Shown here: piece after piece, positions 1-64,000 of the stretch
Layout of the letters: each line of letters begins with the position of its first letter
How positions within the stretch are numbered: the first letter of the stretch is position 1
NCBI RefSeq assembly: GCF_016219575.1
Contig: NZ_JACRMG010000027.1
Coordinates: forward strand, 124,001-188,000
From: Bradyrhizobium sp.
GTDB lineage: Bacteria; Pseudomonadota; Alphaproteobacteria; Rhizobiales; Xanthobacteraceae
Direction of reading: 5' to 3'
Length of the DNA: 64,000 bases
The notes under the pieces: model-generated
What the model saw: only the letters and a program-made list of their open reading frames with translations
The model's database searches: none
What the model was told of the DNA's origin: nothing
Position numbers and translations under genes: made by a program

Positions 1-453
1 CACGCTGATCATGTTGACGATCTTGGCCTCTTCCCAGACCGGCATGCAGGCAAGACAGATGTTGGACAGAAAACCGCCGACGTGAACGTCGATCTGGTCC
101 TCTTCGACCATCTTCAGCGTCTTGCGGCGCGCGACGTCGGGTTTGGACTCGTCGTCCGAGATCACCAGCTCGACCGGACGGCCATTGATGCCACCGTTCT
201 TGTTGATGCGATCGACCGCCATTTGCAGGCCGACAATCGCGGTCTTGCCGCCAAGCGCTGCCGCGCCGGACAGCGGCTGTTCAGAGCCGATCTTGAAGGC
301 CTTGGCAGCGCCGAAAGCCGCCCGCCACGGCGCCGGCACCAGCATCGCAGCGCCGATAGCGCCGGCACCCCAACCCACCAGACGGCGGCGCGTTACTTTG
401 CCGCTGTACCAGAAGTCTTTAGCCCACTCCTCGTCTTTCCACTTCTCAGCCAT
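1..453 (-). CDS. ABC transporter substrate-binding protein, branched-chain amino acid type (Peripla_BP_6), N-terminal part, truncated by window start
   Basis: Reverse complement reads MAEKWKDEEWAKDFWYSGKVTRRRLVGWGAGAIGAAMLVPAPWRAAF...FKIGSEQPLSGAAALGGKTAIVGLQMAVDRINKNGGINGRPVELVISDDESKPDVARRKTLKMVEEDQIDVHVGGFLSNICLACMPVWEEAKIVNMISV; twin-Arg-like signal; not in the ORF track because it runs off the edge. Confidence 0.85.
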   Translation of the reverse strand, partial: MAEKWKDEEWAKDFWYSGKVTRRRLVGWGAGAIGAAMLVPAPWRAAFGAAKAFKIGSEQPLSGAAALGGKTAIVGLQMAVDRINKNGGINGRPVELVISDDESKPDVARRKTLKMVEEDQIDVHVGGFLSNICLACMPVWEEAKIVNMISV

Positions 454-955
454 GATTCGCTCCTCCCAAGCGTTCCGATCAGACGCAGTCGGTCGGGTCG
501 ATCTCGTCGGCCACAAGTGCCCGGTGGTGCAATGCACAACTACGGACCCTGAAACTCCATGCACGCAGGGGACATGAGAGCCAGCATCGACGATCCTCCC
601 TCTCGGCCCTTGGCGGGCTCTTGGCGAGTAATCTGCTCTCTTTAGCGATCGCGATCCAGTGCAAGTTTTGACCCAAAGGCTTACTTGCCTGGTCGAACCC
701 ATGCTCGGGAAATGAGCAGGCACCGCGCAGCCGGCGGCAGATTCCGCGCCTGCTACGCACGACTTGCCGGGATCGGACCCCCGCCCATGGAGGTCACCAC
801 CCCTGGCCGTGACAATGTCCCCGGCAGGGGTTCATGCAGCGCGGCGCACGATATGGGCGGCTATCGCGGGGCGCGCGATGTTTCCTGCCCCGCCGGCGAG
901 CGACCAATCGACGCCCGGCACTTGCCCCCGTTGCGACGCCCGGACGATGCGCTTG

Positions 956-1495
956 TCAGGTCGCCGCGAATTCGTCGGCGTGCAGCCAGGCGGTGTGGCG
1001 CGGCGGCTTTTTCGTCTCGGCCCACTCATCGACCATCGCTCCCGCCACGCCTTGCATCCGCTCCCACTGCTCGGCCGAGGCGGTATCGCAGGCCAGTTCG
1101 AGGCGATGGCCCGACGGATCGAAAAAGTAGATCGACTTGAAGATCGTGTGATCAGTGGGGCCGACGACATCGAGGCCTGCCGCCAGTACCTTGTCGCGCG
1201 CAGCTTCCAGCGTGGCCATGTCCTTTACCTTGAAGGCGATGTGCTGGGTCCATTCCGGGGTGTTGGGGTCGCGTCCCATCGGCGGCGAATTCGGCAGCTC
1301 AAAGAACGCGAGAATGCTGCCGCCGCCCGCGTCGAGAAAGATGTGCATGTAGGGATCCGGTTCTTTCGTCGAGGGAACGCGATCCTCGGCAATGGCGCCG
1401 AGCAACTTCATTCCCAGCATGTCCCGATAGAACGCCACGGTCGCCCTGGCATCCTTGCAGCGATAAGCGACGTGATGGAATCGTTCGACGATCAT
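956..1495 (-). CDS. VOC/glyoxalase-like family protein
   Basis: MIVERFHHVAYRCKDARATVAFYRDMLGMKLL... HIAFKVKD... FFDPSGHRLELA. Confidence 0.85.
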   Translation of the reverse strand: MIVERFHHVAYRCKDARATVAFYRDMLGMKLLGAIAEDRVPSTKEPDPYMHIFLDAGGGSILAFFELPNSPPMGRDPNTPEWTQHIAFKVKDMATLEAARDKVLAAGLDVVGPTDHTIFKSIYFFDPSGHRLELACDTASAEQWERMQGVAGAMVDEWAETKKPPRHTAWLHADEFAAT

Positions 1496-1822
1496 GGAAT
1501 TTCCTCCGGCTGCAAGCCACGTTCGTCCCGGTCGATGATGACGCCAGGATCGGCCTCTGCCCGCGCGAAACGGCGGGGCATTATTCGGCGGCCGATGCCA
1601 TCACGATCGGCGATCCCGGACCTTGCGGAATATCAAATTGGCAGCCATTCCCGGGACCGCGGGAGGAGCCCGCCACCTTGACGGTCCGGAGCAATTCCGA
1701 AAACCTCTCCCTTTTCCGGGGCCGGTTTCATCCAGCCTCCTCCGGCAGGACGCAATCGATCAAATTACCCGAAAGTCGATCGCTCCCGGAAGCGGCACGT
1801 CTATTGCTTCCGGGCAATATGC

Positions 1823-2386
1823 GTGCGAGGGGAAGAACTCATGATCCGCGTGTTTCTCGACCGGCTTTACCTGCTATCCGGCTATCTGGCCGGGCTTTTC
1901 CTCATTGCGATCTTCGTGCTGATGATGGTGCTGTCGGCCGGCCGGCCGCTCGGCATCAACATTCCCGCGGGCGACGACTTCATCTCATGGTGTATGGCAG
2001 CAACGGCCTTTCTCGGGCTAGCGCACACCTTCCGGCACGGCGAGATGATCCGCGTCGGCCTCCTGATCGATCGTCTCGGCGAGAAGGCCCGCCACTATGT
2101 CGAGATCGCCGCGCTGCTGGTCGGCGTCGGCTTCATCGGCTTCTTCGCCTGGCATGCCGTGATCATGACCTGGCAATCGTTCAAATTCTCCGACATCTCG
2201 CAGGGCGTCATTGCCGTGCCGCTGTGGATTCCGCAGCTCGGCTACAGCGGCGGGCTCGCGATTCTGTTCATCGCCTTCGTCGATGAGCTGATCCATGTGC
2301 TGCGCGGCTTCCCGCCGCGCTACGAATTGCCACCGCCGACCAGCGCCGAAGAAGTCGTCGAACGCGCCGTGCAGAGCGGGGTCTGA
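1823..2386 (+). CDS. TRAP transporter small permease (DctQ-like)
   Basis: Four-TM DctQ-type protein directly upstream of and overlapping a DctM-like ORF. Confidence 0.85.
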   Translation: MRGEELMIRVFLDRLYLLSGYLAGLFLIAIFVLMMVLSAGRPLGINIPAGDDFISWCMAATAFLGLAHTFRHGEMIRVGLLIDRLGEKARHYVEIAALLVGVGFIGFFAWHAVIMTWQSFKFSDISQGVIAVPLWIPQLGYSGGLAILFIAFVDELIHVLRGFPPRYELPPPTSAEEVVERAVQSGV

Positions 2387-2387
2387 C

Positions 2388-3695
2388 ATGGACCTGCTCG
2401 CGATCGCCGCGATCCTGCTCGGATTTCTCGCGCTGCTGCTGGGCGCCGGCGTCTGGATCGCCGTTGCCCTGATGGCAACCGGATGGGCCGGCATGCAGTT
2501 TGCCGGCGGCAACATTCCGGCCGGCAGCGTGCTGGCGACGACGGTGTGGGGCAACAGCGCGTCGTGGTCGCTGGCGGCTCTGCCGCTGTTCATCTGGATG
2601 GGCGAAATCCTGTTCCGCACACGGCTGTCGGAGGAGATGTTCCGCGGATTTGCGCCCTGGCTGAACTGGCTGCCGGGCCGGCTGATGCACGTCAATGTGC
2701 TCGCCTGCGGCGTGTTCGGCTCGGTCTCGGGATCGTCGGCGGCGACCTGCGCCACGGTGGCCAAGATCGCGCTGCCGGAACTGAAGAAGCGCGGCTATGA
2801 CGAGAACATGAGCCTCGGCTCGCTGGCCGGCGCCGGCACGCTCGGCATTCTCATTCCGCCGTCGATCACCATGGTGGTCTACGCCGTGCAGGCCAACGTC
2901 TCCATCATCCAGGTTTTCCTCGCCGGATTCCTGCCGGGCTTCCTGGTGATGGCGCTCTATTCCGGCTACATCGCGATCTGGTCGCTCGCCAACCCTGCGC
3001 GCACGCCGCCGGCCGAGCCGCCGATGAGCCTGCGCAAGCGCATTTCCGAATCGCTCAACCTCATTCCCTGCCTGCTGCTGATCATCTTCGTGTTCCTGTC
3101 GCTGCTGATGGGCTGGGCGACGGCGACGGAATGCGCGGCCTGGGGCGTGCTGGGATCGCTCGCGATCGCATGGTGGCAGGGTGCGCTGAGCTGGCAGTCC
3201 TTCTGGGCCAGCGTGATGGGCGCGACGCGCGTCAACTGCATGATCCTGCTGATCCTGGCCGGCGCCTCCTACATGGGCACGTCGATGGCCTATACCGGCA
3301 TCCCGCTGGCGCTCGCCAACTGGGTCAACGGCCTGCATCTCAGCCCCTATGCGCTGATCGCGGCCCTGACCGTCATGTACATCGTGCTCGGCACGGCGCT
3401 CGACGGCATCTCCATGATCGTGCTGACCACCGCCATCGTCATACCGATGGTGAAGCAGGCCGGCTTCGACCTGGTCTGGTTCGGCATCTTCCTGGTGCTG
3501 GTGGTGGAAATGGCGGAGGTCTCGCCGCCCGTCGGCTTCAATCTTTTCGTGCTGCAGACCATGAGCGGCAAGGATTCCAATACGGTCGCCAAAGCGTCCC
3601 TGCCGTTCTTCTTCTTGCTCGTTCTGGCGGTTGCCATCATCACGGTGTTTCCTGCTATCGTGATGGTGCTGCCGCAGATGGCGTTCCCAGGCTAG
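2388..3695 (+). CDS. TRAP transporter large permease (DctM-like)
   Basis: MDLLAIAAILLGFLALLLGAGVWIAVAL... GTLGILIPPSI... EVSPPVGFNLFVLQ; ORF 2295..3695 with internal ATG at 2388. Confidence 0.9.
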   Translation: MDLLAIAAILLGFLALLLGAGVWIAVALMATGWAGMQFAGGNIPAGSVLATTVWGNSASWSLAALPLFIWMGEILFRTRLSEEMFRGFAPWLNWLPGRLMHVNVLACGVFGSVSGSSAATCATVAKIALPELKKRGYDENMSLGSLAGAGTLGILIPPSITMVVYAVQANVSIIQVFLAGFLPGFLVMALYSGYIAIWSLANPARTPPAEPPMSLRKRISESLNLIPCLLLIIFVFLSLLMGWATATECAAWGVLGSLAIAWWQGALSWQSFWASVMGATRVNCMILLILAGASYMGTSMAYTGIPLALANWVNGLHLSPYALIAALTVMYIVLGTALDGISMIVLTTAIVIPMVKQAGFDLVWFGIFLVLVVEMAEVSPPVGFNLFVLQTMSGKDSNTVAKASLPFFFLLVLAVAIITVFPAIVMVLPQMAFPG

Positions 3696-3710
3696 AGAGA
3701 GGTGTTTTTC

Positions 3711-4685
3711 ATGTTCAGGCTGATCAAGACGTGCGTTCTCGCCGCCGGCATCGCGGCGCTGGCCGCTCCTGCGATGGCGCAGACGAAATGGAATCTTCCG
3801 GCGGCCTATCCGGCCGACAATCCGCACTCGGTGAACCTGGTCGCGTTCGCCAAGGACGTCGCCACGGCCACGGGCGACAAGCTGCAGATCACGGTGCATC
3901 CCGCCGCCTCCCTGTTCAAGGCGCCGGAAATCAAGCGCGCGGTCGCAACCGGACAGGCGCAGGCGGGCGAGGTGCTGATCTCGCTGCATGAGAACGAGGA
4001 CCCGATGTTCGGCATCGATGTCATCCCGTTCCTGGCGACGAGCTATCCGGCGGCCAAGAAGCTGTGGCTCGCGTCGAAACCGGTCATCGAAAAGAAGCTC
4101 GCTTCCCAGGGGCTGATGCTGCTGTTCGCGGTGCCTTGGGGTCCGCAGGGCATCTACGCCAAGAAGGATCTCAACAGCCTCGATGACATGAAGGGCCTGA
4201 AGTTCCGCGCCTACAACGTCGGCACCTCGCGCATCGCCGAGCTGGTCGGCGCACAGCCCGTCACCATCCAGGCGGCGGAACTGCCGCAGGCGCTGGCGAC
4301 CGGCGTGGTCAACTCGTTCATCACCTCCGGCTCGACCGGCTACGACAGCAAGGCCTGGGAGACCATGACGCACTTCTACGATACGCAGGCCTGGATTCCG
4401 AAGAACGTCACCTTCGTGAACAAGGCCGCATTCGACGCACTCGACAAGCCGACCCAGGACGCGATCGTCAAGGCGGCCGCTGTCGCCGAGGAGCGCGGCT
4501 GGAAGCTCGCGGAAGAAAAGGCCAAGTGGTATGTCGAGCAGCTTGCCGCCAACAAGATGAAGGTGATGCCGCCGCCTGCGGCCCTGAAGTCCGGCCTCGA
4601 GAAGATCGGCGAGCAGTTGACGGCCGACTGGTCGAAGAAGGCCGGCGCCGACGGCGACGCCGTGATCGCGGCATACAAGAAGTAG
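3711..4685 (+). CDS. TRAP transporter substrate-binding protein (DctP-like)
   Basis: Signal peptide plus DctP-type sequence (TKWNLPAAYPADNPHSVNLVAFAKDV...), third gene of the DctQMP order. Confidence 0.88.
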   Translation: MFRLIKTCVLAAGIAALAAPAMAQTKWNLPAAYPADNPHSVNLVAFAKDVATATGDKLQITVHPAASLFKAPEIKRAVATGQAQAGEVLISLHENEDPMFGIDVIPFLATSYPAAKKLWLASKPVIEKKLASQGLMLLFAVPWGPQGIYAKKDLNSLDDMKGLKFRAYNVGTSRIAELVGAQPVTIQAAELPQALATGVVNSFITSGSTGYDSKAWETMTHFYDTQAWIPKNVTFVNKAAFDALDKPTQDAIVKAAAVAEERGWKLAEEKAKWYVEQLAANKMKVMPPPAALKSGLEKIGEQLTADWSKKAGADGDAVIAAYKK

Positions 4686-4691
4686 GACGCC

Positions 4692-4811
4692 GTAGGGTGG
4701 GCAAAGGCGCGTACGCGCCGTGCCCACCTTCGCCAAGGTGCTCTTGAAGGTGGGCACGCGGAGCCTGTCATCGGGCGCGCATTCGCGACCCGTTGGCTTT
4801 GCCCACCCTAC
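4692..4811. repeat. Palindromic intergenic element
   Basis: GTAGGGTGGGCAAAG ... CTTTGCCCACCCTAC outer arms with a nested CGTGCCCACCTTC...GAAGGTGGGCACG pair. Confidence 0.8.
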
Positions 4812-5596
4812 TGAATGACCGTCGCTCCGATTGCGTCCAGCGCTTGCTCGACCGCGCGGATGACCAGATCCTCGATCCCCGGCGCATTGCCGATCACGCC
4901 GGCATAGGCGACATCCGTCCGGCCGAGCCCGGCGACCAGGCGCGGCGCATCGCGCGCGCCGTGCAGGCCTTCGCCCGAGAACATCCCGACCACGACCGTC
5001 GGCCCCGGGCAGGCGCGCGCGGCCTCCTCCAGCGAGGGAGCCTCCTCCAGGAAGGCCACCTTGACCTGGCGGCATGCGCCGAGCCCTGCGACCTCGCCGG
5101 CCACCCATTCCGTAGCCTCCCGGGAGGCCGGGTTGCGGCGCGAGCCGTGGGCAAGAAGGACGATATCGAACGCCGCCGGTGCAAAGCCGTTTGCCGCAGC
5201 GAGAAGCCCGGCGCGAGCGGCAATCAGCCTCGGCAGACCGCGGTCGAGGCCGAGCGGCGGCAACAGCTCGATGACGCGGCCCCGCTCGTTCGCCTCGTCC
5301 AGGAGGCCCACCAGGCGGTCCCGCGTGAAATAGCCATTGGCGGCAAACAGCGGATAGACGATGACCCTGCGGGCTTTGAGGCGGTCCAGCGCCTCACCGA
5401 TCGCCGGCGTGCCGTTGATGAAGCCAGCCGCGACTTCCGCCACGATTCCGCGGGCCGCCACCGCGCGCGCGATCTGCAGCGTGCTCTCGTTGGAGGCGCC
5501 CGGCTGCCGCTCGCCATGCGCCGCGATCAGCAGCGCAGTGTCGCCCGCGCTGCGGCTCAATGGCTGGTCCCGTCCGAGAAGGTGATCTTGTTCCAT
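4808..5596 (-). CDS. CbiX/SirB-like sirohydrochlorin chelatase family protein, two domains
   Basis: ALLIAAHGERQPG... and VLLAHGSRRNPAS..., two chelatase-like repeats; overlaps the 3' end of nirN. Confidence 0.75.
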   Translation of the reverse strand: MEQDHLLGRDQPLSRSAGDTALLIAAHGERQPGASNESTLQIARAVAARGIVAEVAAGFINGTPAIGEALDRLKARRVIVYPLFAANGYFTRDRLVGLLDEANERGRVIELLPPLGLDRGLPRLIAARAGLLAAANGFAPAAFDIVLLAHGSRRNPASREATEWVAGEVAGLGACRQVKVAFLEEAPSLEEAARACPGPTVVVGMFSGEGLHGARDAPRLVAGLGRTDVAYAGVIGNAPGIEDLVIRAVEQALDAIGATVIQ

Positions 5597-7122
5597 ACGT
5601 TGTACTTGCCCGACGGCTTCGACATCGGCAACCGCTTCACCTCGGCAAAGGTTGCGGCGTCATAGACCACCAGCGCACCCTTGTCTTCCCAGACCGACAC
5701 CAGAACGTGGCGACCGTCCTTGTCGAACTCGACATGGGCGGCCGTCTTGCCGGGTTCGGGCGTGACGCTGCGCACGATTTCGAGCGTGCGCTTGTCGATG
5801 ATCGACATCGTGTCCTTGTTGCCGCCCATCATGCTGTCGGTCCAGGCGTAGGGCGAGTTCTCATGGCTGCGCATGAAGAAGCCGGGCCCGGGCGTGTCGA
5901 TCGACTTGAGCAGCGACCAGTCCTGCATGTCGAGCACGTTGACCTTGCCGGCCTTCAACAGCGGTGTCGCCATCACGGGCCGGCCGTTCCAGGTCCAGGA
6001 GATGCCGGAGCCGAGATGCGGCAGGCCGGGCATGTCGAGCTGCTTGATGTCGCGCCCGACCACGAGATTGACCACCACCGCCCTGCCCTCGCGCGCCGAG
6101 CCGATCAGGTTGCGGTAGGGTGGATCGAAGAAGAAATCGTCGAGCGGCTCGGGCGTCTCGATCCGGCGCAGCGCGAACAGGCCCTGCGACGACGGCAGCG
6201 CCTCGACCATGCCCTTCTCGTGCGAATGCACGAAGCCGGAATAGACCGGCGGGGCGTTCGGATCGGTGGCGATTTCCCAAATCTCCGGCACGTCCTTCAG
6301 CGCGGCGATGAAGCTGTCGCGGGGACGGGCCTGGTACACCGCCGACACCCGCGACGGATTGCCCTTCTTGTCCTTGACGTCGAAGATCTTCTCGACCGAG
6401 AGATCTTCGGCCGACAGCATCACCAGCGTGCGCGGCAGATAATTGGCCACCGCAATGTGCTTGCCGTCACGGGAGATGGCGATGTTGCGCGCGTTGATGC
6501 CGGCCCGCACCTCGGCGAGCATGGTCAGCGTCCACAGGTCGTATTTGCTGACCCAGCCGTCGCGCGACATGAAGAAGACGTAGCGTCCGTCGGGCGAGAA
6601 TTTCGGGCCGCCATGCAGGGCAAAGCGTGTCGCAAACCGCGTCAGCGGTTCGAAGCGGTCGCCGTCGAGGATGGTGGCGTGGTGATCGCCCGCCTCGACC
6701 ACGACGAACAGGTTCTTCGGATCGGCCTCGAAGCGGGGCCGATCGAGCGCCGGCGCGGATGCGTGGATGACGCGGCTGGCGGCAATTTCGACCGCGCCCC
6801 AGGCCGGCACGTTGGCGAGCGGCGTCGCAATAAAGGCGGCAAGCGCGGTGATTTCCTCGTTGTTGAGCGTCCCGGCAAAGCCCGGCATCTGCGTGGCGGC
6901 ACGGCCGCCCACGATCACCGAAATGGCGCGCGCGCCGGTCAGGCGGCCGAGATTTTCCGGCAGCAGCGCGGGTCCCAATCCGCCGAGACGATCGCCGCCG
7001 TGACACTGCGCGCAGTGATCGGCATACAGCTTCGCCGTGTCGGGCTGAGCTGCCGCGGACGCCATGCCAAGCGCGAGCGCCGCTACGGCGCCGAGCGCGC
7101 TAGTAAGACATCGGCGCTTCAT
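5557..7122 (-). CDS. nirN: NirN-like protein: cytochrome c domain plus d1 domain
   Basis: CAQCHGG heme c motif followed by an 8-bladed d1-like domain ending KPSGKYNVWNKITFSDGTSH; within nir cluster. Confidence 0.88.
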   Translation of the reverse strand: MKRRCLTSALGAVAALALGMASAAAQPDTAKLYADHCAQCHGGDRLGGLGPALLPENLGRLTGARAISVIVGGRAATQMPGFAGTLNNEEITALAAFIATPLANVPAWGAVEIAASRVIHASAPALDRPRFEADPKNLFVVVEAGDHHATILDGDRFEPLTRFATRFALHGGPKFSPDGRYVFFMSRDGWVSKYDLWTLTMLAEVRAGINARNIAISRDGKHIAVANYLPRTLVMLSAEDLSVEKIFDVKDKKGNPSRVSAVYQARPRDSFIAALKDVPEIWEIATDPNAPPVYSGFVHSHEKGMVEALPSSQGLFALRRIETPEPLDDFFFDPPYRNLIGSAREGRAVVVNLVVGRDIKQLDMPGLPHLGSGISWTWNGRPVMATPLLKAGKVNVLDMQDWSLLKSIDTPGPGFFMRSHENSPYAWTDSMMGGNKDTMSIIDKRTLEIVRSVTPEPGKTAAHVEFDKDGRHVLVSVWEDKGALVVYDAATFAEVKRLPMSKPSGKYNVWNKITFSDGTSH

Positions 7123-8308
7123 GGCGGGCTCCGCGAAAGGCGCTGGTGCGGACGCGTTCGGCCGGCTGGGCGAGGCCGATTTCCGCATCCGTGAGGTAAC
7201 AGCCGGGGTCTTCCGCCCAGGGATTGCCGGTCATCCGCAGCGCGCGCACGCGCGTGTTGCCGTTGCAGATGGAGAAGTGCGCGCAGGCGCCGCAACGGCC
7301 GCCGACCTGCCGCGGGTGCTGCTTCAACCCGGCCATGACGGGATCGGAGAGATCCGACCAGATCGCCGAGAACGGCCGCTGCTTCACATTGCCCAGATTG
7401 TAGTGCCACCACATCGTGTCGGGATGCACGTTGCCGAGATTGTCGATGTTGGCGACGTTGACGCCGGAGGAATTGCCGCCCCAACGCAGGAGCTTTTCGC
7501 GCAGGCTCGCCACCGCATGCGGCACCGTGCGTTCAGCCCATTGCAGCAGATAGATCGCATCCGCATCGTTGTTGCCAGTCACGATCTCCATGTCGCTGCC
7601 GGCCTGTGCCCAGCGCCAGGCGCGCTCGATCACCATGTCCATGGCTTCGCGGGTGGTCTGCCAGGCCGCATCGGTGCCGCGATTCTTGTTGCCGCGGCCG
7701 GCATAGACCAGATGCGACAGATAGAATTTCGGAAAGCCTTCGCTCTCGACCAGATCGAGCAGGCGCGGCAGCTCGGCTGCATTGTCCTCGGTCATGGTGA
7801 AGCGTACGCCGACCTTGATTCCGCGGTCGCGCAGCAGCCTCAATCCCGCGAGCGCCTCCTCAAAGGCGCCGGCACGACCGCGGAAACGGTCATGCGTGGC
7901 GCCGATGCCGTCCAGGGAAATGCCGACATAATCGTAGCCGATGTCGCGGATGCGGTCGGCAAGGCCGGCGTCGATCAGGGTGCCGTTGCTGGAAAGCCCG
8001 ACATAGAAGCGCATGGTCTTGGCGCGCTCGGAGATCTCGAAGATGTCGCGCCGCATCAGCGGCTCGCCGCCGGACAGGATCAACACCGGCACGCGGAACA
8101 TCTTCAGGTCGTTCATGACATGAAAGACTTCCTCGGTCGAAAGCTCGTTGGGAAAGTCGACGTCGCCGGAAATCGAGTAGCAGTGCTTGCAGGTCAGGTT
8201 GCAGCGGCGGATCAGGTTCCAGATCACCACCGGGCCGGGCGGCTGGCGCACGGGGCCGGTTGGCGCCGGCTCGCCGATGTCGCGAAGATAGTGACTGAGG
8301 CGAAACAT
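7100..8308 (-). CDS. nirJ: Heme d1 biosynthesis radical SAM protein NirJ
   Basis: CNLTCKHCYS radical SAM motif; C-terminal CGACAHFSIC...PGCY cysteines; nir context. Confidence 0.92.
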   Translation of the reverse strand: MFRLSHYLRDIGEPAPTGPVRQPPGPVVIWNLIRRCNLTCKHCYSISGDVDFPNELSTEEVFHVMNDLKMFRVPVLILSGGEPLMRRDIFEISERAKTMRFYVGLSSNGTLIDAGLADRIRDIGYDYVGISLDGIGATHDRFRGRAGAFEEALAGLRLLRDRGIKVGVRFTMTEDNAAELPRLLDLVESEGFPKFYLSHLVYAGRGNKNRGTDAAWQTTREAMDMVIERAWRWAQAGSDMEIVTGNNDADAIYLLQWAERTVPHAVASLREKLLRWGGNSSGVNVANIDNLGNVHPDTMWWHYNLGNVKQRPFSAIWSDLSDPVMAGLKQHPRQVGGRCGACAHFSICNGNTRVRALRMTGNPWAEDPGCYLTDAEIGLAQPAERVRTSAFRGARHEAPMSY

Positions 8309-8323
8309 CCGGGACCTCTCCGC

Positions 8324-8800
8324 TCAGGCCGCAATACGCAGGCCGGTCTTCTTCAGGATGCGGGTGGAGAACAGCACGTCGTGGCCGCGCTCGGCAGGGC
8401 CGATCAGGTCTGCAATCTCGGCGACCTTGGTCCTGACCTCGTCGCGGGTTCGCCCGTGCACCATCGCAAACAGATTGTAGGGCCAGAGCGGCAAATGCCG
8501 CGGCCGCTCGTAGCAATGGGTGACGAAGTCGAGCGCGCCGACCTTTGCGCCGACATCGGCCACGGCATCGTCGGCGATGTCCCACACCGACATGCCGTTC
8601 GCCGTGAAGCCGAGCGCGTAATGATTGGGAATCGCCCCGATGCGGCGGATCGCCCCGCGCTCGAGCAGGCTTTGCAGGCGTGCGAGCACGTCCGCCTCGT
8701 CGAGCCCGAGCTGCGCGGCGACCGCGCGATAGGGCTTAGGCACCAGCGGAAGCCCGCCTTGTGTCGCAGCGATAAGCCGGCGATCGGTTGCATCCAGCAT
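8324..8800 (-). CDS. nirH: Siroheme decarboxylase subunit, AsnC/Lrp-like (NirH-like)
   Basis: MLDATDRRLIAATQGGLPLVPKPYRAVAAQLGL... CYERPRHLPLWPYNLFAMVHG. Confidence 0.75.
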   Translation of the reverse strand: MLDATDRRLIAATQGGLPLVPKPYRAVAAQLGLDEADVLARLQSLLERGAIRRIGAIPNHYALGFTANGMSVWDIADDAVADVGAKVGALDFVTHCYERPRHLPLWPYNLFAMVHGRTRDEVRTKVAEIADLIGPAERGHDVLFSTRILKKTGLRIAA

Positions 8801-8803
8801 GTT

Positions 8804-9256
8804 TCAGACCTCGACCCGGAAGCCGACGAAGAATTCGCGCGTTTTCGGCATGGCGTGCACCGCAATGCCGGTCTCGTGCTCGATCTCAGCGATCACCTGC
8901 TGAATCCTGCGCGGATCGTCGGCCGAAATCACGAACCACATGTTGAGCATGTGCGTCCGCTCGTAATTATGGGCAATTTCCGGGTGCGCGTTGACCTTCG
9001 CCGCGACCTCCTCGAAGCGCACCTCGGGGACCGCCATCGCGGCGAGGCATACGCCGCCGCCGATCTGTTCGGCATTCCACAGCGGCCCGAACCGGCTCAA
9101 CGCGCCCGAGCCGGTGAGATCGCGAACGCCCTCGATCAGTTCGTCCTCGGTCAGTCCGAGTTCGCGGCCAGCATCGCGGAACGGCCGGGATGTCAGGGGA
9201 AACTCGCCCTGCAGGCCGTTGACGATGGCGCGCGCCGTCGGATCGAGCCAGGCCAT
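8804..9256 (-). CDS. nirG: Siroheme decarboxylase subunit, AsnC/Lrp-like (NirG-like)
   Basis: MAWLDPTARAIVNGLQGEFPLTSRPFRDAGRELGL...HNYERTHMLNMWFVISA; ATGA overlap with the upstream gene. Confidence 0.75.
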   Translation of the reverse strand: MAWLDPTARAIVNGLQGEFPLTSRPFRDAGRELGLTEDELIEGVRDLTGSGALSRFGPLWNAEQIGGGVCLAAMAVPEVRFEEVAAKVNAHPEIAHNYERTHMLNMWFVISADDPRRIQQVIAEIEHETGIAVHAMPKTREFFVGFRVEV

Positions 9257-10239
9257 CAGTTCAATCCCGCCGTTGCGGAGAACACCGCGCCGCGCTGCTT
9301 GAAGCAGCGCCTGGAGAACAGCACCGCCTGCCGCAGCAGACCACTGTCGGACTCCAGGTTGATCTCGTCGATCACGGAATAGGCGTCCCAGCGCGAGCGC
9401 GCATGGACCATGCAGAAGATGTTGTAGGGCCAGGCCGGCAGATGCCGCGGCCGCCGGTAGCACAGCGTGACCTTGGGATGGCGCGCAAAGCTTTCCACGA
9501 CGTCGTCGAGGCGATCGTCGGGCACGTCCCACACCGCCATGGCGTTCGACCTGTAGCCGAGCTTCTCGTGCCTCACCACGCAGCCGAACCGCGTGACAAT
9601 GCCGGACGCCTTCATGTGCTCGAGGCGGTCGATGACTTCGGACTGTTTGAGGTCGAGCTTGTCGGCGACCGCGCGGTAGGGACGCTCGATCAGCGGCAGG
9701 CCGTCCTCGATCGCGGCGAGGATGGTCCTGTCGCGCGGATCGGGACGGTAGTCGGCGGGGTTTCCGACCTCGCGGCGCGGCGGCGGCGCGGCGCCGAGCG
9801 AAAAGCCGAGGCCGAGGTGATAGGCTTCCAGCATCGGCAGGTCGACGACTTCGAGCCTGGTCTTGTCATGGATGCGGCGGATCGTGGCCGCGACCGCCTC
9901 CGGCCCGGCGCCGGTAATCACGAACCAGAGATTGAGCGCATGCTCGCGCTCGTAATTGTGGGTGACCAGCGGCTCGCGGCTGACGATGCCGGCCACCTGT
10001 TCCAGTTGCTCCGGCGGCACCTGCATCGCCGCCAGCGTGCTGGCGCCGACGGTATTCGGCCTCACCACGGCGCCGACCCGGGAGATCACGTCGTTGTCCC
10101 GCATCTTGCGGAAGATGCCGATCGTCTCGTCCTGGTCGAGCGCGGCGAAGCGGCCGACCACCGCGAAAGGCTTTTCGACCAGCGGAAAGCCGTGCTGCCA
10201 GCGATCGATGAGCGCGAGCTCGGTCTGGTTCGGTGTCAT
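9256..10239 (-). CDS. nirDL: Fused siroheme decarboxylase NirD-NirL
   Basis: Two consecutive AsnC-like modules: MTPNQTELALIDRWQHGFPLVEKPF...HNYEREHALNLWFVIT and DPRDRTILAAIEDGLPLIERPYRAVADKL...CYRRPRHLPAWPYNIFCMVH. Confidence 0.85.
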   Translation of the reverse strand: MTPNQTELALIDRWQHGFPLVEKPFAVVGRFAALDQDETIGIFRKMRDNDVISRVGAVVRPNTVGASTLAAMQVPPEQLEQVAGIVSREPLVTHNYEREHALNLWFVITGAGPEAVAATIRRIHDKTRLEVVDLPMLEAYHLGLGFSLGAAPPPRREVGNPADYRPDPRDRTILAAIEDGLPLIERPYRAVADKLDLKQSEVIDRLEHMKASGIVTRFGCVVRHEKLGYRSNAMAVWDVPDDRLDDVVESFARHPKVTLCYRRPRHLPAWPYNIFCMVHARSRWDAYSVIDEINLESDSGLLRQAVLFSRRCFKQRGAVFSATAGLN

Positions 10240-11411
10240 TGTCCGATCCTCGTTGCGCGTGCGGTAAAGAAGATTCCCGAAGGCTTTTGCGCCGGTATTT
10301 CCGCCTTCTTCCTGAACGTCGCGGTGTCGTAGACGTCGATGCGGTCGGCATCGCGCACCGAGACCCATACCTCGTTGCCGCGCGGGGTGAATTCCAGATG
10401 CAGCACCGCCGGGCCCGGCGCGAAGCGGTGCACGACCTTGAGCGTCTGCACGTCGACGACGTCGATGGTGTCGTTCTTCGGATGGGCGAAATTGACCCAG
10501 ACCTGGCGCCCGTCCGGCCGCGCCACCGCGAACACCGGCTGGCCATGGGTGGCCACGCGGCCGGCCTCGGCGAAATTGCGGGTATCGACCGCGATCAGTT
10601 CGTGGCGGCCGACCGCGGGCAACAGCAGCTTGCCGCCGACCGCGGCCCAGCCCTCCAGATGCGGCATCTTGTAGACCGGCAGGCCTTCCTCGCCGCGGCC
10701 GTAGCGATCGAGAATGCGCTCGGCCTTCAGGGGCGCCTGCCAGGTATCGACATGCACGACGCCGTCCTCGCCGAACAGGCCGGCGAGATAGTGCCGGCCA
10801 TCCGGCGTGACGTTGCCGTCATAGGGCAGCTTGCCGACGCCGGTGAGCTTTACGACGGCGGGCGCTTCCGGGGTGGAAAGATCGGCTACCCAGATCTCGC
10901 CGGCGTCGTAGAGCGCAAAGGCGAAGCGCCGGCCCGGAAGGTCGACGAGGCCGACCGTCTTGGAGGATTTTCCGTCGGCGCCCTTGGCTGCAATGGTGGC
11001 AACCGGCTCGAGCGTGTCGGCGGCGAAGATCCGCACGCCGCCGGGCTCGTAATTCGAGACCGCGATCAGCGCGCCGTCATCCGAGATCGCGCCGCCGATG
11101 GAATTGCCGGCCTGCATGACGCGTTTGGCGATCGACGAGGTGAGCAGATCGACCTTGGTCAGCCCGCCGTCGCGGCCGAACACATAGGCATAGCGCTGAT
11201 CCGGCGAGAACACGGCGGAGGCGTGCGAGAGATCGCCGAGCCCCTCGACACGGCCGATCGTGCGCCGGGCCATTGTGTCCACGACCAGCACCGAACCGGC
11301 GGCGCGCTCGATTACGAGGCCGAGGCTGCCGGTGCCGCGCAATTCGCCGGCGCCGGCCAATGCCGGCACCATGAGCCAGAACAGGAGCAGAATGCGTGCA
11401 AACGCTTTCAT
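10236..11411 (-). CDS. nirF: Heme d1 biosynthesis protein NirF
   Basis: d1-like beta-propeller without cytochrome c domain, N-terminal signal/anchor MKAFARILLLFWLMVPALAGA. Confidence 0.88.
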   Translation of the reverse strand: MKAFARILLLFWLMVPALAGAGELRGTGSLGLVIERAAGSVLVVDTMARRTIGRVEGLGDLSHASAVFSPDQRYAYVFGRDGGLTKVDLLTSSIAKRVMQAGNSIGGAISDDGALIAVSNYEPGGVRIFAADTLEPVATIAAKGADGKSSKTVGLVDLPGRRFAFALYDAGEIWVADLSTPEAPAVVKLTGVGKLPYDGNVTPDGRHYLAGLFGEDGVVHVDTWQAPLKAERILDRYGRGEEGLPVYKMPHLEGWAAVGGKLLLPAVGRHELIAVDTRNFAEAGRVATHGQPVFAVARPDGRQVWVNFAHPKNDTIDVVDVQTLKVVHRFAPGPAVLHLEFTPRGNEVWVSVRDADRIDVYDTATFRKKAEIPAQKPSGIFFTARATRIGQ

Positions 11412-11749
11412 GGCAAGTTCCCCTGCTGCAAACGGTCCGCGATCCATTGCGCATCGCCTTCACTGAGCAGCGCGCGCCAAGGCGGCATCGGCGTGCCGGG
11501 AACACCGTCCAGGATGATGCCGACCAGCTGCTCGCGATTCCAGATTTTCAGGTTCTCTGACGTCAGCGGCTTGCCGAGGCCGCCGCGCAAGGTGAGGCCG
11601 TGGCAGGAACCGCAGTCCTGGCGCACGAGATTGGCGAGCTTGCCGGCGTTGGGGGCAATCTCGGCGGCAGAGACGGGCGCGGCTGCTGCCACCAGCGCAA
11701 GCGCCAGGTCAGGCAACAACTGAAACCGTATCGGCCTCCGCATCGTCAT
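11408..11749 (-). CDS. nirC: Small periplasmic cytochrome c (NirC-like)
   Basis: CGSCHG motif; ~110 aa; between nirF and nirE. Confidence 0.75.
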   Translation of the reverse strand: MTMRRPIRFQLLPDLALALVAAAAPVSAAEIAPNAGKLANLVRQDCGSCHGLTLRGGLGKPLTSENLKIWNREQLVGIILDGVPGTPMPPWRALLSEGDAQWIADRLQQGNLP

Positions 11750-12497
11750 GCTCGTTCCGCTCCAAGGTGCGCTCCAAGGCAAGCCCGGCGACCCGGCCAA
11801 TGATGAACAGGACGGGGCCGGAGAACGCCGCCTCGCGCGCCGCCATGGGCAGAGATGCGAGGCGTGTGCATATTCGCCGCTCCCGGTCGGTCGTGCCTTG
11901 ACACACCGCAAGAACCGGCGTGCTCATCGGAAGCCCGTGGGCGACGAGTTCCCCCGTGATCTCCTCGATATTGGAGAGACCCATGTAAACGACGAGAGTG
12001 GTATCGGGGTCGGCCAGGCTCGCCCAGTCGAGTTCAAGCGGCTCGTTGGCCTTGCGATGGCCGGTGACGTAGCGCACGCCGCTGGCGAGCCCGCGATGCG
12101 TCAGCGGGATGCGCGCAGCGGCCGCGCAACCCTGCGCCGCCGTGATGCCGGGGATCACTTCATATGGAATTCCCGCCGCCTCGAGCTCGGCCGCCTCCTC
12201 GCAGCCGCGCCCGAAGATGAAGGGATCGCCGCCCTTGAGCCGCACCACGGTGCGGCCGGCGCGGCCGAGGCGGATCAGGATTTCGTTGATTTCGGACTGC
12301 GGAACGGGATGAAAATCCGCCTGCTTGCCCACATTAATCTGCGCGACGCCGTCGCCGATCGTCTCCATGATGCGGTCGGACACCAGCCGGTCATAGACGA
12401 CGACATCGGCCTCCTCGATCGCGCGTATCGCCTTCAGGGTGAGAAGCTCGGGATCGCCCGGACCCGCCCCGACCAGATAGACCTTACCCATGCTCAT
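11709..12497 (-). CDS. nirE: Uroporphyrinogen-III C-methyltransferase (NirE/CobA)
   Basis: GKVYLVGAGPGDPELLTLKAIRAIEEADVVVYDRLVS... GDPFIFGRGCEEA... SUMT motifs. Confidence 0.92.
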   Translation of the reverse strand: MSMGKVYLVGAGPGDPELLTLKAIRAIEEADVVVYDRLVSDRIMETIGDGVAQINVGKQADFHPVPQSEINEILIRLGRAGRTVVRLKGGDPFIFGRGCEEAAELEAAGIPYEVIPGITAAQGCAAAARIPLTHRGLASGVRYVTGHRKANEPLELDWASLADPDTTLVVYMGLSNIEEITGELVAHGLPMSTPVLAVCQGTTDRERRICTRLASLPMAAREAAFSGPVLFIIGRVAGLALERTLERNEHDDAEADTVSVVA

Positions 12498-12564
12498 GCG
12501 CGCGCTCCGGCTGGCTCATTTCCCGCACACGGGGCGGCGCGGTGGCGCCGCCCCGATGTCGGGA

Positions 12565-16581
<4,017 letters not shown>

Positions 16582-16585
<4 letters not shown>

Positions 16586-17586
16586 CAAGCTTGCCTGAAA
16601 GGCCGACACGGCGGCGCGCGATCGCCATCTTCGCCGCAGCCGCGGCCGGCGCCATGGCCGGGGGCCCTGCCCGCTCTTCCGCCGAATACGTATGGCGCGG
16701 AGTGGCGATGGGCGCGGACGCAACGATCCTGTTCAACGGCATCGACCGTGACGCGGCAAGCGCCGCCGTCGCGCTAGTGGAAGCCGAGATCGACCGGCTG
16801 GAAGATGAACTGAGCCTGTTCCGGCAAGCTTCCGAACTGTGCCGACTCAACCGCGATGGCCGGCTGCAATCCCCGGGCGCCGACCTGCGGCGCGCCTTGA
16901 CGCTCGCGCTCGATACGGCGTCGGCGAGCGGCGGGCTGTTCGACCCGACCGTGCAGGCCCTGTGGGAGGCCCATGTCGACTGGTTCGCGGCAGCACCCGG
17001 CGCCGCAACGCCGCCGGATGATTTGATCGCGCGGGCGCGGCTGGCCGTCGACTGGCGCAAGGTGACGATCGAGCCGTCGTCGATCCATCTCGGCCACGGC
17101 CAGCGCGTTACGCTCAACGGGCTCGGCCAGGGCTATGTCACCGATCGCATCGCCGAGCTGCTCGCGGGCCGCGGCCTCAGGCACGTCCTCGTCGACCTCG
17201 GCGAACAGCGCGCCATCGACGCAAGGCTGGACGGCGCTCCCTGGCAGATCGCGCGTGCCGGCGGCGCACCGATCCGGCTACGGCGCGGCGCGCTCGCTAC
17301 CTCCGAAGGCTCAGGCTGCGTGCTCGGCGCCGGCGGCGCCGCGCATCACTTGTTCGACCCGCGCAGCGGCCGCAGCGCCGGCGGCTGGAAGACAGTGACC
17401 GTCCATCACCGCTCCGCCGCCGTCGCCGATGCACTGTCGACCGCTTTCTACATTGCTTCCGCCAACGAAATCGCGGCCCTGCTGCCGCAGTTCCCCGGCA
17501 CCGTGGTGTGGGCGCGCGATCACGCCAATGCCGGCCGGCGCTGGATCGCAGCCCCGGTTGACGATGTCGTGTCGCTGGAAGTCTGA
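16582..17586 (+). CDS. nirX: ApbE family FAD:protein FMN transferase (NosX/NirX-like)
   Basis: TSLPERPTRRRAIAIFAAAAAGAMAGG Tat-like signal; ApbE core (LNGLGQGYVTDRIAELL...VDLGEQRA); ATGA overlap with nirI. Confidence 0.85.
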
Positions 17587-17597
17587 CGGAAGCCGGA

Positions 17598-17978
17598 CTA
17601 CTTGGTCTTGCCCTCGGCGTCGTACTGCTTGAGATGGGCCCAGAGCGCCTTCGCCTCGGTCTCGTTCTTGATGCCGGCGAACACCATCTTGGTGCCGGGA
17701 ATCTTCGCCTTGGGATCCTTGATGTAGTCGAGGAAGCTCTCCTCGTTCCAGGTGATGCCTGAGCCCTTGTTGGCGTCGGAATAGTTGTAACCGGCGACGG
17801 TTCCGGACTTGCGGCCATCCAGCCCGTTGAGCACCGGCCCGACCTTGTTCTTCGCGGTTGGACCGACATCGTGACATGCCACGCATTTCTTGTACGAAGT
17901 GGCGCCCGCGGCCAGGTCTTGCGCGGCAGCCGTACCGACCCAGGCGATCGAAACCGCCGCCGCAACCAGTAACTTCCT
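17598..17978 (-). CDS. Class I cytochrome c (c2/c550-like)
   Basis: Signal peptide plus CVACHDVGPTAKNKVGPVLNGLDGRKSG...GTKMVFAGIK. Confidence 0.9.
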   Translation of the reverse strand, partial: RKLLVAAAVSIAWVGTAAAQDLAAGATSYKKCVACHDVGPTAKNKVGPVLNGLDGRKSGTVAGYNYSDANKGSGITWNEESFLDYIKDPKAKIPGTKMVFAGIKNETEAKALWAHLKQYDAEGKTK

Positions 17979-18016
17979 CATCTTCTTCTCCCTTTTCAAA
18001 GATTCCAAACAGCCGC

Positions 18017-18415
18017 TCAGTGGTCGCCCAGCGCCCGATGCAGTCGGGCATCGTGGCTTTCGAAATGGCGCGAGAACCAGGCGTCGAGCCGCTGCGCCAG
18101 CAGCTTCTCGTCAAAGAGGTCGTTTACCTCATAATCCTCCATGATGTCCCTGACCTCGTCGAGCAGGCGCTCGTGATCGTTCTTGTGCTGGCTGAGCTGA
18201 TCATAGCCCTTCTCGCGCATGAAGCGCTCCTCCAGCGCAAAATGCGCGGAGATCGCCTTGTAGAGATCGCCGAAGAAGCCGAGAACAGAAACCTTGGAGC
18301 CCTGGGTCGTGGCCTTCTCGTGCAAACGGTTGATCAGATCGACGAGTTCGCGATGTTCGTGATCCACCGCTTCGATGCCAACGCTATAGCGCTTCTCCCA
18401 TTGCAGCAGGCCCAT
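18017..18415 (-). CDS. Bacteriohemerythrin
   Basis: WEKRYSVGIEAVDHEHRELVDLIN...HFALEERFM...YDQLSQHKNDHERLLDEV...WFSRHFESHDARL. Confidence 0.93.
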   Translation of the reverse strand: MGLLQWEKRYSVGIEAVDHEHRELVDLINRLHEKATTQGSKVSVLGFFGDLYKAISAHFALEERFMREKGYDQLSQHKNDHERLLDEVRDIMEDYEVNDLFDEKLLAQRLDAWFSRHFESHDARLHRALGDH

Positions 18416-18425
18416 TGTATCCTCC

Positions 18426-18926
18426 TCAGCGAAAGACGAAGCTGCCGCTTTCCGGCCGGTAGTCGATCACCAGCATCTGGTCCGGCGCGAGCTCGACGCT
18501 GTCGCGGCGCTGGTGATCGAAACCGTCGGCGCGCGCGGTGTCACGCAAGCGAACGGCGAGGTCATGCTTGCCGGCCGGCAGGACGAAGCGCTGATAGACC
18601 CGCGACGGTCCATCGCCCGCGATGCCCGTCGGTTGCAGGCTCGCCTGGTAGACGCCGCGGCCGTCGACATCGAGCTCGACATAGATCGCGCGCCGCCCGC
18701 GCGGACAGTCCTTCACCCGCCGCATGTTGGGCGGCAGCTTTGCGATCTCCTCCGGCGTCAGGCGGCGGCACTCGCCCTTGCGGTCGGCGCCGTGCACGAA
18801 GGTGAGCATCACCACGCCCGTGCCCTTCGGAATCTGGCCCCAGGTAGGCCAATCCGACAGGGCGGCGACGCCGGCAAACAGCGCCACGATGACAATGAAT
18901 TGTCCTGTCAGCCGCACGGCCTTCAT
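18426..18926 (-). CDS. Conserved hypothetical exported or membrane-anchored protein
   Basis: MKAVRLTGQFIVIVALFAGVAALSDWPTWGQIPKGTGVVMLTFVHGADRKGECR...; starts within the 3' end of the cytochrome b fusion ORF. Confidence 0.75.
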   Translation of the reverse strand: MKAVRLTGQFIVIVALFAGVAALSDWPTWGQIPKGTGVVMLTFVHGADRKGECRRLTPEEIAKLPPNMRRVKDCPRGRRAIYVELDVDGRGVYQASLQPTGIAGDGPSRVYQRFVLPAGKHDLAVRLRDTARADGFDHQRRDSVELAPDQMLVIDYRPESGSFVFR

Positions 18927-20509
18927 GTCGCGCCCCTCTCCGTCTCGAGGGCTTTCGGCTGACGCGTCGGCGAAGACACCGGCAACGGCGACCGCAGCCG
19001 CTTTGGCGGCATCGCAGCCACGCGCTCGGCGAATTCGGCGATCTCCGTCTCGGCCCTGCTGGCGGCGAGCGCAGATGCCCACACCATCGCAATGCGCTCG
19101 CGGGGAACGCGCGCCCGCAAATAGGGATCGCGCTCGGCGGCGAAGCGCTGCTCGGTCCATTGCACGCCGAGCCGGTTGTAGCAGGCGCTTTCGGCGCAGC
19201 CGGCGACGACGACGCCGTCGGCAAGATCGCGGCTCAGGATGAAATCGATCAGCGACGGCGGCGCCATCGCGACGCAAGGCATCACCACGGTGTCGCCGAG
19301 CCGGCCGGCGGCCGCGCCATGCTCGCAGGCCAGCACCAGCACGCGGCCGGGCCCGCTCAGCCCGGCGGCCGTATCCATCACGCGCTCGCGCAGCTCCCGC
19401 AGCGAGTATTCCGGCAGGTCGATGCCGGTCTTCAATTCGTCGGTACGGCGGAACGGCGTCGACGAGGGGCAGGAGCCGACACAGATGCCGCAGGACACGC
19501 AGAGCGTGGGATTGACCTCGGCCTGCGTCGGGAACGGCAGCTTGTCGGTGCGGGGAACCAACCTGATGGCCTCGTACGGGCAATCTTCCGCGCAGCGGGC
19601 GCAGCCGTTGCAGTGGTCGAGATCGATCACCGCCGCCCTGGCCCTGCGGAGCGGCGGCAACCACGGCATCAGCGCGATCATCAGCGAGAAGGCGCCGAGG
19701 AAGGCCCACACCGCGCCGTTGCCCCACAATTCGGTCAGCGGATAGAGCGGCAGATAGAACCAGTCGAGCCCGACGTTGTTCGGCACCTTGGCAAGATCGG
19801 CCGGGCCTTGCGACAGCGCCGGCCTCCAGATCGACACCGCCAGCAGCGCAGCCAGCGACATCAGCGCAAGCGTACGCGGCGGGTTCACCTTGGGCCGCGA
19901 GATGCGCAGGATATGCACCCACATGATGAACAGCAGGAACAACGGCACCGCGACGTGCATGAACACCATCAGCGAGAAGAAGCGGCTGGTCAGCGTGCCG
20001 GTGGCGATGAAGTTGCGGGCGATCGGTTCGCCGAAGATCGGCAGCCAGTCCAGCAGTTCGGAAGAAACCAGCGCCACAAACTGGGCGAGCTTGTCCCACA
20101 CCAGCCAGTAGCCGGTGATACCGGAGACGTAGAGCAGCCAGATGATCGGCAGGCCCGTGAACCAGGAGAACCAGCGCACCCCGCGATAATGATCGAGGGA
20201 GAACTCGCGCAGCAGATGCACCGCCACCATCACCACCATCAGGTCGGAGGCGTAGCGGTGGAAACTGCGCATGACGCCGGCATGGAACCATTGGTCGCGC
20301 GAGATGTACTCGACCGACTGGTAGGCGCGGTCGATACCGGTATCGAAGAAGATGAAGAGGTAGATGCCGCTGACGGCGACGATCCAGAAGAAGAAGAATC
20401 CGAGCGCGCCGAGTTGCGCCAGCGGATTGAGCGACGGGCTGAACAGGCGGTCGAACGGCCGCTCGATCAGCTCAAACCCAGCTCTGAGCACTTTACGGAT
20501 GACGTTCAC
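18923..20509 (-). CDS. Cytochrome b (b6-like) - 2x[4Fe-4S] ferredoxin - MvhD/FlpD-like fusion protein
   Basis: Two His pairs with 14-residue spacing (FHRYASDLMVVMVAVH; MHVAVPLFLLFIMWVH), CNGCARCAEDCP and CVSCGICVGSCP clusters, then VLACEHG...GCAESACYNRLGVQWTEQRF. Confidence 0.88.
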   Translation of the reverse strand: MNVIRKVLRAGFELIERPFDRLFSPSLNPLAQLGALGFFFFWIVAVSGIYLFIFFDTGIDRAYQSVEYISRDQWFHAGVMRSFHRYASDLMVVMVAVHLLREFSLDHYRGVRWFSWFTGLPIIWLLYVSGITGYWLVWDKLAQFVALVSSELLDWLPIFGEPIARNFIATGTLTSRFFSLMVFMHVAVPLFLLFIMWVHILRISRPKVNPPRTLALMSLAALLAVSIWRPALSQGPADLAKVPNNVGLDWFYLPLYPLTELWGNGAVWAFLGAFSLMIALMPWLPPLRRARAAVIDLDHCNGCARCAEDCPYEAIRLVPRTDKLPFPTQAEVNPTLCVSCGICVGSCPSSTPFRRTDELKTGIDLPEYSLRELRERVMDTAAGLSGPGRVLVLACEHGAAAGRLGDTVVMPCVAMAPPSLIDFILSRDLADGVVVAGCAESACYNRLGVQWTEQRFAAERDPYLRARVPRERIAMVWASALAASRAETEIAEFAERVAAMPPKRLRSPLPVSSPTRQPKALETERGAT

Positions 20510-20576
20510 GTTGCTTCCTGTCGAAGCGCGATGACGCTTCCTTGAATGGTCATCACGCTCTATCTTTTTTGTTGGA

Positions 20577-20621
20577 GCAGAATCTTGTCCGAAAACCGGC
20601 TTCCACTTTTCCGGATCCTGC
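20577..20621. repeat. Dispersed palindromic repeat, copy 1
   Basis: GCAGAATCTTGTCCGAAAACCGGCTTCCACTTTTCCGGATCCTGC; inverted relative to the copy at 25404. Confidence 0.75.
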
Positions 20622-21428
20622 TCACGCCTTGCCCGTTGGCGCGTGCCCTGCTCGCAGCCATTCCCGCAGCAGCAGCCCGCCCATCACCAGCAGCGAGATC
20701 GCCGCCAGCACGCTGCCGAACACCAGCCCGTAATCGATGCGGTAGCGCCCTGCGCCCGGATCGTAGGCCGTGCAGATGAACTTGATGCGGTTGACGATGC
20801 CCGTGAACGTGAAGGACGTGCTGGTGCCGTAGACCACGTCCTTCATCGGCTCCATGAACATGCGCAGCGGAAACGCCTCGCCATAGACGTGACGATAGAC
20901 CTTGCCGTCGCGGTCGAGGATCGTGGTCTGGGTGGGATGATCGAATCCGCCGCCGACCGCGCGATAGCTGAAGCCGAGATCGTCCAGCAGCGCGGCGATG
21001 GTGGCGGCGTCGCCGCTGGCGACCCGCCAGTTCGGCAGCGTGATGCCCTGCTGCGATGCGAATTGCGCCATCCGCGGCACGGTGTCGTTGCGGGCATCGA
21101 AGCCGACCGTGAGCACGGCAAAGCGATCGAGCCCGAACATCCGGCCGGCCTCCGTCACCGCATCGATGGTGCGCTGGGTGGTCGGCGGACAGACCGAGCT
21201 ACAGGATGAATAGACGAGGCTGATGACCAGCGGCTTGCCGCGGTAGTCCGTCAGCCGGAACGGCGTGCCGTGGCTGTCGGTCAGCGCGTGGCTGCCGACC
21301 GTGCGGCCCAGCGCCTGCGTCGATTTTGCGATCGCAGCGGCCGGATCGAGCGCCGGCGCAGCCGCCGCGGGCATGGCGAGAAGGCCGGCCAGCGCGGATG
21401 CCGCACATGCCGCGCGAAGGCATTTCAT
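20622..21428 (-). CDS. SCO1/SenC family copper chaperone-like protein with C-terminal TM helix
   Basis: SLVYSSCSSVCPPTTQ copper motif, FDHPTQTTILDRDGKVYR, C-terminal membrane segment. Confidence 0.9.
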   Translation of the reverse strand: MKCLRAACAASALAGLLAMPAAAAPALDPAAAIAKSTQALGRTVGSHALTDSHGTPFRLTDYRGKPLVISLVYSSCSSVCPPTTQRTIDAVTEAGRMFGLDRFAVLTVGFDARNDTVPRMAQFASQQGITLPNWRVASGDAATIAALLDDLGFSYRAVGGGFDHPTQTTILDRDGKVYRHVYGEAFPLRMFMEPMKDVVYGTSTSFTFTGIVNRIKFICTAYDPGAGRYRIDYGLVFGSVLAAISLLVMGGLLLREWLRAGHAPTGKA

Positions 21429-22297
21429 GACAGAAGTCCGGCGGCGCTCGAGAGCAGCGCACCCGCGACCAGCAAGGCAAGCTGCAGCAGCGAGGCGAAG
21501 AAATTCCCCATCGCATTCTTTTTCGAGGGATCGCGATGGAGCACGATGCTCTTCCAGACGAACCATCCGCCGCCGATCGCCGCGCAGATTCCGTAGAGCA
21601 TCCCTGCCCCGAACCAGACCGGGACAAGCGAGATTGCGGCCAGCGCCACCGCATGGAAGAGCACGGCCAGAGTCCAGGCGTAGGCCGGCACCACCACCGG
21701 CAGCATGGGGATGTTCGCCCGCGCATAGTCGTCGCCCTTGGCGGCGGCGAGGCTCCAGAAATGCGGCGGGGTCCACAGGAACAGCACGACCGCCAGCACC
21801 GTCGGAATGACTTGCGGCGAGGGATCGACCGCGGCGGCGCCCGCCATGACGGCAAAACTGCCGGCGAGCCCGCCGACCACGATATTCCATGTGCTGCGGC
21901 GCTTCAGCCAGACGGTGTAGACGATGCCGTAGGTGAAGGCGCCGAGAAACACATAGCCCGCTGCGGCATGGCCTGCCGTCAGTACCGCCAGCGCCAGCGA
22001 GGCCACCAGCAGCGCCAGAAAGGCGGCGAGCCACCACGGGCTCGCCTTGAGCGCCCCGCTCGCAAACGGGCGGGTGCAGGTCCGCCGCATCAGCTTGTCG
22101 AGGTCGCGTTCGTAGTAGTGATTGAAGGCACCGGCCGCGCCCGAAGCACCGAGCACGGCCAGCGTCAGGCCGGCGATCTGCCACCATGCCAGATGCGGGC
22201 CGCTTGTCGCCGCCACACCGGCCAGCGCGCTGGCCGCAATCGCGACGCCGATCCTGAGCTTCAGGAGCGATATCGTCATCGAGGCTACAGCGCGCAT
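21425..22297 (-). CDS. cyoE: Protoheme IX farnesyltransferase (heme O synthase)
   Basis: GAAGAFNHYYERDLDKLMRRTCTRPFASG and FLWTPPHFWSLAA prenyltransferase motifs. Confidence 0.93.
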   Translation of the reverse strand: MRAVASMTISLLKLRIGVAIAASALAGVAATSGPHLAWWQIAGLTLAVLGASGAAGAFNHYYERDLDKLMRRTCTRPFASGALKASPWWLAAFLALLVASLALAVLTAGHAAAGYVFLGAFTYGIVYTVWLKRRSTWNIVVGGLAGSFAVMAGAAAVDPSPQVIPTVLAVVLFLWTPPHFWSLAAAKGDDYARANIPMLPVVVPAYAWTLAVLFHAVALAAISLVPVWFGAGMLYGICAAIGGGWFVWKSIVLHRDPSKKNAMGNFFASLLQLALLVAGALLSSAAGLLS

Positions 22298-22334
22298 GGT
22301 TCTCTCCTTCTTCTTCTTCTGGAACTACGGTCGA

Positions 22335-24056
22335 TCAACGGAACAGCCAGAGTTCCGACAGATATTTCCAGTTGATGAAGTAGTAGAGGACGAAGCAGAC
22401 GAAGAAGATGGTCACGAGGATGATCGTGCCAGGCAGCTTCGGCGCCTTCTCGCTTCCGTAGTGCGAGGCGACGGCGCCGCCGCCCGAGAACAGCGGGAAG
22501 GTCAGCTTGTGGCCGCTCGTGATCTTCTTGCCGAAGAACGCGGTGGCAACGACGACCAGCACGAAGATGATGCCGCCGATGGCCGCGATGATGGCGAAGA
22601 TGCCGTTCAGCCCCATCATCAGGAACGCGCCGGCCGAGTGGGCAAAGCCGATGCTGGCGTCACTGAAGGTCATGTCCCAGTGCCGCCGCGCCACGCCGAG
22701 CGTGCCCGCACCCATCATGAACAGCGAGATGCCGGCCGCCCCGATCCCGAACAGGTAGGGCTGGATCTTGGCAAGCTTCGGCCAGACGATCTCGCGCTGG
22801 AAGATCAGGGGCAGCACGATATAGGTCGCGCCCATGAAGGCCAGCGTCGTTCCGGCGACCACGGTGCCGTGGAAGTGACCGGGGACGTAGATGGTGTTGT
22901 GCATGAGCACGTTGAGCTGCTCGGTGCCGAGCACCACGCCGGAAATGCCGCCGATGAAGCCGAAGAAGACGAGCGACAGGAACATGCCGGAAAAGGCCGG
23001 ATTTCCCCACGGCGCCTTGCGCAGCCACTCGAACATGCCGCGGTCGAAGCCGTTGCGCCGCTGCGCCGCCTCGATCGCGCCGGGCACGGTGAGGCCGTGC
23101 ACCATCGAGCCCATCACCGCCAGGTACATCATGTAGCTGGTATTGACGATCTTCCAGCTCGCATCCATGCCGGGTTCGGCGAGCAGATGGTGTGCGGACG
23201 CCAGCTGCAGGAACAGGATGTACATGAAGAAGGCGGTGCGACTGACCTTCTCGCTCAGCGGCTTGGCGCCGACGAGAAGCGCTGCAGTCAGGTACCAGAG
23301 CGAGACGTGCGCCGAGACGTTGATCTGCTGCGAGGAATGCCCCATCGCCCACCAGACCACCTTGTACATCAGGGGATCGATGTCGGAGATCAGGCCGAGC
23401 GACCACAGCCAGGTCGGGATCAGGATGATCGCGCCGGAGGCGATGGTGAAGACGGCGATGATGGCGGCGGTGAGCGCGCCGAAGGTCACCAGCGGAATCG
23501 AGCCTTCATAGGTGCCCTCTTCCTTGGCGATCACCAGTGTCGCGAAGAACAGCCCGCAGCCGATCAATGCGCCGACCGCGAACAGGATGATGCCGAGATA
23601 GAAATGCGGCTTGGCCATCATCGGCGGATAGGAGGTGAACATCACGCTCGAATCGCCCTGCAGCACCGCCACGTTGGTGGCGAGCGCGCCGACGATCATC
23701 AATATGAAGCCGAGCCAGCCGAGTTTCGGCGCCGCCAGCCGCGAATTGAGCAGGACGGCGGAGGCGAAATAGAGAATGGCCATCTCGAAGAAGATGATCC
23801 AGAACAAGAGCACGTTGGCGCCGTGTCCGGTCAGGATCAGGTAGAACCAGTCGGCCGGAAGCAGATGCACTGCCGGCCACCTCGTGAGCGCCACCAGCAG
23901 GCCCATCAGGCCGCCGATCGCCAGAAACACCACGGCCGCCACCGCATTCGCGATGATCAGCCTCTGGGCGGCCACGTCGACCTTGAGCCCGGTGTACTGG
24001 CAGGTGCGGAATTCGGCCTTGGCGGGAACGGCGCCGATTACGGTTTCTGCGGTCAT
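22335..24056 (-). CDS. Heme-copper oxidoreductase subunit I lacking the active-site Tyr; probable nitric oxide reductase (sNOR-like)
   Basis: Ligand motifs TGHGANVLLFW, WWAMGHSSQQ, LASAHHLLAEPG and HNTIYVPGHFHG; Gln at the H+4 position normally Tyr in GHPEVY. Confidence 0.9.
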   Translation of the reverse strand: MTAETVIGAVPAKAEFRTCQYTGLKVDVAAQRLIIANAVAAVVFLAIGGLMGLLVALTRWPAVHLLPADWFYLILTGHGANVLLFWIIFFEMAILYFASAVLLNSRLAAPKLGWLGFILMIVGALATNVAVLQGDSSVMFTSYPPMMAKPHFYLGIILFAVGALIGCGLFFATLVIAKEEGTYEGSIPLVTFGALTAAIIAVFTIASGAIILIPTWLWSLGLISDIDPLMYKVVWWAMGHSSQQINVSAHVSLWYLTAALLVGAKPLSEKVSRTAFFMYILFLQLASAHHLLAEPGMDASWKIVNTSYMMYLAVMGSMVHGLTVPGAIEAAQRRNGFDRGMFEWLRKAPWGNPAFSGMFLSLVFFGFIGGISGVVLGTEQLNVLMHNTIYVPGHFHGTVVAGTTLAFMGATYIVLPLIFQREIVWPKLAKIQPYLFGIGAAGISLFMMGAGTLGVARRHWDMTFSDASIGFAHSAGAFLMMGLNGIFAIIAAIGGIIFVLVVVATAFFGKKITSGHKLTFPLFSGGGAVASHYGSEKAPKLPGTIILVTIFFVCFVLYYFINWKYLSELWLFR

Positions 24057-24058
24057 GC

Positions 24059-24634
24059 TTATCTCCCATCCGCCAGGCGTTGTTCCGCCTCTGCCTTCTT
24101 GGGTTCGGTCACGTAGATCTTGCCGGTCATGGTGTGGTGGCCGATGCCGCAGAACTCGTTGCAGACGATGCCGAACTCACCGCTCTGCGTCGGGGTCAGC
24201 GAGATCACGTGCTCGTATCCCGGGTGAACCTGGATATTGATGTTGGTGGGCTGCAGCGAGAAGCCGTGCTGCCAGTCGATCGAGGACAGATGGATGCGAT
24301 AGCTCTGCCCCTTCTCCAGCTCGAGGATCGGCCACCACTGCCAGAGACGGCCGAGAATGTAGACGTCGCTGCCCGGCTTCGGCTTGGCGACGGGAATGCC
24401 CGCCTCCTCGCGCACCTTGTTCTTCTTGGCGAAGTCGTCGACCTTGGCCTCGTAGGCGGAAGGCGCGATGCGGTAGGCTTCCTTGCTGAGGTTCTGCTGT
24501 CCGATGAAATGCCAGGCGATCATGAACACGAACATGAACAGCCCCCACAGGAAGGCGATCACGATCCAGACCAGCTCGACCCGTTCGATAGGCTCGTTCC
24601 ACCAGATGCGTCTTTCGGGCGGTGTGACAGCCAT
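24059..24634 (-). CDS. Heme-copper oxidoreductase subunit II with CuA domain
   Basis: N-terminal TM, IDWQHGFSLQP and CNEFCGIGHHTM CuA ligands. Confidence 0.92.
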   Translation of the reverse strand: MAVTPPERRIWWNEPIERVELVWIVIAFLWGLFMFVFMIAWHFIGQQNLSKEAYRIAPSAYEAKVDDFAKKNKVREEAGIPVAKPKPGSDVYILGRLWQWWPILELEKGQSYRIHLSSIDWQHGFSLQPTNINIQVHPGYEHVISLTPTQSGEFGIVCNEFCGIGHHTMTGKIYVTEPKKAEAEQRLADGR

Positions 24635-24683
24635 TTCGATTCCCCTTCTAAAGAATTGCGTTATGGATTGCGTGAGGCGATTC

Positions 24684-24845
24684 TCATTTCGCCAGCGGGA
24701 CCGAGGCGACTTCCATCACGCCCCAGATCAGATAGAGGACGGTGGGCAAGGTCACGCCGAGGAACAGCAGCAGGAACGGGCTATCGAGAATCTGCTGCAT
24801 TACGGGCACGCGCTCCAGCGGCGCTTTCTGTTCGGTGGACGACAT
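24684..24845 (-). CDS. Small single-TM protein, possible accessory subunit
   Basis: MSSTEQKAPLERVPVMQQILDSPFLLLFLGVTLPTVLYLIWGVMEVASVPLAK; first gene of the oxidoreductase operon. Confidence 0.65.
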   Translation of the reverse strand: MSSTEQKAPLERVPVMQQILDSPFLLLFLGVTLPTVLYLIWGVMEVASVPLAK

Positions 24846-24904
24846 CGGCGATCTCCCGGCTTTGAAAACCTCTCGCAAATCTATCCGGCGCCCAATCGGC
24901 ATCC

Positions 24905-24918
24905 TTGACCGCGGTTAA
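24905..24918. promoter_or_regulatory. FNR/NNR-type box TTGAC-CGCG-GTTAA
   Basis: Near identical to the nirS box; centre 66.5 bp from ATG 24845; a -10-like TAGATT (minus strand, 24884..24879) lies 30 bp from the box centre. Confidence 0.78.
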
Positions 24919-24952
24919 GGAAGCGGCGGCCCGCAACAGAAATAGTTCTGCG

Positions 24953-25402
24953 ATGGAACATGCGATCCCGTTCGACAGCGCCCGGCGCCGCGCGCAATGG
25001 GCATGGCTTGGCCTCGGCATGTTGGCCGCCGTTGCAGCCATCGTGGCGGCGTTGCTCGTCGCGAAGGCGCCGGTGCGGGCCTCCAACCTGCTGCTGATTT
25101 ACGTGGGGGCGGAGGATTGCGCGCCGTGCCGCGCCTGGCAGAGCGGCGACGGCGCCGATTTCCGCAAGTCCGCCGAATTTTCCCGCATCAGCTATCGCGA
25201 GGTGAAATCGCCGCGCCTGCGCGACGTGCTCAGCGACGAACACTGGCCGGAGGATATCCGCGCCTATCGCGGCGGCCTGAAGCGGAGCGATGGCGTTCCG
25301 TTATGGCTGATCGTTTCCGGCAACGATGTCGTGGCGCAGCGCTTCGGCGCGGCCGCCTGGCAAACCGGCGTGCTGCCGGCACTGCGATCGCATCTGCGAT
25401 AG
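24953..25402 (+). CDS. Membrane-anchored thioredoxin-fold protein
   Basis: N-terminal TM then LLIYVGAEDCAPCRAWQ (CxxC). Confidence 0.7.
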   Translation: MEHAIPFDSARRRAQWAWLGLGMLAAVAAIVAALLVAKAPVRASNLLLIYVGAEDCAPCRAWQSGDGADFRKSAEFSRISYREVKSPRLRDVLSDEHWPEDIRAYRGGLKRSDGVPLWLIVSGNDVVAQRFGAAAWQTGVLPALRSHLR

Positions 25403-25403
25403 A

Positions 25404-25449
25404 GCATGATCCGGAAAAGCGTGAAGCGGCTTTCCGAAGCGGATCATGC
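25404..25449. repeat. Dispersed palindromic repeat, copy 2
   Basis: GCATGATCCGGAAAAGCGTGAAGCGGCTTTCCGAAGCGGATCATGC inverted repeat between convergent genes. Confidence 0.8.
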
Positions 25450-25480
25450 CCAAGAGACAACCTGACGCGCGATTCGCGCT

Positions 25481-26254
25481 TCAGGCGGGCAAATCCAGCG
25501 TAGCCGCCTGCTTCGGCGCGGTCTTGCCGTTGCAGCCGTTGAAGCCGAAACTGCCGCGGGCCTTGATGCGATCGCTGGCGACGAGATCCTGCAGCGTCGC
25601 TGCATCTTCGACGACGACGTCGGAAGCGCGGACATCGACGCCCATCGTCCTCAGCTTGGCGAACACCCGCGAAAGCGATTCCGGCTTCAGTCCGAGCCGG
25701 CCGGCAATCAGCGACTTGTCGTACGGCAGGGCAATCGTGCAGGGGCCCTTGACGCAGGGTGTCAGCTGAATGAGGAAATCGGCAACCCTCTGCATGCCGC
25801 TCTGCGCCGTGAGCTGCTCGACCCGGCTTATCATCAGATGCAGGTGCTGCGACGTCGAGGCGATCATGGCCAGTGCGACCTCGGGCATCTTGCGGACGCA
25901 ATCGACGATGTGGTCGGCGGGAATCAGCATCACACGGGTGCGCGTCACCGCGCTCGCCATGGCCGGATAGCGACCGGCGGTGAAAGTCACCGCCTCCGCA
26001 AAACTCTGGCCCTTGGCAAAGACATTGAGCACAGCCTCATCGCCGGCCGGCGTGATCCGGTAGAGCTTGATCCAGCCCTCGAGGATGACGAAGAACGAAC
26101 TCGCAGGCTCGCCCTGCCGGAACAACATGCTGTTGGGGCGAAGATTGACGACCCTGGCCTGCGCCAGCAGGACATCGAGCGCCTGCGGCTTCAACCCGGA
26201 GAAGACCGGGACTTGCGCGGCGATAGCCAGATCAGCAGGTGTGGGCGCTGTCAT
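25481..26254 (-). CDS. Crp/Fnr family regulator (Dnr/NnrR-like, no N-terminal FNR Cys cluster)
   Basis: cNMP-like sensor domain and HTH SLIAGRLGLKPESLSRVFAKLR (ExxSR recognition motif); adjacent to nir/nor-like genes. Confidence 0.85.
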   Translation of the reverse strand: MTAPTPADLAIAAQVPVFSGLKPQALDVLLAQARVVNLRPNSMLFRQGEPASSFFVILEGWIKLYRITPAGDEAVLNVFAKGQSFAEAVTFTAGRYPAMASAVTRTRVMLIPADHIVDCVRKMPEVALAMIASTSQHLHLMISRVEQLTAQSGMQRVADFLIQLTPCVKGPCTIALPYDKSLIAGRLGLKPESLSRVFAKLRTMGVDVRASDVVVEDAATLQDLVASDRIKARGSFGFNGCNGKTAPKQAATLDLPA

Positions 26255-26618
26255 GTTCCTGTTCCTTGCAGGTTTCCTCCGGGTCTGCTTTCTCAACGCG
26301 CCAAGGCTCCGCTGTTCCACAGCGGTGCCCTGCTTCCCAATCGGCGAAATTCTCGACACGTATAAGTCCTCAGCCGCGCTTCCCGGAAATGCGCTTGCGC
26401 TGACGGTTGCCGGCTTCATTGGCGGCCTCGTGCGCAGGAATTAAGCACCCATCCGCCGACCGGGACTTTGCGAAAGGTCAAATATTGCCCGATTTCAGAG
26501 CGTGGAATTTTCCGCGCTCCGGCAGGCCAGTACCGGCCGGTCGTTGCCGGCATCCGGCCGATCGGCTAAGTGAGCCCTCCGATGCATCCACGGCGAACGC
26601 CGTAGTGAGTGGTCAACC

Positions 26619-26948
26619 ATGGCTGAAGCCGATCTCGACACCGCCATCCGGCAATCCGCAAAAGTGCAGAACAAGAGCCTGATGGCCGCCATCCGCAAGC
26701 GGCGCGACCAGATCATGGCCCGCGCGGCCAAGGCCAAGGACAGGGAATCGCGGGATCGGCTGCGGCAGATGGCCAGGAGCACGATGGAGCTAGGTGCCGT
26801 CGCGGCCAGGCGGCTGCAGAATTCGGCGGAAATCGCCGCGGACGCCTACGCCCGGGCAATCCGGCAGGCCGCCGATGAAGCGGCGAAGGCCGCGGCCAAG
26901 CCCGCGAAGAAGAAGGACGCCGGCAAGCGAGCAGAAAAGAGCAGCTAG
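26619..26948 (+). CDS. Hypothetical Ala/Lys/Arg-rich protein
   Basis: 109-aa ORF with ATG, charged coiled C-terminus. Confidence 0.5.
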   Translation: MAEADLDTAIRQSAKVQNKSLMAAIRKRRDQIMARAAKAKDRESRDRLRQMARSTMELGAVAARRLQNSAEIAADAYARAIRQAADEAAKAAAKPAKKKDAGKRAEKSS

Positions 26949-26985
26949 TCCATCGCCCTGCGGCGGAATGCCGCTTGCCGCGCGA

Positions 26986-27315
26986 TCATTCCGCGCCGGC
27001 GAGCGGACTCATCATGGCCTCCACGGCCACGATCTTCCGGCTCTCGTCGTAGACGGGACGGACCGAGACCCTCACCTTCACGATCGACCCTGTCTTGTGC
27101 ACCGCCGGCGAAATGGTCACTTCCGGCAAATTGCTGACGCCGGTCTGCACGTAGCGGCCGAAGCCCGCATTGTGCCGACCGCGCAGGTGCGGCGGAATGA
27201 TCAGTTCGATGGAGCGGCCCATCGCCTCCGACTCCGCATAGCCGAGCAAGGCTTCGGCGGCGCGGCTCCAGCCACAGATCCGTCCGGTTCTGTCCACCAC
27301 CAGCGTTGCAGTCAT
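26986..27315 (-). CDS. Stand-alone PAS domain protein
   Basis: TLVVDRTGRICGWSRAAEALLGYAESEAMGRSIELIIPPHLRGRHNAGF. Confidence 0.8.
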   Translation of the reverse strand: MTATLVVDRTGRICGWSRAAEALLGYAESEAMGRSIELIIPPHLRGRHNAGFGRYVQTGVSNLPEVTISPAVHKTGSIVKVRVSVRPVYDESRKIVAVEAMMSPLAGAE

Positions 27316-27347
27316 CGGTTCACACTCCGGCCGCGCTGCGCGGCGCG

Positions 27348-28244
27348 CTAGCCGCCCTCGCCGAGCCGTTGAATTTCCGCGCGCGCATCGTCGCCTTCCG
27401 GAATCGGCCGCCCCGAATCGCGCCATTCGATCGCCGCCTTGAAGCCGTGCTTCTGGGCGTAGCGGCGGAACCAGAGTCCTTCGGGATTGTGACGGGTGAT
27501 TCCGTCGAAGATGGTGGCAAGCATCTGGGTCTGCTCCAGTCCCATGTTCAGCATCACCTGGTTGACCACCATCTTGTGCATGGCGAGATGGCTCTTCGGC
27601 ACGCCGGCAATGCGATTGGCGAGCTTCATGGCGGCGGCTTCCAGCTCCGCAACCGGCACCGACTGGTTGGCGAGGCCCCATTCCACCGCGGTGCGGCCGT
27701 CGATCATGTCGCCGGTGAACATCAGCTGCTTGGCGCGCACCGGACCCAGCTTGAACGTCCACATCGCAGGCGTCGGACATCCCCATACCCGCGTCGGCAT
27801 GTAGCCGATGCGCGCATCATCGGCCATGACGATGAGATCGCAGCATAGTGCGATGTCGCTGCCGCCTGCTACCGCGGCACCGTGAATTTTCGCAATCGTC
27901 GGCTTCGAGCAGCGCCACAGGCTCATGAAGTCCTCGGTGTTCCGCTTCATGCCGGCATAATCGACCATGGGATCCCAGGGATGCCCTTCCTGGGTCCATT
28001 TGTTGGTCGAGGCGCCTTCGGCGTAGCGGACGAGATCGTAGCCGCCGCAAAATCCCTTGCCCGCGCCCTCGACGAGGATGACGTGGATATCGTCGTTGCG
28101 CTCGGCCCATTCCACCGCGGCGCGGATTTCACGCGGCGTCTCGTCGTTGATCGCATTGAGGCGCTCCGGCCGGTTCAGCAGCAGCCGCGCCACGCGCGGC
28201 GATGCCGGGTCGGCGGCGATCTTGAGGGTCGAAAAGTCCGGCAT
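27348..28244 (-). CDS. Enoyl-CoA hydratase/crotonase family protein
   Basis: [16 protein letters not shown]...[14 protein letters not shown]...[28 protein letters not shown]. Confidence 0.92.
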
Positions 28245-28270
28245 GGCTGGTTCTCCCGTCCGTGTACGCT

Positions 28271-28288
28271 ACAGTCAGCATTGACTGT
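28271..28288. promoter_or_regulatory. Palindromic operator ACAGTCA-GCAT-TGACTGT
   Basis: In the crotonase <> TetR intergenic region; same arms as 28304..28321. Confidence 0.8.
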
Positions 28289-28303
28289 AGCGCTTCCCCT
28301 GAT

Positions 28304-28321
28304 ACAGTCAATCCTGACTGT
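28304..28321. promoter_or_regulatory. Palindromic operator ACAGTCA-ATCC-TGACTGT
   Basis: Second copy, centre-to-centre 33 bp from the first. Confidence 0.8.
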
Positions 28322-28331
28322 TGGAGACGAG

Positions 28332-28970
28332 ATGGCATCGAAGCGCAGAGCCAGGGCCGACCGGGACGCAGCCGCGACGCGTCAAAAACTGCTGGATGCG
28401 GCGGTCGATTGCCTGGTCGAGCTGGGCGTCGCCGGCACCACCACGCTCGCGGTACAGCGCCGGGCCGGCACCAGCCGGGGCGCCTTGCTGCATCACTTTC
28501 CGACGCATGCCGACCTGCTCGCCGCCAGCGTCGCCGAACTCGTCAAGCGGAACGAGCAGGCGGTCGCAGCATCGCGCGCCGGCAGTTCAGAACCGGGCGA
28601 TCCCCTGCGGGCGGCGGTGAACGCGCTCGCCTATGCGGGCCGGCAGCCCGCCTATCTCGCAGAGCTGGAGCTCTGGGCGGTCGCACGGACCGACCGGCCG
28701 CTGAAGCAGGCGCTGATTGCGGCCGAACGCGCGGCGCGCCGCGAGATCGACCGGGTCTATGCGGAGTTGTTCGGCAAATGGAGCGACGCCGAGGCCTATC
28801 CCGTCGCGGCCGCGCTCACGCAGAATTTCCTTCGCGGGCTGGCGATCTCGGAAAATCTGCGGGGCTCGGCGGCGCGCCGCGAGCAGCTCCTCTCCGCCTG
28901 GACGGATGCGATGCGGATGATGCTGGAGAAAAGTCCGAAGGAAGCGACGGCCCCGGCCATTCGCGGCTGA
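28332..28970 (+). CDS. TetR family regulator
   Basis: TRQKLLDAAVDCLVELGVAGTTTLAVQRRAGTSRGALLHHFPTHADLLAA. Confidence 0.92.
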   Translation: MASKRRARADRDAAATRQKLLDAAVDCLVELGVAGTTTLAVQRRAGTSRGALLHHFPTHADLLAASVAELVKRNEQAVAASRAGSSEPGDPLRAAVNALAYAGRQPAYLAELELWAVARTDRPLKQALIAAERAARREIDRVYAELFGKWSDAEAYPVAAALTQNFLRGLAISENLRGSAARREQLLSAWTDAMRMMLEKSPKEATAPAIRG

Positions 28971-30212
28971 TCAGGCGAGCAGGTCGACCAGCAGAAGCAG
29001 GATGCAGGAAGCAAGGGCTGCAAACGGCACCCACCGCGGACAAACGAACGTTCCCGGCGCCGGGGCTTCGTTCCTGCTCTTGATCCGGATCAGTGCGAGA
29101 TTCACGATCGCGAAGATCGCCAGCGTGAGGCCCGCCGTGAGATCGGCGAGGCCCGCGAGCGGGACGGCCAGCGCAAGCACGAGAATAGCACCAACCGCGA
29201 TCGCAGTGGCCAGCAGCGGCGTGTGCGTCACCGGGTTGAGCCGTGTGAGGACCTTCGGCAGGCTTCCCCTATCGGCCAGGCCATAGATCACCCGGGCGAT
29301 CATGATCATGTGCACGATGACGCCGTTGAGCGTCGCGACGACGGCGATCGCGCTCATGGTAATCAGCGGCAGGCCCGTGAGCCGTTCGAAGACGAGCGCC
29401 AGCGGCGCCGCCGAGCGGGCGAGTTCCTGCGGCGGTACCGCGGTAACCGCGATCCAGACAACCAGTCCGTAAAGAAGCGCGGTCAGGCCCAGCGTCAGGA
29501 ACAATGCGCGCGGCAGCGTATGGTTCGGCTCCTTCATCTCCTCCGCGACGTTGACGAGATGCTCGAAGCCTATGAAGGCGAAGACGGCGGTAAGCGCCGT
29601 TCCCCCTATTCCGATCCAGGCCGTCGTATCGCCGGCAGCAGGCCAGATCTCCGGAAGGCGGGTGACGACGCCGGTGCCGTGACTGAAGCCGGCGACAATG
29701 ATCAAGACGAGGCCGCCCACTTCAACGAGGGTCATGATTCCGGCGAAGGTGACCGACTGAACCGTGGCGAGGCATGCCACGGCGCCCATCGCAAGGACCA
29801 CTCCGGAAATGATCCACGGCGCGGGGATGGGAAGGAACACCGCTACATAACCGGCGCTGCCGACGCTGATCGTCGCGGCCGAAACCATCGCGGTTGCGAC
29901 CACGAGAAGCCCGATGCCGAGACTGAGCCAATCGCGCCGGAACGCCGCATGCACATAGGCCGCCTCGCTGGCGCTGACCGGCATGCGGGTTCCCAATTCG
30001 GCAAACGAAGCCGCACTGAGGCCCATCACGAATGCGGCTGCGATGAAGGCAAGCGGCGCGTGCATGCCGCTGCGCCCGGCGGCGAGACCGACGAGAACGT
30101 AGATGCCGGCGCCGATGGTTACACCGAGGCCGTAGAGCACCGCATGCGTCAGCGTGAGCGAGCGAACCAGGCGCTGCGGCGCCTCCTGCGTTGCCGCAGA
30201 CCGGACAGACAT
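28971..30212 (-). CDS. APC family amino acid permease
   Basis: LTHAVLYGLGVTIGAGIYVLVGLAAG...; ~12 TM. Confidence 0.9.
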   Translation of the reverse strand: MSVRSAATQEAPQRLVRSLTLTHAVLYGLGVTIGAGIYVLVGLAAGRSGMHAPLAFIAAAFVMGLSAASFAELGTRMPVSASEAAYVHAAFRRDWLSLGIGLLVVATAMVSAATISVGSAGYVAVFLPIPAPWIISGVVLAMGAVACLATVQSVTFAGIMTLVEVGGLVLIIVAGFSHGTGVVTRLPEIWPAAGDTTAWIGIGGTALTAVFAFIGFEHLVNVAEEMKEPNHTLPRALFLTLGLTALLYGLVVWIAVTAVPPQELARSAAPLALVFERLTGLPLITMSAIAVVATLNGVIVHMIMIARVIYGLADRGSLPKVLTRLNPVTHTPLLATAIAVGAILVLALAVPLAGLADLTAGLTLAIFAIVNLALIRIKSRNEAPAPGTFVCPRWVPFAALASCILLLLVDLLA

Positions 30213-30415
30213 TCAATACTCCCTCGTCCGCTCCGGCCGGGCCGCCGCTCGGAAGATTTCCGGCAAAGTATGGCATGGTTCGGGGACTGAACGTCAAATG
30301 GCGGCGCAAGCATCCGCTCGCGGCGCGGGCCGCCCGACCGCAGGTAGCGAGGCGGGTTATTCCACGACATTCTCATTCGCGCGCGCAGTTGATTCGCGTT
30401 ACGGGTCTTATCTTC

Positions 30416-31930
30416 ATGAACCAACTCGAGAACGAACCACAGGCGCCCGGGAAGCTGCGGGGAACGGTCATCGAGGCCGCCACGGCATGGTTCCCCAGCC
30501 TGATGCGGCCCATCCTTGGCTTCCGACGAACCTACCTGCCGCTGCTGATGGTCTATTTCGCCTACGGCGCCCTCGGCATCATCGACGTCAGCCGCGACAT
30601 GTGGATCAAGGAGAGCCTGACGCTCACCCCGGCGGAGCTGGCCGGAATAGGCGTTTGGCTCAGCCTGCCCTGGACCGTGAAGATGGTGTTCGGTCAGCTC
30701 GTCGACAGCGTTCCGGTCTTCGGCTCGCAGCGGCGGTCCTACATCCTGATCGGGGCCGTCTTCACCGCGTGCGGCATGCTGACGCTGGCCGGCGCGGCCG
30801 GCGGATGGATTGCGTCCGGCCGGACCGATCACCTCTACATTCTCGGCGCCATGTTGATCGTGGTCGGGACCGTCATCCAGGACGTCGTCGCGGATGCGAT
30901 GTCGACCGAGGTCGTATCCCGCGTGGACTCGAACGGGAATGCGCGGGCCGAGGACGATATCCGCGCCGAACTGGGCATGGTCCAGGTCCTTGGCCGGCTT
31001 GCGCTCGGCATCGGGATCCTTGCGGTGGCGGGACTGTCCGGATGGCTCGCCCGCTTCTTCGCCCGTGAAACGGTTTTCCTTTTCGGACTTGTCATTCCGG
31101 CCCTCTCGGCCCTCGGCGTGCTGCTGATCGATGCCGAAAGCAGCGAGCAGCGGCCGATCGACTGGCGCATCCTCGGCGGCGGCATCGGCTTTGGCCTGAT
31201 CGTCCTCGCCGTTGCGCTCGGCAGCGTGCCATTCGCACAGGAGCTGGTGTTCGTCCTTTCGATGCTGGTGATTTGCCCGATGCTGTTCTTCGTGACGCGC
31301 GAGCTCGACAGGGAGACCCGGCGCGCCATCCTGTTCGCCAGCATCATCATCTTCGCATTTCGCGCCACGCCATCGGTCGGAGACGGCTATTTCTGGTGGA
31401 CGCTCGACGTGCTCAAGTTCGACGAGGCATTCTATGGCAGCCTGCGCCAGACCGCCGCCGTCATCGCCATCGTCGCGATGTGGACCTTCAGCAAGCAATT
31501 GACGGAATACTCCGTGACCAAGGTGCTGTTCTGGCTCGCTGTCGCCGGCGCGATCCTGTCGCTGCCCAATATCGGCCTGTTCTTCGGGCTCCACCACTGG
31601 ACGGAGGCGACGTTCGGGTTCGGCGCGCGCGCGATTGCCGTGATCGACGCGGCGGCCGCCTCTCCCTTCGCGCAGCTCAGCATGATCCCCCTGCTGACGC
31701 TGATCGCGTATTATGCGCCGGAAGGCCACCGCGCGACATGGTTCGCCCTGATGGCGTCCCTGATGAATCTGGCGCTCGTCGCAGGCCAGTTGCAGACCAA
31801 GTATCTCAACCAGATTTTCGTCGTTCAGCGCGGCGACTATTCCGAGCTCGGACCGCTGCTGATCACGGCGGCCGTGCTCGGCTTCATCCTCCCGATTGGC
31901 GCGATCCTGTGCTTCGGCCGTCGCGCGTGA
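30416..31930 (+). CDS. MFS/BT1 (folate-biopterin) type transporter
   Basis: Polytopic membrane protein; ATG at 30416 within ORF 30191..31930. Confidence 0.65.
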   Translation: MNQLENEPQAPGKLRGTVIEAATAWFPSLMRPILGFRRTYLPLLMVYFAYGALGIIDVSRDMWIKESLTLTPAELAGIGVWLSLPWTVKMVFGQLVDSVPVFGSQRRSYILIGAVFTACGMLTLAGAAGGWIASGRTDHLYILGAMLIVVGTVIQDVVADAMSTEVVSRVDSNGNARAEDDIRAELGMVQVLGRLALGIGILAVAGLSGWLARFFARETVFLFGLVIPALSALGVLLIDAESSEQRPIDWRILGGGIGFGLIVLAVALGSVPFAQELVFVLSMLVICPMLFFVTRELDRETRRAILFASIIIFAFRATPSVGDGYFWWTLDVLKFDEAFYGSLRQTAAVIAIVAMWTFSKQLTEYSVTKVLFWLAVAGAILSLPNIGLFFGLHHWTEATFGFGARAIAVIDAAAASPFAQLSMIPLLTLIAYYAPEGHRATWFALMASLMNLALVAGQLQTKYLNQIFVVQRGDYSELGPLLITAAVLGFILPIGAILCFGRRA

Positions 31931-31970
31931 TCAAGGAGCGGGCTGATGTCCGCGCTGAAATGGACTTCAT

Positions 31971-33155
31971 CTAGACGGACGCCGCGTGCCACCAGCCCGT
32001 CAACACATCGCGGCCCTTCCCGACGAGCTGCCCGAGACGACCGTGCGAGGACTTGTGAAGCCTGAACGTCTCCAGGACGTGCACAAGATGCTGGTGGTCA
32101 CTCGGAATGCTGTCGATCTCGGCATCAAGCGAAGCATCGACCGCCGCCATCAATTCCTGCAGCCGTTTGCCCCAATCGGTGCCGTCCAGCGCGATGCTCT
32201 TTCTCATTGCCGCGTCGATCTCGTGGATCTCCGCGAGAATCTCCTTCGCGTGCGGAATGCGATTGTGCTTGAGTGCATCGACCAGCATCAATCGCCGGTC
32301 ATCGATCTGATCCAGCACCATGGAAACGGCGGCGCTGTACGGCATGGCTGCGATCCTGTCTGCCGCCCTGCTCGCGGCGGGCCTGGTTGCGAGGTGCATC
32401 AGCTGCCACGGCCTGTCCAGACGGCTGCCGATCACGACCAGCGCGAACGGGATCATCTCGGCGCGCCTGGCCCGAAGCGCGTTCAGCAGATCGAGCATCC
32501 TGGCGAGGTGATCGCCTTCCAGCCCGGTGATCTTCGTGGGCAGCGCGCGGGCGAACTCGGCGAGCTCATGGCGGCCGTGCATGACGCGCAGCATTTTCTG
32601 CAGGTCGTCGAACGTGGCATGCGAACTGGTATAGAATTCGATCCCGCCACGCACGGTGGCGCGGCCTTCGTCCGTCGTCAGCACCCCGTCCAGATAGGTC
32701 ACAACCTTGTTCTGGAATGCTTCAGCCAGCCGCCGCGCTTCGGCCTGATTGTTGACGGCGATCACCTTCCTGGCGCTTTCGACATAGCCGTCGGCCATGC
32801 TCGGCAACAGCTTCTCGGTAATGAGGCTCCAGATCGGTCCCAGCGACCCGCGCGCGATCTGTCCGCTGTTGGTCCGCTCGGGCGCGCCGTTCACCAGCAC
32901 CGGTTCGAGCGGCTCGAAAAAGAAGCGCGACGGATTTCCGGCGCGGTAGTGGTTCGGACCGGTATTGCGGAACTCGGCCCGCAGGGCGGCAATCAGCGAC
33001 TCCGAATGCGGAATGTCCTCGCCGAGAAGATGCAGCCGTTCCAGCTCTGCGAGGAGCCGGGCACGCACATGCGGCGTCAGCTGCTGCAAAAACTCTGCGA
33101 GGTGTTCACTGTTGCCGGCGGCGGTCATTCTGCGAATTTGCTCGTTGCCGCGCAT
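31971..33155 (-). CDS. Conserved hypothetical cytoplasmic protein
   Basis: 394-aa ORF, largely helical, no recognised motif; alternative start at 33128. Confidence 0.65.
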   Translation of the reverse strand: MRGNEQIRRMTAAGNSEHLAEFLQQLTPHVRARLLAELERLHLLGEDIPHSESLIAALRAEFRNTGPNHYRAGNPSRFFFEPLEPVLVNGAPERTNSGQIARGSLGPIWSLITEKLLPSMADGYVESARKVIAVNNQAEARRLAEAFQNKVVTYLDGVLTTDEGRATVRGGIEFYTSSHATFDDLQKMLRVMHGRHELAEFARALPTKITGLEGDHLARMLDLLNALRARRAEMIPFALVVIGSRLDRPWQLMHLATRPAASRAADRIAAMPYSAAVSMVLDQIDDRRLMLVDALKHNRIPHAKEILAEIHEIDAAMRKSIALDGTDWGKRLQELMAAVDASLDAEIDSIPSDHQHLVHVLETFRLHKSSHGRLGQLVGKGRDVLTGWWHAASV

Positions 33156-33522
33156 TTGCGCATCGGCATGATCTATCGGAAGTCGGCAAGTCCCGGAGCA
33201 TATTGGACCACGCGACCCTTAAGTTGTCCTTTCGGTGCTGACTAATCTCGGGAATTCCCGGCGCGTTTTCGCTGACAAGGAAGCAGTTTACCGAAAGGGC
33301 CAGGGATATTCCGGGCCGAAACCCGCACATATTTCCAGATCGGCAGTTACTAAATCCGCGGGCTATGTGCAGACGCCGACGGACCGTGAAAACGCAATGC
33401 TCGTACGATGCACGACACATCCGTACGTAATTTCCTGCGATCTAAACATCTGAGCAACCATTCTTTCTAACGGCGGTTCCATTCTTCTGTCATATGCCTG
33501 TTCCCGCAAAGGAAATCGGGAC

Positions 33523-36243
33523 ATGCTCGCGCCAACTGTACAGCCGGAAATCGGATTTGATCGCGTTCGCGCGATGACGGACTTCATTCGGAGCCAGTTC
33601 CGCATGCGGCGAGATCCGATCCGCTGGCTCGCCGTCTGCGGGACTTTGTTGATCCTGGCCATAGTGGGTGCGACGGCGATAATGGTTAGCCACTTCCGCG
33701 AGCGCGCGCTGGACAGCAGCAGGCGCCAGCTGGAGAGCACGGTGCTGCTGCTGGCCGAGCATTTCGATCAACAGCTCAGGGATTTGACAGCCATCCAGGA
33801 CGACGTCGTCACCTATATGGAAGCAACCGGGATTGATTCTGCAGAGCACTATGTTCGCCGAATGTCGAGCCCGGACATCCACCTCATGCTCAAGACCCGG
33901 ATCGGGGCGCTATCCTATGTCGGCAGCGTCAACCTGTTCGATTCCGATGGTAAGCTGATCAACTCGTCAACCGCCTGGCCAATTCCCGACCTCAACGCCG
34001 GCGATCGCAAGTTTTTCAAGACGTTCAAGTCGGGCTCGCAATCCCCGTCTGCCGTCGTCGAACTGGTGCAAAGCCGGATCAGCGGCGTCCGGACGACCGT
34101 CATCGCCCGCAAGCTCACCGACCGGAATGGCGAGTTCATGGGGGTTATCGGCAGGGGCGTCGAAGCTGCCCACTACGAGAAGTTTTTCGCCTCGGTGGCG
34201 CTTGGCAAGGAAACGGCGATCACGATGTTTCAGCGGGACGGGACGCTGCTGGCCCGTTATCCGCGCCTTGATTCGATGGTCGGCCACAACTTCAGACACG
34301 GCGCAATGTTCAAGTACGTTCTGTCGCAGAACGGCAACGCAACCGGCCTGTTTCAGAGTCCCATCAACGGAGAAGACCGGATCGGATCGGCGCGCGCGCT
34401 GCAGAACTTCCCGATTTTCGTGATGGCAACGACGACAGTCGCTGCTGCGCTGGCGGATTGGCGTCAGCAGACGCGCCTCCTCGTGGGCGCTGCCGTCCTG
34501 GCGACGCTGGTGATCGCGACGACCCTGTTCCTGATCGTGCGGCAGTTGTCGCGGCAGCACCGACTGGAGAAGCATCGCCTCAACACCGCCGTTGACAACA
34601 TGCGGCAGGGCCTGCTGCTGTTCGATTCGTCCCAGCGGCTCGTGGTCTGCAACGAGCGTTACATCGAAATGTTCGGACTTTCCCCCGACGTGGTGAAGCC
34701 GGGCTGCAGCCTTCGCGATCTGATTTCCCATCGAAAGGAAACCGGCTCCCTCAAGGAGGACGTCGACGAGCATTGCGCGCTCGTGCAGCGCAACGCAGCG
34801 CTGAACAACGTAATCGTGACCGAAACGACGGATGGACGCCTGATCCAGACCGCCTACCGTTCGGTCGCGGGCGGCGGTTGGGTCACCACGCTCGAGGACA
34901 TCACGGAGCGGCAGCGCGCGGAGGATCGCATTGCGCATCTTGCGCACTACGACTCGCTCACCGACCTGCCGAACCGCGTCCTGTTCCGCGAACGCCTCGA
35001 ACAGGAGCTGCGCGCGATCGAGCACGGCAACCGCTTCGCCGTGCTGCTCATCGACATCGATGAGTTCAAGGGTATCAACGACTCGCTTGGGCATGCCATC
35101 GGTGACGAACTGCTGAAATCCGTTGCGACGCGGCTGCGCGAATGCGTGGGTAGCGACAGTTTCGTGGCCCGGCTGGGCGGCGATGAATTCGCCGTTCTCC
35201 AGCCCCTCGTTCTCGACACTGGCGAGGCGACCGAACTCGTAACCGAAATCCATGCCGCCATACGCGAGCCCCACGCGTGTCTGGGGCACCAGATTTCGAT
35301 CGATGCCAGCATCGGCATCGCCATGGCCCCGAAGGATGGTTGCCACCTCGACGAGTTGCTGAAGAATGCGGACCTCGCCATGTACGACGCCAAGAGCGCG
35401 GGACGGCACACCTGGCGCTTCTTTGCACCCGAGATGGACAAGCGGGCAAAATCACGTCGCGTCATGGAAGAGGAACTGCGCCAGATCGTTGCGGAAGGCG
35501 CCTTCACGGAAGGGGGCTTTGAGGTTCATTACCAGCCCCTGGTCAGCTTGCAGAGCGGAGACGTAACCGGCTGCGAGGCGCTGCTGCGCTGGCGGCATCC
35601 AGAGCGCGGCATGATATCGCCGGTCGACTTCATTCCGGTTGCGGAGGACACCGGGCTGATCGATCAACTCGGCGAATGGGTGCTTGCCACCGCCTGCAAC
35701 GAAGCCGCTTCCTGGCCCGACGGCATCAAGGTCGCCGTCAACGTGTCGCCCGTCCAGTTCAGGAAGCAGACGCTGCCGCTCAAGGTCGCCGCCGCACTCG
35801 CCAATTCGAGCTTCGCAGCGACCAGGCTCGAGCTGGAAATTACCGAAGCGGTTCTCATTCGCGATGACGAGGCTGCGCTTGCCATCCTGGAGCAGCTGCG
35901 ATCTCTCGGGGTGCGCATCGCGCTGGACGATTTCGGGACGGGCTATTCCTCGCTGAGCTACCTGCAGCGTTTTCCCTTCGACAAGATCAAGATCGACCGA
36001 TCCTTCGTCAAGGACATCGCCAATTCGAAGAACTCGGCTTCCATTGTGCAAGCCGTGGTCAGTATCGCCGGCGTCCGCGGCATCACGACGACGGTGGAGG
36101 GGGTCGAAACAGAGGAGCAGCGCGACCAGTTGCGCAAGCTCGGCTGCGTCGAAATGCAGGGCTATCTATTCAGCCCGGCAAGGCCGGCCGCGGATATCCG
36201 TAAGCTCCTGGGCTCGCAGCGCGCTGAACGCGCGACCGCCTGA
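33523..36243 (+). CDS. Membrane sensor with periplasmic Cache-like domain, PAS, GGDEF and EAL domains
   Basis: RLGGDEFAVLQ; CEALLRWRHPERG; DDFGTGYSSLSYLQRFPFDKIKIDRSFV; start may be 33574. Confidence 0.93.
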   Translation: MLAPTVQPEIGFDRVRAMTDFIRSQFRMRRDPIRWLAVCGTLLILAIVGATAIMVSHFRERALDSSRRQLESTVLLLAEHFDQQLRDLTAIQDDVVTYMEATGIDSAEHYVRRMSSPDIHLMLKTRIGALSYVGSVNLFDSDGKLINSSTAWPIPDLNAGDRKFFKTFKSGSQSPSAVVELVQSRISGVRTTVIARKLTDRNGEFMGVIGRGVEAAHYEKFFASVALGKETAITMFQRDGTLLARYPRLDSMVGHNFRHGAMFKYVLSQNGNATGLFQSPINGEDRIGSARALQNFPIFVMATTTVAAALADWRQQTRLLVGAAVLATLVIATTLFLIVRQLSRQHRLEKHRLNTAVDNMRQGLLLFDSSQRLVVCNERYIEMFGLSPDVVKPGCSLRDLISHRKETGSLKEDVDEHCALVQRNAALNNVIVTETTDGRLIQTAYRSVAGGGWVTTLEDITERQRAEDRIAHLAHYDSLTDLPNRVLFRERLEQELRAIEHGNRFAVLLIDIDEFKGINDSLGHAIGDELLKSVATRLRECVGSDSFVARLGGDEFAVLQPLVLDTGEATELVTEIHAAIREPHACLGHQISIDASIGIAMAPKDGCHLDELLKNADLAMYDAKSAGRHTWRFFAPEMDKRAKSRRVMEEELRQIVAEGAFTEGGFEVHYQPLVSLQSGDVTGCEALLRWRHPERGMISPVDFIPVAEDTGLIDQLGEWVLATACNEAASWPDGIKVAVNVSPVQFRKQTLPLKVAAALANSSFAATRLELEITEAVLIRDDEAALAILEQLRSLGVRIALDDFGTGYSSLSYLQRFPFDKIKIDRSFVKDIANSKNSASIVQAVVSIAGVRGITTTVEGVETEEQRDQLRKLGCVEMQGYLFSPARPAADIRKLLGSQRAERATA

Positions 36244-36268
36244 GAGGAGTAGGACGACAGGTCGAACC

Positions 36269-36384
36269 TCACGCCCGCGACGGCGCGAGACGGAATTCGA
36301 TCACGTCCTGCGCTTTCGAAAGGTCGCGCGCCATCAGCGCCGTGTCGAATTGCCCGGTCGCCTGCAGCACCAGATCGAAATGGA
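36269..36384 (-). pseudogene. Possible 3' CDS remnant
   Basis: Minus-strand frame ending at TGA 36269..36271 reads FHFDLVLQATGQFDTALMARDLSKAQDVIEFRLAPSRA*; no room for a complete gene before the YeeE stop. Confidence 0.35.
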
Positions 36385-36395
36385 ATTGCCGGCGA

Positions 36396-37490
36396 TCAGG
36401 TCTGGCCGCGATGGCCGGCGGTCAGCCCTGCCTTCTGCGGAAAGCCGCGATCGACGATCAGATCCGTCAGGCCGGCCCCGAGCCACATGCCGATCAGCAC
36501 AATCCAGGCCGTGAGCGCAAACACCGAGGCGCCCGTGATACCTGCGCCGACGGCGCATCCGCCCGCCAGCATGGCGCCGAACCCCATCAGCACGGCGCCG
36601 ATGAGATAACGGCGCATGCCGAGCCCATCGGAAAATCCCTCCAGGCGCAGCTCGCGCGCCCAGGCTGCGGCGACGAGGGAGCCGAGGAATACGCCGGGCA
36701 CAACCCCCAGGTCGAAGTCGAGCCGGACATAAGGGCTGTTCAACACCAGCATCAGCACGTCGGCGGAGGGGCCGCTGAAGGTGAGGCTCTTGAGCGCGAC
36801 CGGCGAAAACGATGCCTCGGCGAGTTGATAGGTGAAGACCCATCCGGCGACGACAGCCACGCCGGTGAAAAGCGCAGACCACAACAGCCGCGGCGGGAGG
36901 CGGCTGTGAAAGGCAAAGGCAAACCCGGCCAGCAGCCAGATCGCGCTGAAGGCGAGCTTCTCCGGCGTCGCGCCGCCAAAGAGGCTCATGATGTCGCGCG
37001 AGGGCCCGCCATCGACCAGCCACAGCCTGGTCAGCCAATCCCGCGCGGGCGACAGCAGGCCGCGCCAGGCGGCCTGGGCGGTGACAGCGAATACGAGTCC
37101 CGACAACAGGGCCCTCAGATTGCCGTTGGCCGAAAGCACCAGCAGCCGGCTGGCGCAGCCGCGCGCCAGCACCATGCCGCAACCGAACATCACGCCGCCG
37201 ATCAGGGCGCCGGAAATGCTGCCCTGCTGTGCGAGCTGACGTGCATTGGAAACATCAAGCCAGCCGAGGGCGACGAACAGCTGGGTTCCCATCAGGGCGG
37301 CGGCAAAGGTCAACAGCCACACCGCCAGGCGCTGTCCGGATTCGCCCCGGGAAAATTCGATCGCGGCAGCCCGCAGGCAGAAGCGGCTGCGCTGCGCGAA
37401 GAACCCGAACAGGCCGCCGACCGCGAGCCCGCCCAGCCACGACAGCAGGTCTTCACCCACGAGGTCGACAACAGACGTCAGCACGGCCAC
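36396..37490 (-). CDS. YeeE/YedE family (sulfur compound) transporter
   Basis: GLFGFFAQRSRFCLRAA...GGVMFGCGMVLARGCASR...GFGAMLAGGCAVGAGITG. Confidence 0.88.
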   Translation of the reverse strand: MAVLTSVVDLVGEDLLSWLGGLAVGGLFGFFAQRSRFCLRAAAIEFSRGESGQRLAVWLLTFAAALMGTQLFVALGWLDVSNARQLAQQGSISGALIGGVMFGCGMVLARGCASRLLVLSANGNLRALLSGLVFAVTAQAAWRGLLSPARDWLTRLWLVDGGPSRDIMSLFGGATPEKLAFSAIWLLAGFAFAFHSRLPPRLLWSALFTGVAVVAGWVFTYQLAEASFSPVALKSLTFSGPSADVLMLVLNSPYVRLDFDLGVVPGVFLGSLVAAAWARELRLEGFSDGLGMRRYLIGAVLMGFGAMLAGGCAVGAGITGASVFALTAWIVLIGMWLGAGLTDLIVDRGFPQKAGLTAGHRGQT

Positions 37491-37582
37491 CGGCTCCCTG
37501 AGACCACCCGCCAGTCTACCGGTCCGGCGGCCTCACCAGATGAGCCAGATCAAGGACGAAGCCTTTCTTCGCCGCGAACCGG

Positions 37583-38860
37583 CTATCCGAAAATGTCAGT
37601 CGTGATTCCCGAATACCAGCCGATGTTCTCTTCCTGGGTCTGCTTGCGCAGTTCCGCCGTCTCGCCGGTCTTCGAGACGAAGGTTTCCGCCGCACTGATC
37701 TTGCCGTCCTTCGGCTCGTAGCGGCCGCCGACCTTCACCGCGTTATCCGTCTCGATCAGGCTCCAGCAGGTGTTGTTGTAGCGCGGCGGGAACGTACGAC
37801 TTCCCGTCAGCTCGTTGCGGATGATCATCGCGGCAACCTTGGCCTGGCTGTTGGCGGAGAATGCCGACTTCGGCATGTCGCCCGGGATACAGGCATCGCC
37901 GACGATGAAGAGGTTCGGGTCCTTGGCGGATTTCATCGTGGCCGGATCGATCGGGCAGAATCCCGAAGCATCGGCCAAACCGGCATCACGCGCGATCTTG
38001 CCGGCCATCTGCGCGGGGATGACGTTGACCAGCGCGCAGTCCTTGTAGGTCTCGAAGCCAGTCACCACGGTGCCGGTCTTCGGATCGACGGACTTCAATC
38101 CGTCGTGGACCTTGGGGCCCAGCCACTCGACCATGCCCTTGTAGAAGGTCTCCCAGCCGTCCTGGAAGAGGCCTTGCTTGGAGTAGGTTTCCTTGGGATC
38201 GATAATGACGATCCTGCAATTCGTGCGTCCGCTGGCCTTGAGCACATGCGCCATCATCGATACGCGCTCGTAGGGTCCCGGCGGGCAGCGATAGGGATTG
38301 GGCGGCGCGATCATGACGATGACGCCACCATTCTTGACCTCGTCGAGGCGCTTCTTCAGCAGCTGCGTCTGCGGACCGGCCTTCCACGCATGCGGCATCA
38401 CCTGCTCATGCTCCTGGCCCCAGCCGGGGACGGAATCGTATTTCAGGTCGATGCCCGGAGCGACCACGAGCTTGTCGTAGGACAGGATGGTGTTGTCGGT
38501 GGTCCGGACGCGCTTTTCGTCGCGGTCGATGAAGGCAGCCGTCTGCCGGACGTGGTTGACGCCGTAGTTCTTGGTCAGGGCTTCGTAGCTATGGGTAATC
38601 TGCTCGAATGTCTTGTATCCGCCGAGATAGAGGTTCGAGTGGAAACAGGTCACGAATTTGGCAGAAGGCTCGACCAGCGAGACGTTGATGGCACCGGCGC
38701 TGTCGCGGGCGACATATTTGGCAACTGTCGCGCCGCCCGGCCCGCCTCCGACGACGACCACCCGCGGCCGCGCCTGGCCGATGACGGCCGGCGCCGTCAC
38801 GGCGGATGCGACGACGGCTGCACCGGCACCGAGCAAGCTCCTTCGAGTCATTCCAGACAT
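37583..38860 (-). CDS. fccB: Flavocytochrome c sulfide dehydrogenase flavoprotein subunit (FccB/SoxF)
   Basis: Tat-like signal MSGMTRRSLLGAGAAVVAS; VVVVGGGPGGATVAKYVAR; C-terminal FCSD domain. Confidence 0.88.
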   Translation of the reverse strand: MSGMTRRSLLGAGAAVVASAVTAPAVIGQARPRVVVVGGGPGGATVAKYVARDSAGAINVSLVEPSAKFVTCFHSNLYLGGYKTFEQITHSYEALTKNYGVNHVRQTAAFIDRDEKRVRTTDNTILSYDKLVVAPGIDLKYDSVPGWGQEHEQVMPHAWKAGPQTQLLKKRLDEVKNGGVIVMIAPPNPYRCPPGPYERVSMMAHVLKASGRTNCRIVIIDPKETYSKQGLFQDGWETFYKGMVEWLGPKVHDGLKSVDPKTGTVVTGFETYKDCALVNVIPAQMAGKIARDAGLADASGFCPIDPATMKSAKDPNLFIVGDACIPGDMPKSAFSANSQAKVAAMIIRNELTGSRTFPPRYNNTCWSLIETDNAVKVGGRYEPKDGKISAAETFVSKTGETAELRKQTQEENIGWYSGITTDIFG

Positions 38861-38965
38861 GGTTCTCTCCCCGCTAAGTTCGATATTGTTGCAGTTCGCG
38901 ATCGTGGCACCGGGCCCGGCGCCCGCAGGCACCGTATTCGTGGCTCGGCGGCGCGGTTCCGGCGG

Positions 38966-39328
38966 TCATTTCTGCGCCTGTCCGGTGAGTTTCAGACTGC
39001 CGAAATAGGCGGCAAGCGCAGCGATCTCTTCCAGCGAAAGGCTGTGCGAGATCGTTCGCATCGTCTCGTTGTCGCGTTGCCCTTCCTTGTAGGAGGTGAT
39101 CACGGCAATGAACTGGTCCTCGGGCCAGGCTACGATGGAGGGCACGCCGCCGATACTGCGGCCGGAAATCTGATGACAGGTCGTACACTGGGCCGAAAGA
39201 TATTCGCCAAGCTCCCTGTCGCCCTTCACCTCGGCGGATACTGCGGCTTGCGCGAATCCGGGCGCCGTCAGGAGCGTCGCCGCCAACGACCCGGCCCTGG
39301 CAAGCCTTCGATATCCGTCAGCAAGCAT
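38966..39328 (-). CDS. fccA: Cytochrome c subunit (FccA/SoxE-like)
   Basis: CTTCHQISG motif; between soxD and fccB. Confidence 0.75.
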   Translation of the reverse strand: MLADGYRRLARAGSLAATLLTAPGFAQAAVSAEVKGDRELGEYLSAQCTTCHQISGRSIGGVPSIVAWPEDQFIAVITSYKEGQRDNETMRTISHSLSLEEIAALAAYFGSLKLTGQAQK

Positions 39329-39999
39329 CAGTCGACCTTCGGGCCCTTCTTCCCGTCCTCCGGCGTGACATCGAGAACCGATGCGCGCCCCGTGATCTTC
39401 GCCTCCGCCTTGCAGTTCGTCATGCAGGGCTTCGGATTCCAGAACTGCTTTTCGACCTTCTCGCGGTCATCGTCATAGAACCCGCCTGCGTTCGGCAACT
39501 TTACACCGGCAAAGTTCTCCTTCGACAGCGTAAAATCCTCCTTGACGACGTCGTTCATGAACATCAGGTAGGCGACGATAGCATATACCTCGTTCGGTTC
39601 GAGCGAGCGGGCGTTGCCATACGGCATCGCGCGCTGGATGTAGTCGAACGCCGTCGATGCATAGGGCCAGAACGAGCCGACGGTCTTCTCCGGACTCTCC
39701 TTCTTGAGGGTTCCGGCGCCGCCTGCCAGAACCGGCCAGCGGCCGGCACCCTCGCCGAATTCTCCGTGACAGGACGCGCAGCGTTCGAGATAGAGCTTCT
39801 CGCCCTCCTTGGCGCTACCCTTGCCGGCAGGAAGCCCCTGGCCGTCGGGACGGACATCCCGGTCCCAGGCCGCGACTTCGTCGGGATGCGCTTCACGGCC
39901 GAGATTGAGCTTTCCCGCCATCGCCGGAGCTATGACGAGGCACAATCCGGCAAGCGCCGCAGCAATCCTAGGATACTTCGACATTCTCGGTTTCGCCAT
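39328..39999 (-). CDS. soxD: SoxD cytochrome c (monoheme, short form)
   Basis: CASCHGEFGEG...; overlaps soxC 3' end. Confidence 0.88.
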   Translation of the reverse strand: MAKPRMSKYPRIAAALAGLCLVIAPAMAGKLNLGREAHPDEVAAWDRDVRPDGQGLPAGKGSAKEGEKLYLERCASCHGEFGEGAGRWPVLAGGAGTLKKESPEKTVGSFWPYASTAFDYIQRAMPYGNARSLEPNEVYAIVAYLMFMNDVVKEDFTLSKENFAGVKLPNAGGFYDDDREKVEKQFWNPKPCMTNCKAEAKITGRASVLDVTPEDGKKGPKVD

Positions 40000-41251
40000 T
40001 TGCCTTGACCAGCCAGGTCTGGATGCCGTTGTTGTGATAGATCGAGTTGGTTCCGCGAACTTGTCTCAGCTCGGATTTCGTCGGCTGCACGTAGCCGGTG
40101 TCGTCGACTGCGCGCGACTGCACGAGAAGCTCCTGGCCGCCCCAGTCGAAATCCACATAGAAGCGCGTCAACGACAGCGGCGTCGGCGTGCCGTCGATCC
40201 GCGCAGATCGCCAATTGCGACCGCCGTCCAGCGACACATCGACGCGCCTGATCGTGCCTCGTCCGCTCCACGCCAGTCCGGAAAGGGTGTTCGGCCCCTT
40301 GAACCGCAGCGGCGCCTGCGGACTGGGATTGGTGACCACGGACTTGGCGTCCATGATGAAGGTGAAGCGGCGCGACCGCCCGTCCGCCAGCAGGTCCGTG
40401 TACTTGGAAGTTTCCTCACGGTGGTGCCAGGGCTGATCGCCGACCTCGATGCGGCGCAGCCACTTCACCCACATGTTGCCTTCCCAGCCGGGAACGACGA
40501 TGCGCAGCGGATAGCCCTGTTCCGGCCGCAAGGCCTCGCCGTTCATTGCCCAGACGAGCAGGCAGTCGTTGAGCGCCTTTTCGATCGGAATCGACCGTGT
40601 CATTGCGGCGGCGTCCGCGCCCTCGACGAGCAGCCACTTGCCGTTGTTCTTCAGGCCGGCTTCCTCGAGGACCGCCTTCAGCGGGATGCCGGTATAGACG
40701 ACATTGTGGACCATGCCGTGGGTGAACTGGGCGCCGTTCAACTGCGCGCCGCGCCATTCCATCCCGGAATTCGCCGCACATTCGAGGAAATAGGTGCGAC
40801 TGACCCGGCCCGGAAAGCGCTTGAGATCCGCGAGCGTGAAGACCATCGGCTTGTCGACGAGCCCGTTGATCATGAGACGGTGCTTGCCGGGATCGATCTC
40901 GGCGACGCCGGAATGGTGGCGCTCGAAGCACAACCCGCTCGGGGTGATCGTTCCATCGAGCTCGTGCAGCGGCGTGAAACTGACCGACGACTCCCTGGAG
41001 GCCGTCAGCCACTCCACATCGCGCCGGATCACGTGCTTCTCGAATTTTGACGGCTGGCCGTAGGGCTTGGCGACCACACCGTCGCCCAGATAACGCGCGG
41101 CATCCTGGATCTCGGTGATCAGCGGATCGGGCTTCTGCGGCGGCGCCGCGCGAACGGCAGATGCGCCGAGCGCCAGGCCGCCGGCCGCAAGCCCCGCAGA
41201 CCTGATCAGTTGACGCCGGTTCACCGAACGAAGGTTTCCTTCATCGCCCAT
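39968..41251 (-). CDS. soxC: SoxC, sulfane dehydrogenase molybdoprotein
   Basis: Tat signal, FLECAANSGMEWRG Moco-Cys region, HNVVYTGIPLKAVLEEAG. Confidence 0.92.
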   Translation of the reverse strand: MGDEGNLRSVNRRQLIRSAGLAAGGLALGASAVRAAPPQKPDPLITEIQDAARYLGDGVVAKPYGQPSKFEKHVIRRDVEWLTASRESSVSFTPLHELDGTITPSGLCFERHHSGVAEIDPGKHRLMINGLVDKPMVFTLADLKRFPGRVSRTYFLECAANSGMEWRGAQLNGAQFTHGMVHNVVYTGIPLKAVLEEAGLKNNGKWLLVEGADAAAMTRSIPIEKALNDCLLVWAMNGEALRPEQGYPLRIVVPGWEGNMWVKWLRRIEVGDQPWHHREETSKYTDLLADGRSRRFTFIMDAKSVVTNPSPQAPLRFKGPNTLSGLAWSGRGTIRRVDVSLDGGRNWRSARIDGTPTPLSLTRFYVDFDWGGQELLVQSRAVDDTGYVQPTKSELRQVRGTNSIYHNNGIQTWLVKANGETENVEVS

Positions 41252-41281
41252 GTGCTTCTTCTTTCTCTGGTCGCTCGATCG

Positions 41282-42988
41282 TCACGTTCCCGATACCCGC
41301 ACGGCCGCATTCTCCTTGAGCTGGATCGTCTTTTGCGCGCTGACATGGCTGCGCAAGACATCCCAGATCGGCGGCCCCTGCGTGCCTTCGTTGATGCTGG
41401 CCCAGCCGGCGACGACGTACGATTTCTTCGCGTCGATCGGCTGGCCCGTCTTCAGGTGGGTGAGATTGGAGATTCGATCGCCGGCGGGCTTTGAAACGTC
41501 GATGGCGTAGCCCATGCCGCCGACGCGGACCATGTCGCCGCCGCCCTGGAAATAGGGATCGGGATGGAAGATGTTGTCGGCGACGTCTTCAAGGATGAGC
41601 TTGAGCTGCTCGCCGGTCATTTGCTGGCGATAGCACGCGGGATAGGTCATCGCCGTCGCATTGGTGATGGCCTCCCAGGTGATGGCATCGCCGGGCAGCA
41701 GCGTGCCGCCCCAGCGGAATCCCGGAGACAGCGAAATCTCGGCATCGCGCTGCGTCAGCATGGCGTCGCAAATCAGGTCGTCGAACGTTCCGTTGAAATT
41801 GCCGCGCCGGAACAGCAGAGAATCGGTTCGCCCGATCACGGTGGCGAGTTCGGCGGCGTAGGGCGCCCGGATCTTCTCCACCAGCGCCTTCATGGCGGGA
41901 TCGGGCGCGATGGCGTCCGAAAACACCGGCATCAGCTTGAAGCGGATATCCGTCACGCGCTTGTCCTTCACGGCGAGATCGAGCCGGGAAACGAACTTGC
42001 CGTGCGATCCGGAAGCCGCGAGAACGGTATTGCCGACCTTCACGAGCTCGGGCAGCGCATCGTGGGTGTGAGACGTCAGGATGACGTCGATGCCCTTCAC
42101 TCGGGTCGCAAGCTTGCGGTCGACATCGAATCCATTGTGCGACAGCAGCACGACCACATCCGCCCCTTCCGCACGGGATTGATCGACCTGCTTCTGCATT
42201 TCGTCTTCACGGATGCCGAACTCCCATTTCGGGAACATCCATCGCGGATTGGCGACGGCGGTTCGCGGCAGCGCCTGACCGATCACGGCGATCTTCGCAC
42301 CGCCACGCTCGAACATCTTGCGTGCCTCGAAAACGGGTTCCTGCCACTCGCTGTCACGAACGTTCTGGGCCAGAAATGCGAACGGCGCCTTGTCGGCGAT
42401 TTCCTTGACCCGTTCCGCGCCAAGGGTGAATTCCCAATGCGCCGTCATCGCGTCGGTCTTGAGCGCGGACATGACGTCGACCATGTCCTGGCCCTTGGTC
42501 TGCAACGCGCTCCATGAGCCCTGCCAGGTGTCGCCACCGTCGAGCAGCAGCACCTTGTCGGCGCCGCGCTCCGCGCGGACTGCCGCAACCAGCGTCGCGA
42601 CGCGGTCAAGCCCGCCCATGCGGCCATAGGTCCTGGCCAGCGACGTGAAGTCGTCGGCCGTCAGCGCGTGAGCGTCTGCCGAACCATTCGCAATCCTGTA
42701 ATAGCTCCGGAACGCCTGATCCGTCAGATGCGGCGGCTGCGCCTTGACATCGCCGACCCCGAGATTGATCGAGGGTTCGCGGAAATAGAGCGGAACGAGC
42801 TGGGCGTGAATATCCGTCACGTGCAGAAGCGTGACGGTCCCGAGCGGATCGAATTTGAGGATATCGGCCTGGGTCAGCTTCTGCTGCGCAGCGACCCGCC
42901 CCAGCGGCCCGAGCCCCGAAGCCGCAACGATCGCGGAGGCAGCCGCCGTCGCTTGCAGGAAATCCCTTCTGGAGATCATGCTTTCCAT
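41282..42988 (-). CDS. soxB: SoxB thiosulfohydrolase
   Basis: SRRDFLQATAA Tat signal; LLHVTDIHAQLVPLYFREPSINLGVG; GGDTWQGS. Confidence 0.95.
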   Translation of the reverse strand: MESMISRRDFLQATAAASAIVAASGLGPLGRVAAQQKLTQADILKFDPLGTVTLLHVTDIHAQLVPLYFREPSINLGVGDVKAQPPHLTDQAFRSYYRIANGSADAHALTADDFTSLARTYGRMGGLDRVATLVAAVRAERGADKVLLLDGGDTWQGSWSALQTKGQDMVDVMSALKTDAMTAHWEFTLGAERVKEIADKAPFAFLAQNVRDSEWQEPVFEARKMFERGGAKIAVIGQALPRTAVANPRWMFPKWEFGIREDEMQKQVDQSRAEGADVVVLLSHNGFDVDRKLATRVKGIDVILTSHTHDALPELVKVGNTVLAASGSHGKFVSRLDLAVKDKRVTDIRFKLMPVFSDAIAPDPAMKALVEKIRAPYAAELATVIGRTDSLLFRRGNFNGTFDDLICDAMLTQRDAEISLSPGFRWGGTLLPGDAITWEAITNATAMTYPACYRQQMTGEQLKLILEDVADNIFHPDPYFQGGGDMVRVGGMGYAIDVSKPAGDRISNLTHLKTGQPIDAKKSYVVAGWASINEGTQGPPIWDVLRSHVSAQKTIQLKENAAVRVSGT

Positions 42989-43060
42989 CCCGATGCGCTC
43001 CGGGGAGCGCGCTTGTCTGTCAAAACTGCCGGTTGTCCGGCCTTGGCTACGGTCGAAAGA

Positions 43061-43384
43061 CTAGCCGACCGTCATCTTGTTTTTCGCGACGTATTCCGAA
43101 CCGTCGTCGTCTTTCCAGACGAGCGTGAACTCGCCGGACTCGGTCGCCTTGTAGAAGAACGACTGATAGGGATTGGCGGAGATGGCGGGATGCCAGGTCG
43201 CCTCGAAGATCACCTTGTCGTTGAACTTCGCGGTGAAGGTGTTGATGATCTTTCGCGGAATCGTTTTCCCCGAGGCATCCTTGCGCTGCCCCGACTCCAT
43301 GTCGTGGGAAATGAGCGTCTTGATTTCGATGATTTCCCCGGGCTTCGCCTGAGCCGGGATGCGAACACGCGGTTGACTTGCCAT
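43061..43384 (-). CDS. soxZ: SoxZ
   Basis: PRVRIPAQAKPGEIIEIKTLISHDMESGQRKD. Confidence 0.94.
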   Translation of the reverse strand: MASQPRVRIPAQAKPGEIIEIKTLISHDMESGQRKDASGKTIPRKIINTFTAKFNDKVIFEATWHPAISANPYQSFFYKATESGEFTLVWKDDDGSEYVAKNKMTVG

Positions 43385-43422
43385 CTCGTTTCCTTGCCTG
43401 GTTCAGGTTGATGTGGATTCCG

Positions 43423-43893
43423 TCAGCCGCCGCAGCCGCCGATCGTCACCTTGACCTGGGACTTCGTCATGTAGAGGGAGCCATTGGACATCTCCGCGAT
43501 GCAGATGATGTCCTGGGTCTGCGCGAGCCGCATTCGCGTGGCGGCGAACGCCTTGCCGCAAGCGGGCGTGAACTTGTAGCTGACGACGTTGGGAAGCGGA
43601 TTGCCTTCGGCAAAGACGTGGACGGCCTTGACGTAGTCGGCGTCCGTCATCGGGCTCTCGACCTCGACATTGATGGGAACGACGAGCCCGTTCTCGGCGA
43701 TTTCGGGAACGTCGAGCTTGATCTTGCCGCTGCCGAACTTCTTCTCGCCGTACAGCTTGGCGATGGCGGAAGCCACCTCGTCCGGCGTTGCATCCGCACG
43801 GCCGGCCGCCACGATCACAGCGAGACTTGCGAATCCCGCAAGCCTCAGCGCATCGCGCCGCGAATATTCCGATGACACGACGTGCATCGCCAT
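43423..43893 (-). CDS. soxY: SoxY sulfur carrier
   Basis: Tat-like signal; C-terminal VKVTIGGCGG swinging-arm motif. Confidence 0.95.
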   Translation of the reverse strand: MAMHVVSSEYSRRDALRLAGFASLAVIVAAGRADATPDEVASAIAKLYGEKKFGSGKIKLDVPEIAENGLVVPINVEVESPMTDADYVKAVHVFAEGNPLPNVVSYKFTPACGKAFAATRMRLAQTQDIICIAEMSNGSLYMTKSQVKVTIGGCGG

Positions 43894-43989
43894 CTCCTTA
43901 GGTTTCCTGAAGCCTGCGGCTTGTCCCGCCGGAATCATTTATCTTGACGGCCACGGCCGCGACTGCTCATTATTCCAACATATCATTAT

Positions 43990-44005
43990 ATTCTTTTTTA
44001 TGAAT
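43990..44005. promoter_or_regulatory. AT-rich palindrome ATTC-N8-GAAT in the soxY <> soxA divergent promoter
   Basis: ATTCTTTTTTATGAAT in an AT-rich island between divergent sox operons. Confidence 0.45.
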
Positions 44006-44077
44006 GTAAAGCCTGCTTAAGTCGAACAGCTATCGAAATAAGGTCGCGCAAGACGACCCGAAAGGTGGAGGAAAGCG

Positions 44078-44902
44078 ATGAATCGCCCCGGAATCGGGCT
44101 TGCGGCCTGCATGACAGTGCTTGCCGCCCTGTGGACAACAGCCGGCCGAGCCCAGGATGCGGCGGAGAAGGAGATCGAGAAATACCGGGCAATGATCTCC
44201 GACCCGATGTCGAATCCCGGCTATCTCGCCGTCGATCGCGGCGAGGCGCTGTGGCGGGAGAAGCGCGGAGCCAAGGGCGTCTCGCTCGAAGGCTGCGATC
44301 TCGGCCTCGGTGCGGGCAAGCTCGACGGCGCGTTTGCGAAATTACCGCGTTACTTCAAGGATGCCGACCGCGTAATGGATCTCGAGCAGCGGCTGTTGTG
44401 GTGCATGCAGAACCTGCAGGAACTCGACACCAAGGACGTCGTCGCCCGCCGCTTCTCCGGACCGGGAAGACAATCCGACATGGAGGACCTGGTCGCTTTC
44501 ATCGCCAACAAATCCAACGGCATGAAGATCGACATTCCGCTGAGCCATCCGAAAGAGCAGGAAGCCGCGGCCGTCGGCGAGGAAATGTTCTACCGCCGCG
44601 GCGGGGTGAACGATTTTTCCTGTGCGACCTGCCATGCCGAAGACGGCAAGCGCATCCGCCTGCAGGGGCTGCCGAACTTCGCCAAGCCCGGACAGGCTCC
44701 GCGCGAGACCATGGCAAGCTGGCCGACCTATCGCGTGTCGCAGGGCGCGCTGCGCACGATGCAGCATCGCCTGTGGGATTGTTACCGGCAACAACGATGG
44801 CCGATCCCGGAATACGGCTCCGACGGCATCACCGCGCTGACGGTGTTCCTGCAGAAGCAGGCCGCGGGCGGCGAAATCAACGTTCCCTCGATCAAGCGAT
44901 GA
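44078..44902 (+). CDS. soxA: SoxA cytochrome c
   Basis: [22 protein letters not shown]; adjacent soxX. Confidence 0.92.
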
Positions 44903-44906
44903 GGAC

Positions 44907-45542
44907 ATGACGATGAAGCGCATCATTGCTCCCGCACTCCTCGGTATTGCCCTCTCCGTCCCGGCCGTTGCCGGCGCCGCCGCGCAGACCGCGGCAAAGC
45001 CGGTCGATCCCGCCCTTGTCGACAAATTTCTCGCCTCCACCTTCGGCAAGGCGCCGGCCGAATGGCAGGCCCGTATCCAGCCCGACGAGACGCTGCAGGC
45101 CTGCAACAAGTTCCGCAACGACGTCCCCTCGGCCGAAGCCGAAAAGATCACGGCACGGGAAATGGCGCGCGTGGTGTATCCGGCGGACGGCAAGCTGCTC
45201 GGCGACTGGAAGCAAGGCAGGAAGATCGCCAATGACGGGCGCGGCAACCAGTTCTCCGATCCGCCGACAATAGCCAGTGGCGGCAACTGCTATGCCTGTC
45301 ACCAGATGGAGGCGAGCGAGCTGAGCTACGGGACGCTGGGGCCCAGCCTGACGAACTATGGCAAGGACAGGAAGTTTGATCCCGAGGAGATCAAGCGCAC
45401 CTGGGCCAGGGTCTACGACTCGCAGTCGCAGGTGGCCTGCTCGAACATGCCGCGGTTCGGGGCCAACAAGGTGCTCACGGAAGCGCAGATCAGGGACATC
45501 ATCGCTTTCCTGTTCGATCCGGAATCGTCCATCAACAAATAA
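44907..45542 (+). CDS. soxX: SoxX cytochrome c
   Basis: GNCYACHQM...GTLGPSLTNYGKDR...SNMPRFGANKVLTEAQI. Confidence 0.92.
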   Translation: MTMKRIIAPALLGIALSVPAVAGAAAQTAAKPVDPALVDKFLASTFGKAPAEWQARIQPDETLQACNKFRNDVPSAEAEKITAREMARVVYPADGKLLGDWKQGRKIANDGRGNQFSDPPTIASGGNCYACHQMEASELSYGTLGPSLTNYGKDRKFDPEEIKRTWARVYDSQSQVACSNMPRFGANKVLTEAQIRDIIAFLFDPESSINK

Positions 45543-45572
45543 GGCAGGGGAGCGCGATCCCCCTGCCTGCGA

Positions 45573-46682
45573 TCACGACTCGCGGCTGAACAGCCGGCTG
45601 ACATTGCGCGAGATCAGCGTGCCCGGCGTTTCGTCCATCAGGAACGCGATGCCGAGCCGCGCGCCCGCGATGATGCCGATGACGGAAAGCGGCCATGACA
45701 GGGCGAGCATCGACCCCGCGGTGATGCCCTGCCCGATCGTGCAACCGCCGGCGAGGATACCGCCCACGCCCATCAACCCGGCACCAACCAGATGACGCCG
45801 CATTTCGCGGTCGTCGTCGAACGCCTCCCAGCGGAACTCACGGGCGAAGAGCGCCGCGAGGTATGCACCAAGCACGGTCCCGATCACGCTGCCGACGCCG
45901 AAATCGGCGAAGGCCTGCGCGTTCAGCAACCCGGCGAACACCGCCTTGCCGACCGTCGATACGAAGGTGAGGCTTTGCGGACGGGCTGGGCCCGAGAACT
46001 CGTCATGCAGGAACGAGGTGAGAAACCACCCGGCCGTCACCAGCAGCCCGAGCACCACGCCAGCCGCGAGAAGCCGCGGCGTCCGCCGCAGCCTCGCATC
46101 GCGCACCGCAAGCAGACACAGCGCGATGCCGAATACCGCGGCGATCAATGGTCTCAGCTCGATGCCTGCCGCGCGCGAAACCAGCGCGGCGATGTCGGTG
46201 CCGGCTTCGGGAAGGCTCACCGAAACCCGCTCGAGAAAAATGATGCGAAAATCGGCGAAGATCCCGCGCAGCATGGCGTAGGCCGCCGCACCCAGGATGA
46301 CGATCACGACCAGACCGCGCAGGTCGCCCGTTCCAAGCCGCACCAGCGAGCCCATGCCGCAGGTGCCGACCAGCGCCATGCCGACACCGAACGCGACGCT
46401 GCCGATCACGATCGAGAGCAGCGGCAGCGCGGCGGGTGCGTAGGTCGTCTCGGCCGGGCTGACCATTCCGGCGAGCACGAGGGCCTGCGTGCCCAGGAGC
46501 GCAATGCCGAGCGCCAGCGCGAACACGCGCAGGCGGCGGCTATCGCCGCCCATGAGAAAATCCTCGATCGCACCGAAGCTGCACAGTCTCGACCGCTGAA
46601 TGGCGAAGCCGAGCACCGTGCCCACCGCAAGTCCGCTCAATGCCTGCACCCAGGCCGACGTCAGCTGCACGGATCCCTCCAT
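45573..46682 (-). CDS. YeeE/YedE family transporter, second copy
   Basis: GFAIQRSRLCSFGAIEDFLMGG...GMALVGTCGMGSLVRLGTGD...GVGGILAGGCTIGQGITAGS. Confidence 0.88.
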   Translation of the reverse strand: MEGSVQLTSAWVQALSGLAVGTVLGFAIQRSRLCSFGAIEDFLMGGDSRRLRVFALALGIALLGTQALVLAGMVSPAETTYAPAALPLLSIVIGSVAFGVGMALVGTCGMGSLVRLGTGDLRGLVVIVILGAAAYAMLRGIFADFRIIFLERVSVSLPEAGTDIAALVSRAAGIELRPLIAAVFGIALCLLAVRDARLRRTPRLLAAGVVLGLLVTAGWFLTSFLHDEFSGPARPQSLTFVSTVGKAVFAGLLNAQAFADFGVGSVIGTVLGAYLAALFAREFRWEAFDDDREMRRHLVGAGLMGVGGILAGGCTIGQGITAGSMLALSWPLSVIGIIAGARLGIAFLMDETPGTLISRNVSRLFSRES

Positions 46683-46721
46683 CGCGGCGCAGAGGCAGCG
46701 GCGCGCCGCACGGTGGCCGCG

Positions 46722-47099
46722 CTACTTCTTCTGCGGATCGGGATCGATCGCGCAGAAGATATCGTAGATCACGGCGATGAGCCGGCGAACATCGTCGTTG
46801 GCGAGGCTGTAATAGATCGTCTTGCCGTCGCGTCTTGTATCGACCATGCCGTCATAGCGAAGCCTCGCGAGCTGCTGCGACACCGCCGATTGCCGAAGCG
46901 ACAGGATGTTCTCGAGCTCCGTGACGGACCGCTCGCGCTCGGCGAGCAGGCAAAGCAGCAGCAGCCGGCTTTCGTGCGACAGCGCCTTGAGGAAATTGCT
47001 CGCCTTCCGCGCTTTTCGCATCAAGAGGTCGAGTTCGGGCGAATATTCGGCGCCTTCCCGAAGCTCGGTCTCGATGTCAGATGAAAGAATGGAGGTCAT
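46722..47099 (-). CDS. ArsR family regulator, BigR/SqrR-like
   Basis: LKALSHESRLLLLCLLAERERSVTELENILSLRQSAVSQQLARLRYDGMVDTRRDGKTIYYSL; Cys50 and Cys116. Confidence 0.88.
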   Translation of the reverse strand: MTSILSSDIETELREGAEYSPELDLLMRKARKASNFLKALSHESRLLLLCLLAERERSVTELENILSLRQSAVSQQLARLRYDGMVDTRRDGKTIYYSLANDDVRRLIAVIYDIFCAIDPDPQKK

Positions 47100-47158
47100 A
47101 AGGTCCCTTCGCCGGCTCCGCGCCGACAGGATTGCGTCGCCGCAAATATATACACGAA

Positions 47159-47174
47159 TTCGCATATATGCGAA
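47159..47174. promoter_or_regulatory. Perfect 16-bp palindrome upstream of the ArsR gene
   Basis: TTCGCATATATGCGAA, 60 bp upstream of the arsR-like ATG. Confidence 0.6.
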
Positions 47175-47214
47175 AGAGGCCTGTACGGCATGGCTCCCTG
47201 CGGGAATCCAGGGC

Positions 47215-48366
47215 TCAAGAGAGGCTGGCGGTTTTCGACGGTGGAGCCGCGGCGTGCGCGGCATCCGGAAGGGCCGCCGAGGGTTCGGCCGCTCGCGCGT
47301 TCGCCTCGCTGCGCCGCCGCGCCTCCGCCTCGATCAGGTCGACGAGTTCCGGCCGCCGGCCGGCCAGTTCGCGAAGATCGGCGACGTCGAGAACGAGCAG
47401 GACGCTCGGCTCGGTGGCAACGACCGTGGCCGAGCGCGGCGCGTCGAACAAGAGCGCCATCTCGCCGAAGAAACTGCCGGGCCGCAGCACGACCGGCTCG
47501 GCCAGCTGCACGGTCGCTTCGCCCGAAACGAGGAAGTACATGGTGTCGCCGGGATCGCCCTTGCGGATGATGACGGTGCCCTGACCGACGTCGCGCGATT
47601 CCAGCAACCTCACGATATCGGCAACGGTCGCCGCGCCGAGCTTCTGGAAGAACGGGACGTTCGCAACCAGATCCCAGGTGTGGAGAAAATGCCGGCGATG
47701 CAGTTCTTCGGCAAAGGCGGTTGCGACGATGCCGGCCCACAGCGCGAACATGACGACGCCGCCGACCATGACCCAGCCGCCGAGCAGCCGGCCCCACAGG
47801 GAGACCGGCACAACGTCGCCATAGCCGGTGGTGGTGATGGTCACGATCGCCCACCACATCGCGCGCGGTATGCTGCCAAAGGCTTCCGGCTGGCTTTGCC
47901 GTTCGAATACGAAGGCCAGCGTCGACGCCGCGAAGAATATCGCGATGAACAGGCTGACCATGCTGAGCAGCGCCGTTCGGCTGCGCTGCATCACGCGCCA
48001 GAACAGCGCGAGCCCGGCGGTGTGGCGGATGTAGCGCAGCGACCAGACCAGCGCGAACAGCAGGGCATCTTCCGGATGCGAGGTGACGAGCCATCCGAAC
48101 GGCAGGGAAAGCACCGAGGCGAGATCGATCAGTCCCTCGGCGGAAGCGAGATTGGCCAAACGCAATTCCAGCCCGTGCAGGCGCCAGAGATTCAGGACGA
48201 CTCTGAGGGTGATCGCCGCCCAGACCGCGATCACGATCCCGCCGAGCAACCGGTGCGCCTGATCGCCGATGGCAGGCGACGTGTCCACGATCATCGCAAG
48301 CAGGCCGATGGTCGTGAGACCATTGGACAGCGCCGGCGCGACCATCGACCAGAGACCGTTAATCAT
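47215..48366 (-). CDS. Potassium channel with C-terminal cyclic nucleotide-binding domain
   Basis: TITTTGYGDVVPVS selectivity filter; IIRKGDPGDTMYFLVSGEATV...GSFFGEMALLFDAPRSATVVA. Confidence 0.92.
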   Translation of the reverse strand: MINGLWSMVAPALSNGLTTIGLLAMIVDTSPAIGDQAHRLLGGIVIAVWAAITLRVVLNLWRLHGLELRLANLASAEGLIDLASVLSLPFGWLVTSHPEDALLFALVWSLRYIRHTAGLALFWRVMQRSRTALLSMVSLFIAIFFAASTLAFVFERQSQPEAFGSIPRAMWWAIVTITTTGYGDVVPVSLWGRLLGGWVMVGGVVMFALWAGIVATAFAEELHRRHFLHTWDLVANVPFFQKLGAATVADIVRLLESRDVGQGTVIIRKGDPGDTMYFLVSGEATVQLAEPVVLRPGSFFGEMALLFDAPRSATVVATEPSVLLVLDVADLRELAGRRPELVDLIEAEARRRSEANARAAEPSAALPDAAHAAAPPSKTASLS

Positions 48367-48439
48367 TCGAATCCGCTTGAATCACGCAGGCGTTGACGTG
48401 TCGTGCGCTGCACGATTGCGCAGTGCGGCGATCCGGGCC

Positions 48440-48453
48440 TTGACCCGCATCAA
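48440..48453. promoter_or_regulatory. FNR/FixK-type box TTGAC-CCGC-ATCAA
   Basis: Centre 63.5 bp upstream of the atpC ATG. Confidence 0.6.
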
Positions 48454-48461
48454 TGAGTCCC

Positions 48462-48489
48462 CGATACAGCCAACCTACTAGCTGTATCG
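48462..48489. promoter_or_regulatory. 9-bp inverted repeat CGATACAGC-N10-GCTGTATCG in the atpC leader
   Basis: Perfect arms 48462..48470 and 48481..48489. Confidence 0.65.
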
Positions 48490-48509
48490 CAACGATCGGA
48501 AAATCCTCA

Positions 48510-48920
48510 ATGGCCACGTTCCAGCTGAGCCTGACCTCTCCCGAAAAGCTGCTGTTCGAGGAGCAGGTCGATCAGGTCGACCTGCCCGGGGCCGAAGGCG
48601 ACCTGGGCGTGCTCGCAGGCCATGCGCCGATCGTGGCGCTGCTGCGCCCGGGGCTCATCACCGCGAGCGCGGGCGCCGAGCGCGAGACATTCGTGGTGCT
48701 CGGCGGCATCGCGGAATTCTCCAACGAAAGGCTGACCATTCTCGCCGAATTCGCCGCGCACATTGCCGAGCTCGACGTCGCCGAACTGGAGGCCCGGATC
48801 GCCGAGATGGAAGAGGGCCTCGCCGGGATGCCGGTCAGCGACGAACTCGATCGCGCCGTCGCCAGGCTCGATCACTACAAATCGATCCAGGCCAGCCTGG
48901 CCGCAGCCACGGCCTTCTAG
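48510..48920 (+). CDS. atpC: F-type ATP synthase epsilon subunit, orphan copy
   Basis: MATFQLSLTSPEKLLFEEQVDQVDLPGAEGDLGVLAGHAPIVALLRPG; no atpD or other atp genes nearby. Confidence 0.9.
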   Translation: MATFQLSLTSPEKLLFEEQVDQVDLPGAEGDLGVLAGHAPIVALLRPGLITASAGAERETFVVLGGIAEFSNERLTILAEFAAHIAELDVAELEARIAEMEEGLAGMPVSDELDRAVARLDHYKSIQASLAAATAF

Positions 48921-49020
48921 AGTCGGTTCTGATTGAATCAGAACCGAAGCTCTAGATTCTTGATTTGACGCGTTTTCTTCACGCGAACCGGTAATCCACT
49001 TCGCTTGAAAACGCTCTAGC
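48918..49020. repeat. Dispersed intergenic palindromic repeat
   Basis: TAGAGTCGGTTCTGATTGAATCAGAACCGAAGCTCTAGATTCTTGATTTGACGCGTTTTCTTCACGCGAACCGG...GAAAACGCTCTAG, with the internal palindrome CGGTTCTGATTGAATCAGAACCG. Confidence 0.75.
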
Positions 49021-49140
49021 ACCCACCGCGAACCGACGGCGGCGGCCGGAAAAGCCATCGCGCGACAGCACTGGATCGGTGCTGCCGCGCGGAAACCGTT
49101 GAGAAGGCGTGACCCTAGCGCGAGATGGCTTTCCTACGAG

Positions 49141-50583
49141 TCACCATCTCCCCCCCTCCGGATGATGATGCCCGGAAGGAGGCGGTTTGCCACCACCGCC
49201 GCCGCCACCGCCACCGCCGCCGGACAGACCGCCGGCAATGCCGATGCCGATGCCGATCGCGGCGCCGATGGCTTCCGGAGGAATTCCCTGCTCTTTCTGC
49301 GCAGCCGGCGTGGCGGTCTTACGTTGCTTGGGCGGAGCTTCGACGGCCCGCTTCTTGGTCGGCTCCTCGGTCCGCTTCCTGAGCTGTTGCGGCTCGGGGC
49401 ACGGGCACATCGGGCCAAGTGACGCAAGCGTGGCCGCCGGCGCACCGAACTCGCGGTTGGTAACGCGCACCTGCAGCTTGCGCGCCGTCACCGCCAGGTC
49501 GCTGGTCGGATAGGTCGTCAGGAAGGTTTGATAAGAAGCCGCCGTGTTGACCGCAACCGCGGTTGCCCACGCCTGCATGATGTAGCGGCGCTCCAGCAGC
49601 GAACGCGCCCGCACGTTATAGGGCGGTTGCGCGAACAGGGCGACGAACGCCTCATAGGCCGGCACGGTGTCCTCGGCGACGACGAGCTGATAGGCAATTT
49701 TCGGATCCTTGCCCTTCAGGTCCTTGCGCCAGTCCTCGACGCTGCGCTTGACCGACGGCTGCTTCGGCCCGCCAGCCTTGGCCTGATCCGTTCCGGGCTT
49801 GCCGGCCTGATCGCCGAAGAACCTGAAATCCGTCGTCAAAGACGAGCTTTCCCAGGGAATCTGGCGGCCCTCGGTGGCGTCGTTGACTGCGACACGTACG
49901 CGCTTGAAGGCTTCCTCGATCGGAAGGTTCGGCTCCTTGGCGACCGAGAGCAGCGCCGTGGTGTAGGGGCTGTTCTCGCCCGAGCCGTCCTCGGCCACCG
50001 CGCCCGGCGAGGTCGAATAGGAGATGAACGAACCGGCGGCACCCGCCTTGGTGTCGACGATCGCAAGCCCGTGGCCCGTGGAAGAGCCTATCCCGGGGAA
50101 GGGATTGTTGCGGCAGGCATCGAGCATGATGATGCGCATGCGCGTCGGCAACGCGCCCAGCGTATTCATGACGTCGTTGAGCCGCACTGCCTGCAAGGGA
50201 ATGTCGGTCTCGCGCTTGGGATCGACGTCGACCGGGACCAGATAGTTCTCGCCGTCTACTTGCAGGCCGTGGCCGGCATAGAACATCAGCGCTACCGTAT
50301 CGGGTCCGTTTGCCGCAATCTTCGCCGCGAAATCGCCGACGGCCTCGCGCAACTGATTCTGCGTCAGGTCGGCCGTCGATGTCACTTCGAAGCCGGCATT
50401 GCCGAGCATCTCCGTCATCTTCTTCGCGTCGTTGCTGGGGTTCGGAAGCGCCACCACCGAACGATAGGCCGATTGTCCGACCACCAGCGCGAGGCGCTTT
50501 TCCGCATGTGCTGCCGAAACGGCTGCCAGCAGCAAGCTCGTGGCGATCAACGATGACTTGCGCAAGTTTGAGATCGAATACAT
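49141..50583 (-). CDS. Caspase-like (peptidase C14) protein with Gly-rich C-terminus
   Basis: KRLALVVGQSAYRSVVALPNPSNDA; catalytic FYAGHG and LDACRNNPF motifs; GGGGGGGGGGG tail. Confidence 0.92.
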   Translation of the reverse strand: MYSISNLRKSSLIATSLLLAAVSAAHAEKRLALVVGQSAYRSVVALPNPSNDAKKMTEMLGNAGFEVTSTADLTQNQLREAVGDFAAKIAANGPDTVALMFYAGHGLQVDGENYLVPVDVDPKRETDIPLQAVRLNDVMNTLGALPTRMRIIMLDACRNNPFPGIGSSTGHGLAIVDTKAGAAGSFISYSTSPGAVAEDGSGENSPYTTALLSVAKEPNLPIEEAFKRVRVAVNDATEGRQIPWESSSLTTDFRFFGDQAGKPGTDQAKAGGPKQPSVKRSVEDWRKDLKGKDPKIAYQLVVAEDTVPAYEAFVALFAQPPYNVRARSLLERRYIMQAWATAVAVNTAASYQTFLTTYPTSDLAVTARKLQVRVTNREFGAPAATLASLGPMCPCPEPQQLRKRTEEPTKKRAVEAPPKQRKTATPAAQKEQGIPPEAIGAAIGIGIGIAGGLSGGGGGGGGGGGKPPPSGHHHPEGGRW

Positions 50584-50710
50584 GGCATCACCCGCCCTGA
50601 GGGTTTGATTGATGTTCCGGTTACCATGCGCGGTTCCACGCAGATTGACCTGTCTCAATTTTCCCGATGCGAATTCGGCCGGTGCAAGCCGTTCGCAGCA
50701 GCCGGGCTTG

Positions 50711-52870
50711 CTACTTTCCCTCGAGGATATTGACCGGCACCCAGTCGTGCGGCGGAGGGTTGTCGGTATATTCGCTGGCGCGCTTGCTGAACGAGGCAGA
50801 TGGCGGGTCCACATCGGCCACACGGTCAAAGCACTGCCTGGCCCGGTCGAATTCGCGCCTGCGCCAGCAGGCCAGCCCTTCGGCATAGGCTGCCGCCACC
50901 CTCGACTGCTCGGGGGTCTCGTGCCCGGCCTCGGCCAAAGGCTCGTAGATCTTCACCGGATCGGCACGGCCCTTGACCCTGATGGCATCCAGTTCGCGCC
51001 AGGAGAAGGTCGTTCCCGTCAGCGCCACGGTCATCTCGGAGGCCATGATCGACGTGCTGAAATACTTGTTGGCGCCCTCCAGCCGCGAGGCGACGTTCAC
51101 CGCATCGCTCATCACGGTGTAGTTGAAGCGCCGGTGCGATCCGATGTTGCCGACCAGCGCTTCGCCGGAATTGAGCCCGATCCGGTGCGCCAGCCGCTCG
51201 CCCTGGAAGCAGCTGTTGTCGCGATTGAGCTGCTCCAGCCGGTCGCGGCATTCCAGCGCTGCGTGCACTGCGCTTCGCGCGTGATCGGGGTCATCGGCCG
51301 GCGCGCCGAACACGGCAACGATGGAATCGCCGATATATTTGTCGACGTACCCGCCATGACGCTCGATGATGTCGGTCATGGCCGACAGATACTCGTTCAT
51401 CAGCGCCACCAGCGCGCCCGGCGACATCCGCTCGGAGAACGACGAGAAGCCGGCGATATCGGAGAAGAAAACGGTGAGATTGCGCATCTCGCCGCCGAGC
51501 GCCGGCATCTTTTCCGATGCCAGCATGGTGTCGATGACCTGTGGCGCGAGATAGAGTGCAAAGCTCTTGCGCAGGAAGCGCTCCTCGCGGTCGGCGACCA
51601 CGAAACGATATCCCACGGTCATGGCGAGCGCGGAAATGCCGGCAGCCGCGGGCTCGATCACCGGGATCGCCAGCGAATGCACGAACAGGCCGGTCGCGAC
51701 GCCCGTATGGACCAGGATGACCGACAGGAAGACCAGCAATGCAACAAGGGGTGCAAATGCGCATGCCGACATTGCGGCGACGAAGGCCAGCGCCGCGGTG
51801 ATCGTCGCTCGCAGCGGGAAGCCCGGCTCGACCGCGGCATCCCGCTCCATCAGGTTCCTGACCGCGGTGGCGTGCACGAACACCCCGGCCATGGTGTTTC
51901 GCGCGAGGTGACCGGCGCGGACGGCGCCCGGCAGCGCGCAACGCGGCGCCGCGGCGCCTTCGAGGCCGCTCGATAGGCGCATCGAGGTGAGCTTCCTGTC
52001 CTCGAAATCGAGAGAGGTTCCGAAGATCACGGCCTTGCCCTCGAATTCGCGCCGGAAGTATTCGCGATCGCCCTTCTCGACGCAGGCGCGCAGATCGGCA
52101 AAGGAATAGGTGGGAAAATCCCGCCCGCCGCTGCGGAAGTTGAGCGTCAGTGTATTCGGCACGGCGGCCGGAATGCGGTAACCCGCAAGCGTCATCCGCC
52201 CGGCCGGATCGAATTCGGGTTTGGTCTCGAGCGCCCGGGATGCCAGTTCCACCGCCATCGAGGGCACGGGCTTGCCGTCGATCAGGAACGTCAGGGGCAA
52301 TCGACGAATGACGTCGTCGATATCGGTATGGACATTGAGCGCCCGGATATTGTTCTGCTGCCGCACCGCGACCCTTTGCCCCGGCGCGGGACGGACGGGA
52401 TCGTCCGTGCTCTGGATTTCACCTAGCACGAGCTTGCCGGCGCCAGCGGCCGAGGCAAGAGCGCGAAGGAAGTCGCGGTCGAAGCCGCGCATGCGCGCGC
52501 CGATCGGCTCCTCGCCGAACAGAACCTCGGATTGCTCGATCGATGTCGGGAAGACGACGTCAAAGCCGACCACGCGTGCGCCGGCGCCGACGATGGCCGA
52601 GAGCACGCCGCCGATCTCGCGCGTCCAGGTGAGGGTCGGCGATCCCTTCAGCGGCGGCGTCCGGTAGGTCTCCTCGTCGATCGCGACCACGACGACCGGG
52701 GAAGACGCAGGGTATCCGCGGTCGCCGAACACCTCCCAGCGCAAGGCCGTCAAGGTATCGAGCGAAAGCCCTTGCAGCCTGGCGAGCGGCGGAGAGGTGA
52801 ACAGGATGCCGGCAACAAGGGAAATGAGCAGAGCCGCGACGACGTTCCTTCTGGTGATGCGCAGCCGCAT
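50711..52870 (-). CDS. CHASE2 domain adenylate/guanylate cyclase
   Basis: Periplasmic CHASE2 region (VVVVAIDEETYR), TM segments, cyclase domain TVFFSDIAGFSSFSERMSP...YIGDSIVAVFGAP. Confidence 0.92.
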   Translation of the reverse strand: MRLRITRRNVVAALLISLVAGILFTSPPLARLQGLSLDTLTALRWEVFGDRGYPASSPVVVVAIDEETYRTPPLKGSPTLTWTREIGGVLSAIVGAGARVVGFDVVFPTSIEQSEVLFGEEPIGARMRGFDRDFLRALASAAGAGKLVLGEIQSTDDPVRPAPGQRVAVRQQNNIRALNVHTDIDDVIRRLPLTFLIDGKPVPSMAVELASRALETKPEFDPAGRMTLAGYRIPAAVPNTLTLNFRSGGRDFPTYSFADLRACVEKGDREYFRREFEGKAVIFGTSLDFEDRKLTSMRLSSGLEGAAAPRCALPGAVRAGHLARNTMAGVFVHATAVRNLMERDAAVEPGFPLRATITAALAFVAAMSACAFAPLVALLVFLSVILVHTGVATGLFVHSLAIPVIEPAAAGISALAMTVGYRFVVADREERFLRKSFALYLAPQVIDTMLASEKMPALGGEMRNLTVFFSDIAGFSSFSERMSPGALVALMNEYLSAMTDIIERHGGYVDKYIGDSIVAVFGAPADDPDHARSAVHAALECRDRLEQLNRDNSCFQGERLAHRIGLNSGEALVGNIGSHRRFNYTVMSDAVNVASRLEGANKYFSTSIMASEMTVALTGTTFSWRELDAIRVKGRADPVKIYEPLAEAGHETPEQSRVAAAYAEGLACWRRREFDRARQCFDRVADVDPPSASFSKRASEYTDNPPPHDWVPVNILEGK

Positions 52871-52891
52871 GATCGCCTGCAATCGGCCCCG

Positions 52892-53558
52892 CTATTGCAG
52901 CCTGAGCAGACGGCCGACGATCGGCGTGGGTCCTGTGATGGCCCGCGCATCGACCGTGAAGGTGAACCGCTTCGGTCCCAGCGTCGCCAGATAAGTGCCG
53001 CCGGGGGTGAGCGACTGGCCGGTCTTGGCAAAGTCGTAAAACTTGCCGCGCGCCAATGCGCCCTTCAGAGGTACGACGTAGCGCTCGCCTGCGGCATCGA
53101 TCCGCTCGATCACCAGCATGTCGCCTCCCTTCGCCTCGACGAGGGGCGAGGCGCCAAACAGCGTCGGAAGGCTTCGCGGCGGCGCACCAGGGCCGACGTT
53201 GAGAGCACGAAACGCCGTTGCCGCGCTCTGCTTTGCCTCGCGGTCGGAGAGCTGCACGGCGCCCGCATCGCAGGGCACCTTGATACGCTGGACCTCGCCG
53301 GCCTGCACCGAGCTCTGCTCGGGACCGACGACCACGACCCCGCCGGTGATGGTTTCACGCCAGCACGACTTCATGTAGCCGAGCACGACGGTTGCCTTCG
53401 GCCCGAGCTTGATGACCTTGCCGGGCGCGACATAGTCCATGAATTCGACGCCTTCGACCTTGCCCTGCACGTCCTCGACGATCGCCACCGGCGTCTGGGC
53501 GGCGGCCGACGCGGCCAGACCGAACAGGCCGATGGCGGCACCGATTAGCGTTCTCATC
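52892..53558 (-). CDS. FecR-like exported protein
   Basis: Signal peptide; PVAIVEDVQGKVEGVEFMDYVAPGKVIKLGPKATVVLGYMKSCWRETI. Confidence 0.6.
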
Positions 53559-53621
53559 GCGCTGCCTTTCTCATTGTCCTCATGTACTGAGCCATCAATA
53601 GAACTTGCCGCCATGGGGAAA

Positions 53622-53635
53622 TTGATCTGAATCAT
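53622..53635. promoter_or_regulatory. Possible FNR/FixK-type box TTGAT-CTGA-ATCAT
   Basis: One mismatch to TTGAT-N4-ATCAA; between the fecR-like gene and ppk2; TATTGAT on the minus strand about 30 bp away toward the fecR-like gene. Confidence 0.5.
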
Positions 53636-53669
53636 GATCCGACCCGGAAGCATGCTACATGCTTCATCC

Positions 53670-55178
53670 ATGTTCGAATCCGCCAAACTCAAGCACCACG
53701 TCAGCCCGGTCACCTTCAAACGCGAAGAGAAGAAGCTGCGCGAAGCCCTGCTCGACGCGCAGATCGATCTGCTCGAGCAGCGCCGCTTTCCCGTGCTGAT
53801 CCTGATCGCCGGCGTGGAAGGCGCCGGCAAGGGCGAGACCGTCAACCTGCTCAACGAGTGGATGGACCCGCGTCATATCCACACCCATGCCTTCTGGCAG
53901 CCGTCGGATGAGGAGAGCGAACGCCCGCCGAACTGGCGGTTCTGGCGAGCCTTGCCGCCGAAAGGGCAGATCGGCGTCTTCTTCGGCGCCTGGCACACGA
54001 TGCCGATCGTGCAGCGGGTAATGGGAAAGCTCGACGAAGGCGAGTTCTCGAGCGCCGTTGCGGATATCAGGCGGCTGGAGAAGATGCTCTACGACGAGGG
54101 CGTCCTGCTGATCAAATACTGGTTTCACCTTTCCAAGGGCCAGCAAAAGAAGCGGCTGCACGCGCTGGAAAAGGACCCGCGGACGCGATGGCGCGTCACC
54201 GACGTCGAGTGGGACTATTTCAAGCTGTACGATCGTTTCATCAAGGTTTGCGATCCCTTCCTGCGCGAAACCTCGACCGGAGAGGCGCCGTGGATCGTGG
54301 TGCCCGGCGCCGATCCGCGCTATCGGGCGCTCACCGTCGGCCGGCACCTGCTGGCGACGCTGCGTCGGCGGCTGGACGACACCAGCGATTCCGCAAGGCC
54401 GGCGAAGAAGAAGACTCTTCCCCTGCCCGCTCCCCGCGACGACGTGAACGTGCTGAGCAAGCTCGAGCTCGATCAGAAGATGACGCGGGCGGAATACAAG
54501 AAGGAGCTGGAGAAGTGGCAGGGAAAGCTCAACTTCCTGGCGCGCGATCCGCGCATGAAGCAGCTTTCCGTCGTCGCCGTATTCGAGGGCAATGACAGTG
54601 CCGGCAAGGGCGGCGCCATCCGGCGCCTGACCCAGGCGCTGGACGCCCGCTTCTACGATACCGTTTCGGTCGCTGCGCCGACCGAGGAGGAGCGCGCACA
54701 GCCCTACCTGTGGCGCTTCTGGCGCAACCTGCCGCGACATGGCAACCTGACGATCTTCGACCGCTCCTGGTACGGCCGCGTGCTCGTCGAGCGGATCGAG
54801 GGCTTCTGTTCGGAAGCCGACTGGATGCGCGCTTATGGCGAAATCAACGATTTCGAGGACGCCATGACCCGCCACGGCACGGTGGTGGTGAAGTTCTGGC
54901 TCGCGATCAGCAAGGATGAGCAGTACCGGCGCTTCAAGGAGCGCGAAAAGGTGGCGTTCAAGCGCTTCAAGATCACCAAGGAAGACTGGCGCAATCGCAA
55001 GCGCTGGCACGACTATGAGACGGCCGTCTGCGACATGGTCGACCGGACGTCCACGGCGAAGGCGCCCTGGACCCTGGTCGAGGCCAACAACAAACTCCAT
55101 GCCCGCATCAAGGTGCTGCAGACCCTCTGCTCGGCGCTGGAGGAGCGCCTGGAGCAGGTTTCAAAGAAACGAAAGTAA
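53670..55178 (+). CDS. Polyphosphate:AMP phosphotransferase (tandem PPK2 domains)
   Basis: Two Walker-containing PPK2 modules: IAGVEGAGKGETVNLLNEWMDPRHI and FEGNDSAGKGGAIRRLTQALDAR; IFDRSWYGRVLVERIEGF; start uncertain (53634/53652/53670). Confidence 0.88.
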   Translation: MFESAKLKHHVSPVTFKREEKKLREALLDAQIDLLEQRRFPVLILIAGVEGAGKGETVNLLNEWMDPRHIHTHAFWQPSDEESERPPNWRFWRALPPKGQIGVFFGAWHTMPIVQRVMGKLDEGEFSSAVADIRRLEKMLYDEGVLLIKYWFHLSKGQQKKRLHALEKDPRTRWRVTDVEWDYFKLYDRFIKVCDPFLRETSTGEAPWIVVPGADPRYRALTVGRHLLATLRRRLDDTSDSARPAKKKTLPLPAPRDDVNVLSKLELDQKMTRAEYKKELEKWQGKLNFLARDPRMKQLSVVAVFEGNDSAGKGGAIRRLTQALDARFYDTVSVAAPTEEERAQPYLWRFWRNLPRHGNLTIFDRSWYGRVLVERIEGFCSEADWMRAYGEINDFEDAMTRHGTVVVKFWLAISKDEQYRRFKEREKVAFKRFKITKEDWRNRKRWHDYETAVCDMVDRTSTAKAPWTLVEANNKLHARIKVLQTLCSALEERLEQVSKKRK

Positions 55179-55222
55179 AGGCTGGATCGACGGTACAGCA
55201 GCGGCCCGGCCGGCATTGCCGG

Positions 55223-56239
55223 TCAGGATACTTCCCTCCGTCCCCATTCGAGATACAGGCCGATATCGCCGGGCACGCCATCCGGGAAGTCGACCACCCG
55301 CGCCGCTAGGCCAAACCCCTGCGGCTGCAATTCCTTCTTCCAGCGCAGGTAGATTTCGGCGGCCAGTCCCCGAAGCGTCGCCGGCCATGTCGGATCCGGC
55401 GCATTGATCGCGCGGCCGTGGTCGGTACAGAGTTCGCAGGGAAAGCGCAGCAGGAGCTGCTCCTCCTCGCCCTTCTGGGCAGCGGCGCGGGCGTTGCGCA
55501 ACATATGCTGCCATGAAGACTCTGCGAGACGCGTCCGCAGCATTTCGTTCGCCTGCTTGTGATGGGTCTCCGCAACCTGGTTCTTCATTTCCTCGCGATG
55601 CGACACCTCGTGCAGCTTGAACTGAAGTGCAAGGTCGCGAAAGGTCCCAGCTGACAGTTGGTCGGACCCGGCCGCCGCAGACGGGGAAGCCGCCGGCGCC
55701 TTGCGCAGCGGCCTCGAAGCGCCGGCTTTCTCGACTGGAGCCACATCTCCCGCGCCATGCTCCAGCACGGGTTCGGGCTGCGGCACCTGCCCGCCACTGG
55801 CGAAAGCGCGCACCAGATCGGCGCGGCTGACGATTCCGACCATCCGGCCGTCGCTCATGACCGGTACACGCTTGATCTTTTTCGCCGACAGCAGTTCCGC
55901 AATTTCGACCACGTCGGCATCCTCGCCGATCGTAATGACCGGCGACACCATCATGTCGCGCGCAGAACGGTCCTGGGATTCCAGGTATTTCACGAATTCC
56001 GGATTGAGATCCTCGCCTTCGGACAGCGCCTTCAGCCACCAGTCGCGGCGGGCTTCGCGTTCGGATTCGTCGCGCGGCATCAAATCGCCTTCGCTGACCA
56101 TGCCGATCGGCACGCCATTGGCGTCCACGACCGGCATGGCGCTGATGCCGTTCCTGACCAGGAGTTCGGCGACCGCGCGCCTCGATGCCTCCGGCGGCGT
56201 CGACACCACCTTCCTGTTCATGATGTCGCGCGCCTTCAT
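55223..56239 (-). CDS. Tandem CBS domain protein with uncharacterised C-terminal domain
   Basis: MKARDIMNRKVVSTPPEASRRAVAELLVRNGISAMPVVDANG...ARDMMVSPVITIGEDADVVEIAELLSAKKIKRVPVMSDGRMVGIVSRADLV. Confidence 0.9.
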   Translation of the reverse strand: MKARDIMNRKVVSTPPEASRRAVAELLVRNGISAMPVVDANGVPIGMVSEGDLMPRDESEREARRDWWLKALSEGEDLNPEFVKYLESQDRSARDMMVSPVITIGEDADVVEIAELLSAKKIKRVPVMSDGRMVGIVSRADLVRAFASGGQVPQPEPVLEHGAGDVAPVEKAGASRPLRKAPAASPSAAAGSDQLSAGTFRDLALQFKLHEVSHREEMKNQVAETHHKQANEMLRTRLAESSWQHMLRNARAAAQKGEEEQLLLRFPCELCTDHGRAINAPDPTWPATLRGLAAEIYLRWKKELQPQGFGLAARVVDFPDGVPGDIGLYLEWGRREVS

Positions 56240-56272
56240 GCCGTCTCCTTTACCGCGAGCTTGCGGGCAAGC

Positions 56273-56911
56273 TCAGTTGCCCGCTTCCTGTTTGGTCTGC
56301 AGATTCGTCACCTGCACTCGCCGGTTCTCGGCCGCGAAAGGATTGGCCTGATTCTTCAACTGCTCCTTGCCGTAGCCGGCAGACACGAGATTTTCGCCGG
56401 CTATCCGGAAATTCTCCATCAGGAAGTTCTTCACCGACTGCGCCCGCCGCTCCGACAGGCCCTGGTTGTATTCCGGTCCACCCTTGGCGTCGGTGTGCCC
56501 GCTGAGCAGGAAAACACCGCCCTGAAGCGCGGGATTGGTCAGCGCACGGCCGAGATTCATCAGATCGGGCATCGCCTTCTTGGCGATCTCCGCGGAGTTG
56601 TAGTCGAAGTAGATCTCTAGATCGATACTCGGCCTTTCCTTGGCGATGGTCGCCACCTCGGTCCGCTCGTCGACCGACAGCGACCGCGACTTGCTCCGCA
56701 GATTGTTGATGAAGCTCTGACGCTTGATCTCCTCCGGGGTCCGGGTGCCGCTGAGGTTCCGCGTGAGATTTTTCGGGGTCAATGCCCGCAGAATCTTGCT
56801 CTCGCTGACCGGCTCGGCGCCGATGGCGGCCCCGCTGGCGGCGAACAACACTGCCCCGCAGGCCACGATGAACTTGATGAAAGTGCGTGTTCCGCTGTGT
56901 CGATATGTCAT
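56273..56911 (-). CDS. OmpA family protein
   Basis: LEIYFDYNSAEIAKKAMPDLMNLGRAL...LLSGHTDAKGGPEYNQGLSERRAQSVKNFL. Confidence 0.93.
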   Translation of the reverse strand: MTYRHSGTRTFIKFIVACGAVLFAASGAAIGAEPVSESKILRALTPKNLTRNLSGTRTPEEIKRQSFINNLRSKSRSLSVDERTEVATIAKERPSIDLEIYFDYNSAEIAKKAMPDLMNLGRALTNPALQGGVFLLSGHTDAKGGPEYNQGLSERRAQSVKNFLMENFRIAGENLVSAGYGKEQLKNQANPFAAENRRVQVTNLQTKQEAGN

Positions 56912-56968
56912 GGCGCGTTGTATCCTGTTGACTTCTATTAAACCTATCGTGCCGCGGACCGACACTGT

Positions 56969-56982
56969 TTGATGAATATCAA
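56969..56982. promoter_or_regulatory. Canonical FNR/FixK box TTGAT-GAAT-ATCAA
   Basis: Perfect palindromic arms; centre 64.5 bp from the ompA-like ATG. Confidence 0.78.
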
Positions 56983-57015
56983 ATGGACGATATCCCCAGC
57001 CGCTAGGATGTTCAT

Positions 57016-57246
57016 ATGGGTGATGATGACGACGACAACATTATCGAGACAATCAAGGAAGAGGTCGCCGATGCGGCCAAGGCCGTCGTCGCGGAAGTGA
57101 AGTCGATCGCGCACGAGGTCGCGGACGTCATCGCCGAGGGAAAAGCCGAGCTCTGCGGAGAAGACGAGCATCCCGCTGCGGCGCCTGGCGAGGCCGCCAA
57201 GGCAACCCCGACGCCACCCGGCAGCGACGACGACGCATCGCGCTAG
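57016..57246 (+). CDS. Small acidic hypothetical protein
   Basis: [53 protein letters not shown]...; ATG, divergent from the OmpA-like gene. Confidence 0.6.
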
Positions 57247-58508
57247 CCGAAGCGGTGCTCGTAGCGGCTCATCGCCAGTTCGCTCGTGTCGATGTCGGGC
57301 TTGCGGCCGGACAGCATGTCTGCGAGCACGCGGCCGGAGCCGCAAGCCATGGTCCAGCCTAGGGTGCCGTGGCCGGTATTGAGGTGCAGGTTCGGATAGC
57401 GGGTGGCGCCGATGATCGGCGGTCCGTCCGGCGTCATCGGACGCAGGCCGCACCAGAACTTGACGTCAGCCAGGTCGCCGCCCCGCGGAAACAGGTCGGT
57501 CAGCGAATGATCGAGCGTGGCGCGACGCGCGGGGTGCAGCGCGTTGGAATAGCCCGACACTTCCGCCGTGCCGCCGACGCGGATGCGGTTGCCCAGCCGC
57601 GTGATCGCGACCTTGTAGCTTTCGTCCATCACGGTCGAAACCGGCGCGCCGGCTTCGTCGGCTACGTTGACGGTGATCGAATAGCCCTTCACCGCATAGA
57701 CGGGAATCGCGACGCCGACGCGGCGCAGCAGCCGTGACGACCAGCTGCCCAGCGCAGCCACGTAAGCATCCGCCTGCAGGATGCCCTCGCTGGTGGCGAC
57801 GCCGGTGATGCGTCCGCCCTCGGCGATGACGCGATCGATGCCGACGTTGAACTTGAACTGCACGCCGAGCCTTGCCGCGTGTTCGGCAAGTGCTGCCGTG
57901 AACATCTGGCAATCGCCGGTCTCGTCCTGCGGCAGGCGGAGTCCGCCTGCGATCTTGTCCTTCACCAGCGCCAGCGCCGGCTCGGCGCCGATGCAGCCTT
58001 CGCGATCCAGCAGTTCATACGGCACGCCGTATTGCTCGAGCACGGCGATGTCGTCGGCGGTGTGATCGAGCTGCGCCTGCTTGCGGAACAGCTGCAGCGT
58101 GCCCTGGCTGCGCTCGTCGTAATGGATGCCGATTTCGGCGCGCAGCGACCTCAGGCAATCGCGGCTGTATTCGGCGAGCGGGATCATCCGGCTCTTGTTG
58201 ACGGCATAGCGCGCCGCCGTGCAGTTGCGCAGCATCTTGAGCAGCCACCACCACATCGCGGGATCCGGATTGGGGCGGATCACCAGCGGGCCGTGCTTCA
58301 TCAGAAGCCACTTGATCGCCTTCACCGGCACGCCGGGTCCGGCCCAGGGCGAGGCATAGCCGGGCGAGACCTCGCCGGCATTGGCAAAGCTCGTCTCCAG
58401 CGCCGGGGCGGCCTGGCGGTCGACCACCGTAACTTCATGTCCGGCACGCGCGAGGTACCAGGCGGAGGTGACGCCGATGACGCCGCTGCCGAGGATCAGG
58501 ACTTTCAC
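57243..58508 (-). CDS. dadA: D-amino acid dehydrogenase small subunit (DadA-like)
   Basis: [73 protein letters not shown]. Confidence 0.9.
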
Positions 58509-58536
58509 AGCGGCGCTCCCGCGGCCCTGCGCCGCG

Positions 58537-59865
58537 TCACGCGATGCGTTTGATGACGTCCGACAGGATCGACATCATGTCGTCGATATGGCTGCGCTCG
58601 ACGATCAGGGGCGGCGACATCGCGAGCGAGTCGCCGCTGTTGCGCAGGTACAGGCCCTTGTTCCAGCATTCGACCATGACCTCGTAGCCGCGCGCGCCGA
58701 CCGCGTCCTTGCGGGGCGCAAGCTCGACCGCGCCCATCAGGCCGACATTGCGGATGTCGATCACATTGGGCAGGCCCTTCAGCGCATGCAGCGCATTCTG
58801 CCAGTGGTCGGTGAGCTGCGCTCCGCGTGTCAGCAGCCCCTCGTCCTTGTAGATGTCGAGCGTGGCAAGACCCGCCGCGCACGCCGTCGGATGCGCCGAA
58901 TAGGTGTAGCCGTGGAACAGCTCGATCTGGCTTTCCGGGCCGGTCATCAGGCCGTCGTGCACCTTGCGGCTGGCGAAGACCGCGCCGCAGGGAACAGTGC
59001 CGTTGGTGATGCCCTTGGCGGTCGTCATCAGGTCCGGCGTGACGCCGAAGAAATTCGCGGCGAATGGTGTACCAAGCCGGCCAAAGCCGGTGATGACCTC
59101 GTCGAAGATCAGCAGGATGCCGTGCTTGTCGCAGAGCTCGCGCAGCCGCTGCAGGTAGCCCTGCGGTGGCGGCAGCACGGCGGTCGATCCCGGCACCGGC
59201 TCGACGATCACGGCCGCGATGGTGTCGGCGCCATGCAGCGCCACCATGCGCTCGACATCATCGGCGAGTTCGGCGCCATGCGCCGGCATCCCCTTCGAGA
59301 ACGCATTGCGCTGGAGATCGTAGGTGTGGCGGATGTGATCGACGCCGGGCAGATGGGTGGCAAAGGCGCGGCGGTTGTTGACCATGCCACCAACCGACAT
59401 GCCGCCGAAACCGACGCCGTGATAGCCGCGCTCGCGGCCGATCAGGCGCGTACGGGCCGCCTGCCCCGTCGCGCGATGATAGGCCAGCGCGATCTTCAAG
59501 GCGGTGTCGACCGACTCCGAACCCGAATTGGTGAAAAAGACGCGATCGAGCCCCTTGGGCGCGATTTCGGCAAGACGCTTGGCGAAATCAAAGGCGATGG
59601 GATGGCCCATCTGGAACGACGGCGCGAAATCGAGGGTCATCAGCTGGCGCTCGACGGCAGCCGCGATCTGCTTGCGGCCATGGCCGGCATTGACGCACCA
59701 GAGCCCGGCGGAGCCGTCGATCACCTTGCGGCCGTCGATGCTGGTGTAATACATGCCCTCGGCGGAAGCGATGAGCCGCGGCGTCTCCTTGAACTGCCGG
59801 TTTGCCGTGAACGGCATCCAGAAGGCTTCGAGGTCGAGGGTGTTGGGAATCTGGTGAACCGTCAC
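58537..59865 (-). CDS. Class III aminotransferase (omega-amino acid:pyruvate transaminase type)
   Basis: [64 protein letters not shown]; start probably GTG. Confidence 0.9.
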
Positions 59866-60016
59866 GGCACGACTCCTTCTGCAGGGGGAGAGGCTAGCCG
59901 TCTCATGGCGGGAATCGTTCAACAAGTCCTTTTCTGGTTCCGGTCAAGCCATTGATTTTACTGGATCAGCCAAGGCATATTTATCCGATCCGCAACACCT
60001 GCAACACGGGAATCCG

Positions 60017-60565
60017 ATGAGCGTCGATATCGGCGGGCGACTCCGCTTCGTCCGCAACCGCCACAAGCTCTCCCAGCGGGAGCTCGCCAAGCGCTCCGGC
60101 GTCACCAATTCGACGATTTCGCTGATCGAGTCGAACCAGATGAATCCGTCGGTCGGCGCGCTCAAGCGCATCCTCGACGGCATCCCGATGGGGCTGGCGG
60201 AATTCTTCGCCATCGAGCCGGAGCGGCCGCGCAAGGCGTTCTACCGCGCCGACGAACTGACCGAGATCGGCAAGAAGCCGATCTCGTACTTGCAGGTCGG
60301 CGACACCATGTTCGGCCGCGCGCTGCAGATCCTGCGCGAGCATTACGGCCCCGGCGGCGACACCGGCCGCGTGCCGCTGGTGCATGACGGCGAGGAAGGC
60401 GGCATCGTGATCTCGGGCCGGCTGGAAGTGACCGTGGATGGCGAACGGCGCATCCTCGGACCCGGCGATGCCTATTATTTCGAGAGCCGGCGCCCGCATC
60501 GCTTCCGCTGCATCGGCAACAGGCCGTGCGAGGTGATCAGCGCCTGCACGCCGCCGACGTTCTGA
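60017..60565 (+). CDS. XRE family regulator with C-terminal cupin domain
   Basis: IGGRLRFVRNRHKLSQRELAKRSGVTNSTISLIESNQMNPSVGALKRIL; cupin C-terminus. Confidence 0.92.
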   Translation: MSVDIGGRLRFVRNRHKLSQRELAKRSGVTNSTISLIESNQMNPSVGALKRILDGIPMGLAEFFAIEPERPRKAFYRADELTEIGKKPISYLQVGDTMFGRALQILREHYGPGGDTGRVPLVHDGEEGGIVISGRLEVTVDGERRILGPGDAYYFESRRPHRFRCIGNRPCEVISACTPPTF

Positions 60566-60638
60566 TTTGATCTGGCGCAGCTATCGGCCGGCAGCCATCG
60601 GATAGGCTGCCGCGTCGCAAAAGAACATCAACAAGGAA

Positions 60639-61784
60639 ATGCCCATGAATTTCGAGTTCACGCCGCAACAGGAGCAGGTGCGCGAGACCATCGCCCGCTT
60701 CGCCGCCGAGGAGATGGCGCCGCTGGTCGCGGAAGCCGAGGAGAACGAGGTATTTCCGAGACAGCTGTTCCGCAGATGGGCCGAACTCGGCCTGCTCGGC
60801 GTGCGCTATCCCGAAGCCGACGGCGGCTCCGGCTTCGACAAGATCAGCGACTGCATCGTGCGCGAGGAGATGAGCCGGGTCTGCCAGTCCTTCTCCGCCT
60901 CATGGTCGGCGCACACTCATCTGGCGCTGTGGCCGATCTGGCGCGCCGGCACACCGCAGCAGAAGGCGCGCTTCTTCGTGCCAGGGCTCGCCGGCGAGAA
61001 GATCGGCGGCTTCGGTCTCTCCGAGCCCGACGGCGGCTCCGACATCCGCGCCATGCGGACCAAGGCGGAGAAGGTGAGCGGCGGCTGGCGCCTCAACGGC
61101 TCAAAACTCTACATCACCAACGCACCGATGGCCGATTTCCTGATGCTGGCCGCGCGCACCAAGCCGGATCTTTCGACCGACGCGATCAGCCTGTTCATCG
61201 TCGAACTGCCCAATCCGGGTTTCCGGATCAGCAAGCTCGACAAGGAAGGCATCCGTTCGTCCGAGACCGGCCTGATCTACATCGAGGACGCGTTCGTGCC
61301 CGACGACTGCCTGCTTGGCGGCGAGACCGGCACCTACGGCATCGTCCGGGACTCGCTGTCGGAAAACCGGATCGGCGTTTCCGCCAACTGCATCGGCATG
61401 GCGCGCGGCGCCTTCGATGCGGCGCTGTCATTTGCCAAGACGCGGATCGTGCGGGGCAAGCCGATCATCGAATACCAGGCGATCGCCCACAAGCTCGCCG
61501 ACATGGCCGCCGAAATCGAGGCGGCGAAGTGGTTCGTCTATTACGGCGCCTGGCGCGTCGACCAGGGAACGATCGATGCCCCGACCGCCTCCAGGGTGAA
61601 GCTCGTCGCCAGCGAAATGGCGGTTCGTGTCACCGAACAGGCGATCCGCATCCTCGGCGGCGCCGGCATCATGCGGGAATATCCGGCCGGTCGTTTCCAT
61701 CGCGACGCGCTGGTCTACATCATCGGCGAAGGTACTTCGGAGATTCAGCGCAACATCATCGCGCGTTCGCTCGGCGCATCCTGA
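60639..61784 (+). CDS. Acyl-CoA dehydrogenase
   Basis: FGLSEPDGGSDIRAMRTKAEK...RILGGAGIMREYPAGRFHRDALVYIIGEGTSEIQRNIIARSLG. Confidence 0.94.
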   Translation: MPMNFEFTPQQEQVRETIARFAAEEMAPLVAEAEENEVFPRQLFRRWAELGLLGVRYPEADGGSGFDKISDCIVREEMSRVCQSFSASWSAHTHLALWPIWRAGTPQQKARFFVPGLAGEKIGGFGLSEPDGGSDIRAMRTKAEKVSGGWRLNGSKLYITNAPMADFLMLAARTKPDLSTDAISLFIVELPNPGFRISKLDKEGIRSSETGLIYIEDAFVPDDCLLGGETGTYGIVRDSLSENRIGVSANCIGMARGAFDAALSFAKTRIVRGKPIIEYQAIAHKLADMAAEIEAAKWFVYYGAWRVDQGTIDAPTASRVKLVASEMAVRVTEQAIRILGGAGIMREYPAGRFHRDALVYIIGEGTSEIQRNIIARSLGAS

Positions 61785-61822
61785 TCGCAATCCCGGCGGG
61801 TCCAACCGGCGCGCGACCGGAT

Positions 61823-62356
61823 CTAGATGGCGATCACCACATGCAGCAGGCAGCCAGCCGCCGTAATGCCATCGGCATGGTGCGCGCCGGCCCAAGCGTG
61901 GTGATAGTCGCCGGCACGCAGCACGAGGTCGCCATATCGCAGGTCGCCCTCGATCACCAGGCACTCTTCCTCGAACCTGTGGGAATGCGATTTCAGGATC
62001 GCGCCCGGCTGCATCTTCACCAGCAGCGTCCGCCGCTTCAACCGCTCATCCACCTTGAGCACGCGGTAGGTGATGCCGTCGGAATGTTGGCGCCATTCGG
62101 CATCTGCCGCGCGTTTGGTGGCCGTGCCCGGCAGCAACATGCCTTGTTCGTCGATGCGCGCGAGAATCCTTTCGAACGATCCCGGCGGAACCGGCTCGCT
62201 TTCCGCGCCGTCGAGCGGCGCGAGTTTCGCCTGCCAGCCTTCTGCGTCGTGACGCAATCCGGCATCTGCTTCCACGGCGGAACGTTCGCCGCCACGGAGC
62301 AATCCGAGGGCGTATTCCGCAGACAATGAAGAATCCGGCCGCTGGTCCTTCGACAT
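61823..62356 (-). CDS. Cupin-containing anti-sigma-like protein, copy 2
   Basis: LSAEYALGLLRGGERSAVEADA...ILKSHSHRFEEECLVIEGDLRYGDLVLRAGDYHHAWAGAHH. Confidence 0.75.
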   Translation of the reverse strand: MSKDQRPDSSLSAEYALGLLRGGERSAVEADAGLRHDAEGWQAKLAPLDGAESEPVPPGSFERILARIDEQGMLLPGTATKRAADAEWRQHSDGITYRVLKVDERLKRRTLLVKMQPGAILKSHSHRFEEECLVIEGDLRYGDLVLRAGDYHHAWAGAHHADGITAAGCLLHVVIAI

Positions 62357-62458
62357 GCGCTCAATGTAGCGAATGACGGCGGAGAAAAACAGCGCATAAA
62401 CCGGCGTTTCCGCCGGCATGGCTAAAGATTGATCGCGCCGGCCCGTATTGGCACGGGG

Positions 62459-62483
62459 TTTTCGCTTTCAGCGAAAGCGAAAA
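62459..62483 (-). terminator. Perfect 11-bp stem, 3-nt loop hairpin
   Basis: TTTTCGCTTTC-AGC-GAAAGCGAAAA immediately after the stop of the 62484..63044 gene. Confidence 0.75.
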
Positions 62484-63044
62484 TCAGTGCGAAAGGCTGG
62501 TCACGACGTGAACGAGGCAGCCGCCAATGGTGCGTCCCGGCGGGTGGCGGGTCGACGCTCCGGCAATGTGATAGTCGCCGGCCCCGAGCTTGAGATCGCC
62601 GAAGGAAAGATCGCCCTCGACGATGAAGGCCTCCTCATCCGCGTCATGGGCATGCGAATGATACACGGCGCCGGGCGCCATGCGGATCAGCAGCGACTGG
62701 CGGTTCTTGGCGCGGTCGATGTGCAGCACGCGCGACATCACGCCAGGCGAGATCTCCCGCCAGTTCGCGCTTCCGGCACGCCGCGTGCGCGTGCCCGGCA
62801 GCTGCATGCCTTCGGCGTCAATGCGCGCAAGGATGCTGTCGAACATTCCCGCCGGCAGCGCTTCATCGCTGTCCGGCTCCGCCATGTCCAGTTCGGCAAA
62901 GGTCTGCTGCCAATGATCGGCCGCCGCGCGCAGGCGGTCATCGGATTCGAGCTGTTCGCGGACACGGGCGCGCGCCTCGCCACGCAGCAGGCCCAGCGCG
63001 TATTCGACCGCAACAAAGTCCTCGGGCTTTACTGGTTCAGACAT
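62484..63044 (-). CDS. Cupin-containing anti-sigma factor, ChrR-like C-terminus
   Basis: VAVEYALGLLRGEARARVREQLESD...YHSHAHDADEEAFIVEGDLSFGDLKLGAGDYHIAG; overlaps the 3' end of the sigma gene. Confidence 0.8.
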   Translation of the reverse strand: MSEPVKPEDFVAVEYALGLLRGEARARVREQLESDDRLRAAADHWQQTFAELDMAEPDSDEALPAGMFDSILARIDAEGMQLPGTRTRRAGSANWREISPGVMSRVLHIDRAKNRQSLLIRMAPGAVYHSHAHDADEEAFIVEGDLSFGDLKLGAGDYHIAGASTRHPPGRTIGGCLVHVVTSLSH

Positions 63045-63628
63045 GTCTGCAACTGCCCGATCGCACGATGAATCCAGCTCTTCACTGTACCCAGAGGTAC
63101 GGCAGCAAGCGCCGAAAGTTCCTCGTAACTTAGTCCATAATGATATGCCATGACGACACAGCGGCGATGCTCTTCCTTCAAGCCTCCAAGACAGCGCCGC
63201 AAATCCTGGCCCAGCGATGGGTCGCTGCCCACCGAAAGGCGTTCGACCACGGAGGCGACCTCGTCATCGCTCAACGACAGCGCCGCGGCCGGCCTTTGCG
63301 AGAGGCGGTTGAAAACCACGTTGCGCGCCAGTGCGAGCATCCAGCCCATGGCGTCACCCCTGGTCCGGTCGAACAGGGGAGATTTCTCCCAGATCCGCAA
63401 CATCACATCCTGCAGAGCATCCTGGGCGGCGTCGTGGTCCCTCAACAACCGCTTGCAGAGGCTGAATAATTTCGGCCCGACGGCCTGGTACAGGTTTCGA
63501 AACGCGACCCGGTCTCCCTCCGCGACCCGTTCGAGTGTGGTTGCGAGTTCGCCGTTCGACACCTGCAGCCCCAGCCCCGGGAGGAAATTGACCGCCCCGG
63601 GTATAAGGGCCTCGGAGGTACGGATCAA
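63029..63628 (-). CDS. ECF RNA polymerase sigma factor
   Basis: FRNLYQAVGPKLFSLCKRLLRDHDAAQDALQDVMLRIWEKSPLFD...YHYGLSYEELSALAAVPLGTVKSWIHRAIGQL. Confidence 0.9.
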   Translation of the reverse strand: MIRTSEALIPGAVNFLPGLGLQVSNGELATTLERVAEGDRVAFRNLYQAVGPKLFSLCKRLLRDHDAAQDALQDVMLRIWEKSPLFDRTRGDAMGWMLALARNVVFNRLSQRPAAALSLSDDEVASVVERLSVGSDPSLGQDLRRCLGGLKEEHRRCVVMAYHYGLSYEELSALAAVPLGTVKSWIHRAIGQLQTCLNQ

Positions 63629-63774
63629 TCTGGAAAAGTTTCAGCGCAACGCCAGGTTTTGCATCACGAAAATAATATGCCGGCCCCTGAAACAATTCGG
63701 CTCCGAACCCTGTATTTGCCGGCATAGCTCGCTGCCCGGCGACGGGGAGCAGGCGTGAAGCAGGGGGAAAAATC

Positions 63775-64000
63775 ATGCAACCAGCGATCCACGCAAACCG
63801 TGACAAGGACGGCCTTGCCACATTGCTTGCCGAGGTTGCATCCGGCGACAAGTCAGCCTTCGCAAAGCTCTACGGCCTCACCAGCCGCAAGCTGTTCGGC
63901 GTCGCGCTGCGCATCCTGCGCGACCGATCGGCCGCCGAAGACATCGTGCAGGAAGTCTATTTGCGGATCTGGCGCAACGCCGCCTCTTTCGACGTCAATC
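63775..64000 (+). CDS. ECF RNA polymerase sigma factor, truncated by window end
   Basis: MQPAIHANRDKDGLATLLAEVASGDKSAFAKLYGLTSRKLFGVALRILRDRSAAEDIVQEVYLRIWRNAASFDVN. Confidence 0.85.
   Translation, partial: MQPAIHANRDKDGLATLLAEVASGDKSAFAKLYGLTSRKLFGVALRILRDRSAAEDIVQEVYLRIWRNAASFDVN

Follow-up and report, generated by a model that had tools for sequence, protein, structure and literature searches.

A putative eNOR-family nitric oxide reductase and a candidate membrane accessory module in the denitrification locus of a Bradyrhizobium genome

Described nitric oxide (NO) reductases close to the enzyme reported here include sNOR (NorSY) and eNOR. SenC is a genomic neighbour of sNOR. A member of the eNOR family has reportedly been characterised by Murali et al. 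in 2024. The residue found at the position of the cross-linked Tyr of O2 reductases serves as a key to these enzymes: Gln marks eNOR, Asn marks sNOR and also CuANOR/bNOR, Asp marks gNOR and Glu marks cNOR and qNOR (PMC8756737 Table A4, modified from Hemp & Gennis 2008). Gln together with CuA defines eNOR, Gln at the Tyr site has been used to recognise the family, and the enzyme has a single proton channel (PMC8756737). Putative eNORs are listed in alpha-, beta-, gamma- and deltaproteobacteria, and Thermus is counted among the carriers (PMC8756737). One eNOR, from a lineage distant from the one described here, is cited as NO-reducing in PMC11388526.

We analysed a 64,000-nucleotide stretch of Bradyrhizobium sp. 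DNA (assembly GCF_016219575.1, contig NZ_JACRMG010000027.1, positions 124,001 to 188,000), hereafter the window, which carries a heme-copper enzyme in the same locus as genes for nitrite reduction (Table 1). Its residues, family placement and surroundings make it very probable that the locus encodes an eNOR-family NO reductase whose substrate is produced by NirS, encoded nearby. The family is already known, albeit little studied, and the window enzyme most likely belongs to it.

Table 1. Features of the locus. Loci: occurrence among 62 alpha/gamma eNOR loci whose downstream sequence spans at least 6.5 kb.
Feature	Position in window	Strand	Evidence and remarks	Loci
Heme d1 gene block	5557..12497	-	Pfam PF02239, PF22451, PF00590	
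NirN-like	5557-7188	-	heme d1 block	
NirDL	9256-10368	-	heme d1 block	
NirF	10236-11447	-	heme d1 block	
NirE	11709-12497	-	heme d1 block	
NirS cytochrome cd1 nitrite reductase	12565..14667	-	PF02239 4.5e-145 and cytochrome c domain	
NosR/NirI-like polyferredoxin	14426-16585	+	NosR model 2.5e-199, below cut-off; divergent from nirS	
ApbE flavin transferase	16585-17586	+	1e-44; divergent from nirS	
Cytochrome c550 (CycA-like)	17598..18008	-	NF043008 1e-59, below its cut-off	9/62
Bacteriohemerythrin	18017..18415	-	NF033749 9e-29, above cut-off	60/62
Small protein, N-terminal hydrophobic anchor	18426..18926	-		62/62
b6-type diheme cytochrome b-2x[4Fe-4S]-FlpD/MvhD fusion	18923..20509	-	PF00033, Fer4, PF02662	62/62
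SCO1/SenC copper chaperone, membrane anchor	20622..21428	-	PF02630 3e-13	62/62
CtaB/CyoE heme O synthase	21425..22297	-	TIGR01473 9e-71, above cut-off	50/62
Putative eNOR subunit I, catalytic heme-copper	22335..24056	-	573 aa; COX1 Pfam E=5e-63; ba3 fold	
Putative eNOR subunit II, CuA cupredoxin, one N-terminal helix	24059..24634	-	191 aa; best PDB match ba3 subunit II	
Single-helix small subunit	24684..24845 (ORF can start at 24902)	-	53 aa; directly upstream of subunit II	
Crp/Fnr-family regulator	25481..26419	-	PF00027, PF13545	

Subunit I matches the COX1 model in a Pfam search and scores far under every NCBIfam oxidase cut-off. Its nearest solved structure, both by sequence search and by the fold of the predicted model, is the Thermus ba3 oxidase (1ehk). 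Alignment to 1ehk identified H78 and H396 as low-spin heme ligands, H394 as the high-spin heme ligand and H240 and H289/H290 as CuB ligands, and thus bears out the preliminary description of this DNA, in which the heme and CuB ligand histidines were all said to be retained. The same description had read a GHSSQQ motif at 23325-23342 of the minus strand; the coordinates are exact (residues 239-244) and Gln244, as proposed there, replaces the cross-linked Tyr, occupying the position of ba3 Tyr237. It had also noted the absence of the alternative cbb3-type Tyr, and indeed the position is held by Leu283, with Leu in 99 and Ile in 2 of 101 homologues. Across these 101 subunits I there is no variation at H78, H240, N246, Y255, H289, H290, S317, H320 and H394, nor at Q243 and Q244, while position T323 is either Thr or Ser and H396 is replaced by Lys in a single Thermus sequence. 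The latter, encoded on plasmid 4 of Thermus thermophilus TTHNAR1 (8983-10668), reads HFK for HFH, the sole case in 101, so that an unusual ligand to its low-spin heme, or a change in that heme itself, is possible. Judged by its residues, the window protein is a heme-copper subunit I of B type in which every metal-binding histidine is retained and the helix VI His-Tyr cofactor is missing. It is unlikely that another Tyr, such as Tyr279 or Tyr255, reaches the active site from elsewhere. A chance open reading frame or pseudogene was ruled out by the intact reading frame, strong codon bias and the 101 conserved homologues.

The adjoining subunit II gene encodes a complete CuA site (CNEFCGIGHHTM), in agreement with the earlier reading of this site as intact, and its best PDB match is Thermus ba3 subunit II (5e-15). 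Its CuA Cys, His and Met ligands and Glu20, which corresponds to ba3 Glu15, are kept in 100/100 subunits II. The 53-aa ORF was present upstream in 73 of the 74 eNOR loci with room for it (subunit II in 74/74), matched no Pfam or NCBIfam family in profile searches and has counterparts in the Thermus and Thermomicrobium eNOR loci, where small ORFs occupy the same position.

The K-type path of subunit I appears to keep its polar residues and to end at the glutamines. By alignment, subunit I H320, S317, T323 and Y255 correspond to ba3 Thr312, Ser309, Thr315 and Tyr248, which together with Glu15 form the ba3 K-type channel. These path positions are conserved in 92-101 of 101 subunits I, and subunit II Glu20 in every one of 100 subunits II. 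Such conservation fits the single channel published for eNOR (PMC8756737). If substrate protons come from the cytoplasm by this K-channel-like path, turnover should be electrogenic, and we infer that it is.

A maximum-likelihood tree of 49 sequences covered groups A, B, C, cNOR and eNOR and was built without authentic sNOR, gNOR, nNOR or bNOR. In it, 21 eNORs including the window, Thermus and Thermomicrobium sequences form one clade (support 99/93), the Thermus and Thermomicrobium rows being long branches; 12 B-family oxidases, all of which keep the Tyr, form their own group (100/97), and the A-type, C-type and cNOR sequences each form separate groups. The phylogeny suggested in the preliminary description therefore places subunit I outside the O2-reducing families. 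The QQ motif recurs in the homologues of Thermomicrobium roseum (46%) and T. thermophilus TTHNAR1 (44%), and in a scan of species genomes GH-x-x-QQ was present in all of the best 80 of at least 520 encoded relatives. Neither a NorB-type subunit nor the site Glu of cNOR/qNOR was found, the clade being separate and the genome lacking NorB. Matches of approximately 30% on haloarchaeal and Deinococcus plasmids carry the Tyr and were rejected as eNORs, as were 541-aa Bradyrhizobium relatives, which are B-family oxidases with HAIVY. We also noticed a family of 462-467 aa heme-copper-like proteins from other Pseudomonadota (L151, 1492-2886, and L152-L154) with helix VI GH[VI]LQF; it does not have the helix VII His-His pair, so the CuB ligands are missing, L151 has no Pfam match, and its tree position beside eNOR may reflect long-branch attraction.

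The enzyme had initially been described as a probable NO reductase resembling sNOR, on the grounds that a CuA subunit II, a subunit I and SenC recall norSY-senC clusters. The first half of that assignment is supported and the second is not. A CuA subunit II, a B-type subunit I and an SCO gene are all present, as an sNOR (NorSY) identity would have it, but an adjoining SCO gene is not diagnostic; the window enzyme combines Gln with a K-type path where sNOR has Asn and no predicted proton channel (PMC8756737), and it groups with the Thermus and Thermomicrobium eNORs in our tree, which holds no NorS sequences. We regard an sNOR identity as very improbable.

The genes are ordered as 53-aa subunit, subunits II and I, then CtaB, SCO, the cytochrome b-FeS-FlpD fusion, the small anchored protein, hemerythrin and cytochrome c550. 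The presence of the downstream genes was scored in the loci defined in Table 1. Cytochrome c550 is a possible electron donor and was rejected as a core operon gene on its count. Hemerythrin genes were not found near beta-type eNORs; the genes for the fusion and its small partner usually adjoin eNOR in beta-type loci as well, and in a few cases lie elsewhere in the genome. The small anchored protein has no Pfam match, and His45, Cys53 and Cys74 are invariant in an alignment of 23. The Crp/Fnr-family regulator belongs to the locus in close relatives only. A search for the FNR-type palindrome TTGN8CAA gave 15 matches across the window, where 8.4 are expected, and no match at the eNOR promoter; we base no claim on it. 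FNR/NNR-like palindromes, of which chance matches are common, lie between nirS and the NosR-like gene (TTGATCTGGCGCAA, 14426-14439) and just upstream of the Crp/Fnr gene (TTGCGAAAGGTCAA, 26468-26481). The complete eNOR operon on a 165 kb Defluviimonas plasmid (NZ_CP156080.1), where a molybdopterin oxidoreductase lies nearby, points to spread by horizontal transfer.

The subunit genes had been placed next to nirS. They do share its locus, but at a distance of 8 kb and with other genes between. The true nirS start is probably internal to the ORF given in Table 1. The NosR/NirI-like protein probably assists nirS in the manner of NirI, since its gene and apbE stand opposite nirS in a genome without nosZ. 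At 6.27 Mb and 99.98% completeness, this genome encodes two NirS-type proteins (the second at contig C41:127178-128365, E=1.7e-151), NapA and four heme-copper subunits I, namely two A-type, one cbb3 and the eNOR, as determined with the COX1 search. COX1 and NorB searches returned no NorB in it. The COX1 search does pick up NorB in other genomes, as confirmed with Sinorhizobium NorB, and in a pSymA stretch NorB was found by ORF. No NarG match above cut-off was obtained in the genome; NosZ is absent, the NosZ model matching the eNOR CuA domain only. The eNOR thus appears to be the only heme-copper NO reductase in the genome and its only enzyme of a known type for converting NO to N2O, and the predicted pathway runs from nitrate to nitrite (Nap), NO (NirS) and N2O (eNOR), where it would stop. 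The preliminary description had named the enzyme as the natural candidate for NO consumption and called for a search for norB; with none found genome-wide, that case is now stronger. Elsewhere in the window (36396-45542), a sulfide dehydrogenase flavoprotein, a SoxB-like 5'-nucleotidase-family protein and a sulfur transporter form a probable sulfur-oxidation cluster, which suggests thiosulfate as an electron donor.

We then turned to 398 evenly drawn Pseudomonadota genomes, calling eNOR at E below 1e-200 and NirS-type d1 domains at E below 1e-90. The d1 domain was present in 20/20 eNOR genomes and in 28/378 others (Fisher 7e-21), a count that in part reflects shared ancestry: besides the window's, the 19 eNORs of the sample form one cluster, which we infer to be beta-type; its members come from 10 family codes and are approximately 61% identical to the window enzyme. 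In a NorB search of 29 eNOR genomes, 22 gave no convincing match, 5 carried a cNOR NorB of at least 60% identity and 2 a weak match; eNOR stands alone in most of these genomes.

These data also bear on the possibility that the enzyme is a B-family O2 reductase, a low-oxygen oxidase that dispenses with the Tyr or relies on a different one. The closest solved structure, Thermus ba3, reduces O2, the K-type proton path is retained and the operon hemerythrin would fit low-oxygen life. Against this, Gln replaces Tyr in 101/101 homologues with Leu or Ile at the cbb3 position, the eNOR clade stands apart from the B oxidases of the tree, which all retain the Tyr, eNOR co-occurs strictly with nirS in the 398-genome sample, and the genome already holds two A-type oxidases and one of cbb3 type. 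An oxidase of this kind is therefore improbable.

Under the preferred reading, an eNOR would remove the NO that NirS produces. CuA would accept electrons from a cytochrome c or cupredoxin and hand them to the low-spin heme (H78/H396), from which they would reach the binuclear centre formed by the high-spin heme (H394) and CuB (H240, H289, H290); there, 2 NO + 2 e- + 2 H+ would give N2O + H2O. The Tyr by which O2 reductases break the O-O bond would be dispensable, with Gln244 in its place. Protons would come from the cytoplasm via subunit II Glu20 and subunit I His320, Ser317, Thr323 and Tyr255. The presence of CtaB in the operon suggests that the heme is farnesylated (type o or a), SCO would load copper into the enzyme, and the fusion with its small anchored partner would supply either electrons to eNOR or the maturation of its metal sites. 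In our reading, the NO reductase of this locus is electrogenic and has a maturation and putative electron-transfer module to itself.

The fusion has H84, H98, H185 and H199 of its cytochrome b invariant in 40 sequences, along with 11 invariant and one near-invariant Cys: eight in two [4Fe-4S] motifs, and C395, C412 and C438 of the FlpD/MvhD part, with C443 nearly so. Its best PDB match is cytochrome b6, and its predicted structure (mean pLDDT 81) matches by fold cytochrome b of the bc1 and b6f complexes, features that suggest a conduit carrying electrons across the membrane, with an iron-sulfur arm on the cytoplasmic side. The whole fusion was found in no solved chain of the PDB and had no NCBIfam model above cut-off. 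Among 72,556 plasmid records none held the full fusion away from eNOR, the sole carrier being the Defluviimonas eNOR-operon plasmid. The literature searches, which had the defining 2024 eNOR paper outside their range, returned nothing on a fusion protein with eNOR or nirS. Within the 398 genomes, full-length fusion and eNOR each occur in 20, with 19 in common (Fisher 3e-30, a p value inflated by shared ancestry); the exceptions are two fragmented assemblies, one with eNOR and no fusion (G185, 360 contigs) and one with the fusion and no eNOR (G223, 730 contigs). What matters in this co-occurrence is the near one-to-one match over ten family codes, with named loci across alpha and gamma.

We propose the fusion as an electron-transfer partner of eNOR. 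Somewhat tentatively, proteobacterial eNOR may use a dedicated, undescribed membrane module of fusion and small His/Cys protein, a near-obligate genomic partner in alpha-, beta- and gammaproteobacteria, which would link reductant from the cytoplasm or from quinol directly to the reduction of NO or to the assembly of the metal site. Another possibility, compatible with the eNOR identity and one we hold with a little more doubt, is that the enzyme mainly detoxifies NO and that the fusion is a maturation reductase, with a role like that of CcoG or NosR, and not a respiratory donor. The fusion gene comes after SCO and the heme O synthase, its small partner has invariant His/Cys, and the fusion was not found near the Thermus and Thermomicrobium eNORs, which indicates that it is not needed for the core reaction. 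Yet it carries a diheme quinol-type cytochrome b (best matched by cytochrome b6), a part that, to our knowledge, maturation ferredoxins do not have.

Under the electron-transfer proposal as under its alternative, the conserved fusion offers a concrete, testable answer to how eNOR may receive its electrons or be assembled. Should eNOR take its protons from inside, NO reduction would conserve energy, unlike in cNOR. Several eNOR subunits I are labelled cbb3-type or b(o/a)3-type cytochrome c oxidase subunit I in public records (for example NC_011961.1 and NZ_LR027520.1). Where eNORs are annotated as cytochrome oxidases, such organisms seem to make NO without removing it. Counting eNOR shifts the predicted output of N2O, a greenhouse gas; this Bradyrhizobium, with two NirS-type proteins and NapA and without NorB, NarG or NosZ, is predicted to end at N2O.

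Compared with known systems, the window enzyme shares with cNOR (NorCB) the proposed reaction and differs in that cNOR has a Glu-rich FeB site, a c-type NorC and no CuA, and falls in a separate clade. With T. thermophilus ba3 it has in common the fold, metal ligands, CuA subunit and K-path positions, whereas Tyr237 and Tyr244 of ba3 are replaced by Gln244 and Val251 and the clade is distinct. The sNOR of ammonia oxidisers is alike in its CuA subunit and B-type subunit I and unlike in having Asn for Gln and no predicted proton channel (PMC8756737). The closest fit is to eNOR itself, with Gln for the cross-linked Tyr, a CuA subunit II, B-family relationship and a K-type path, and the thermophile members, from Thermus and Thermomicrobium, join the window enzyme. 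Next to the genes of these members only a small transmembrane ORF and, in Thermomicrobium, a heme O synthase were found, whereas the proteobacterial operon adds SCO, the cytochrome b-FeS-FlpD fusion and the small anchored protein, and in many cases hemerythrin. Taken part by part, the fusion matches cytochrome b6, a 2x[4Fe-4S] module and FlpD/MvhD, as in cytochrome b6 and HdrA/MvhD-type modules. The enzyme family is known, and the accessory module, with its putative role in electron supply or maturation, is probably the most novel part of the locus.
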